This document shows positions 1-33,823 of a DNA stretch of 33,823 bases, in pieces; the first letter of the stretch is position 1; every line of letters starts with the position of its first letter. This stretch comes from an uncultured Bacteroidales bacterium (GTDB taxonomy: Bacteria > Bacteroidota > Bacteroidia > Bacteroidales > F082): contig CAMYXV010000011.1 in assembly GCA_947303055.1 (NCBI GenBank), forward strand, positions 1 to 33,823, written 5' to 3'. The notes under the pieces were generated by a model. It was not told the origin of the DNA. It made no database searches and saw nothing but the letters and a program-made list of their open reading frames with translations. The position numbers were made by a program, and so were the translations under genes.

Positions 1-106
1 CCGCCTTAATGTCGTAAACCTCGCGAGCCTCCTTGGGGATGACGATTTGTCCCCTGTCGCCCACTTTCACTACTCCAAAAATGTATTTTCCGTTTTCTGC
101 TTCCAA
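1..106 (-). CDS. AbrB/SpoVT-type DNA-binding protein, N-terminal part (cut by window edge)
   Basis: The minus strand encodes about 35 residues running off the left edge. They begin LEAENGKYIFG and continue VVKVGDRGQIVIPKEAR, the swapped-hairpin AbrB/MazE/SpoVT fold in which the RGQIVIPKEAR segment is the signature. The only plausible start in frame is TTG at 106-104, because a TAA lies five codons upstream; ATT or ATC just before it are less likely. Proteins of this family bind DNA as dimers and are either antitoxins or transition-state regulators; the missing C-terminus prevents a choice. A TAnnTTTG element at 151-158 faces this gene. Confidence 0.75.
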   Translation of the reverse strand, partial: MEAENGKYIFGVVKVGDRGQIVIPKEAREVYDIKA

Positions 107-150
107 AATGATTGATTTTTATGATTTGTATGAAAATTCATATTTTGCTG

Positions 151-158
151 CAAAAGTA
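151..158 (-). promoter_or_regulatory. Bacteroidetes -7 promoter element for the AbrB-type gene
   Basis: On the minus strand the octamer reads TACTTTTG, a full match to TAnnTTTG, 45 nt upstream of the TTG start. No clear -33 TTTG at 19-21 nt was found. Confidence 0.5.
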
Positions 159-243
159 TGAAAAGTATTTCAAATGACGAATGCTTTTTTTGAGTTTTTT
201 TTCCTTTTTCGCTTTCCAGACCCCAAACTTTCACATTTTTAAT

Positions 244-251
244 TACCTTTG
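244..251 (+). promoter_or_regulatory. Bacteroidetes -7 promoter element for the C25 protease gene
   Basis: TACCTTTG matches TAnnTTTG and ends 24 nt before the ATG at 276. The -33 region is T-rich and shows no exact TTTG at the right distance. Confidence 0.55.
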
Positions 252-275
252 CGCCAATATTCTTAAACGTTTAAA

Positions 276-3200
276 ATGAAAAAAATATCCTTACTTATCG
301 TCCTGGCCATGAGCACTTTATTTGCCTTGGCCCAGAACGGCCGTATCGATTTGCGCAGCATTTCTTCGGCCGAAATCACGCATAGCGACTTCAACTCGCT
401 CCGCGCCACCTTCAGCTACGGCTCCATCGAGAGCATTGAAATCTCTACCGAAAGAGGCGTTTTCTCAGAAATCGCCATCGAAGGCACCTATGCCTCAGGC
501 GAAATCGGTGCTCCCGAACTGCCTGCCTCGCATCAATTGTTGGCCGTGCCTTTCGGTGCCACGCCTCGCGTCACTGTAACAAGTTACACGACAACCGATT
601 ATCTTCTTTCCAACTACGGCATCGGCACCATTCTGCCACACCAGCCTTCAGTGCGCAAAGACCAGAATCTTGATGAAGTCGAGTTTGTGTACAATGCCGC
701 AGCCTATCAAACCCGCAGCCTTACCACGGCTCCCGAAGCTACCATTGAGGTGCAAGGCACCATGCGTGGTATCCGCATCGGATCATTGGTCATCAATCCC
801 GTGAGCTATAACCCTGTTGCCAACACCTTGCGTGTGTTCAACGACATCGAAGTGGAAATCAGCTTTGACGGCGCCGACCGCGCCGAGACCGAACGTATGT
901 TGCTGAGTACATACAGCCCTTACTTCGACATCGTCTACAAACAGATGTTCAACTACCGCCAAATCATGGACGTCTACTCCGACCACCCAGACTTGATGGC
1001 CTATCCCGTCCACATGATTGTCATCACACCCGAAAACTACATTTCCGCATTGCAGCCTTGGATTAATTGGAAAATCCAAAAAGGCTTTGACGTGAATGTG
1101 GTGACTACCGCCCAGGCTGGTGGAAACTATAACGCCATCCAATCCTATGTGCAAAACCTCTACAACACGGGTGTCAGCCAAGGTGCCACGCCTACCTTCC
1201 TTGTCCTTGTGGGCGACACGGGACAAATCCCCGGAAAAACCAGTGGTACCGCCACTCAAAAAGTGACTGACTTGTATTATGGCTCCGTCGACAACGACTA
1301 TTTCCCTGATATGTTCTACAGCCGTATGTCGGCAGAGAACACCAACGAAGTCACTGCCATCGTCAACAAGATCCTGCAATACGAGCAATACACGATGCCT
1401 GACCCGAGTTATCTCAACAATGTGACCCTCATCGCAGGTTGGGACGGTTATTGGACCAATTACGTCGGCAAACCCACAATCCAATATGCGATGCAGTATT
1501 ATTACAACACCGCACATGGATTCACCAATGTCTATAACTGGTTAGGTCAGCCTTATACAAATTGCTATGCCTCATTGAGTTCAGGTACTGGCTTTGTCAA
1601 CTACACTGCCCACGGCAGCGAGACCTCTTGGTCAGACCCTCAACTTACCAAAAGCCAGGTGAATGCTCTTACCAACACCAACAAATACTTCCTCGCCATG
1701 GGTAACTGCTGCTTGACGGGCAACTTCGGTTACAGCCAGCCCTGCTTCGGTGAGGCCATGCTCCGTGGAGAGAACAAAGCTGCCTATTCCTATATCGGTT
1801 CCTGCCCTGTGACCTATTGGTATGAGGACTATTACTTTGGTGTTGGCGCCACCAACACCTTTGGTCAGATGCCTAACATCAACAATACGGCTACAGGTGT
1901 TTATGACGGCATTTGGATGGACGAAACCTACAACACCGTATCATCCATCGTCTTCCTTGGCAACTTGGCAGTTTGTTATGCCAGCACAGGTGGTTACCAA
2001 ACCAGTTCCAATCCTACCTATTACTGGCAAGCTTACCACGTGCTCGGTGATGGTTCCATCATGCCTTACCGCGTGAACCCAACCCCCAACACGGTCAGCC
2101 ACGCCTCTTCCATTCCTTCGGGTTCAAGCAACTTCACTGTGAATGCACAAGCTGGTTCATACGTTGGCATTTCGCAAAACAACGTACTGAAAGGCGCTGC
2201 TCTGGTGCCCGCTTCAGGTTCGGTCAATGTGCAGGTAAGCGGAATCACTTCAGGTCAACCCGTGAAAATTGTGGTTACCAAGCCTCAACGCCAACCTTAC
2301 ATCCAAGACATCACCGTTGGTGGTGGCGGAGGAACTACTTACACCATTGCCGTTTCGGCTAACCCGACCAATGGAGGTACCGTCACTGGCGGAGGAACCT
2401 ACAACCAAGGCCAATCCTGCACCGTGACCGCTACGGCTAACAGCGGCTTCACCTTCACTAACTGGACCGAAAACGGCAGCGTGGTCTCCACCCAAGCCAG
2501 CTACACCTTTACCGTGAACAGCAACCGTACCTTGGTGGCCAACTTCCAAGCCCAACCCCAAAGCTACACCATTACTGTATCGGCCAATCCTGCTAACGGC
2601 GGCACCGTCACTGGCGGCGGCACCTACCAGCAAGGACAAAGCTGTACCGTAAGTGCTACACCTGCTAATGGCTACACCTTCTTAAGATGGACAGAGAACG
2701 GCACACAAGTTTCCACTAATGCCAATTACACCTTTACTGTTACAGGCAACCGCACTTTGGTAGCACAGTTCCAGGCACAACCTCAGCATTACACTATCAG
2801 CGTATCGGCCAACCCGACCAATGGAGGTACCGTCTCAGGTGGCGGCACTTATCAACAAGGTCAAACCTGCACTGTAAGTGCCACACCAGCCAATGGCTAT
2901 ACCTTTGTGAAATGGACTGAGAATGGCAACCAAGTTTCCACCAACGCCAATTACACCTTCACTGTCACGGGCAACCGCAATCTGGTGGCACAATTCCAAG
3001 CCCAAAGCTATTACATTGCCACCTCCTCCAATCCGACTAACGGTGGCACCACCAGTGGTAACGGCCTTTATCAATATGGTGAGACATGTACTGTGACCGC
3101 TACACCCGCACAGGGCTATGAGTTTGTCAACTGGAAAGAAAACGGCAGCGTCGTCTCTGCTGAAGCCAGTTACAGCTTCACCGTCACTAACGGCAGGAAT

Positions 3201-3695
3201 CTGATAGCCAATTTTGCCTTGCAGACCTTCGAAATCACGACCAGTGTCGAACCTGCTGAAGGCGGCACTGCCCATGGTAGCGGTACCTACAACTATGGCG
3301 AGGAGGTGACCATCAGTATCGAGACCAACGAAGACTGGGCTTTCCAGAACTGGACCGAAAACGGCACTGTAGTGGCAGAAGAAAAGACCTTCACCTTCAT
3401 TGCCACTGCCAACCGCAACTTTGTTGCCAACCTCATGTATACCGAAGGTGTTGGCGAACAAAACGGCAGCAAGGCTTCAATTTACCCCAACCCTGTCAAC
3501 GACAAGTTGACCATTGAGGCACAAGGAGCCATCGGCACCGTGGAAATCTACAACCTCATGGGCGCACTGGTTTACAGCCAGAAAGGCTGCGCCAATAAAG
3601 TGGAAATCAACACTTCCGACCTGCAAAGCGGCATCTATTTCATCCGCATGACGAATGACAGGATGTCGGAAACCAGAAGGTTTGTGAAGGAATAA
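276..3695 (+). CDS. Secreted gingipain-like C25 cysteine peptidase with five InlB-type repeats and T9SS sorting domain
   Basis: This 1139-residue protein is an exported cysteine protease of family C25. A signal peptide (1-19, ending FALAQ) is followed by a gingipain-type propeptide (about 25-215) and the catalytic domain (about 245-595). The catalytic His is H446 in NYTAHGSETSW and the nucleophile is C478 or C479 in GNCCLTGNFGY; alignment by eye to gingipain ACVNGDF favours C479. An Ig-like domain (about 600-680) follows, then five divergent InlB B-type repeats of about 72-75 residues (689-1053), each with NGGT near the start and W-x-ENG in the middle. The end (1068-1139, from SIYPNPVNDKL to RRFVKE) is a type A T9SS sorting domain, so the protein should cross the outer membrane and be surface-bound or released. 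It is monocistronic, with a promoter at 244 and a hairpin at 3720. The substrate cannot be read from sequence. Confidence 0.93.
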   Translation: MKKISLLIVLAMSTLFALAQNGRIDLRSISSAEITHSDFNSLRATFSYGSIESIEISTERGVFSEIAIEGTYASGEIGAPELPASHQLLAVPFGATPRVTVTSYTTTDYLLSNYGIGTILPHQPSVRKDQNLDEVEFVYNAAAYQTRSLTTAPEATIEVQGTMRGIRIGSLVINPVSYNPVANTLRVFNDIEVEISFDGADRAETERMLLSTYSPYFDIVYKQMFNYRQIMDVYSDHPDLMAYPVHMIVITPENYISALQPWINWKIQKGFDVNVVTTAQAGGNYNAIQSYVQNLYNTGVSQGATPTFLVLVGDTGQIPGKTSGTATQKVTDLYYGSVDNDYFPDMFYSRMSAENTNEVTAIVNKILQYEQYTMPDPSYLNNVTLIAGWDGYWTNYVGKPTIQYAMQYYYNTAHGFTNVYNWLGQPYTNCYASLSSGTGFVNYTAHGSETSWSDPQLTKSQVNALTNTNKYFLAMGNCCLTGNFGYSQPCFGEAMLRGENKAAYSYIGSCPVTYWYEDYYFGVGATNTFGQMPNINNTATGVYDGIWMDETYNTVSSIVFLGNLAVCYASTGGYQTSSNPTYYWQAYHVLGDGSIMPYRVNPTPNTVSHASSIPSGSSNFTVNAQAGSYVGISQNNVLKGAALVPASGSVNVQVSGITSGQPVKIVVTKPQRQPYIQDITVGGGGGTTYTIAVSANPTNGGTVTGGGTYNQGQSCTVTATANSGFTFTNWTENGSVVSTQASYTFTVNSNRTLVANFQAQPQSYTITVSANPANGGTVTGGGTYQQGQSCTVSATPANGYTFLRWTENGTQVSTNANYTFTVTGNRTLVAQFQAQPQHYTISVSANPTNGGTVSGGGTYQQGQTCTVSATPANGYTFVKWTENGNQVSTNANYTFTVTGNRNLVAQFQAQSYYIATSSNPTNGGTTSGNGLYQYGETCTVTATPAQGYEFVNWKENGSVVSAEASYSFTVTNGRNLIANFALQTFEITTSVEPAEGGTAHGSGTYNYGEEVTISIETNEDWAFQNWTENGTVVAEEKTFTFIATANRNFVANLMYTEGVGEQNGSKASIYPNPVNDKLTIEAQGAIGTVEIYNLMGALVYSQKGCANKVEINTSDLQSGIYFIRMTNDRMSETRRFVKE
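2340..3434 (+). repeat. Five tandem coding repeats of about 220 bp (InlB-type beta repeats)
   Basis: Five in-frame units encode residues 689-763, 764-838, 839-911, 912-983 and 984-1053 of the C25 protease. Units 1-3 are the most alike (shared segments such as SANPTNGGTV and NANYTFTVTGNR); units 4 and 5 are diverged. Near-identity among units 1-3 suggests expansion by unequal recombination. A single unit of the same kind occurs in the T9SS protein at 25018. Confidence 0.85.
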
Positions 3696-3719
3696 TACAG
3701 ATTACATAACATTGAAACT

Positions 3720-3758
3720 GACCGCCTATGTCATTCCCTCGGGAATCTATAGGCGGTC
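3720..3758. terminator. Hairpin with GTCATTCC/GGAATCT loop between convergent genes (copy 1)
   Basis: The arms GACCGCCTAT (3720-3729) and ATAGGCGGTC (3749-3758) pair perfectly over 10 bp. Inside them ATTCCC and GGGAAT also pair. A T-rich tract (GGTTTCTTT) follows on the plus strand. It lies between the ends of the C25 gene (3695) and the EamA gene (3780) and could terminate both. Three related hairpins occur at 6288, 14833 and 14895. Confidence 0.7.
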
Positions 3759-3779
3759 GGTTTCTTTATTCCGGTATTA

Positions 3780-4703
3780 TTATTCCGATTGTGGTGCTGC
3801 CGCACGGCTTTGGTTGACAATCCAAACGCCGGAAAACACCAAAACCATAGCCACAATCTTCTTCCATGTAAGGTGGTCCAATCCGATGATGATGCTGATG
3901 AGGGTAGCGATGATGGGCTGCACATAGTTGTACATGCTCACCAGGGTGGGACGAAGTCTCTTTTGACCGATAGGGATCAGAAAATAGGCAACGAAAGTAG
4001 CAAAGACCACCACGAAAGCCACCTGCCACAGCACCTTGCTTTCCATCTGCGCGAATGGCACTTGGGCAAGATGTCGCGCGTTGAAGGGCAAAGCCACCAA
4101 CATGGAAAAGAGGAACATCCACTTCATGAAAGTGACCACATTGTATCTAGTAATCAATGGACGGAAGATACCAAGATAAAGCGCGAAAGTCAGGCCGTTG
4201 ACGACGACCAGGACAATGCCCAATGGTTTCGTCTCACTGGCACCACCACCCAATCCCACCGAGTTGAAAATCAAGAACAATACGCCGGCAAGGCTCACCA
4301 ACACACCTGCAATCTTCTTGAAAGTGATAGGCTCTTTCAAGGCGACAGCAGCCACCAGCATGGTCAAGATGGGGGTGCAGGTGTTAGTGATGCTCGTGTC
4401 GATGGAAGTGGTCATCGTGATGGCCTTCAGGAAGCTGATCTGGGTGAGAAAGAGGCCGAGCATGGAGGCCACGAAGATTTTCCACATGTCCTTCAACGGC
4501 ACCTTTTCCTTGGGCATGAAGAGTGACAAAAGCCAAAACAAGGCGGTGGCACCCATCGCCCTCAGGCAAAACAAGTCCATCGGTGTCAACACGTGTGCAT
4601 TGGAAATGTTCTTGCAGCACACGATGTTGAACCCAAAGATGCAGTAGGCTGTGAAACACGCAAGGTGTCCCGTCAGTGTGGACTTATTCAATCCAATAGA
4701 CAT
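3780..4703 (-). CDS. EamA/DMT-family transporter
   Basis: The product (307 aa) is a polytopic inner-membrane protein with about ten hydrophobic segments arranged as two EamA repeats, typical in length for drug/metabolite transporters. An early segment contains CFTAYCIFGFNIVCCKN, and the second repeat includes PIIATLISIIIGLDHL. Substrate is unknown; relatives export amino acids, nucleotides or small metabolites. I chose the ATG at 4703 because it directly follows AAGGAGAACT, an unusually good ribosome-binding site for this group, and a longer reading from 4739 would lie deeper in the upstream gene. It overlaps the 3' end of the nitroreductase gene by 20 nt, so the two are probably one transcript with translational coupling. 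The copy 1 hairpin lies 22 nt beyond its stop. Confidence 0.85.
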   Translation of the reverse strand: MSIGLNKSTLTGHLACFTAYCIFGFNIVCCKNISNAHVLTPMDLFCLRAMGATALFWLLSLFMPKEKVPLKDMWKIFVASMLGLFLTQISFLKAITMTTSIDTSITNTCTPILTMLVAAVALKEPITFKKIAGVLVSLAGVLFLIFNSVGLGGGASETKPLGIVLVVVNGLTFALYLGIFRPLITRYNVVTFMKWMFLFSMLVALPFNARHLAQVPFAQMESKVLWQVAFVVVFATFVAYFLIPIGQKRLRPTLVSMYNYVQPIIATLISIIIGLDHLTWKKIVAMVLVFSGVWIVNQSRAAAPQSE

Positions 4704-5316
4704 AGTTCTCCTTGCGCGGACGAGCTTCGGGATAGTCACCCTTCACATAGCCGAGAATGCAGTTGCCGATACCGACATATTTAGTCGTGTCAATGCCCAA
4801 TCCAGCGAGGATGGCCTTGCCTTCTTCGGTCTCGAAGACTTCCTTAGCGCGGTGGATCCAACACGAGCCTAAGCCCTTGGCATGAGCGGCATTAAGCAGG
4901 TTGCCCATAACGAGCGATCCGTCTTCCTTCCAAGTCATGGCAGCAGTGCTGTCGGACAAAACCACCAGCACCACAGGAGCGCCATAAAACGGGTCGTTGT
5001 CGGCACCCATCACAGCGGCATTGAGACGACTCATCTTGTCGCGCACCTCACGATTGGTGACGGCGATGATGATGGGAGCTTGTTTGTTCATGCCTGTGGG
5101 GGCATAAGTACCCGCTTTGCAGATTTCTTCAATGACCTCACGCGGAGGTACTTCGTCGGTGTAACTGCGGATGCTGCGACGCGTCAGCAGGTCTTGCATG
5201 GTAGTGTTCATAACGGTTTCGTTTTTGTTGTCTTCAATGGTAACAGTCTCCTTTTTCTCGCAAGAGCTGAAGGCAGCGATGGTTGCCAAAGCGAAGACGA
5301 AAAGCAGTTTCTTCAT
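4684..5316 (-). CDS. Nitroreductase-family protein with lipoprotein signal
   Basis: The 210-residue product starts with a signal segment ending FSSC, a lipobox with the modified Cys at 19. A charged linker follows, then a nitroreductase domain (about 40-210). FMN-contacting motifs of the family are visible: TRRSIRSYTDE near 45-55, APTGMNKQAP, and a GLGSCWIH-type segment in the C-terminal half. Nitroreductases are FMN enzymes that reduce nitro, quinone or similar groups with NAD(P)H. Most are cytoplasmic, so the export signal is unusual; an alternative start at Met36 (MNTTMQDLL) would give a cytosolic enzyme. It shares a promoter (5336) and a 20-nt overlap with the EamA gene downstream. Confidence 0.88.
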   Translation of the reverse strand: MKKLLFVFALATIAAFSSCEKKETVTIEDNKNETVMNTTMQDLLTRRSIRSYTDEVPPREVIEEICKAGTYAPTGMNKQAPIIIAVTNREVRDKMSRLNAAVMGADNDPFYGAPVVLVVLSDSTAAMTWKEDGSLVMGNLLNAAHAKGLGSCWIHRAKEVFETEEGKAILAGLGIDTTKYVGIGNCILGYVKGDYPEARPRKENYVYWIE

Positions 5317-5335
5317 AATAATAGAATTAGGTCTG

Positions 5336-5343
5336 CAAAGTTA
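5336..5343 (-). promoter_or_regulatory. -7 promoter element for the nitroreductase/EamA operon
   Basis: Read on the minus strand the element is TAACTTTG (TAnnTTTG), 19 nt before the ATG at 5316. It lies almost back to back with the promoter of the divergent transporter gene. Confidence 0.6.
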
Positions 5344-5356
5344 CGGATAAATTTCG

Positions 5357-5364
5357 CAATTTTG
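5357..5364 (+). promoter_or_regulatory. Near-consensus -7 element for the SBF-family transporter gene
   Basis: CAATTTTG differs from TAnnTTTG only at the first base and ends 20 nt before the ATG at 5385. The divergent promoter for the minus-strand operon is 13 nt away. Confidence 0.4.
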
Positions 5365-5384
5365 CGGCCCGTAGTTGGATTTAT

Positions 5385-6284
5385 ATGCAAAAAATCAAAA
5401 GTTACGTCCTGCCTATCGCTATTGTGCTGGGCCTATTGCTGCACGACTATTGTGCAGCTTTCAGCGTAGTGGTGCCTTATATCATCTTCACCATCCTTCT
5501 GTTAACTTTCTCGGCAGTCAACATCAAAAAACTGCGATTCAAGCCGATGTTCGTCTGGATTATCCTCTTCCAAGTGATAGTGAGTTTGGGAGGTTATGCC
5601 TTGCTTAAGGTCTTGCATGTCAACGAAATCATTGCAGAAGGTGTACTTATCGGAGTATTGTGTCCTGTGGCAGCCTCTGTGGCGGTGGTGAGCACTATGC
5701 TGGGAGCCGACCGCAACACGGTGACTTCTTTTTCTGTCATCGGCAACCTGATGGTATCCCTTGTGGCACCAATCTATTTTTCTTTCATAGGAGTAAACCA
5801 AGACATGCCTTTTTTTGCATCCTTCCTCCATATTCTGAGGCGCATCGGCACCATCATTGGACTACCATTCATTGTGGCTTTTGCCTTGCAACTCTTGTGG
5901 CCCAAAGCCAACAAAACCCTAAGCCGCTACAAAGGCTTGGCCTTCTATCTCTGGGCCGTTGCGCTTTTCCTGACTTTGGGCCAGACCATCCACTTTATCT
6001 TCCTCAACGGTAAGGGCAACTGGAACAGCATTCTTTGGCTCGGTATTTCGGCCTTGCTGTTCTGCATTATCCAATTCGGATTAGGTAAATGGATTGGGCA
6101 AAAATATGGCGACACCATAGCAGGCGGGCAACTACTAGGACAGAAAAACTCCGCCATGGGCATTTGGATGGCTAACCACTACTTGCATCCTTTGGCATCG
6201 GTGTTTTTGGCTTTCTATTCCGTCTTCCAAAACTTGTTTAATAGCTGGCAGATTTGGTATTACGGGAAAAAGAAAAAAGCGTAA
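5385..6284 (+). CDS. Bile acid:sodium symporter (SBF/BASS) family transporter
   Basis: The 299-residue protein is almost entirely hydrophobic, with about nine to ten membrane helices. It has the family landmarks: a conserved segment GVLCPVAASVAVVSTMLGA in the first half and GGQLLGQKNSAMGIWMANH near the end, the latter resembling the crossover motif of BASS transporters. Members carry organic anions such as bile acids, pantoate or pyruvate with Na+; which one is moved here cannot be told. The protein ends with a Lys-rich tail (GKKKKA). It is divergent from the nitroreductase operon and followed by hairpin copy 2, so it is probably monocistronic. Confidence 0.85.
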   Translation: MQKIKSYVLPIAIVLGLLLHDYCAAFSVVVPYIIFTILLLTFSAVNIKKLRFKPMFVWIILFQVIVSLGGYALLKVLHVNEIIAEGVLIGVLCPVAASVAVVSTMLGADRNTVTSFSVIGNLMVSLVAPIYFSFIGVNQDMPFFASFLHILRRIGTIIGLPFIVAFALQLLWPKANKTLSRYKGLAFYLWAVALFLTLGQTIHFIFLNGKGNWNSILWLGISALLFCIIQFGLGKWIGQKYGDTIAGGQLLGQKNSAMGIWMANHYLHPLASVFLAFYSVFQNLFNSWQIWYYGKKKKA

Positions 6285-6287
6285 TAA

Positions 6288-6338
6288 AAAATCGACCGAC
6301 TATGTCATTCCTGTAGGAATCTATAGTCGGTCGATTTT
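6288..6338. terminator. Strong 16-bp hairpin with GTCATTCC/GGAATCT loop (copy 2)
   Basis: The arms 6288-6303 and 6323-6338 are exact inverse complements over 16 bp. The arms have A and T tracts at their outer ends, so the hairpin works as an intrinsic terminator in both directions. The inner loop GTCATTCC...GGAATCT is the one in the hairpin at 3720, but the stem is different. It sits between convergent genes ending at 6284 and 6359. Confidence 0.85.
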
Positions 6339-6358
6339 GGTGACCCTTAGTTCAAACT

Positions 6359-7228
6359 TTACAGCTGGCTATAAGCCGGTGAGAAGGTATCACCTTGCGA
6401 AACATCGCCCGTGGTAAGGCCTTTCTTCAGCCAACGGGAACGTTGGGCAGAAGTGCCGTGGTTGAAGGTCTCGGGCATGGTGCGTCCATAAGCCTGTTTT
6501 TGCAAGTAGTCGTCACCGATTTTGGCTGCCGCGTTGAGGGCTTCCTCAATGTCGCCATCCTCCAACGAGCCAAACAACTTGTTGTCGTTGTAAGCCCAAA
6601 CACCAGCGAAGAAGTCGGCCTGCAATTCGAGACGCACGCTGATTTCGTTTGACTGTTTGGTGTTCTGGCCATACCGAGCCATTTGCTGGTGCGCCTGACC
6701 CAAGATGCCGAGTTGGTTCTGGACATGGTGACCCACTTCGTGAGCGATGACGTATGCATAAGCAAAGTCACCATCGGCACCAATTTGGCGCTTCATGCTC
6801 TTGAAGAACTCAAGGTCGAGGTAAACCGTTTCATCGGCTGAGCAATAGAATGGTCCACTGGCTGAGGTAGCGTTGCCGCAACCCGAATTGACTGCATCGC
6901 TGAAGATGACCATCTTAGGCGGTTGGTAAGTCTTGCCCATTTTCTTGAATTCACGGTCCCAAACGTCTTCTGTTCCAGCAAGGATGCGTTTGCAGAATGT
7001 CATCAGCTCCACATCGACTTGACTGTAATCTGTGCCGTCTTCGACATATTCGGTACTGGTACCTTGTTGCTGTTGCTCAAGCATAGGGCTAATGTCAACG
7101 CCCAAGAAGCTCTTCAAAACAAAATAAAGAATCAAGCCACCCAGGCCAACGCCTCCGGCAGCTGCTACGGTTCTCTTCCCTCTGCGGTCTTCCACATTGG
7201 TACTTTCTCTACGTCCTTCTAGTTTCAT
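6359..7228 (-). CDS. Neutral zinc metallopeptidase, YpfJ-like
   Basis: This 289-residue protein has a basic cytoplasmic N-terminus (1-21), one transmembrane helix (about 22-43) and a peptidase domain. The zinc motif HEVGH is at 163-167, and ELQAD at 201-205 supplies the third ligand and matches the family (Zn_peptidase, PF04228). Length and the EGRRES-type start agree with YpfJ-like proteins across bacteria. The domain should face the periplasm. Its substrates and role are not established. It is transcribed alone from the promoter at 7256, divergent from the 64-residue gene at 7339. Confidence 0.9.
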   Translation of the reverse strand: MKLEGRRESTNVEDRRGKRTVAAAGGVGLGGLILYFVLKSFLGVDISPMLEQQQQGTSTEYVEDGTDYSQVDVELMTFCKRILAGTEDVWDREFKKMGKTYQPPKMVIFSDAVNSGCGNATSASGPFYCSADETVYLDLEFFKSMKRQIGADGDFAYAYVIAHEVGHHVQNQLGILGQAHQQMARYGQNTKQSNEISVRLELQADFFAGVWAYNDNKLFGSLEDGDIEEALNAAAKIGDDYLQKQAYGRTMPETFNHGTSAQRSRWLKKGLTTGDVSQGDTFSPAYSQL

Positions 7229-7255
7229 GATGATAAGTATTTAGGATTGTAGCTG

Positions 7256-7263
7256 CAAAAGTA
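7256..7263 (-). promoter_or_regulatory. -7 promoter element for the zinc metallopeptidase gene
   Basis: On the minus strand TACTTTTG (followed by CAGC) is an exact TAnnTTTG, 27 nt before the ATG. TTTG at 7283-7280 could serve as -33, though its spacing of 16 nt is short. Confidence 0.6.
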
Positions 7264-7303
7264 GGGAAAAATCAAAAAACAAACTTGTTTTTAAAAAAAA
7301 ATG

Positions 7304-7311
7304 TATTTTTG
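7304..7311 (+). promoter_or_regulatory. -7 promoter element for the 64-aa/5'-nucleotidase operon
   Basis: TATTTTTG matches TAnnTTTG and ends 27 nt before the ATG at 7339. Confidence 0.6.
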
Positions 7312-7338
7312 CTTCATTAAATTCTAAACTTGAACAAT

Positions 7339-7533
7339 ATGAAAGCTTTCGTTAACGACACTGAAGTACGCACCTATTATGGCGCAAAGGTAAAATCAGT
7401 TGTTTTGGCCTATTGCAGAGCCAAGAACCTTCCTTTGAAACTCGATGACGTCGAAGTGCGCGACGCATACGGCAACATCATCGATCTTGGTGGTGCCTTG
7501 CGGGCAAACTCAAAAATCTACATCAGATTCTGA
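7339..7533 (+). CDS. Conserved-looking 64-residue protein of unknown function
   Basis: I do not recognise this small protein. It begins MKAFVNDTEVRTYYGAKV, has a central helix-like stretch (VKSVVLAYCRAKNLP) and ends in alternating hydrophobic residues (VRDAYGNIIDLGGAL, SKIYIRF). The strand-helix-strand pattern would suit a small beta-grasp fold, which is only a guess; there is no C-terminal GG as in MoaD or ThiS. It has no signal peptide. I use the ATG at 7339 rather than an in-frame TTG at 7330. It has its own promoter and ends 5 nt before the 5'-nucleotidase gene, so the two are cotranscribed. Confidence 0.7.
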   Translation: MKAFVNDTEVRTYYGAKVKSVVLAYCRAKNLPLKLDDVEVRDAYGNIIDLGGALRANSKIYIRF

Positions 7534-7538
7534 TAGCT

Positions 7539-8972
7539 ATGAAAAAGATTACCAAACTCTTGTTGACGGTCTGTTTTGCCACGGTTTTCCTTTCCGCTTG
7601 CGGCCCTAAGGAACAGAAAATCTACATCGTTTCAACAAACGATATGCATGCCAACATCGATAACTTCCCTCAACTGGCCGCCTTGATAGATAGCTTACGT
7701 GAGGCTCATCCACACTTATTGGTGTTTGGTGCAGGCGACAACCGCTCCGGCAATCCCATCAATGACCGCTTTACTGAACCAGCCAAACCTATGTACGAAT
7801 TGATGAATGCCGTCGGCTTCGATTTGTCGACTTTCGGCAACCACGAATGGGATGGCGGCCCTATCGCACTGCGAAACGTCCTGGGTTGGGCTAATTTTTC
7901 CTTTGTGTGCGCCAACGTCACTTTCGACGACACACTTCAGATGCGCAATGTGTATCCCTATGTCACTTTCAAGCTCGACAGCTTGAGAATCGGTGTCATC
8001 GGTGGCATCCAACTTGGCGAGAATGGTCTGCCTGACTTCCACCCGAAAAATGCCAATGGCTCGCATTTCGTTCCCATTAACGAAGTACTACCCATGTACA
8101 TTGAAGAGCTAAAAGACTGCAATGCCATCTTCCTCCTCTCCCACTGCGGTTATGAGGAAGACCGCGAAATCGCCGCACAATTTCCTGAACTCGATGCCAT
8201 TTTTGGTGGTCACAGTCACACCCGCGTGGCTGAGAAGCAGTTGGTCGGCGATGTGATGATTACCCAAGCGGAGGCTAAGGTCAAGTTTGTGACCTTGAGC
8301 ACTTTCACTTTCCTTAATGGTAAATTGGTCGACAAAGACATGCAGTTGCTCTCCGTCAAGGACTTCCCAAAACGCAATGCAAAAGTGCAAGCCATGGTCG
8401 ACCAATACAACAGCAACGACTATTTCAGAACCGTGGTCGCAACAAACACTACACCAATTGAAAGCTATGAATCTTTGGGCTGCTTGATGACCGATGCCAT
8501 TCGTAACACTACTGGCTCTGACATGGGTTTCCAGAACCCTGGAGGCGTTCGTTTCGACACTCTTTCTGCACGTCCCGTCACACTGAAGGACATCTTCGCC
8601 CTCGACCCCTTCGACAATGAGATCATCGCCTTCACACTCAGCGGACAGGAAATCGTCAACATGATGAAGTCGTGCTTCACCACTGATGGAGGCCCTGTTT
8701 ACTGCTCGGGCTGCTCTTACAAATTTAAGGTGGATGAAAACGGCGAAATGACCGACATCCAAGTGACTTTGGACAATGGCAAGCCCTTGGACCTCAACGC
8801 CAAATACAACATCGTGATGAACAGCTACATGTCGAGTGTGTTCGATTATGAACATGAGGACGAAGGTCACACCACCTTCCGCAGCTCCAACGAGCTGTTG
8901 CTTGAGTATTTGGCCGGCCATCCCGAGATTGACTATGGAAAGACCCAAAGGGTGATTGAAATTGAAGAATAA
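7539..8972 (+). CDS. 5'-nucleotidase/UshA-type metallophosphoesterase lipoprotein
   Basis: The 477-residue product is a lipoprotein (lipobox FLSAC, Cys21) with the two-domain UshA layout. Metal-binding motifs of the N-terminal calcineurin-like domain are in order: NDMH (34-37), GAGDN (65-68), GNHEW (100-104), SHCGYEED (201-208) and GGHSH (223-227). The C-terminal half carries the 5_nucleotid_C substrate domain, with MGFQNPGGVRFD as a clear marker. Such enzymes dephosphorylate extracellular nucleotides or UDP-sugars for salvage. It is the second gene of a pair with the 64-residue protein, and a large palindrome begins 9 nt after its stop. Confidence 0.93.
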   Translation: MKKITKLLLTVCFATVFLSACGPKEQKIYIVSTNDMHANIDNFPQLAALIDSLREAHPHLLVFGAGDNRSGNPINDRFTEPAKPMYELMNAVGFDLSTFGNHEWDGGPIALRNVLGWANFSFVCANVTFDDTLQMRNVYPYVTFKLDSLRIGVIGGIQLGENGLPDFHPKNANGSHFVPINEVLPMYIEELKDCNAIFLLSHCGYEEDREIAAQFPELDAIFGGHSHTRVAEKQLVGDVMITQAEAKVKFVTLSTFTFLNGKLVDKDMQLLSVKDFPKRNAKVQAMVDQYNSNDYFRTVVATNTTPIESYESLGCLMTDAIRNTTGSDMGFQNPGGVRFDTLSARPVTLKDIFALDPFDNEIIAFTLSGQEIVNMMKSCFTTDGGPVYCSGCSYKFKVDENGEMTDIQVTLDNGKPLDLNAKYNIVMNSYMSSVFDYEHEDEGHTTFRSSNELLLEYLAGHPEIDYGKTQRVIEIEE

Positions 8973-8980
8973 GAGATTCC

Positions 8981-9063
8981 AACTTTGTAGGGTTGTCGTA
9001 CTACGGCAGCCGCTGTATCATTTTGCAACAGCGGCTGCCACAATGTGACAGCCCTACAAAGTT
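8981..9063. repeat. Nested 83-nt palindrome (MITE/REP-like element or terminator)
   Basis: The outer arms 8981-8997 and 9047-9063 pair over 17 bp with one G-U pair. The inner arms GGCAGCCGCTGT (9005-9016) and ACAGCGGCTGCC (9028-9039) pair perfectly over 12 bp around an 11-nt loop. An internal loop of 7 nt on each side separates the stems. The outer part TTTGTAGGG...CCCTACAAA resembles small dispersed palindromic elements seen in many genomes. There is one copy in this window, between same-strand genes. Confidence 0.8.
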
Positions 9064-9136
9064 TTTGGCACGGTTTTGGTAGGATGGCATGGTGAACACT
9101 AAAAACAGAAGTCAAACCCTCAAAAAAATCACAACT

Positions 9137-10309
9137 ATGAAAACCAAGAACATCCTGATGACCCTCCTGTTAGTGACAGGAGCCATCGCAGCAAAAGCAA
9201 ACGGATTCCCTCCCGAACTCGCCTTGGTCTCACAGCCCGTGATGGTGTACAACTACAACTCTATCACGGTCTACTACGACGTGGAGAATATCGGCGACTA
9301 CACCTATAGGGGGGACATCTGCATCTTCCTCGATCCTGACGACGGCTACAGCTATGCCGAGGAATACGTGAAGGTACGTCCTGGCCGCATCAAGAGAATC
9401 GCCGTCGAGATTCCTTCCTATCGCATCGACCGTCACTTCACCTACACGATCATGCCTTACTACACGATAGGCCGCGAACTCTACAGCTTCACCACCTTCG
9501 AGTACTTCGAGCCCATCCGCTTCTGCTGGCATGGTCCTCGTACCGAACCTTGGGTGGTGATTCACATCGGACCGCGCCTGCGCTACTACCACCGTCCCGG
9601 CACCTATCGCTACTACTACGACGGCTTCCGTCCGCCGATGCCGCCTCCCGGCCACGGTCCTGGAATGCCGCCCCCGATGGACCCGATGCACCACACCTAT
9701 GGTTATCACCACAACAACGGAGGCTACCCGGCCACACACAACAACTGGAGCGATACGCCTGAACCCAAGCCTAACGGCAACGAACCGGCACCCAGCGCCA
9801 CAGTCAGACCCAAAGCCGACGGAGGCAGCATGAGCTCGGGCACCTACAACAACGGTAGCACTGTCGCCCCGAACAACGGCAACAGCAACGACCGCCCGAG
9901 AGTCAACAGTGACAGCGGACGTACCGGCAACACCAGCGGCAGCGCAAGCGGACGCACAGGCAACGGCACCAGCACACGCCCGAACATCAACAGCGGTGCT
10001 TCGACAGGCTCGGCCACCAGTGGTCGCACGGGTAACAGCAACAGCGGTCGAGTGAACGGCTCCAACAACAACAGCCGTCCCAGTGGCACCAGCGGAAGCT
10101 CCAGCGGCAGAGTGAACAACTCCAGCAGCAACAGCCGCCCCAGTGGCACCAGCGGAACTTCGACAAGCTCAGCAACCGGCAGCAGCCGTGTGAACAGCTC
10201 AAGCAGCAGCACCCGCAGCAGTGGCACCAGCTCCTCAAGCAGCAGCTCGACGAGAAGTTCAAGCAGCTCCAACAGCAGCCGCAGCGGCTCGGGCAACGGA
10301 CGCAGATAA
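9137..10309 (+). CDS. Secreted protein with Ser/Asn/Gly/Arg-rich low-complexity tail, unknown function
   Basis: I do not recognise a named family. The ATG at 9137 starts a good signal peptide (MKTKNILMTLLL...AIAAKA), so I prefer it to the upstream in-frame ATG at 9089; the product is 390 residues. After the signal there is a beta-rich segment of about 110 residues with many aromatic residues. A Pro/His/Tyr/Gly-rich stretch follows (about 135-195, including GHGPGMPPPMDPM), then about 190 residues dominated by Ser, Asn, Gly, Thr and Arg with loose repeats of SGRTGN and RPSGTSG. The tail should be disordered and strongly basic. No T9SS sorting domain or lipobox is seen. A terminator follows at 10333. 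Confidence 0.75.
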   Translation: MKTKNILMTLLLVTGAIAAKANGFPPELALVSQPVMVYNYNSITVYYDVENIGDYTYRGDICIFLDPDDGYSYAEEYVKVRPGRIKRIAVEIPSYRIDRHFTYTIMPYYTIGRELYSFTTFEYFEPIRFCWHGPRTEPWVVIHIGPRLRYYHRPGTYRYYYDGFRPPMPPPGHGPGMPPPMDPMHHTYGYHHNNGGYPATHNNWSDTPEPKPNGNEPAPSATVRPKADGGSMSSGTYNNGSTVAPNNGNSNDRPRVNSDSGRTGNTSGSASGRTGNGTSTRPNINSGASTGSATSGRTGNSNSGRVNGSNNNSRPSGTSGSSSGRVNNSSSNSRPSGTSGTSTSSATGSSRVNSSSSSTRSSGTSSSSSSSTRSSSSSNSSRSGSGNGRR

Positions 10310-10332
10310 AAACAAAAAAAACAATAAAAAAC

Positions 10333-10365
10333 GAGGGCGGTCGGAAGGCCGTCCTCAATTTTTTT
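10333..10365 (+). terminator. Intrinsic terminator with GGAA tetraloop
   Basis: GAGGGCGGTC and GGCCGTCCTC form a 10-bp stem with two G-U pairs around a GGAA loop (10333-10356), followed by AA and seven T (10359-10365). It ends the transcript of the secreted protein gene. Its T tract runs up to the promoter of upp. Confidence 0.85.
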
Positions 10366-10366
10366 C

Positions 10367-10374
10367 TACTTTTG
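10367..10374 (+). promoter_or_regulatory. -7 promoter element for upp
   Basis: TACTTTTG is an exact TAnnTTTG and ends 17 nt before the GTG start of upp. Confidence 0.6.
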
Positions 10375-10391
10375 CCCAAATCTTTCGAGCC

Positions 10392-11054
10392 GTGAACATC
10401 ATCAATTTCGCTGAAAGCAACAGCATCATCAACCAATATGTGGCCGAATTGAGGGACATCAAGATCCAAGGCGACCGCAACACTTTCCGCCACAATCTGC
10501 AACGTATCGGCCAGCTGATGGCCTACGAAGTGAGCAAAACGCTACACTATTCGGAGAAAACCTTACAGACACCCTTGGCCGTAGCCAAAGCCAACACACC
10601 CGACGATGACATCGTGTTAGCCACCGTGTTCCGCGCAGGTTTGCCCTTCCATCAAGGCTTTTTGGATGTGTTTGACCATGCAGGCAATGCTTTCGTTTCG
10701 GCATACCGATATTATTTGGACGAAAAGCATGAAAACGTAGGCATCAAAGTAGAATACTTGGCCGCTCCGGACCTGACGGACAAAACCCTCATCATCGCCG
10801 ACCCGATGCTTGCCACAGGTGGCAGCCTCGAACTGGCCTACCAAGCCCTTTGCACCAAAGGCATACCGAAGCATCTGCACCTTTGCTGCGTCATTGCCGC
10901 CCAAGACGGCATTAATAACCTAATGAAACTCTTCCGTCCGTTGGACAACGTCACACTATGGTGCGCCGCTATCGACCCCGTCCTGAACGAGCACAAGTAC
11001 ATCGTCCCAGGCCTTGGTGACGCGGGAGATTTGGCCTATGGCGATAAAATCTAA
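10392..11054 (+). CDS. upp: Uracil phosphoribosyltransferase
   Basis: The 220-residue enzyme makes UMP from uracil and PRPP in pyrimidine salvage. The PRPP-binding loop DPMLATGGS is at 137-145, and the C-terminal VPGLGDAGDLAYG matches the uracil-binding end of the family. I use the GTG at 10392 as start: the protein then begins MNIINFAESNSIINQYVAELR, as Bacteroidetes homologues do, and the promoter at 10367 and the terminator at 10333 lie just upstream. A longer in-frame reading from 10221 would overlap the previous gene and include its terminator, so it is not real. Its stop codon abuts the stop of the convergent elbB gene. Confidence 0.93.
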   Translation: MNIINFAESNSIINQYVAELRDIKIQGDRNTFRHNLQRIGQLMAYEVSKTLHYSEKTLQTPLAVAKANTPDDDIVLATVFRAGLPFHQGFLDVFDHAGNAFVSAYRYYLDEKHENVGIKVEYLAAPDLTDKTLIIADPMLATGGSLELAYQALCTKGIPKHLHLCCVIAAQDGINNLMKLFRPLDNVTLWCAAIDPVLNEHKYIVPGLGDAGDLAYGDKI

Positions 11055-11720
11055 TTATTCGTGTTTCCCGTCCAAGGTGTCGACTATCGTTTCCACCAGA
11101 TTGTAGGCGCCATCGTAGACATCCTTCAACGTCGCGTCAAGCATATAGGCAGGCGTAGTGAAGACCAACAACTCGTTGTCGGCGCACACATCGCCATGCT
11201 CGGTCTGCACATGGAAAGCCCCCATAGCGCGAATGTTGTCGGCATCGGGCGTACCTTCATTTCCTAAAGTGACACAAACGCCAGGCAACAGTTTGGCAAA
11301 CATCACTGGAGCAATGCACATGCCCCCAAGGGGTTTGTTGGCCTCGCGGGTCTCAACGATGGCACGAGCCACATCGGGCTGCACTTCCATGTCGGCGCCT
11401 TTGTAGGCATAATTGCACAGGTTTTTGGCCACACCATAGCCACCGCTGAAGAGCAGACCATCGTAGTCCTCGGCCTTGTATTCCTCAATGGGCTTGACCT
11501 GACTGCGGGCTAAACGGGCGGCCTCGGTCAAGATATTGCGCTCCTCTTTGACTTGCTTCTCTGTCAGATGGTCGATGACCTCAGTCTGCGGGCGATTAGG
11601 GGCAAAACATTGATATTCACATTGATGCTGCTCAAGAGAAAGCAAGAGTGTAATGGCTTCGTTGATTTCGCTGCCGTCCTTGCGACCGCAGCCAGCTAAG
11701 ATTACTGCAAATTTTTTCAT
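11055..11720 (-). CDS. elbB: ElbB-like DJ-1/PfpI family protein
   Basis: The product (221 aa from the ATG at 11720) starts MKKFAVILAGCGRKDGSEINE, a hallmark of ElbB. The nucleophile-elbow Cys is C135 in GGMCIAP, and FSGGYGVAKNL (91-101) is also typical. ElbB (isoprenoid biosynthesis protein with amidotransferase-like domain) was named for an effect on isoprenoid formation, and glyoxalase-III-type activity has been reported for the E. coli protein. A longer frame reaching 11873 would run into the upstream gene and is rejected. It lies 19 nt after the crotonase-family gene and is probably cotranscribed. Confidence 0.92.
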   Translation of the reverse strand: MKKFAVILAGCGRKDGSEINEAITLLLSLEQHQCEYQCFAPNRPQTEVIDHLTEKQVKEERNILTEAARLARSQVKPIEEYKAEDYDGLLFSGGYGVAKNLCNYAYKGADMEVQPDVARAIVETREANKPLGGMCIAPVMFAKLLPGVCVTLGNEGTPDADNIRAMGAFHVQTEHGDVCADNELLVFTTPAYMLDATLKDVYDGAYNLVETIVDTLDGKHE

Positions 11721-11739
11721 AGGTATAGTTTTTCGATTG

Positions 11740-12528
11740 TTATTTATCCCACTCGGGCTTGCGCTTCTCAAAAAACGCCGCCATGCCTTCCTGGCCGGCC
11801 TTCGAGATGCGTTGGTTAGCGATGGCCACCGAGGTTTGCATGAAAACAGGGTTGTAGCGGTCGTCGGAACCACTCACCATACGGAGTAATTTCTTGCACT
11901 CGGCAATGGCATCGGGTGAGCCGTGCAAGAAATAGTCGATGTATTGGCGTTCGGCATCTATCATCTGCGCCTCGTCGACGACCACATTCACCAAGCGGAA
12001 TTCCTTGGCTTCGTCGGCAGTGAAGCGTCTTCCCGTCAACATCAATTCCTTGGCGGCAGTATGACCGATCTTGTTCACCACAAAAGGCGAAATGGTGGCT
12101 GGAGTGATGCCTAACCGCACCTCAGAAAAGGCAAATCTCGTTTCTTTTTCGGCAATCACGATGTCGGCGGCAGCAATGATGCCATTGGCCCCGCCGATAC
12201 AAGCGCCATGCACATCCACAATGACGGCTTTGTCGCAGAAATAAATGGTCTGAAACAGTTTGGATAGCTTTTGGGCATCATCGATATTCTGAGGATAACT
12301 GTATTTCGCCATCGCCTTCATGTATTCCAAATCAGCACCCGCACAGAAAGCCTTGCCATTGCCCTTCAGGATGATGACACGGATGTCCTCGCGGCTGTTG
12401 AGCCAATCGAAGACTTCGGTCAGTTCGCGTATCAGTTCGGCATTCAGCGCGTTGCGCACTTCGGGACGGTCGAGGTTGACCCATGCCATGCTCTCGCCTA
12501 ATTGTACTTTTATTGTTTTAAAATCCAT
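11740..12528 (-). CDS. Enoyl-CoA hydratase/isomerase (crotonase) family protein, methylglutaconyl-CoA hydratase-like
   Basis: This 262-residue protein has a complete crotonase fold. The two oxyanion-hole segments are FCAGAD (61-66) and HGACIGGANG (107-116). SEVRLGITPATISPFV (135-150), with Glu136 as likely catalytic acid/base, resembles LiuC-type 3-methylglutaconyl-CoA hydratases of leucine breakdown. No other leucine-degradation gene is nearby, so the substrate is uncertain; only the family is safe. It heads a two-gene operon with elbB. The upstream gap (12529-12713) holds short AGAGTTG repeats and no exact promoter that I could assign. Confidence 0.88.
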   Translation of the reverse strand: MDFKTIKVQLGESMAWVNLDRPEVRNALNAELIRELTEVFDWLNSREDIRVIILKGNGKAFCAGADLEYMKAMAKYSYPQNIDDAQKLSKLFQTIYFCDKAVIVDVHGACIGGANGIIAAADIVIAEKETRFAFSEVRLGITPATISPFVVNKIGHTAAKELMLTGRRFTADEAKEFRLVNVVVDEAQMIDAERQYIDYFLHGSPDAIAECKKLLRMVSGSDDRYNPVFMQTSVAIANQRISKAGQEGMAAFFEKRKPEWDK

Positions 12529-12540
12529 ATTCTTTAGTTT

Positions 12541-12590
12541 AGAGTTGAGAGTTGAGAGTCAGTTGAAAGTGTAGGGTTGAGAGTCGGAAG
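12541..12590. repeat. Short AGAGTTG tandem repeat in intergenic region
   Basis: AGAGTTG occurs twice in tandem (12541-12554), followed by AGAGTC. Degenerate versions (GGGTTGAGAGTCGG) recur near 12574-12590. The tract lies between the divergent crotonase-family gene and the acidic protein gene. Confidence 0.6.
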
Positions 12591-12652
12591 TTTAAAGATG
12601 CAATATTCGTGAAAAATTGTCAATCTGTCACAATCATTCCGTAAAAAATTCG

Positions 12653-12660
12653 TTTCTTTG
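12653..12660 (+). promoter_or_regulatory. Weak -7 element for the acidic protein/OMP/queG operon
   Basis: TTTCTTTG differs from TAnnTTTG at the second base only and ends 53 nt before the ATG at 12714. Confidence 0.35.
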
Positions 12661-12713
12661 CAAGCGGAACGGAATTTGATGGGTCGTAATCCATCAATAA
12701 GTTGCATCATATT

Positions 12714-13169
12714 ATGGAAGACAATAACCTCAATAACGGACTCGACGACCTCTTGAACATGTTCAAGAAAATGATGGAAGGCCAAGACCTTGACGCCATT
12801 CCAGGCATCAACGAGGAACAAAAGGAACAACTGAAGATGTTTCTGGAGGATTTCGATGAGCTGAAAGACGACATGAAGGTAGAGATATACAAACTCGACC
12901 CCTTCACGAAACAGATGGTAGGTATGGTTATGGGTCAACTGAAGAATTTCACTGGCGACCCGCAACAAACGGCAAGTCCAACAGTGCCTCAAGAACCTCC
13001 TGTCAACAAGGAAAAACAACTGACCGATATCCCTGGCACCACCGAGAATCTGGAAGCCCATTTGGCCGCTATCGATGATCAATTGCGCCAGCCTGATCTC
13101 TCTGACGAAGACATCAACCGCCTTTTGGACGAGCGCACTTCTATCATGAAAGAATTAGAAATGAAATAA
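12714..13169 (+). CDS. Small acidic protein of unknown function
   Basis: This 151-residue protein has no signal peptide or membrane segment and I do not recognise it. It is acidic and mostly helical: an N-terminal amphipathic region (about 1-75, rich in Asp, Glu, Met and Leu, for example GLDDLLNMFKKMMEGQDLD), a Pro/Thr/Gln-rich linker (about 85-105) and a C-terminal helix pair containing EAHLAAIDDQLRQP and ELEMK. The linker-separated helices suggest an adaptor or small-complex subunit, which is only a guess. I chose the ATG at 12714 over a TTG at 12702. It leads an operon with an outer-membrane protein (14 nt later) and queG. Confidence 0.75.
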   Translation: MEDNNLNNGLDDLLNMFKKMMEGQDLDAIPGINEEQKEQLKMFLEDFDELKDDMKVEIYKLDPFTKQMVGMVMGQLKNFTGDPQQTASPTVPQEPPVNKEKQLTDIPGTTENLEAHLAAIDDQLRQPDLSDEDINRLLDERTSIMKELEMK

Positions 13170-13183
13170 ATCACAATCAACAA

Positions 13184-13906
13184 ATGAAGAAAGCATTATT
13201 TACCCTCATCGCATTAATCATTTCGGCGACTTCCTTTGCCCAACTCATCGCCAATAAGACCGACAAAAGAGTCACTTTCGGTTTCGACTTGTTCAGTGAC
13301 TTCCAACTCGCGCCTAGTGACAACTGGAATCCACGCGGTTTTAACCAAGGCGTGAGCTGTGCTCTCACCTACAATTTCCCTTTGGGTGAAAGCAGCAAAC
13401 ACACCGTTTCCATTGGTTTGGGCATGTCGTCGCACAACTATTTCTCCTACACGCGCATCTTGAATCCATACACCAACGGCAACCTCGTATACAAGGATTA
13501 CCGCGATGTTGAAGGTTTCAAGCGTTACAAAGTCAACCCCACATACGGTGAGATTCCTTTGGAGCTGCGCTTCCGCATCAAGGATGCCGTGAAGATTGGC
13601 GTGGGTTTCAAAGTCGGTGTGATGCTTGCCACAAAGACCAAATATGTCGGTCCCGACAACATCGGCACCCTAGCCGTTGATGACGAAAACACCATAACCA
13701 TTTCTGATGAAAGCGGTGCGACCGTTCATCAGAAACTCTGCTATATCAATAATATTGAGCGTTTGGCTTATTCTGCTACCTTGCGTGTGGGCTGGAAGTG
13801 GGTGAGTGCTTTTGCTGCCTACCAACTCAGCCCTGTGTTTGCCGTGGGTCATGAAGCACCTGTGTTTCATCCGCTGTCGGTGGGTGTGACCTTTGCACCG
13901 TTCTAA
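13184..13906 (+). CDS. Outer-membrane beta-barrel protein, unknown function
   Basis: The 240-residue product has a signal peptide (MKKALFTLIALIISATSFAQ) and then alternating hydrophobic/polar strands rich in Tyr, Phe and Gly. It ends in a C-terminal Phe (GVTFAPF), as expected of a barrel of about eight to ten strands. I cannot name a specific family beyond outer-membrane beta-barrel. It follows the acidic protein gene by 14 nt, and its TAA overlaps the ATG of queG by 1 nt (TAATG), so the three genes form an operon. The link to queuosine synthesis may be only positional. Confidence 0.8.
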   Translation: MKKALFTLIALIISATSFAQLIANKTDKRVTFGFDLFSDFQLAPSDNWNPRGFNQGVSCALTYNFPLGESSKHTVSIGLGMSSHNYFSYTRILNPYTNGNLVYKDYRDVEGFKRYKVNPTYGEIPLELRFRIKDAVKIGVGFKVGVMLATKTKYVGPDNIGTLAVDDENTITISDESGATVHQKLCYINNIERLAYSATLRVGWKWVSAFAAYQLSPVFAVGHEAPVFHPLSVGVTFAPF

Positions 13907-14820
13907 TGGTTTCCGAATGGATTATCGAAGAAGCTAAACAATTGGGCTTCGATGCTTGTGGCATTGCCAATGCGACGGCTTTGGAAGAGGAATCAGCGCA
14001 TGTAGAGCAATGGCTCAAAGGCGGGCATGAAGGCGAAATGGGCTACCTGACCCGCAACAAGGAAAAGCGTTACGACCCCCGTCTTTTGGTGGAAGGCACA
14101 AAATCCATTGTCACTGTACTTTACAACTATTTCCCCAAGCAACCATTAGGTGATGGTGAGCACTTTAAAATCGCCAAATATGCCTATGGTACCGACTATC
14201 ATGATGTATTGAAACGCAAGATACGGTTGCTTTTGGAACGTATTGAGGCACAAATGGGAAAGCTCGAAGGCACACGCGTATTTGTAGACTCTGCCCCTGT
14301 GCTTGACCGAGCTTGGGCCGTGCGATGTGGATTGGGCTTCATTGGGAAAAACACCACCTTGATTCATCCTAAAAAAGGCTCGTTTTTCTTCATCGGACAT
14401 CTGTTTTTGCCTCTGGAATTGGAAGAAACGGGGAATCCTTTGTCCAACCGTTGCGGGCGCTGCACCAAATGTTTGGATGCTTGTCCCACAGGTGCTTTGG
14501 AAGCTCCCTTCCACATTGACGCCCGCAAGTGCATCTCCTATTTGACCATCGAATACAAAGGCAACCTTGCTGGCCTTGACCCAACCATCTTCGATGGCTG
14601 GATGTATGGCTGCGACATTTGTCAAGATGTGTGTCCCTACAATCGATTCTCTTTGCCTAACATGGAACCTGAGTTCCAACCATCGGAAGAACTATTGGCC
14701 ATGCAGGAAAACGATTGGAAAAACCTGACTGAAACTGAGTTTAAGGCACTATTCAAGCACTCTGCCGTACAACGCGCTGGATATGAAGGGCTGAAAAGGA
14801 ATATTGACTTTTTGTCATAA
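13906..14820 (+). CDS. queG: Epoxyqueuosine reductase
   Basis: The 304-residue enzyme catalyses the last step of queuosine formation in tRNA, reducing epoxyqueuosine with cobalamin and two [4Fe-4S] clusters. The cluster ligands are visible: C183, C186, C189 and C193 in CGRCTKCLDACP, and C209, C236, C239 and C243 (the last three in CDICQDVCP). The conserved acid D134 lies in APVLDRAWAVR, and GFIGKNTTLIHP (144-155) is another family signature. It lacks the longer C-terminal HEAT-like extension of E. coli QueG, which is normal for shorter versions. Translation is coupled to the preceding beta-barrel gene. Hairpin copy 3 lies 12 nt downstream. Confidence 0.95.
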   Translation: MVSEWIIEEAKQLGFDACGIANATALEEESAHVEQWLKGGHEGEMGYLTRNKEKRYDPRLLVEGTKSIVTVLYNYFPKQPLGDGEHFKIAKYAYGTDYHDVLKRKIRLLLERIEAQMGKLEGTRVFVDSAPVLDRAWAVRCGLGFIGKNTTLIHPKKGSFFFIGHLFLPLELEETGNPLSNRCGRCTKCLDACPTGALEAPFHIDARKCISYLTIEYKGNLAGLDPTIFDGWMYGCDICQDVCPYNRFSLPNMEPEFQPSEELLAMQENDWKNLTETEFKALFKHSAVQRAGYEGLKRNIDFLS

Positions 14821-14832
14821 GATTGAAGGCTT

Positions 14833-14889
14833 CAGAAAGCATGTCATTCCAACGAGGAATCGTGCGCTGGCAGGAATCTATGCTTTCTG
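14833..14889 (+). terminator. Hairpin with GTCATTCC/GGAATCT loop downstream of queG (copy 3)
   Basis: CAGAAAGCAT (14833-14842) pairs with ATGCTTTCTG (14880-14889) over 10 bp. The loop begins GTCATTCC and ends GGAATCT; it is longer than in copies 1 and 2 because an extra GGAAT and about 12 nt are inserted. Confidence 0.65.
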
Positions 14890-14894
14890 GAGCC

Positions 14895-14949
14895 GCCTCC
14901 CATAGATTCCCTCCCTCCCACATGCCTCTGCTGGAATGACATGGGAGGC
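14895..14949 (-). terminator. Inverted copy of the hairpin downstream of the minus-strand beta-barrel gene (copy 4)
   Basis: GCCTCCCAT (14895-14903) pairs with ATGGGAGGC (14941-14949). The loop has the family core in reverse orientation (AGATTCC...GGAATGAC). It ends 6 nt before the stop of the gene at 14956, so copies 3 and 4 each face their own convergent gene. Confidence 0.65.
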
Positions 14950-14955
14950 TAGGTA

Positions 14956-15603
14956 TCACCTCAGAGGGGAGTTGATGTTGTAAGTCAAGGTGAACTGCAC
15001 CACCTTATTGTAATATTGGTTATAGAACCAACCCGGATTGCCCGTGAAGCGGCACGGCACCACGGAATACATAAAGCGTGCCTCAAGCCCGAAATGCTCA
15101 TTGAAAGCAAAATGCAAACCAGCATTGGCTGTGGCAGAGAAGAAGTTCCAACGGCTCGTGGTAATCTCAAAATCAGCATCGACATCTTCAGTGGCTTTCA
15201 GGCGGAAATCAAGGCTGGCACCCGCTTCCAAGGTAATGAAATCCAATGGCCGGCCACCGACTCGGAAAACACCCAAATTGTAGCGCAACATCAAAGGTAT
15301 TTCGGCATAATGCAGACGTAAGCTATAAGGATTATAATAATACTCATTCACCTCTTTGTCAGAAGAATGCGCACCGAAAAGCGAATATTTCAATTCCATT
15401 TGGGCTGAGAAGAAATCATCCAACGGCAAATTGACATAAGCACCTGCCGTGAAGCCCAGTTGATGGTAGCCCGCATAATTATCACCATCCACTTGACTGA
15501 AAGTAGCTCCCGCAATAAGGCCAGAATTAAACGATTGAGCCGAGGCCACTTTCACGCCCCAAAAAAAGAAAACGAACAAAAAAGAGAATAACAGTTTCTT
15601 CAT
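14956..15603 (-). CDS. PorT-like outer-membrane beta-barrel protein
   Basis: The 215-residue protein has a signal peptide ending VASAQ and the pattern of the OMP_b-brl_2/PorT-like family: GLIAGATFSQVDGDNYAGY near the start, then alternating strands with AQMELKYSLFG, YAEIPLMLRYN and a C-terminal strand VQFTLTYNIN. Such eight-stranded barrels are common in Bacteroidetes and mostly have no assigned role; PorT itself assists T9SS. It starts 17 nt after the MltF-like gene ends and is probably cotranscribed. Confidence 0.85.
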   Translation of the reverse strand: MKKLLFSFLFVFFFWGVKVASAQSFNSGLIAGATFSQVDGDNYAGYHQLGFTAGAYVNLPLDDFFSAQMELKYSLFGAHSSDKEVNEYYYNPYSLRLHYAEIPLMLRYNLGVFRVGGRPLDFITLEAGASLDFRLKATEDVDADFEITTSRWNFFSATANAGLHFAFNEHFGLEARFMYSVVPCRFTGNPGWFYNQYYNKVVQFTLTYNINSPLR

Positions 15604-15620
15604 AATTATTCAATTGATTT

Positions 15621-17099
15621 TCACTCCACTAAGTTTTGATAATGATGGTATCGCTCCATGATATCCTCCACGAAACGGTAGGTTTGCGTCCCTCTCAAAA
15701 AACCACAACGGCAGCAGGTATCTCGATAATACAAAGGCTTGGATTTGTTGAGGATAAAGTAATCCACATTGTTTTCCCATATATCAGGAGCTTTTTCATA
15801 CTTCATGGCCAAGCGTTGGGCATCCAAAACATGGCCAAGGCCTGCATTGTAGGCAGCCAATACGAACTTCACCCGTTCAAGACTATCAGCAACCTTGTTT
15901 TTCAACGTCTTGTCAAGATAAGAAATCAATTTACCACCGGCTTCCAGTTGCTCCTCGGGAGAGGAATCGTAACTCACATTATAGCGTTCCATCACGGAAG
16001 GCATAAGTTGCATTAATCCGAAAGCCCCTTTATCACTCTCCAAATCAATCTTGAAGCGCGATTCCTGATAAATCAAGGCCGCCAGCAAACGCCAATCCCA
16101 ACCAATCTTAGCCGCTGTTTTCTTTATGGCTTTGTCAAACGGGGAAATATGCCCGTTCGCTTCCTCAGGGCTTTGGGCAAACAATCGACGATTCTTGACA
16201 TATCTAGTCATCACAATCCTCAATTGCTTCTGTTCCGCCTTGTCAATCCAATCATTGAAGACCTTAAGCAACGATGAATCAGCGTCATGGCTCTTGACTA
16301 CATAACCGATGGGGTGCTCCACACCCACGACAAGTTTGGTGTCCAAACCCTTGAGTCCATAACAACCTGCCGTTGCAATATAATCGTCCACTACGGTATA
16401 ATCAATCTTTCCATCACACACTGCATTAATCAACTCAAAATCATTAAGTGTGTCACATTCAACCACATAAATCCGCTTACCGATTTCTTCTGAAAGGTTT
16501 TCCAACACTTTGGCCGCATGGTTGCCTCGAGACACATGGATGGTTTTTCCAGCCAAATCAAAGGGAGAACGAAGCAACTGATTCTCAACCTCATTGTCGG
16601 TCGACATCTTACTCCAGTTTTTCGGCATCCTTTGCACCAAAATGCTTTGGGAAGTAAAAATCGGATCCGTCAATCCATATTGTTCTCTCAATTCTTTCGT
16701 CAACCCCACACCTGTGGCCACGACATCCGCCTCGCCCGAATCGAGCAACATGAAGCACGAATCCAAGTTATCATTGACCTTCATTTCGAGGCGAAGATCA
16801 AACATTTTGCAGAAATCCTTGAGCAAGTCATATTGAAAGCCCGATGGGTGTCCCTTAAACATTTTGTAATTGAAATCCTCGCAATTGGTCACGGCCACCA
16901 AAGTGCCCTTTTCCATCAAATGCTCCAAAGCCGTCAACGTGTCTTCAGGCAGGAGGGACTCTTGGATGTTTAATGTATCGTCTTGTGTTTCAACATCTTC
17001 TTTTGCATTTTTATCTTTCGATCTACCATTATGGCAAGCAACCAACAGCAAACAAGAGAGGAAAAATGCAACAATTGAATAGAATGTTTTTTTAACCAT
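15621..17099 (-). CDS. MltF-like membrane-bound lytic transglycosylase
   Basis: The 492-residue product is a lipoprotein (lipobox LLVAC, Cys22) with two domains. Residues about 63-305 form an SBP_bac_3 (periplasmic solute-binding) domain, with SGEADVVATGVG and KTIHVSRGNHAA visible. Residues about 318-480 form an SLT lytic transglycosylase domain: the catalytic Glu is E346 in IYQESRF, followed by GAFGLMQLMPSV (358-369) and AYNAGLGHV (416-424). MltF cleaves peptidoglycan glycan strands to 1,6-anhydro products, with the N-terminal domain sensing muropeptides. A Cys-rich patch (TCCRCG, 461-466) near the end is unusual for the family. It leads an operon with the outer-membrane protein at 14956. 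Confidence 0.93.
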   Translation of the reverse strand: MVKKTFYSIVAFFLSCLLLVACHNGRSKDKNAKEDVETQDDTLNIQESLLPEDTLTALEHLMEKGTLVAVTNCEDFNYKMFKGHPSGFQYDLLKDFCKMFDLRLEMKVNDNLDSCFMLLDSGEADVVATGVGLTKELREQYGLTDPIFTSQSILVQRMPKNWSKMSTDNEVENQLLRSPFDLAGKTIHVSRGNHAAKVLENLSEEIGKRIYVVECDTLNDFELINAVCDGKIDYTVVDDYIATAGCYGLKGLDTKLVVGVEHPIGYVVKSHDADSSLLKVFNDWIDKAEQKQLRIVMTRYVKNRRLFAQSPEEANGHISPFDKAIKKTAAKIGWDWRLLAALIYQESRFKIDLESDKGAFGLMQLMPSVMERYNVSYDSSPEEQLEAGGKLISYLDKTLKNKVADSLERVKFVLAAYNAGLGHVLDAQRLAMKYEKAPDIWENNVDYFILNKSKPLYYRDTCCRCGFLRGTQTYRFVEDIMERYHHYQNLVE

Positions 17100-17119
17100 T
17101 GTTATTCACATTTGGGCGG

Positions 17120-17127
17120 TAAAAGTA
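17120..17127 (-). promoter_or_regulatory. Near-consensus -7 element for the mltF-like operon
   Basis: On the minus strand TACTTTTA differs from TAnnTTTG at the last base, 20 nt before the ATG at 17099. Confidence 0.4.
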
Positions 17128-17169
17128 AGAAATTTCTGCTTTTGGACGAAAAAAACTTTCCGTTTGGGT

Positions 17170-17177
17170 TATTTTTG
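17170..17177 (+). promoter_or_regulatory. -7 promoter element for the acyltransferase/phosphoesterase operon
   Basis: TATTTTTG is an exact TAnnTTTG and ends 29 nt before the ATG at 17207. The nearest TTTG upstream (17141-17144) is at 25 nt, slightly too far for a standard -33. Confidence 0.55.
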
Positions 17178-17206
17178 TAATTTCGCAAACTCATTGATGA
17201 TTGAAA

Positions 17207-18496
17207 ATGGCCAAAAAAATTCAAGATCCCGACTTCTGGTATTCCTTCCTACTACCATACGTCAACTGGCACACACGCATAGCCTACCGCAGGTTTGAGG
17301 TACACGGGAAAGAGCATCTCCCGAAAGACAGTGCCGTGATTTTCGGCGTCAACCACAGCAACACGCTGATGGACGCCTTGGTATTGCTTGCGGCTGACAA
17401 TATCAAAAAGGTGTTCATCGCACGTGGCGACATCTTCAAGAACCCGGCCGTGGCAAAAATCCTGAATTTCCTACGCATTCTGCCCATCTTCCGCATCCGT
17501 AACGGAGTGGCTGCCGTGCGCCAAAACGATGACTCCTTGAACAAGGCCGTCGATGTCATCCACGACCATGTCGACCTCTATCTTTTCCCTGAAGGCACCC
17601 ACCGCACGAAGCATTCATTAATGCGCATGGGTAAGGGTCTGTTTCACATCGCCTTGGACGCCAACAAGCAATTCGGCGAAAAGAGTCCTGTCTACATCAT
17701 CCCCACTGCCATCGAATACGGCGACTATTTCCGCTACCGTAGCACGGCGATGATCCATTTTGGCCAACCCATTAATGTAACCGAATTCATCCAAAACACC
17801 ACGGAGGAAAACGAGGCCATCATCATCAACCAACTCAAGGATATTTTGGGCGAAGAAATCTCAAAGCTCTTTACCTATATCCCTGATGACGAGGACTATG
17901 ACGCCATTTGGGAAATCGTCAAGATGAAGAACGAGAAACGCGCCGGTGGCCTCTTTAAGAAGATGCTCCGCAATCGTGAAACGGTTGCAAAGGTGCTGAA
18001 ATTCAGAGAGGAAAAGCCCGAAGAAGCCAAAGACCTCTTTGAACGCGTGCTTGCTTTCGACAAGGAGCGTAGACGGCAGAAAATTTCCGTCATGTCGACT
18101 GCGAGAAAATATCCTTTGATTAATTTCCTCTGGAGACTAGCCGTTTTACTCGTCGGCCTGCCCTATTTTGCCGCTTCAGCCATCGTCAACCTGCCCATTT
18201 GGCTCACTACTTCGATTATCAAAAGCAAACTGAAAGACAAAGCTTTCAGTAATACTGTTAGCTTCGGTGTGGAGTTTGTGCTCTTCCCGCTTGTCTTCAT
18301 CATTGGCACCATATTGTTGTTCTGCTACTTGCCTTGGTACTGGGCTTTGGGTGGCATGGTGCTGCTCTTCTTCTCCTATAGGGTCTTTGTGGACTACTGC
18401 GAGCTATGTCGCCGTTGGATTTCCGATGTGCGCTGGACCTTCAAGACCCGTCTACGCAAGCAATACGAATCACTGAACCTCAATACTCTATTCTGA
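17207..18496 (+). CDS. PlsC-like phospholipid acyltransferase
   Basis: The protein has 429 residues from the ATG at 17207 (an in-frame TTG at 17201 is less likely). The N-terminal half is a PlsC acyltransferase domain. Motif I is NHSNTLMDAL, with H50 and D56, an HX5D spacing used by some GPAT/tafazzin-like members rather than HX4D. Motif III is FPEGTHR (127-133). The enzyme should transfer an acyl chain to a glycerophospholipid precursor or lysolipid at the inner membrane. A charged helical region (about 225-300) and two or three hydrophobic segments (about 305-395) follow, making it longer than a minimal PlsC. Its TGA overlaps the next ATG (TGATG). Confidence 0.87.
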   Translation: MAKKIQDPDFWYSFLLPYVNWHTRIAYRRFEVHGKEHLPKDSAVIFGVNHSNTLMDALVLLAADNIKKVFIARGDIFKNPAVAKILNFLRILPIFRIRNGVAAVRQNDDSLNKAVDVIHDHVDLYLFPEGTHRTKHSLMRMGKGLFHIALDANKQFGEKSPVYIIPTAIEYGDYFRYRSTAMIHFGQPINVTEFIQNTTEENEAIIINQLKDILGEEISKLFTYIPDDEDYDAIWEIVKMKNEKRAGGLFKKMLRNRETVAKVLKFREEKPEEAKDLFERVLAFDKERRRQKISVMSTARKYPLINFLWRLAVLLVGLPYFAASAIVNLPIWLTTSIIKSKLKDKAFSNTVSFGVEFVLFPLVFIIGTILLFCYLPWYWALGGMVLLFFSYRVFVDYCELCRRWISDVRWTFKTRLRKQYESLNLNTLF

Positions 18497-19206
18497 TGTC
18501 ACAACGCTGGATCATTCCCGACATTCACGGTTGCGCCCAGACCTTGAAGGTGCTGCTTGAAAACGTGCTTAAGGTCACGAAACACGACCAATTGTATTTT
18601 TTGGGCGACTACATCGACCGCGGTCCCGACAGCAAAGGCGTCATCGACTACCTGATGCACCTGCAAAAGGAAGAATATGAGGTGCATTTCATCAAGGGAA
18701 ACCACGAAGACATGTGCGTGAAAGCTTTTATCGCCGACCAGAAGAAGAAATTCTTCGGTGGCAAGCACCAAGAGCAGAAAAACTGGGAGGCCGTGGGGGC
18801 CAAAGCCACCTTGGAGAGCTTCGGGGTGAAACATCCGCGCGAGATTCCGCAGCTATACATCGACTGGATGAATGCCTGCGTACCTTATATTGAGTTGGAG
18901 GAATACATCCTTGTCCATGCCGGCATGAACTTCAACATCGCTGACCCGTTTGAGGACACGAAAAGCATGATGTGGACTCGCAAATTCAAGGTCGACTTCA
19001 ACAAATCGCACGGCAAGAAAATCATTCATGGGCATATCCCTGTCGATTACAGCTTCATGAATTTGGTCATCGAAAACAACGACAACTACGATTTCATTGT
19101 CTTGGACAATGGCGTTTACGTGACCGACAAACCCAGTTTGGGCAACCTCACCGCCTTCAATCCAGATACGAAACAGATTGTGGCACAGTCGAATATGGAT
19201 TATTGA
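18496..19206 (+). CDS. Calcineurin-like serine/threonine-phosphatase family metallophosphoesterase
   Basis: The 236-residue protein has all PPP-family metal motifs: PDIHG (8-12; D9 and H11), GDYIDRGPDSKG (37-48), GNHED (68-72), HAGM (141-144) and HGH (178-180). Relatives include PrpA/PrpB protein phosphatases and ApaH-like diadenosine tetraphosphatases, so the substrate is open. Translation starts at the ATG overlapping the stop of the acyltransferase gene; longer in-frame readings inside that gene are rejected. The stop abuts the stop of the convergent gene at 19207. Confidence 0.88.
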   Translation: MSQRWIIPDIHGCAQTLKVLLENVLKVTKHDQLYFLGDYIDRGPDSKGVIDYLMHLQKEEYEVHFIKGNHEDMCVKAFIADQKKKFFGGKHQEQKNWEAVGAKATLESFGVKHPREIPQLYIDWMNACVPYIELEEYILVHAGMNFNIADPFEDTKSMMWTRKFKVDFNKSHGKKIIHGHIPVDYSFMNLVIENNDNYDFIVLDNGVYVTDKPSLGNLTAFNPDTKQIVAQSNMDY

Positions 19207-21786
19207 TTACCGTGTCCCCACCACAGCCGCGTTCTTGAACTGTTTCACCTTTCCTTCGAAATTGAAAACCTCTGTCACGACCACATAAACACCGACTGGA
19301 ACCTTGTTGCCGTTGTTGTCAAGGCCGTTCCAAAGCACACTGCCCTCCTGCCCTACCAATTCGCCCTTGGCCAAATGACGGATTAATTGCCCTGCCACGT
19401 TGAAAATATAGATGTTCATGGTATAGCCCGCCTCATCAAAATGGTAGTTGATGAAACAAGCATCGTCGTAGCCATCGCCGTCGGGCGAGAAGATGTCGGG
19501 ACTGATGGAGATTTCGTCATTGGAAGGTTCCGCGCTCTGCATCATCGAGTTTTCATAGCCCGGTGTGCCGAAATGCTCCTGTTCAGCCGCAGAATGCCAG
19601 TTATTGGCATCCATGGAAGGCTGGTCAAAACTGACACGCTCCAAAGACACGCCCTTGGTAACCTTCAGCAACGGATAGTGCATCTTTTCGAAATAATACA
19701 CTTGGTCGATTGTGATGCCGTCCTTACTCTTCAGCACAGCTGTGCCGCCAGCGTTGGCATAGCTCGGGAAAGAGGCCATTTGGACGAAGTTGTCGGTCGG
19801 GCAGTCGTACTGCTGACCAACAATCTCGCTATTCGTGGAGAGCAAAACGTATGTGTGCGGTAAAAACAGTCGACTATCGGCAGTGATTTCCTTTAAGGTT
19901 GTGTCGGCAGGATTCGGAAAACTCTCCTTGATGACACCGAGCAGCATGGTGCTGAGGTCGAAGGTTTTATCGGTGTTGTTGTAGAGTTCCACATAGTCCA
20001 CGCCTGGCGTGATAGGGTCAAAAAGAATTTCATTAATCAAAATCTCGCCTTCGGCAATCTCATTCGGGATGCCAAACTGCACACGGGTATTGACTTCAAT
20101 CGTTGTCCCTACACAGTTGGTTATGTCATTAATAACTAAGGTATAAACGATGCCTTCCACAAAACTCTGGCCGAAATGGAGCTCAACGTAAGTGCCGTCA
20201 AGGGGATTAATGACCGTCAGTTGGGGGTGTTCACCTATTTCTTCCACAAGGAAATGTTGCATTTCTAAAAGGTCGGTGGGATTCATTTGTTGGTCGAACC
20301 ATATCTGGACGATTTGGTTACCGAACATACTGACGCGCTCCACTTGGGGTGCCACATTGTTCTCACCATTTACGGAATTAATGCGTCCTGGCGTGCCGCC
20401 CGAGGCATCCGTGGAAGCCGTCCAGTTGGAAGCGCCCGCGCAGGGATTCAAAGGATCAATCTGTTCCACTGACCAGCCACCGTTGTCCTTGTCGGGATCG
20501 TGGTACCAAGTGTTGCTAAAGTTGACCCGCGAAATCAACTCACCAGACTTGTTGTAAAGGTACATCGCAGAAGAAGAGTTGCCTACCGAGAAACTGCCGA
20601 AACCAATGCAGTCGCCATATTGTCGCAGTTCGGAAACAGCATCGTTGTGGCAGAGGATGACATAGCCATGCGGGGCAAGGACATAGTTGTCGAAGGTATT
20701 GTCGTTGCTGCCGATTTGTATCTGCCAGTCTTTCAAGTCGATGCCAAACTCGGTGGTATTGTACAGTTCCACATACTCCCATTCGGGCAGACCCACCACT
20801 GGATTAGGATCGGCCATGATTTCGTTGATGACGATGTCGTATTCTGAGGCTTCATAGATGGAGAATGCCATCGTCGTCGGTCCCATCATGTTATTCCACA
20901 GGTCTTTGATACCGCTCACCGCTAAAGTGTAATTGATGCCATTGCCAATTTCGCGTTCCAATTCCAGCACGACCATAGCAGGATTGTTACCAAAACTAAC
21001 GGATGCAGGATGTCCTAAACCGTTGTCGATGGAATAATTCTCTGGATTGAGTGCCGTTGCCTCGTCAAGAGCCTCATTGAAAGCCAGTTGTAGGTGCGTC
21101 AAGTCGAGCACCTCGCAGGTCAGAAGTTCAGGAGGTTCGTGATCGACGATGCGTGGGCCGATATAGACGTTATCGAAATAGAATTTCTTGGCGTTGCTGG
21201 AAGTGAACTTGGACCAGAAGCCGAAGTAGCCACCTCGCTCGTAGGTATCATCCACACCTTGTGCCTCAATGAGATAAATACCCGAATTGTCGTAGCATGT
21301 CTGGATCATCCAATTGTCTTCGCGGTCGCAGGTGACTTTGACGGAAACTGCAAACGAGGCGGCTATGGCGCCTTCCGTACCACGACAGATTTGCTGTTGT
21401 CCGTCGGCATCCTTGCGGAACAAAGTGATGGCATCGCTGCTGCCGCCTTCACCGAAACGGAGAAAATAGCCTTGGGTGGCTTGTGACAGATCAACATTGT
21501 CGGCACTGAGCCAGACATCGGAATAGTTGTTTCCCGAAGGGGCAAAAGCTTCACGAATCCAAAACTGCCATTCCATCGACTCATACTCGCTAATGGGCAA
21601 GGAAAGGTATGCCGTGCCTTCGCCTTCCGCATTGAGTTGGAGCTGTTTGCTGTTGTTCACCGTATATTGTTCCGTCGTCCCTGACCAAGTGGGATTTTGA
21701 GTGAAGTCGCCGTCGGAGAAGTCGTCGGTGAATTGGGCGAGGAGGGAAATAGGCAGCAAAAGTAAGAGTAAGAGTATCTTTTTCAT
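19207..21786 (-). CDS. Large secreted multidomain protein with two lamin-tail domains and gliding/T9SS-like C-terminus
   Basis: The product is 859 residues from the ATG at 21786, which gives a clean signal peptide (MKKILLLLLLLPISLLAQ); a longer frame to 21885 lacks one. Domains in order: a LamG/concanavalin-like beta-sandwich (about 20-210), an SbsA Ig-like domain (217-310), a lamin-tail domain (316-470, from YDIVINEIMADPNP), a second Ig-like domain (480-570), a second lamin-tail domain (580-745, from GEILINEILFDPI), and a C-terminal FlgD/CHU_C-like beta domain (about 760-859, with SPDIFSPDGDGYDD). The end resembles T9SS type B substrates, so surface export is likely. A role in adhesion or extracellular DNA/envelope binding is possible but not shown. 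The promoter at 21809 is strong. Confidence 0.87.
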   Translation of the reverse strand: MKKILLLLLLLPISLLAQFTDDFSDGDFTQNPTWSGTTEQYTVNNSKQLQLNAEGEGTAYLSLPISEYESMEWQFWIREAFAPSGNNYSDVWLSADNVDLSQATQGYFLRFGEGGSSDAITLFRKDADGQQQICRGTEGAIAASFAVSVKVTCDREDNWMIQTCYDNSGIYLIEAQGVDDTYERGGYFGFWSKFTSSNAKKFYFDNVYIGPRIVDHEPPELLTCEVLDLTHLQLAFNEALDEATALNPENYSIDNGLGHPASVSFGNNPAMVVLELEREIGNGINYTLAVSGIKDLWNNMMGPTTMAFSIYEASEYDIVINEIMADPNPVVGLPEWEYVELYNTTEFGIDLKDWQIQIGSNDNTFDNYVLAPHGYVILCHNDAVSELRQYGDCIGFGSFSVGNSSSAMYLYNKSGELISRVNFSNTWYHDPDKDNGGWSVEQIDPLNPCAGASNWTASTDASGGTPGRINSVNGENNVAPQVERVSMFGNQIVQIWFDQQMNPTDLLEMQHFLVEEIGEHPQLTVINPLDGTYVELHFGQSFVEGIVYTLVINDITNCVGTTIEVNTRVQFGIPNEIAEGEILINEILFDPITPGVDYVELYNNTDKTFDLSTMLLGVIKESFPNPADTTLKEITADSRLFLPHTYVLLSTNSEIVGQQYDCPTDNFVQMASFPSYANAGGTAVLKSKDGITIDQVYYFEKMHYPLLKVTKGVSLERVSFDQPSMDANNWHSAAEQEHFGTPGYENSMMQSAEPSNDEISISPDIFSPDGDGYDDACFINYHFDEAGYTMNIYIFNVAGQLIRHLAKGELVGQEGSVLWNGLDNNGNKVPVGVYVVVTEVFNFEGKVKQFKNAAVVGTR

Positions 21787-21808
21787 GGCATTAGCATTTA
21801 GGAGAGGA

Positions 21809-21840
21809 CAAAGATAGGGGTTTTTGTGGATTGTGACAAA
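21809..21840 (-). promoter_or_regulatory. Complete Bacteroidetes promoter (-33 and -7) for the lamin-tail protein gene
   Basis: On the minus strand TTTG (21840-21837), a 20-nt spacer and TATCTTTG (21816-21809) form an exact match to the Bacteroidetes consensus, 22 nt before the ATG. Confidence 0.75.
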
Positions 21841-21886
21841 AAAACAATCGAAATGTTCGCTGTTATACAAAAAAGCGTTACGCAAA

Positions 21887-21918
21887 TTTGTATAATTGAA
21901 TAATTCTTGTTATTTTTG
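21887..21918 (+). promoter_or_regulatory. Complete Bacteroidetes promoter (-33 and -7) for the ATPase/regulator operon
   Basis: TTTG (21887-21890), a 20-nt spacer and TATTTTTG (21911-21918) match the consensus exactly, ending 19 nt before the ATG at 21938. It is divergent from the promoter at 21809-21840. Confidence 0.78.
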
Positions 21919-21937
21919 CAGCCTAAATTGTGCAAAA

Positions 21938-23053
21938 ATGAGAAATCCGTTCCTGACATACGGCTATAATGGGCCTGAGTATTTTTGTGACAGAGAGGAA
22001 GAGACCAAGCGTTTGACATCATTGTTGGTGAATGGCAACCATGTTGCCTTGATGTCACCAAGAAGAATGGGAAAGACCGGACTGATACGTCATTGCTTTG
22101 CCCAACAAGAGCTCAAGGATTATTATCTATTTGTAGTCGACATCTATGCCACAAAATCTCTTGCCGAATTGATTTATGAATTGGGCCGTTCCATTCTTAC
22201 GGTACTAAAATCGAAAGAGCGGAAAGCATGGGAGCGTTTTGTGCGTATAGCAGGCTCTTTACGAACGGGTATTTCACTTGATACTTTTGGGCAACCGAGT
22301 TGGAATCTGGAATTGGGTGATATCCAAACGCCGAAAACTTCGCTTGAGGAGATATTTCAATATCTAAATTCGGCAGACAAACCTTGCATAGTGGCTATTG
22401 ATGAGTTCCAGACAATTATGGATTATCCAGAACAAAACGTAGAGGCTCTTTTGCGAACCTATATCCAAGACTGCAATAATGCATGGTTCGTCTTCTCTGG
22501 CTCCAAGCGCCATATGATGGGCGAGATGTTTTCGTCACCTGCCAGACCTTTCTACCAAAGCGCATCCACCATGTCGCTCAAGGCAATACCACTTGACTCC
22601 TATTCCAAGTTTATCACCAATCATTTCGAGCAGGGTGGATTGCAAATTGTCCCCGAGGCCATCCAGTATATCTACGAGAAATTCGAGGGCACCACATGGT
22701 ATATCCAGAAAATATGTAATGAGCTTTATGCGATGGCTGAACCTAACAAGCCTTGTACCATCAAGGAAGTTGAGATGGCTATCAACCAAGCTATTGACGA
22801 GAAAGACGACACCTATCAGGATCTGCTGGCACGACTTTCAGCAAGGCAAAAGGCCCTGCTTATAGCATTGGCGCATTCGGGAAAGAACGTCCAACCCACA
22901 AGCGGAGAGTTCATTAAAAAGTATCATCTCACGTCAGCTAGTTCAGTCCAAAGAAGCCTGAATGCCTTGCAGGAAAAAGACATCGTTACAAACAGCGAAG
23001 GGAGATATTTTATCTATGATTATTTCCTTTATTATTGGCTGAATAAAAAATAG
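21938..23053 (+). CDS. AAA/STAND-type P-loop ATPase (ATPase_2-like)
   Basis: The 371-residue protein starts MRNPFLTYGYNGPEYFCDREEE, typical of the archaeal-type ATPase_2 (PF01637) group. Walker A is SPRRMGKTG (40-48) and Walker B is IVAIDEF (151-157); a sensor-like FSGSKRHMM segment follows. The last 80 residues look like a winged helix (SSVQRSLNALQEKDIVTN), so the protein may bind DNA or a protein partner. Members are often found in mobile or accessory regions and have mostly unknown roles. I start at the ATG after the promoter; a longer frame from 21896 begins upstream of the probable transcript start. The gene ends 13 nt before regulator A and shares its operon. Confidence 0.85.
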   Translation: MRNPFLTYGYNGPEYFCDREEETKRLTSLLVNGNHVALMSPRRMGKTGLIRHCFAQQELKDYYLFVVDIYATKSLAELIYELGRSILTVLKSKERKAWERFVRIAGSLRTGISLDTFGQPSWNLELGDIQTPKTSLEEIFQYLNSADKPCIVAIDEFQTIMDYPEQNVEALLRTYIQDCNNAWFVFSGSKRHMMGEMFSSPARPFYQSASTMSLKAIPLDSYSKFITNHFEQGGLQIVPEAIQYIYEKFEGTTWYIQKICNELYAMAEPNKPCTIKEVEMAINQAIDEKDDTYQDLLARLSARQKALLIALAHSGKNVQPTSGEFIKKYHLTSASSVQRSLNALQEKDIVTNSEGRYFIYDYFLYYWLNKK

Positions 23054-23066
23054 GAAACTGCGTGGC

Positions 23067-24911
23067 ATGAAACGAGTTATGCACATACTGAACTATTTTG
23101 CGGTTCTGACGATAATGGTGGCTTGCTCCCAACCAACTAAAGTTGAAGCCCCTGAACCTTGTCGAAGCGTCGCAGGGCCGACCCAAGAGTTGGCAGCCAT
23201 TGACACCCTTATGTGGCGGCAGCCGGATAGTGCCTTTGCGATGCTTCAGGAGTTTGCTTCAAGTGCGGCAGCAGATAGTCTGGATGAGTTTAACGGGCAT
23301 TACTGCCAGGTGCTGATTTCGGAGCTGCTGTATAAGAATTATTATAGACAGAGTAACCGAAAGGATCTGCTGAAGGCGGTGGGGTATTTTGATTCCATCG
23401 ATGACGGGTTTTTGGCGGCACGGGCGCATTATATTAATGGTGTGGGGTATGCTGAAAAGGACAGCGTGGTTGAGGCGTGTGGGGAATACCTCTGTGCCTT
23501 GCGGACGATGGAGAGCCATTATCCCGAGAACGAACTGGTGGGCACGAAGGCACGTTTCATGGTTTACACGTACAACCGCCTTGTGGATTTGTTTTCCAGT
23601 CAATATATGCAGGAGCCTGCCATCGTCTGTGGCAAAAAAGCCCTTGTTTTCAATAATATAGAACCAGTTTCTCCTTTCAACCGTTCCAATTTGTTGTATT
23701 ATATAGGGAGACAGTATGACAAGTTGAGCCTATATGATAGTGCAGCATATTATTTCGATGAGGCACTGAAACAATTGCCCGATACGAACAATTTGGTTTT
23801 CAGGGATTTGATTTCAGCCAAGGCTTTGCTGTTTTATAATAAGGGCAAAGGGTTAGAGCCTTCGGTGAATGGTTTGAGGCGTGTAGCGGTTCAAACCACG
23901 GATGAAAAAGAGAAATTGAATCGCTATCTGACTATTGGCTGTATTTATAGTGAAGAGGTACAATTCGATTCAGCGTTGGTTTATTTAACGCCTGTGTTTG
24001 AGGATATGGAGGATGCTGCAAGACAAAAGATTGCGGCGCGGTATCTGTACGAGATATTCCAAAATCAGGGAGACACAGTGAAAGCCGCCCAGTTTTCGAT
24101 GTACATTACGGGAAACACCACTTCGGAAGGGGAAAGCAACAAACAAGTATCGCAGCTCAACGAGCTGTTTCAACAGCATCTGCAATGGGAGCAGGAACGA
24201 GCCGATGCCGAAAGGCAGGGGAAAGTCCGTGTCCAAAGAAACAGGATGATAGTGGCAACAGGCATCCTTGCGGTGTTGGCCGCTCTTACGGCTTGGCTGC
24301 TCCACAGGCGCAAGATGAAAGAGCAACGTGAAGAAGCCAACCAGCAGATAGAGGTTGAGCGTGAAGCACACCGGTTGGAGAGCCAAAAATTGGAAGCCGA
24401 AAGGGAAGCCCATCGTTTGGAGAAAGCGTCGATGTCGGGTCGATTGAAAAAGAGCAACCAGGAAGTGAGGGAATTGAAGGACCAAATCAAACGGCAAGAG
24501 GAGGTGAACGCGAAGCCCCAACAGGCTGAATCGTTCGCCGATGAACCCATCTGCCGCCTCATCTTGGAGCAAGTGCATGAAGGGCAGTTCAAGGCGCAGA
24601 TGGACTGCAAACTTTATAAGGACGCCGCCTTAAGCAAGGAACAGGTGACGGCGTTGCGCGATGCCGCCGACCGCCATTTCAATCTGTTCACCGTCAGGTT
24701 AGCCAAAGCCTATCCCAACCTCACCAAGAACGACCTCGACTATTGCTGCCTCTATCTGCTTGGCCTTTCTGACGCCGACATCTCTGCCCTGATGCAGCGG
24801 GCTTACACCACCGTGAACGACCGAGGCCGCAAAATGAAAGCCATTTTCGGTGCTGAAGAGCCTCTTTCGGTCACTCTCCGAGGCTTCGCGGAGGAATTCA
24901 CATCTAATTGA
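23067..24911 (+). CDS. Membrane-spanning TPR/LuxR-like HTH regulator A
   Basis: The 614-residue protein is a one-component transmembrane regulator. It has a lipobox-like N-terminus (TIMVAC, Cys20), a helical TPR-like region (about 45-350), one transmembrane helix (394-413), a coiled coil of REAHRLE heptads (416-482) and a C-terminal domain (490-614). YPNLTKNDLDYCCLYLLGLS followed by DADISALM and TTVNDRGRKMKAIFG (549-594) matches the LuxR-like HTH of Bacteroidetes TPR regulators. The TPR part should be periplasmic and the HTH cytoplasmic. It lies 13 nt after the ATPase gene. Just downstream is a tandem 10-mer and a promoter for the surface protein at 25018, which I infer it controls. A mosaic paralogue starts at 31101. 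Confidence 0.85.
   Translation: MKRVMHILNYFAVLTIMVACSQPTKVEAPEPCRSVAGPTQELAAIDTLMWRQPDSAFAMLQEFASSAAADSLDEFNGHYCQVLISELLYKNYYRQSNRKDLLKAVGYFDSIDDGFLAARAHYINGVGYAEKDSVVEACGEYLCALRTMESHYPENELVGTKARFMVYTYNRLVDLFSSQYMQEPAIVCGKKALVFNNIEPVSPFNRSNLLYYIGRQYDKLSLYDSAAYYFDEALKQLPDTNNLVFRDLISAKALLFYNKGKGLEPSVNGLRRVAVQTTDEKEKLNRYLTIGCIYSEEVQFDSALVYLTPVFEDMEDAARQKIAARYLYEIFQNQGDTVKAAQFSMYITGNTTSEGESNKQVSQLNELFQQHLQWEQERADAERQGKVRVQRNRMIVATGILAVLAALTAWLLHRRKMKEQREEANQQIEVEREAHRLESQKLEAEREAHRLEKASMSGRLKKSNQEVRELKDQIKRQEEVNAKPQQAESFADEPICRLILEQVHEGQFKAQMDCKLYKDAALSKEQVTALRDAADRHFNLFTVRLAKAYPNLTKNDLDYCCLYLLGLSDADISALMQRAYTTVNDRGRKMKAIFGAEEPLSVTLRGFAEEFTSN
23220..23450 (+). repeat. Recombining repeat block 1 (pairs with 31236-31466)
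   Basis: These 231 nt differ from 31236-31466 at only one position that I can see, including synonymous sites. The sequence on the right then falls abruptly to low identity, which indicates recent gene conversion between regulators A and B. Confidence 0.85.
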
Positions 24912-24954
24912 TTATCGGTACGATAGCGAAAAACCCGTACAAACCCGTACATGG
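24210..24954 (+). repeat. Recombining repeat block 2 (pairs with 32226-32970)
   Basis: These 745 nt match 32226-32970 without indels and with few substitutions. They cover the transmembrane, coiled-coil and HTH part of the regulator and continue past the stop codon into the operator. Confidence 0.85.
24931..24950 (+). promoter_or_regulatory. Tandem 10-bp operator candidate (AAACCCGTAC x2), copy A
   Basis: Two exact head-to-tail copies of AAACCCGTAC lie 10 nt upstream of the -33 element of the T9SS gene promoter. A 10-bp period puts both on the same DNA face, as an activator dimer would need. The same arrangement recurs at 32947. Confidence 0.65.
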
Positions 24955-24959
24955 TTTTG

Positions 24960-24991
24960 CTTGCCATGCGCTGGGGCTTGGTGTAGTTTTG
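24960..24991 (+). promoter_or_regulatory. Promoter for the T9SS beta-propeller gene
   Basis: CTTG (24960-24963), a 20-nt spacer and TAGTTTTG (24984-24991), ending 26 nt before the ATG at 25018. Conserved in spacing with the promoter at 32976. Confidence 0.7.
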
Positions 24992-25017
24992 CCGAAAAAT
25001 TCTAAAAGCTAACGAAT

Positions 25018-26487
25018 ATGAAAACGACAAGATTTTACACCCTGCTTGTGCTCCTGCTGATGGCGGGAGGGGTGACGATGCAAGCACAAACAGTAGATGA
25101 CTTTTGGATGGGAATTGACCCGCCAGCGACAGGTGTTTACTCGCTCATAGAGGATTTCGACGGGAACATTATTGTAGGCGCAACGGGCGTGTACAGTTCT
25201 TCCGACGGTGGAGCAACTTGGAGCCTCATCGGATTGGAAAACAGCGGAATACTGCGCCTATATGAGCATACGGACGGCACTTTGCTGGCTGGAACAAATT
25301 ATGGCGGACATCCTTTGCAAAAAAGAGAAGCCGGCAGCACCGAATGGAAGGCACTGCCCGTTCCTACGATTGCCAATGGCGTTTCAATAGGTGTCACACC
25401 TGACAATTCTTTGCTTTTGGGCACATGGGAAGGCATCTACAAATCAACGGACTGGGATTCGACCTGGACCAATGTCTATGTGGACCATAGTGGGGTTTGT
25501 GAGGTGACAGGGCTGCTAAAACTTAACAACGGTACAATGTTGGCTACAGTTCTTGACCATATCGGCATGGGTATGGGCGGTGTGTTCAAATCAACCGACA
25601 ATGGAGAAACATGGAGTAATATCGGCTTGTCCGACAAATTCCCGTTTTCTCTGGCAAAAAACTCACAAGATGAAATCTATGTGGGTTGCCTTGTCCTTTA
25701 TGATCCGGACAATCCTCAACGCGGTTTCTACAAGTCAAGTGATTACGGGGAAACATGGGAAGAGTTTTTGCCGCATCAGTGCGTTCAGTCGATAACTGTT
25801 GACAATAACGATGTGATTTATGTCAATTTGTATTGTGATGCGTGGGGCAATCCTTTTGGTATTTATCGTTGGGAAAATGGTGATGAATGGTTGTACGGGT
25901 TAGCCGCTGGTATGCCAGACAGGAGAATTGAAAAACAGTTTCTTTCCAGGGATGGCTATCTGTATGCCTTTGGCCAATACGACAATCAAATCTACCGCAG
26001 CCGCAAGTCGGTGTATGAGGAGTTTGAAATAGATGTTGTTGCTTGTCCCGAAAACGGTGGCACGGTTGTAGGTTCAGGGATCTATAATTTTGGTGAGTTT
26101 GCCCATCTTTCTGCTTCAGCAAATGCAAACTACCAGTTTGTCGGCTGGACTAACCAGGACGGCGATACCATTTCAACAGAACAAGAATGTGTTCACATGA
26201 TAGCAAGAGGCGGACAGCTAACGGCGAATTTTGTCAGCATTGACGCTGTGGATGAGACGGAAGGGAAAGCCTTTACACTGTGGCCAAACCCTGCTTCCCA
26301 AACTGTTTACATTGACGGCGTTGAAGTTGATGAGGTGCAGGTTTATAATACGCTTGGGCAGGTGGTGAAGACTATGCGAGGCACGAATGAAATAACTGTG
26401 GCGGAGTTGCCGCAGGGCGTTTATTTGGTGCGGATTGCGGATGCAGAAGGAAAAGTGCTTACGGCTAAGGTGGCGGTGAGTAGATAG
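25018..26487 (+). CDS. T9SS-secreted Asp-box beta-propeller protein with InlB-type repeat
   Basis: The 489-residue protein has a signal peptide (1-24, ending MQAQ). Its beta-propeller region (about 35-330) carries four Asp-box (BNR) motifs: SSDGGATW (61-68), STDWDSTW (143-150), STDNGETW (192-199) and SSDYGETW (240-247). A single InlB-type repeat (about 335-405, with ENGGTVVGSG) and a type A T9SS sorting domain (417-489, from FTLWPNPASQTVYI) follow. Asp-box propellers occur in sialidases and in non-enzymatic binding proteins; sialidase catalytic residues are not evident, so I make no enzymatic claim. It lies 106 nt after regulator A and its operator, and is followed by repeat leader A and the outer-membrane gene at 26559. 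Confidence 0.88.
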   Translation: MKTTRFYTLLVLLLMAGGVTMQAQTVDDFWMGIDPPATGVYSLIEDFDGNIIVGATGVYSSSDGGATWSLIGLENSGILRLYEHTDGTLLAGTNYGGHPLQKREAGSTEWKALPVPTIANGVSIGVTPDNSLLLGTWEGIYKSTDWDSTWTNVYVDHSGVCEVTGLLKLNNGTMLATVLDHIGMGMGGVFKSTDNGETWSNIGLSDKFPFSLAKNSQDEIYVGCLVLYDPDNPQRGFYKSSDYGETWEEFLPHQCVQSITVDNNDVIYVNLYCDAWGNPFGIYRWENGDEWLYGLAAGMPDRRIEKQFLSRDGYLYAFGQYDNQIYRSRKSVYEEFEIDVVACPENGGTVVGSGIYNFGEFAHLSASANANYQFVGWTNQDGDTISTEQECVHMIARGGQLTANFVSIDAVDETEGKAFTLWPNPASQTVYIDGVEVDEVQVYNTLGQVVKTMRGTNEITVAELPQGVYLVRIADAEGKVLTAKVAVSR

Positions 26488-26503
26488 GCTTTTTCGTTAT
26501 TTG

Positions 26504-26559
26504 TACTTACGTGCTAACGTACTTACGAAGTGGGACTTATAGGACAGATAAGACTGATA
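26504..26559 (+). repeat. Leader repeat A: three 8-mers then three 9-mers
   Basis: TACTTACG, TGCTAACG and TACTTACG (26504-26527) are followed, after 5 nt, by GGACTTATA, GGACAGATA and AGACTGATA (26533-26559), directly before the outer-membrane protein start. The tract is preceded by TTTTTCGTTAT. Related copies are at 29010 and 29270. Confidence 0.8.
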
Positions 26560-28913
26560 TGAATATGAGATCAACAAGGATTACAATCTTGCTTGCACTC
26601 CTGATGATGGCGAGAGGGGTGACGATGCAAGCGCAAAACATCAGCGGAAAGGTCGTTGATGAAACCAACCAATCTGTTCCATTTGCGAATGTAGTGCAAA
26701 TGAGCCAGGACTCGGCCTTTTTAAGCGGCTGTGTCACTGATGAAAATGGGGCTTTTCAAATGGGAAAGGCTCAAAACGCGGCCTTGCTGAAGGTATCCTT
26801 TATCGGCTACAAGGACAAGTGGCTTCCGCTTTCGGGAACGCAGACCAGTTTGGGCACCATCCAACTTGACTTTGATGCCGTCAGCCTCAACGAGGTGACC
26901 GTCAGCGCAGGGTTGCCTGATGTTTATATTAAAGGTGACGCGCAAGTGACCACGGTCGAGAACAGCATCCTTGCCGAGGTGGGTGCCGCTGATGATGTTT
27001 TGGGCAAGATTCCGGGCATCAACAAGAGTCAAGGTAAACTAGAGGTTTTCGGCAAAGGAGAGCCCTTGATTTATATCAATGGGCGGCAGGTCCGCGACCG
27101 TAGTGAACTGGAGCAACTCGACGCCAAGGATATTCAGCGCGTGGAACTGGTAACCAACCCAGGGGCACGATATGATGCCACGGTGGGAGCAGTGGTGCGC
27201 ATTGTCACCAAGAAAGACCCCAATGAGGGCTTGGGTGTAGATGTGCGCTCATCGGTTTATCAGTCGGCGGACAACACCGACTTGCGTGACATCGTGAGTC
27301 TCAACTATCGCAAGAAAGGTTGGCAATTGTTGGCCACCGTCGATTATAGGGATGTGAAAACATTGACACATGCCGATTTCATTCAAGAAAACAGATTGGA
27401 AGATGATTGGCTGTTGCAAAACAACATGACGGAAGACATCAGGAATGCACGGGTCTCCAGCGTGTTTGAGGCCAACTATTCCTTTGGCTCCGAAAACATC
27501 ATAGGTGTACGTTACAGTCCAACTTTCTGGGCGATGATGAACGACTCCTTGCACCTTAATAGCACCGTTGAGATGAACGGGGCTTATTACGACCAATGGG
27601 AAAGCCGCCAACAGTTGCGGTATGACTATGACATAAGTCACCGTGTCAATGCCTTCTATCTCGGCAAATTGGGAAACACATCCATCGACTTCAACGCCGA
27701 CTATCTCAACAACGGCCAGACCATTTATAACAACTGCATTGAGTACAGCAGTGAATGGGATGACCGCATCATCCAATCGAAAAACCCAGTCAAGAACAAT
27801 CTTCTTGCAGGAAAACTGACATTTGCCACGCCATTATGGGGAGGTGAAATCACGTATGGAAGTCAGGCCTCGTTCACCTCTCGCCGCGATGACTATATCA
27901 GTCTTTCGGAGTTTACCGAGACATCGTTAATCAGAATCCAAGACCGTAACCTTGCCGCTTTTGTGGAATACAGCCGTACGGTTCCCTTCAGCGAAACTGT
28001 TATAGGCTCGTTTGCCATAGGCTGCCGTTACGAACACGCCGCCTATAATTATTACGAGCAGGATCTTCTTGTTGATGACCAAAGCAAAAGATTCAACAAC
28101 ATCTTTCCATCAGCCTCTTTCAGCATCAAGACCAATGAAATACAACTGATGGCCAACTATTCTGCCAAAACGCATCGTCCTTCGTATTATCATCTGCGTA
28201 ATTCGGTGGAATACGCTAACCGCTTTCTGTTGCAAACCGGAAACCCGTATTTGGAACCAAGCATAACTCACGATATTTTGCTGTTGGCCAACTGGAGGTT
28301 TTTGAGTTTTACCGCTGATTATCAGCATAACATCAATGTCATTATGGGAGAATGGATGGAACCATCGGAAAGCGACCCAAGAATCATCATCAATAGGCCT
28401 GTCAACTACGATAAGATGCCAACATTGTATTTATCGTTGACGGCTTCCCCGAAGATTGGGATTTGGAATCCTCGATGGGTTGTTGAGTTGAGCAAGCAAT
28501 GGTTCTCTCTTGAGAATCAAGACAATGCCATTGATTTTGGGAAGCCTTTGTTCCGTGCCAGATGGAACAATATGGTTTCTTTTCCCCATGGGTGGTATTT
28601 GGATGCAGACTTTTCCTTTTCGGGGAAAGGATATTATTCAGGAATCTATTACTGCAACAGAAATGTGTGGATTTGTGATTTGGCAGTCAGGAAGTCATTT
28701 CTTGAAGGCAATCTAAACCTGACGCTTGGTGTTTCAGACCTCTTCAATCAGGCTGTCAATAGCATCAATGTATATTGGCCTACTGTTAGTTTTGAGAAAT
28801 ATGCCAAATACGATTCACGCGAAATCTACCTGACCGTGCGCTACCGCCTGAAGGCCAAGACAAGCAAGTATCGTGGAAGTTTGGCGGGAGAGGAAGAAAG
28901 ACAAAGGTTGTGA
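26559..28913 (+). CDS. TonB-receptor-like outer-membrane protein with carboxypeptidase-regulatory domain (paralogue A)
   Basis: The product is 784 residues from the ATG at 26559 (MNMRSTRI...; a second ATG at 26565 is equally possible). Signal peptide ends TMQAQ. A CarboxypepD_reg domain (about 27-115, with SGKVVDETNQSVPFANV) precedes a plug-like domain (about 120-220: VTTVENSILAEVGAADDVLG, YINGRQVRDR, RVELVTNPGARYDATVG). A large beta-barrel fills the rest, as in the OMP_b-brl_3 (PF14905) receptors. No recognisable TonB box or ligand motif is seen. The N-terminal 220 residues are close to identical with the gene at 33088. No SusD partner is adjacent. The leader repeat A lies between the T9SS gene and its start. 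Longer in-frame readings from 26511 would include that leader. Confidence 0.88.
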   Translation: MNMRSTRITILLALLMMARGVTMQAQNISGKVVDETNQSVPFANVVQMSQDSAFLSGCVTDENGAFQMGKAQNAALLKVSFIGYKDKWLPLSGTQTSLGTIQLDFDAVSLNEVTVSAGLPDVYIKGDAQVTTVENSILAEVGAADDVLGKIPGINKSQGKLEVFGKGEPLIYINGRQVRDRSELEQLDAKDIQRVELVTNPGARYDATVGAVVRIVTKKDPNEGLGVDVRSSVYQSADNTDLRDIVSLNYRKKGWQLLATVDYRDVKTLTHADFIQENRLEDDWLLQNNMTEDIRNARVSSVFEANYSFGSENIIGVRYSPTFWAMMNDSLHLNSTVEMNGAYYDQWESRQQLRYDYDISHRVNAFYLGKLGNTSIDFNADYLNNGQTIYNNCIEYSSEWDDRIIQSKNPVKNNLLAGKLTFATPLWGGEITYGSQASFTSRRDDYISLSEFTETSLIRIQDRNLAAFVEYSRTVPFSETVIGSFAIGCRYEHAAYNYYEQDLLVDDQSKRFNNIFPSASFSIKTNEIQLMANYSAKTHRPSYYHLRNSVEYANRFLLQTGNPYLEPSITHDILLLANWRFLSFTADYQHNINVIMGEWMEPSESDPRIIINRPVNYDKMPTLYLSLTASPKIGIWNPRWVVELSKQWFSLENQDNAIDFGKPLFRARWNNMVSFPHGWYLDADFSFSGKGYYSGIYYCNRNVWICDLAVRKSFLEGNLNLTLGVSDLFNQAVNSINVYWPTVSFEKYAKYDSREIYLTVRYRLKAKTSKYRGSLAGEEERQRL

Positions 28914-29009
28914 GGAATCTGCTAAATATAATAAGTCATCGAAAGCCTTGGCCGCTCTATCGGCGACAAGGGGTGGTTTGAGGCTTTCTTTGGCTTTTTT
29001 CGGTATGCG

Positions 29010-29058
29010 TGTTATCGTGCTAACGACGGTGGGACTAATAGGACAGATAAGACTAATA
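29010..29058 (+). repeat. Leader repeat B: two 8-mers then three 9-mers
   Basis: TGTTATCG and TGCTAACG (29010-29025) are followed by GGACTAATA, GGACAGATA and AGACTAATA (29032-29058). It precedes the small lipoprotein start at 29064 with the same spacing as copy A before its gene. Confidence 0.75.
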
Positions 29059-29063
29059 GTAAT

Positions 29064-29242
29064 ATGAAGACAACAAGGATATTCGCCCTGATGGCGGTTT
29101 TTTGGCTGGATGCCGGGAAGGAAGAGACAAGGAATTGCCGCAAATGCCTGCTAGTGTTGACACCTCGGAATTCGATGAGGCTTATTATGAACGGATGCGG
29201 GTGTTTGAGAGGTTGTGTCCGGATGTGGAGCTGGATAAGTGA
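29064..29242 (+). pseudogene. Small lipoprotein gene broken by a 1-bp deletion in a T tract
   Basis: The ATG at 29064 begins MKTTRIFALMAVF in one frame. From about 29103 the neighbouring frame reads LAGCREGRDKELPQMPASVD and ends ...RMRVFERLCPDVELDK with a TGA at 29240-29242. The break falls in TTTTTT (29098-29103). With seven T the frame would be intact: a 59-residue lipoprotein with lipobox FLAGC. The shared-frame reading through the deletion would instead be 81 residues with no recognisable domain. Either this is a real frameshift, a phase-variable tract or a sequencing error. It follows leader repeat B and lies between surface genes. I do not recognise the mature protein. Confidence 0.6.
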
Positions 29243-29269
29243 AGGGGGATTGGATTTTTTCGTTATGTG

Positions 29270-29293
29270 TGCTTACGTGCTAACGTGCTTACG
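29270..29293 (+). repeat. Leader repeat C: three tandem 8-mers
   Basis: TGCTTACG, TGCTAACG and TGCTTACG occupy 29270-29293, preceded by TTTTTTCGTTATG as in copy A. The 9-mer part is missing and GAAACC-containing coding sequence follows at 29302. Confidence 0.8.
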
Positions 29294-29301
29294 AAGGGGC
29301 T

Positions 29302-29538
29302 ATGAGTGAAACCAAGGATTCTGAATTATTCATTTATCCCAATCCGGCAAAGGAAAAGGTGACGATAGAAGGTATTGAGGCTTCCGAAGTGCAGGTCTAC
29401 AATGTCCTCGGGCAGTTGGTGAAGACCGTACGCGATGCGAATGAAATCAGTGTGGCTGGTTTGGCGGAAGGGGTTTATTTGGTGAGGATTAGTGATAAGG
29501 AAGGAAGAATCTTTATGGAGAAGGTGATGGTGAGGTGA
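29302..29538 (+). pseudogene. Stranded T9SS type A sorting domain (78 residues)
   Basis: The frame encodes only a T9SS C-terminal sorting domain: LFIYPNPAKEKVTIEGIEA, VQVYNVLGQLVKTV and GVYLVRISDKEGR, ending KVMVR. It resembles the end of the protein at 25018. There is no signal peptide and no passenger domain, so it cannot be exported as such and is most likely the remnant of a larger T9SS substrate gene, the rest of which was lost by recombination at leader repeat C. The start is arbitrary. The gene could also be a donor module for recombination. Confidence 0.7.
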
Positions 29539-29546
29539 CTCCCGCG

Positions 29547-29586
29547 GCCTTCGGCCACCCCTTCTTAGAGTGGGAAGGGCGGCTGG
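29547..29586. other. Imperfect GC-rich hairpin after the stranded sorting domain
   Basis: CCCTTC and GAAGGG (with neighbouring GGCC/GGC bases) can form an imperfect stem of about 6-9 bp around TTAGAGTG. There is no T tract, so it is a weak terminator candidate or a fragment of a dispersed repeat. Confidence 0.3.
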
Positions 29587-29664
29587 GGATGCGCCTAAAT
29601 GACAGAAAGCTAATTAGAAACGATTCTAAATTACGATGCTTTATTAAAAATTTTGATGCAACCT

Positions 29665-29695
29665 ATTGGCAGTAATAAAAATGTTCGTAATTTTG
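29665..29695 (+). promoter_or_regulatory. Promoter for a candidate short RNA
   Basis: ATTG (29665-29668), a 19-nt spacer and TAATTTTG (29688-29695). No coding frame starts on the plus strand after it, and a terminator follows 38 nt downstream. Confidence 0.6.
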
Positions 29696-29701
29696 CAGCC
29701 G

Positions 29702-29765
29702 AGTTCATCTCTCATTTGAGAGAAGGAAATCGAAAAACGCGTAACCTAGAAGTTGCGCGTTTTTT
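29702..29765 (+). ncRNA. Candidate short RNA of about 64 nt
   Basis: A transcript starting about 7 nt after the -7 element would have a hairpin TCTCTC-ATTT-GAGAGA (29708-29723), a short A-rich linker and the terminator at 29733-29765. It contains no start codon followed by a usable frame that I could find. It lies between the convergent sorting-domain fragment and the BECR-like gene, with its 3' end 4 nt from the stop of the latter. No known RNA family is recognised. Confidence 0.45.
29733..29765. terminator. Bidirectional 13-bp intrinsic terminator
   Basis: AAAAACGCGTAAC (29733-29745) pairs with GTTGCGCGTTTTT (29752-29764), with one G-U pair and loop CTAGAA. T tracts are present on both strands, so it can end the short RNA on the plus strand and the DUF3800/BECR operon on the minus strand. 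Confidence 0.8.
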
Positions 29766-29768
29766 GCT

Positions 29769-30275
29769 TTACATTAGAGTACTCATCCTTCGCTTATACT
29801 TCTTGTCCATTTTGTTTCTTGCTGCGTCTTTTCCCTCCATGTAATATGCCGTCAACATATAATACTCATCTTTGTTGCGCAATGGTTCAAGAACAATCAC
29901 ATATTGTTCGTCCACATCGTAGATGTATGTCCTTATGCCTTGGGGTTCCTGAATAGAGAATACCTTCATGTTGTCTTTCTTCGATTCCTCAATGTGAAAC
30001 TTTATCCAATGAAGACGTCTTGAACGTTGCATGTCGAACTCTCTTTTGTTGATGCTCTTATCGGTTATCATGGTAGTGAGGTGACGGAAGAAACGCTCCA
30101 TGGTGTCCTCTCCATCAGCGGTAGTGGGATTGATTCTCTTCGTCCTGAATGCGAAATTAGGATTTTCGGCTATATCGCGATTGAAGATGCGCTTTAGGGA
30201 TTCCGTCCTTTGGATTTCCGTATAGGCCACCAAATCGAGCAGCTCATTGTAAACTTTAATCAGATTGTGTGGCAT
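29769..30275 (-). CDS. Candidate BECR-type nuclease (PBECR-like), second gene of a DUF3800 cassette
   Basis: The 168-residue protein has no signal peptide. An N-terminal helical region (about 1-75) precedes a segment FDMQRSRRLHWIKFHIEE (80-97), a strand pair and YVIVLEPLRNKDEYYMLTAYY (125-145), then a very basic tail. The D-x-x-R-x-x-R-x-x-W pattern followed by a viv-strand and LTAYY is how I remember phage-associated BECR-fold ribonucleases (barnase/EndoU/colicin-RelE-like) looking; this is recognition by eye and could be wrong. If right, it would cut RNA and act as a toxin or phage-defence effector. The ATG lies 1 nt after the stop of the DUF3800 gene, so the two are translationally coupled. 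Confidence 0.6.
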   Translation of the reverse strand: MPHNLIKVYNELLDLVAYTEIQRTESLKRIFNRDIAENPNFAFRTKRINPTTADGEDTMERFFRHLTTMITDKSINKREFDMQRSRRLHWIKFHIEESKKDNMKVFSIQEPQGIRTYIYDVDEQYVIVLEPLRNKDEYYMLTAYYMEGKDAARNKMDKKYKRRMSTLM

Positions 30276-30276
30276 G

Positions 30277-30951
30277 TCACTTCAGTTCTATAAAAAAGAG
30301 GTTCAACTTATTGGAATAATTGGTCTTGCCAAGGTCAGGTAGTTGGGCGTGCTTGCTTATTTTTTCGATGATTTGGACTTTTGCGGGATTTGCCTTTGCC
30401 TCGTCGTTCACGTTATAGGAGATGGCACCCATCAGAAAATCGGCAAGCTGCATTAGAAGGCTCTCGTCGGAGCGGATGTTTTGGACATTGCGAAAGACAC
30501 CGAACTTTACATTAAGGATTTCCTTCAGTCTTCTCACCTTCAATGCACTCAGTGTGTCCTTGATATCGAGATAGACATTGTAATGGCAGAGTGTATCGAT
30601 GTTGTAATTCAACAACTGATAGTACATCTTATAGTAGAAATCATCGAATGAGGTATTGAAATCGTCGCACTTGATCTTTGACTTTTCAATTCCAATGGCG
30701 CGGAAGCGGAGATCTGTATCGAAGAAATAATCTACGAGGTCGAGGTAGAAACGGAGTTTTGACATCGACACGTTGGCCCATTTTATTTCAGCGTAGAAGT
30801 TATGGCTTCGCTTAAGTTCTTTGATGCGCCGACAATGCCGTTTGACTTGAGGGTATGCACTACTGACCGAGCCAAGGAACATGTATTTCTTGTGGTCGTG
30901 TTCCAGATGGCAACTTTCGTCGCAATAGATATTGAATGTCTTGCTTTCCAT
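30277..30951 (-). CDS. DUF3800 domain protein
   Basis: The 224-residue protein fits DUF3800 (PF12686): YCDES with the acidic pair D11/E12 near the start, MFLGSV (24-29), AEIKW (54-58), YLDIKD (127-132) and DESLLMQLADFLMGAISYN (162-180). The spaced acidic residues suggest a metal-dependent RNase-H-like active site, which is inference; the family function is unknown. DUF3800 genes are common in accessory regions and near defence genes. Here it is the first gene of a two-gene minus-strand operon between the two regulator copies, with a promoter at 30978 and a terminator at 29733. Its AT-rich base use differs from neighbouring metabolic genes by eye, consistent with acquisition. Confidence 0.8.
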   Translation of the reverse strand: MESKTFNIYCDESCHLEHDHKKYMFLGSVSSAYPQVKRHCRRIKELKRSHNFYAEIKWANVSMSKLRFYLDLVDYFFDTDLRFRAIGIEKSKIKCDDFNTSFDDFYYKMYYQLLNYNIDTLCHYNVYLDIKDTLSALKVRRLKEILNVKFGVFRNVQNIRSDESLLMQLADFLMGAISYNVNDEAKANPAKVQIIEKISKHAQLPDLGKTNYSNKLNLFFIELK

Positions 30952-30977
30952 AACTGATGGTTATTTTTTACTGTCTG

Positions 30978-30985
30978 CAAATTTA
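30978..30985 (-). promoter_or_regulatory. -7 promoter element for the DUF3800 cassette
   Basis: On the minus strand TAAATTTG is an exact TAnnTTTG, 26 nt before the ATG at 30951. Confidence 0.6.
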
Positions 30986-31062
30986 GTTGTTTTTCGTAAA
31001 ACAGCATAATAGGGTGGAAAAATAGATTTAAGCAATAAGACTTGAATTGTATTGAATAGATT

Positions 31063-31096
31063 TTTGATTGAGTTTGATGGATTTTAAGTAGTTTTG
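31063..31096 (+). promoter_or_regulatory. Promoter for regulator B, very close to its start codon
   Basis: TTTG (31063-31066) and TAGTTTTG (31089-31096) are 22 nt apart. A TTG at 31068-31070 gives 18 nt. The -7 box ends only 4 nt before the GTG start, implying a leaderless or nearly leaderless transcript. Confidence 0.5.
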
Positions 31097-31100
31097 CAGC

Positions 31101-32927
31101 GTGAAACGTTGGTTTTACATAGGAATCCTGTTGTTGGCGTTAACGGTAGCCTGCGACTATCCTACTAAGGTCGTTGAATCTATTGAAACGCCGTCGTCTC
31201 CTGTATTGGCGGAGATTGACAGCCTGATGTGGCAGCAGCCGGATAGTGCTTTTGCGATGCTTCAGGAGTTTGCTTCAAGTGCGGCAGCAGATAGTCTGGA
31301 TGAGTTTAACGGGCATTACTGCCAGGTGCTGATTTCGGAGCTGCTGTATAAGAATTATTATAGACAGAGTAACCGAAAGGATCTGCTGAAGGCGGTGGGG
31401 TATTTTGATTCCATCGATGACGGGTTTTTGGCGGCACGGGCGCATTATATTAATGGTGTGGGGTATTATGAGCGCGACAGCCTTATTGAGGCCTGCTGGG
31501 AATACCTCAATGCCTTACGGATGATGAAAGTACATTTTGAGGAGAAGGTTTTGGTGGGACACAAGGCACGGTTTATGACTTTGACCTATAACCGCCTTGG
31601 GGATTTGTTTTCCGCACAATTCATGCAGGAGCCTGCCATCTATTGCTGTAAGAAAAGCTTGGATTATGATAGAATTGCCCAGGCTTCGCCAGACAAGATT
31701 GCCAACACACTCCTTCAATTAGGAAAGCAGTTTGGTAAATTGAAAGAATATGATAGTGCAGCATATTATTTCGATGAGGCACTGAAACAATTGCCCGATA
31801 CGAACAATTTGATTTTCAGGGACTTGATTTCGGCCAGGGCTTTTCTGTATTATCAAATGGGTAAAGGGGTTGAGCCTTCGGTGAATGATCTGAGGCGTAT
31901 GGCAATTCAAACCACAGATGAAACAGAGAAATTGAATCGCTATTTGACTATTGGCAGTATTTATAGTGAGGAGGTACAATATGATTCAGCGTTAGTTTAT
32001 TTAACGCCTGTGTTTGAGAATATGGAGGATGCTGCCAGACAAAGGATTGCGGCGCGATATCTTTACGAGATATTCCAAAATCAGGGAGACACATTGAAAG
32101 CCGCCCAGTTTTCGATGTATATTGCGGGAAACACCGTATCGGAAGGGGAAAGCAATGCACAGGTCTCGCAACTTAACGAGTTGTTTCAGCAGCATCTACA
32201 ATGGGAACAGGAACGGGCCGATGCTGAAAGGCAGGGGAAAGTCCGTGTCCAAAGAAACAGGATGATCGTGGCAACAGGCATCCTTGCGGTGTTGGCCGCT
32301 CTTACGGCTTGGCTGCTCCACAGGCGCAAGATGAAAGAGCAACATGAAAAAGCCAACCAGCAGATAGAGGTTGAGCGTGAAGCGCACCGGTTGGAAAGCC
32401 AAAAATTGGAAGCCGAAAGGGAAGCGCACCGTTTGGAGAAAGCGTCGATGTCGGGGCGGTTGAAAAAGAGCAACCAGGAGGTGAGGGAGCTGAAGGACCA
32501 AATCAAACGGCAGGAGGAGGTGAACGCGAAGCCCCAACAGGCTGAATCGTTCACCGATGAGCCTATCTGCCGCCTCATCATGGAACGGGTGCATGAAGGA
32601 CAGTTCAAGGCGCAGATGGACTGCAAGCTTTATCAAGACGCCGCCTTAAGCAAGGAACAGGTGATGGCGTTGCGCGATGCCGCCGACCGCCATTTCAATC
32701 TGTTCACCGTCAGGTTAGCCAAAGCCTATCCCAACCTCACCAAGAACGACCTCGACTATTGCTGCCTCTATCTGCTTGGCCTTTCTGACGCCGACATCTC
32801 TGCCCTGATGCAGCGGGCTTACACCACCGTGAACGACCGAGGCCGCAAAATGAAAGCCATTTTCGGTGCTGAAGAGCCTCTTTCGGTCACTCTCCGAGGC
32901 TTCGCGGAGGAATTCACATCTAATTGA
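31101..32927 (+). CDS. Membrane-spanning TPR/LuxR-like HTH regulator B (mosaic paralogue of A)
   Basis: This 608-residue protein has the layout of regulator A: lipobox-like ALTVAC (Cys18), TPR-like sensor (about 40-345), transmembrane helix (388-407), coiled coil (410-476) and LuxR-like HTH (about 543-588). It starts at GTG; the following KRWFYIGILLLALTVAC requires this start. Residues about 44-121 and everything after about 375 are nearly identical to A, while residues about 122-216 are clearly different, so the two probably sense different partners but bind similar DNA. The operator and promoter at 32947-33007 lead to the outer-membrane gene at 33088, its likely target. The HTH and operator are inside one long conversion tract. 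Confidence 0.85.
   Translation: MKRWFYIGILLLALTVACDYPTKVVESIETPSSPVLAEIDSLMWQQPDSAFAMLQEFASSAAADSLDEFNGHYCQVLISELLYKNYYRQSNRKDLLKAVGYFDSIDDGFLAARAHYINGVGYYERDSLIEACWEYLNALRMMKVHFEEKVLVGHKARFMTLTYNRLGDLFSAQFMQEPAIYCCKKSLDYDRIAQASPDKIANTLLQLGKQFGKLKEYDSAAYYFDEALKQLPDTNNLIFRDLISARAFLYYQMGKGVEPSVNDLRRMAIQTTDETEKLNRYLTIGSIYSEEVQYDSALVYLTPVFENMEDAARQRIAARYLYEIFQNQGDTLKAAQFSMYIAGNTVSEGESNAQVSQLNELFQQHLQWEQERADAERQGKVRVQRNRMIVATGILAVLAALTAWLLHRRKMKEQHEKANQQIEVEREAHRLESQKLEAEREAHRLEKASMSGRLKKSNQEVRELKDQIKRQEEVNAKPQQAESFTDEPICRLIMERVHEGQFKAQMDCKLYQDAALSKEQVMALRDAADRHFNLFTVRLAKAYPNLTKNDLDYCCLYLLGLSDADISALMQRAYTTVNDRGRKMKAIFGAEEPLSVTLRGFAEEFTSN
31236..31466 (+). repeat. Recombining repeat block 1 (pairs with 23220-23450)
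   Basis: 231 nt in regulator B nearly identical to regulator A; see the pair for the boundaries. Confidence 0.85.
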
Positions 32928-32970
32928 TTATCGGTACGATAGCGAAAAACCCGTACAAACCCGTACATGG
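32226..32970 (+). repeat. Recombining repeat block 2 (pairs with 24210-24954)
   Basis: 745 nt covering the membrane, coiled-coil and HTH part of regulator B plus the operator, collinear with the block in A. Confidence 0.85.
32947..32966 (+). promoter_or_regulatory. Tandem 10-bp operator candidate (AAACCCGTAC x2), copy B
   Basis: Same tandem repeat as copy A, again ending 10 nt before the -33 element of the downstream promoter. Confidence 0.65.
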
Positions 32971-32975
32971 ATATT

Positions 32976-33007
32976 CTTGCCATGCATGGGGGCTCGGTGT
33001 AGTTTTG
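32976..33007 (+). promoter_or_regulatory. Promoter for the outer-membrane protein at 33088
   Basis: CTTG (32976-32979), a 20-nt spacer and TAGTTTTG (33000-33007). The transcript would have a leader of about 75 nt before the ATG at 33088, containing a tiny frame at 33065-33091 that overlaps the start. Confidence 0.7.
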
Positions 33008-33087
33008 CCGAAAAATTGTTAAAGCAAACAGTAACTTTTTCAGCGTAAGTCCGTATAACAGAAAATGAATTTAAACACAATAGCATT

Positions 33088-33823
33088 ATGAAAAGATTTA
33101 TTACTTTCACCTGCTGCATGACTCTTGTTTTGGGCATACAAGCGCAGAACATCAGCGGAAAGGTCGTTGATGAAACCAACCAATCCATTCCCTACGCCAA
33201 TGTAGTGCAGATGAGCCAGGACTCGGCTTTTTTAAACGGCTGTGTCACAGATGAAAACGGAGCCTTCCAAATGGGAAAGGCGCAAAATGCGGCCTTGCTG
33301 AAGGTGTCCTTCATTGGCTACAAGGATAAATGGCTACCTCTTTCAGGAAAGCAATCCAATTTGGGCACCATTCAACTTGAACTTGATGCCGTCAGCCTTA
33401 ACGAAGTGACGGTCAGCGCGGGGCTTCCCGATGTTTACATTAAAGGTGACGCGCAAGTGACCACGGTCGAGAACAGCATCCTCGCCGATGTGGGTGCTGC
33501 TGACGATGTTTTGGGCAAGATTCCAGGCATCGTCAAGGACGACGACAAACTGACGGTGTTCGGCAAGGGTGAGCCGCTGGTTTACATCAACGGGCGACAG
33601 GTGCGTGACTTCAGCGAATTGGAGCAACTCAACGCCAAGGACATACAGCGCGTGGAGTTGGTCACCAACCCAGGGGCGCGGTACGATGCCACGGTCGGGG
33701 CGGTGGTGCGTATCGTCACCAAGAAAAACCCCAATGAGGGCTTGGGCGTGGATGTGCGCTCATCGGTTTATCAATCGGCGGCCAACACCGACCTGCGCGA
33801 CATCGTAAGCCTCAACTATCGCA
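33088..33823 (+). CDS. TonB-receptor-like outer-membrane protein (paralogue B), N-terminal part, cut by window edge
   Basis: The open frame continues past the right edge with 245 residues visible. It starts MKRFITFTCCMTLVLGIQAQ (signal peptide), followed by a CarboxypepD_reg domain (about 21-108) and a plug-like domain (about 115-215, with YINGRQVRDFSELEQL and VELVTNPGARYDATVG). It closely matches the N-terminal part of the protein at 26559 from NISGKVVDETNQS onward, but its signal peptide is different. It is directly controlled by the promoter at 32976 and by the operator at 32947, after regulator B. Confidence 0.88.
   Translation, partial: MKRFITFTCCMTLVLGIQAQNISGKVVDETNQSIPYANVVQMSQDSAFLNGCVTDENGAFQMGKAQNAALLKVSFIGYKDKWLPLSGKQSNLGTIQLELDAVSLNEVTVSAGLPDVYIKGDAQVTTVENSILADVGAADDVLGKIPGIVKDDDKLTVFGKGEPLVYINGRQVRDFSELEQLNAKDIQRVELVTNPGARYDATVGAVVRIVTKKNPNEGLGVDVRSSVYQSAANTDLRDIVSLNYR

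Follow-up and report, generated by a model that had tools for sequence, protein, structure and literature searches.

Tandem 10-bp repeats as predicted operators of a membrane-anchored regulator family in gut Bacteroidales

Regulators A and B of an uncultured Bacteroidales bacterium, together with the tandem repeats and surface genes that follow them, are one case of a genus-wide system of herbivore-gut Bacteroidales. Both lie in a contig stretch of 33,823 nucleotides (hereafter the window). Computational comparison of relatives reveals linkage between the regulators and a 10-bp tandem repeat, a recurrent geometry of this repeat, covariation of its half-sites with one helix of the regulator, near-restriction of the site to the genus, and reassortment of the genes around it.

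The best explanation for these patterns is that A and B act as membrane-anchored transcription regulators of the one-component type. Each would run from a lipoprotein-type N-terminus through a TPR-like periplasmic domain, a single TM helix and a coiled coil to a DNA-binding domain in the cytoplasm, and two copies of this last domain would sit side by side on both 10-bp half-sites, one helical turn apart. If the promoter consensus is right, then the operator is at about -44 to -63, 10 nt upstream of a -33-like TTG, and the bound regulators most likely would activate the adjoining secreted or outer-membrane gene. The half-site of each regulator subtype would be set largely by an 11-residue helix, and the HTH-operator block would serve as a conserved hinge around which recombination swaps sensors and surface genes. 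We consider this account as a whole very probable; binding in vivo, activation, membrane orientation and periplasmic sensing are the parts of it that we infer.

Results and discussion

Two modules with the same predicted operator

An earlier note on this DNA described A and B as having the same layout, each followed by two copies of AAACCCGTAC, a promoter and a surface gene, and this arrangement is found in the window (Table 1); the promoters are of Bacteroidetes type. The proteins are 84% identical and their C-terminal domains are nearly so. Each has a single hydrophobic segment, and the TPR region is a weak match in both, with TPR_1 (Pfam) above the cut-off in B only. Kinase, receiver and AraC domains are not among the Pfam and NCBIfam matches of A and B (NCBIfam was searched with whole regulators only), and GerE, the LuxR-type HTH, gave no Pfam match in either protein up to E 0.1. 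For the C-terminal domain, no convincing Pfam family was found with the 24 domains of alignment A2 up to E 1, GerE being absent from the ten families listed for them, and profile searching found no PDB relative (best E 0.12). The fold of this domain in A and B and the position of its helix are predictions from sequence.

TABLE 1. Features of the two regulator modules in the window
Feature	Position	Strand	Content or basis
Regulator A, 614 aa	23067..24911	+	Cys-ending signal peptide, TPR-like region, TM, coiled coil, C-terminal DNA-binding domain (predicted)
Regulator B, 608 aa, GTG start	31101..32927	+	Layout as in A
Signal peptide of A, lipoprotein type, Cys20 last	23067..23126	+	Sequence; pattern across family
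TM segment of A, MIVATGILAVLAALTAWLL	24246..24302	+	Sequence; hydrophobic segment in 68/71 relatives
TM segment of B	32262..32318	+	Sequence; A/B comparison; relatives
C-terminal DNA-binding domain of A (predicted), 150 aa	24459..24908	+	Row 1 of alignment A2
Predicted recognition helix of A, TTVNDRGRKMK	24807..24839	+	Covariation; helicity from sequence
Predicted recognition helix of B, residues 575-585	32823..32855	+	Same sequence as helix of A
Operator of module A (predicted), AAACCCGTAC x2	24931..24950	+	Repeat search; geometry in relatives
Operator of module B (predicted), AAACCCGTAC x2	32947..32966	+	Repeat search; geometry in relatives
Promoter-like element, module A	24961..24991	+	TTG 24961-24963, N20, TAGTTTTG 24984-24991
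Promoter-like element, module B	32977..33007	+	TTG 32977-32979, N20, TAGTTTTG 33000-33007
Target of A, T9SS surface protein, BNR/propeller-like repeats	25018..26487	+	Pfam, NCBIfam
OMP_b-brl_3/TonB-type outer-membrane protein, 3' in module A	26511..28913	+	ORF from GTG
Target of B, CarbopepD/TonB-type OMP	33088..33823	+	Continues beyond window end
T9SS sorting-domain remnant, spacer debris	29302..29535	+	T9SS tail match

The membrane architecture recurs in the family. In 68 of 71 nonredundant full-length relatives, a hydrophobic segment lies at a distance of 160-330 aa from the end, and its C-terminal flank is the more positive one in 40 of these 68, which is a weak positive-inside signal. A Cys-ending signal peptide was recognized by pattern in 36/71 and by eye in 17; another 18 are truncated at the locus edge. 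The missing N-termini of these 18 were considered as frameshift or phase variation, a reading that was rejected as an artefact of truncated loci.

There are exactly four copies of AAACCCGTAC in the window, which form the two tandem pairs. With up to one mismatch, six matches are found where 1.42 are expected, and none of 100 shuffles reaches six. The DNA of A and B is 88-100% identical per 60-nt interval from about 24206 through the operator, so a shared operator within the window is expected from duplication or gene conversion alone. Diverged relatives rather than the A/B pair are the source of real evidence for the operator.

The gene at 25018 ends in a type A C-terminal sorting domain (PF18962, 43.2 bits, cut-off 27; TIGR04183, 43.5 bits, cut-off 23). 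Its neighbor at 26511 carries OMP_b-brl_3 and probably starts downstream of the called GTG, at the signal peptide. The gene at 33088 matches CarbopepD_reg_2 at 53.1 bits and is the N-terminus of a TonB-type receptor that shares 91% identity with the gene at 26511 over 229 aa, with its barrel part beyond the window end; a counterpart in another locus (98% identical, 776 aa) was included among the targets scanned below. The spacer between the modules holds T9SS-tail debris, repeats of 36-52 nt and two genes matching candidate phage-defence models. The genome of the window is 58% complete, and the genus genomes are draft assemblies.

A tandem repeat accompanies the regulators of the genus

A search of genus genomes listed about 150 places, from which 60 regions and the search's own loci were taken, and a search of genome contigs yielded 134 relatives, of which 80 were kept; in those 80, the helix pattern led to an ORF 68 times. 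Loci from genus genomes and genome contigs overlap, as they come from the same assemblies, and duplicates were removed by sequence. By rule, a 10-bp tandem repeat lies 3' of 74 of 88 nonredundant regulators (66 adjacent, 8 distal, 11 with none, 3 in loci that are too short). After curation, the linkage that the earlier note had proposed to look for is present in 73 of 87 (66 adjacent, 7 distal, 11 none, 3 too short). Curation concerned L006, a chance AT-rich repeat scored as adjacent; L257:3969, scored as distal and thereby a double count, since it and L257:4177 belong to one broken regulator; and L151, scored as none because its operator was masked by the low-complexity filter. L088 was scored as none, and its copy L180, with the second half-site intact, is among the 27 further modules described below.

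The repeat typically ends 10 nt before a -33-like TTG. Among 69 nonredundant regions, a period-10 tandem repeat follows the regulator in 24 at a threshold of at least 9/10 (0.10 expected) and in 40 at a threshold of at least 8/10; in the same regions, periods 6-9 and 11-15 gave 0 or 1. The exact geometry (two units, 10 nt, TTG, AC ends) is present in 51/93 redundant regions; the modules counted were filtered for repeat similarity, an AC end and TTG 10 nt on, so that AC and TTG are conserved by selection. The gap from TTG to TAnnTTTG is mostly 20-21 nt.

Of 99 genus genomes, 41 contain matches to the operator pattern, 84 sites in all (reversed control, 0). For other Bacteroidales, matches were found in 2 of 291 genomes (control, 4). 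The site is nearly restricted to this genus. Of 78 distinct sites, 53 lie 3' of a regulator ORF and 6 behind a regulator that is truncated, frame-broken, separated by cargo or unscored; 12 are just 5' of a regulator start, and no regulator was found near the remaining 7. The C-terminal domain itself matched in 109 of 295 genomes of the order at E≤0.001. Outside the genus, only one genome, G101, was matched at E better than 1e-15 among the matches listed, and the rest are weak. This genome has the closest full-length relatives outside the genus, and one of the two cases inspected there carries a repeat of period 11, not 10. As a separate observation, period-11 repeats occur with 7 of 38 regulators of other families (shuffle mean, 0.38).

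In some loci a cargo gene stands between regulator and target. The operator is then found with the target promoter, 470-1611 nt away, in 19 of 23 rows; the sequence is too short in the other 4. This bears on the idea that the repeat is an RNA element acting as the 3' end of the regulator mRNA, an attenuator or a target leader, as its location directly 3' of the regulator stop codon could suggest. The repeat stays with the target when the regulator is separated, and it lies upstream of the predicted target promoter at a near-constant distance to TTG, which makes an RNA element extremely unlikely.

Placement also is informative about the direction of control. The regulator could bind the repeats and repress, or act chiefly on itself: One subfamily has the operator 73-89 nt before the regulator start, which accounts for the 12 such sites (three judged by N-terminal sequence only), and a regulator's own core is found upstream in 7 of 46 modules. 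However, the other 39 modules have no upstream copy, and the window has no operator copies beyond the two 3' pairs. The position of the operator upstream of the -33-like TTG, with no promoter overlap, fits an activator better than a repressor. Repression or autoregulation is judged to be unlikely, with activation of the adjoining gene preferred.

Operator half-sites covary with an 11-residue helix

The repeat sequence differs among regulators, and the core bases shift jointly in both half-sites. Among 49 modules, the half-sites agree at position 7 in 48 (permutation mean, 22.8) and at position 8 in 43 (17.5), values that are inflated by the pre-filter described above. Agreement at positions 1 and 4 is not above chance in these 49 modules (17 versus 20.2 and 21 versus 21.6), and a few operators have unequal half-sites.

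Distances between operator cores correlate with distances between helices (r=0.54) but not with those of the remaining domain (r=0.07); the partial r for core and helix is 0.55 (p=0.0005). The 10-nt spacer 3' of the operator also correlates with the helix when the rest of the domain is controlled (partial 0.25, p 0.0005), as does the promoter spacer slightly (partial 0.10, p 0.006). These spacer correlations are a sign of linkage. With both spacers as covariates, the core-helix value is still 0.55.

When the core was predicted from the 11-residue helix by using relatives <65% identical elsewhere, the prediction was right in a fraction of 0.69 (70 modules). Shuffled helices gave a mean of 0.18 (maximum 0.29), 300 random 11-column sets a mean of 0.25 (maximum 0.54), and other contiguous windows a maximum of 0.47. 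The column with the highest MI falls inside the helix for operator positions 5, 7 and 8 and outside it for positions 4 and 6; columns 572 and 519, also outside, rank second for other operator positions. The helix pattern led to another 27 distinct modules, and every one of them paired helix type and operator as before; 7 of them are known only behind a cargo gene, and many are close relatives. A one-residue rule in which D579 specifies GTAC was rejected: D579 occurs together with CGTAC in several types, whereas the two helix types RAVxDRNKK and NTVCDRTRK combine it with CCGCAC. The helix PTVSQRSRKIK occurs with two cores.

These data constitute strong computational evidence that the C-terminal domain binds the repeats, and they suggest that regulator-operator pairing may be readable almost like a code. 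Since helix and operator are only ∼100 bp apart, gene conversion can move both together; it hardly explains core prediction between domains <65% identical. A related possibility is that the repeat is no regulatory site and simply hitch-hikes, A and B being recent duplicates whose 3' end was copied along. The near-identity of A and B through the operator is what this would predict, as are the helix correlation of the 10-nt spacer and HTH blocks that are 93-98% identical across species despite sensors of only 51-62% identity. However, diverged paralogues hold the geometry with different half-sites whose two units are altered together at the core, the core follows the helix but shows no such link to the remaining domain, and the operator remains with the target promoter across a cargo gene. 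Hitch-hiking is very improbable on this evidence.

If half-sites are subtype specific as predicted, then a genome carrying several types of paralogue should keep them insulated from one another. Because the helix and operator of A are also those of B, these two are predicted to cross-regulate, with both reading the operators of 25018 and 33088. The two modules of the earlier note do share an operator, but by this prediction they would not be private.

Sensors and targets are reassorted around the HTH-operator block

Different loci combine the conserved HTH-operator block with different sensors and targets. One locus (L025) joins a B-like sensor to an A-type target, and in another (L044) the target of A is under a sensor of 62% identity. 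These cases bear out the proposal that recombination diversifies the family and speak against a fixed pairing of each sensor with its adjacent surface gene. Targets were assigned by taking the first ATG frame with a length of ≥60 aa within 330 nt, a procedure that may have made a few wrong assignments. Secreted or surface proteins, as had been anticipated, are frequent among the 71 targets: 32 have a T9SS tail, which is a lower bound since several target genes are truncated, 10 match DUF3244 and 8 match LRR_5.

The reassortment itself could mean that recombination acts on the tandem repeats, as crossover sites or as a piece of a mobile cassette, and in this way keeps the linkage. A 66-nt duplication with a cargo insertion in the C76 paralogue and cargo genes of the RhuM, AlbA_2 and Kinase-PolyVal types are compatible with this idea. 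But fixed promoter spacing and helix-operator covariation are unexpected for a crossover site, and the repeat sequence varies between subtypes. A role as recombination site has only a slight chance of being correct.

A sister class of regulators carries a LuxR-like HTH; its repeats are 54 or 66 bp apart in 7 of 14 cases, and a K/Q to G/A correspondence is seen in seven modules, two of which are close relatives. Because the same logic appears in this class, the principle may extend to Bacteroidota membrane regulators generally.

A broader reading is combinatorial wiring for surface display. In an expanded regulator family, HTH-operator blocks would be portable connectors, within which recombination joins varied TPR sensors to varied surface proteins; paralogous connectors would be kept orthogonal by the 11-residue code, A and B would converge on one connector type, and the regulators possibly would be anchored in both membranes by a lipidated N-terminus and an inner-membrane TM. 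We offer this reading tentatively, as somewhat doubtful.

Relationship to known systems

A description of this regulator-operator arrangement was not found in the open-access PMC literature searched. The closest known system is that of the SusR-like one-component regulators of Bacteroides (SusR BT3705, SusR2 BT3091), which are membrane anchored and have predicted direct-repeat motifs, some of them linked to the controlled genes; motif similarity tracks regulator similarity, and their C-terminal DNA-binding domain does not significantly resemble any other known TF (PMC3878776). SusR-like direct repeats are 67 or 77 bp apart, whereas those of the A/B class are 10 bp tandem repeats (PMC3878776). 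SusR-like targets are glycan-use systems, whereas targets here often are T9SS, DUF3244 or LRR proteins, and the sensor in the A/B class is TPR-like, with a Cys-ending signal peptide. The sister class, with its wider spacing, is nearer the SusR pattern.

HTCS regulators likewise are described as membrane anchored in Bacteroides with direct-repeat motifs, but with repeats averaging 21 bp apart (PMC3878776), and their kinase, receiver and AraC domains are those not found in A and B. The BT3442 family (NF053779) is a weak whole-protein match (A, 36 bits; B, 52.3 bits; cut-off 940 bits). BT3442 is a TPR-containing protein in a surface/pore-forming protein cluster, and the passages on it describe no operator (PMC2954219). 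A BT3442-type link was rejected: Of 247 genomes, 227 contain a match to the model at E≤0.001, but only one exceeds the cut-off, and no case of the 10-bp operator was established among its close members.

Dma proteins of Bacteroidota are described as regulatory, with domains that reach from the outer membrane to the cytosol. Their topology may be comparable to a lipidated N-terminus combined with a TM segment, but they work via a sigma factor, whereas the DNA-binding domain of A and B is predicted within the same chain. Operators of OmpR/PhoB proteins are tandem direct repeats whose head-to-tail units are spaced by about one helical turn and lie immediately upstream of the core promoter. This tandem-site arrangement is similar, but the protein family is different from that of A and B. 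Contacts reportedly have been inferred from TF-operator covariation in the MerR, LacI, GntR and IclR families (PMC5045206, PMC4052901, PMC4494728, PMC8222616). Those are other TF families, and the pairs here are mostly paralogues physically beside their operators.

Implications

A DNA-binding function, an operator and likely targets are proposed here for a large regulator family whose DNA-binding domain matched no family in the Pfam, NCBIfam and PDB-sequence searches. The dozens of natural regulator-operator pairs make the recognition code testable residue by residue, and natural cases are provided of sensor-target rewiring via a conserved connector. For gut Bacteroidales, the findings offer a concrete hypothesis for how secreted T9SS, DUF3244 and LRR proteins may be controlled.

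Organization of modules A and B

Regulators A and B are 84% identical. As the earlier note described, each is followed in the window by two copies of AAACCCGTAC, a promoter-like element and a surface gene, and this arrangement was confirmed. The element 3′ of each pair, TTG-N20-TAGTTTTG, fits the TAnnTTTG-type promoter, which is the Bacteroides consensus. Within the window the common operator proves little, because A/B DNA identity per 60-nt window is 88–100% from ∼24206 through the operator; beyond 24986, it is ≤47%.

Pfam yields only weak TPR matches for these proteins, with TPR_1 above its cut-off in B and not in A, and the NCBIfam match of both to the BT3442 family falls far under its cut-off. 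For the 150-aa C-terminal domain, no convincing family was found in Pfam and no relative in the PDB.

Features of the window and of compared loci
Feature	Position or loci	Remarks
Regulator A	23067-24911	
Regulator B	31101-32927	
Operator A	24931-24950	two head-to-tail copies of AAACCCGTAC, starting 19 nt past the A stop codon
Operator B	32947-32966	two head-to-tail copies of AAACCCGTAC, starting 19 nt past the B stop codon
Target A	25018	T9SS protein
Target B	33088	CarbopepD/TonB-type OMP; 91% identity over 229 aa to OMP at 26511
C25 peptidase	276-3695	Gingipain-type: propeptide, C25, C-terminal Ig-like, T9SS tail, five InlB-B-like repeats
AAA/STAND-like ATPase	21896-23053	directly 5′ of regulator A; weak matches to candidate defence models
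Gene pair between modules	29769-30951 (-)	PADLOC candidate defence pair PDC-M04B/PDC-M04A (8.5e-73, 7.4e-80); second gene carries DUF3800
Repeated intergenic units, 36–52 nt	26484-26581, 28990-29080, 29250-29299, 29302-29535	regions include a lone T9SS sorting-domain remnant
Duplication in L017 (contig C76)	6690-7257	66 nt, 95% identical; regulator tail and operator flanking a cargo ORF
Cargo genes between regulator and target	L136:5610-6380, L132:973-2400, L125:5552-6325, L127:5485-6297	
Sister-class repeats	L061, L072, L053, L073, L074, L089, L106	begin ≤20 nt past the stop codon
Period-11 repeats, other Bacteroidales families	L313, L328, L235, L246, L336, L339, L343	

The genome containing the window (2.18 Mb, 58% complete) holds more paralogues. 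At the equivalent place behind the regulator, a 68% paralogue on C76 has the variant repeat AAACCCGCAC/AAATCCGCAC, and a 52% paralogue on C29 has AAATCCGAAC twice. More distant paralogues on C32, C85, C5, C16, and C4 are without such a repeat. A scan of this genome for two copies of AAAYCCGNAC, allowing ≤2 mismatches, returned five sites, every one exact and every one behind an A/B-type regulator or its duplicated 3′ end; the reversed control returned one.

Linkage of regulator and operator across the genus

Regulator B is matched in all 99 genus genomes searched (E ≤ 0.001), and relatives occur in MAGs from rumen, abomasum, reticulum, and horse faeces as well as in Ca. Limimorpha equi and bacterium F082. 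Genus regions comprised the search's own loci and 60 of ∼150 listed places. Among 69 non-redundant downstream regions, 24 carry a period-10 tandem of at least 9/10 identity (0.10 expected) and 40 one of at least 8/10, while periods 6–9 and 11–15 gave 0 or 1 each. Two units with AC ends, 10 nt, and TTG are present in 51 of the 93 regions having enough sequence, and the gap from TTG to TAnnTTTG is mostly 20–21 nt.

By rule, the 88 non-redundant ORFs that encode a regulator with this domain divide into those with an adjacent operator (66), a distal one (8), none (11), or too little sequence (3). After removal of L006 (a chance repeat) and L257:3969 (a double count) and inclusion of L151 (a filter miss), the operator is present for 73 of 87; linkage in relatives was the check that the earlier note had put forward. 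Those lacking it include the visibly degenerate L088, L063, and L090 and the single-unit L193; the others have divergent or different C-termini. The predicted regulator–operator link is strongly supported by computation, and the A/B pattern is real and broader than first noted.

Matches to the pattern CCGNACNANNCCGNACN10TTG number 84 in the genus genomes, spread over 41 of the 99, against 0 for the reversed control in all. In a Bacteroidales set of 295 genomes, 4 belonging to the genus, the pattern was found in 2 of the 291 others, with 4 control matches. A regulator ORF precedes 53 of the 78 distinct sites examined, and 6 more also follow a regulator: L263, L266, L265, and L294, whose domains are truncated or frame-broken; L211, where the regulator (G054:C11) stands behind an AlbA_2-like cargo gene; and L259, assigned by eye. 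Another 12 start 73–89 nt before a regulator start codon (3 judged from the same N-terminal sequence). The remaining 7 have no regulator assigned; L279 and L298 are at contig ends, L297, L256, and L299 precede apparently orphan surface genes, and L260 and L307 complete the group. In one subfamily the operator lies on both sides of the regulator gene, ∼1.7–1.85 kb apart (L254, L274, L276, L278, L280, L281, L286, L293), which suggests autoregulation.

The predicted recognition helix tracks the operator core

Arranging the modules by operator groups the 11 residues that follow ALMQ[RK]xY (575–585 in B) into types. As exceptions, RAVxDRNKK and NTVCDRTRK carry D579 but go with CCGCAC.

Helix types and their operator cores
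Helix type	Operator core
TTV[NC]DRxRK, TAVCDRNRK, STVSDRSRK (L311)	..CGTAC
NTV[SC]ERxRKLK	CCGCAC
[APSN]TV[SC]E[RH]xRKI	CCATAC
NTVxER[NDS][SGT]K	CCGAAC
NTVFER	CCTAAC
NTVFHR	TCTAAC
PTVSHRARK	TTGATAC
PTVSQRSRK	TCACAC or TCATAC in second unit
YTVSERSRKLK	CCACAC

Among 49 non-redundant modules, the two half-sites agree at position 7 in 48 (permutation mean 22.8), at position 8 in 43 (17.5), and at position 5 in 40 (29.5); at positions 1 and 4, agreement is not above chance. Distances between operator cores follow distances between helices (r 0.54; partial r 0.55, p 0.0005, once the remainder of the domain is controlled for) but do not correlate with that remainder (r 0.07). Two imperfect controls, the 10-nt spacer behind the operator and the promoter spacer, gave partial correlations with the helix of 0.25 and 0.10, and the core–helix value stays at 0.55 with both spacers and 12 nt upstream added as covariates. 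Across 107 columns, residues 575, 582, and 579 (numbered as in B) have the highest mutual information with positions 7, 8, and 5, followed by 572 for positions 5 and 7 and by 519 for position 8; for positions 4 and 6, the top column lies outside the helix.

The best helix match among modules <65% identical elsewhere predicts the core in 0.69 of 70, compared with 0.18 for shuffled helices (max 0.29), 0.25 for 300 random 11-column sets (max 0.54), and ≤0.47 for other contiguous windows. In an earlier form of this prediction with 72 modules, the helix scored 0.67, all other domain positions together 0.33, and a random choice 0.18. In 27 further distinct modules (20 adjacent, 7 behind a cargo gene), the second half-site, if not both, matches the operator of the closest helix type, a weaker result than the distant-relative test because many of the 27 are close relatives.

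A weakly conserved block spans −40 to −7 from the first operator unit in 64 modules, with peaks at −29, −22, −18, −8, and −7. The 12 nt just upstream of the operator correlate at 0.48 with the rest of the domain versus 0.27 with the helix.

Reassortment, targets and cargo

Regulator B and L025 have sensors 98% and HTH domains 99% identical and unrelated targets, whereas A and L044 have sensors only 62% identical, HTH domains 93% identical, and targets identical across the 293 aa compared. For B and L062, HTH domains (95%) and targets (98%) were compared. These comparisons indicate that the HTH–operator block acts as a hinge and that the gene adjoining a regulator is no fixed partner. Diversification of the family by recombination, as the earlier note proposed, is supported by these sensor and target swaps (B/L025, A/L044).

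A T9SS tail is present in 32 of the 71 non-redundant target proteins; 10 match DUF3244, 8 LRR_5, and 2 OMP_b-brl_3, and most others start with a signal-peptide-like stretch, judged by eye. In modules where a cargo gene separates regulator and target, operator and promoter lie directly 5′ of the target, 470–1611 nt off, for 19 of the 23 rows; in the other four (L035, L040, L030, L157), the sequence is too short. Some of the 23 rows represent one module taken from both of two collections. Cargo types in four examples scanned are RhuM (also PADLOC PDC-S05), SLFN_AlbA_2, and Kinase-PolyVal. The module looks like a hotspot for insertion, in part of defence-like genes. The intergenic 36–52 nt units and the lone T9SS remnant in the window are debris of lost surface genes.

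Relatives outside the genus

Across the order, a domain search had hits in 109 of 295 genomes (E ≤ 0.001); among the matches listed, G101 alone gave strong ones outside the genus (1e-24 and others). Behind its regulator L313 lies a period-11 repeat of AAATTCCCGC, and behind its regulator L228 a weaker one. Period-11 tandems after the stop codon accompany 7 of 38 regulators from other Bacteroidales families (shuffle mean 0.38).

A sister class has similar TPR parts and a LuxR-like end (..ENTVxxYR..). Direct repeats of at least 9/10 identity, spaced 54 or 66 nt, follow 7 of 14 non-redundant members (shuffle mean 0.03, max 1), of which L061 and L072 are close relatives; the other 7, mostly with K, have no such repeat. 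In the first copies, NTVxKYR pairs with GTA (3) and NTVxQYR with ATA (4). This spacing resembles the 67/77-bp repeat spacing predicted for SusR-like proteins in passages of PMC3878776.

Topology and predicted roles

Of 71 non-redundant full-length regulators, 68 have a hydrophobic segment 160–330 aa before the C-terminal end. The C-side flank of this segment is more positive in just 40 of the 68, so orientation rests more on domain order than on charge. A lipoprotein-type Cys follows the signal peptide in 36 of the 71 by pattern and in 17 more by eye; 18 are cut at the locus edge. If the predicted lipidated N-terminus were targeted to the outer membrane, the protein would, speculatively, span from outer membrane to cytoplasm, as passages of PMC13088901 describe for Dma anti-sigma factors.

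Activation of the targets, cue sensing, and membrane topology are predictions for A/B-type regulators. The family can be classed among the membrane one-component regulators of Bacteroidota, as a variant whose operator geometry is unusual. Its distinctive traits are a predicted DNA-binding domain absent from the libraries that were searched, a recognition code that can be read, and the shuffling of sensors and targets.
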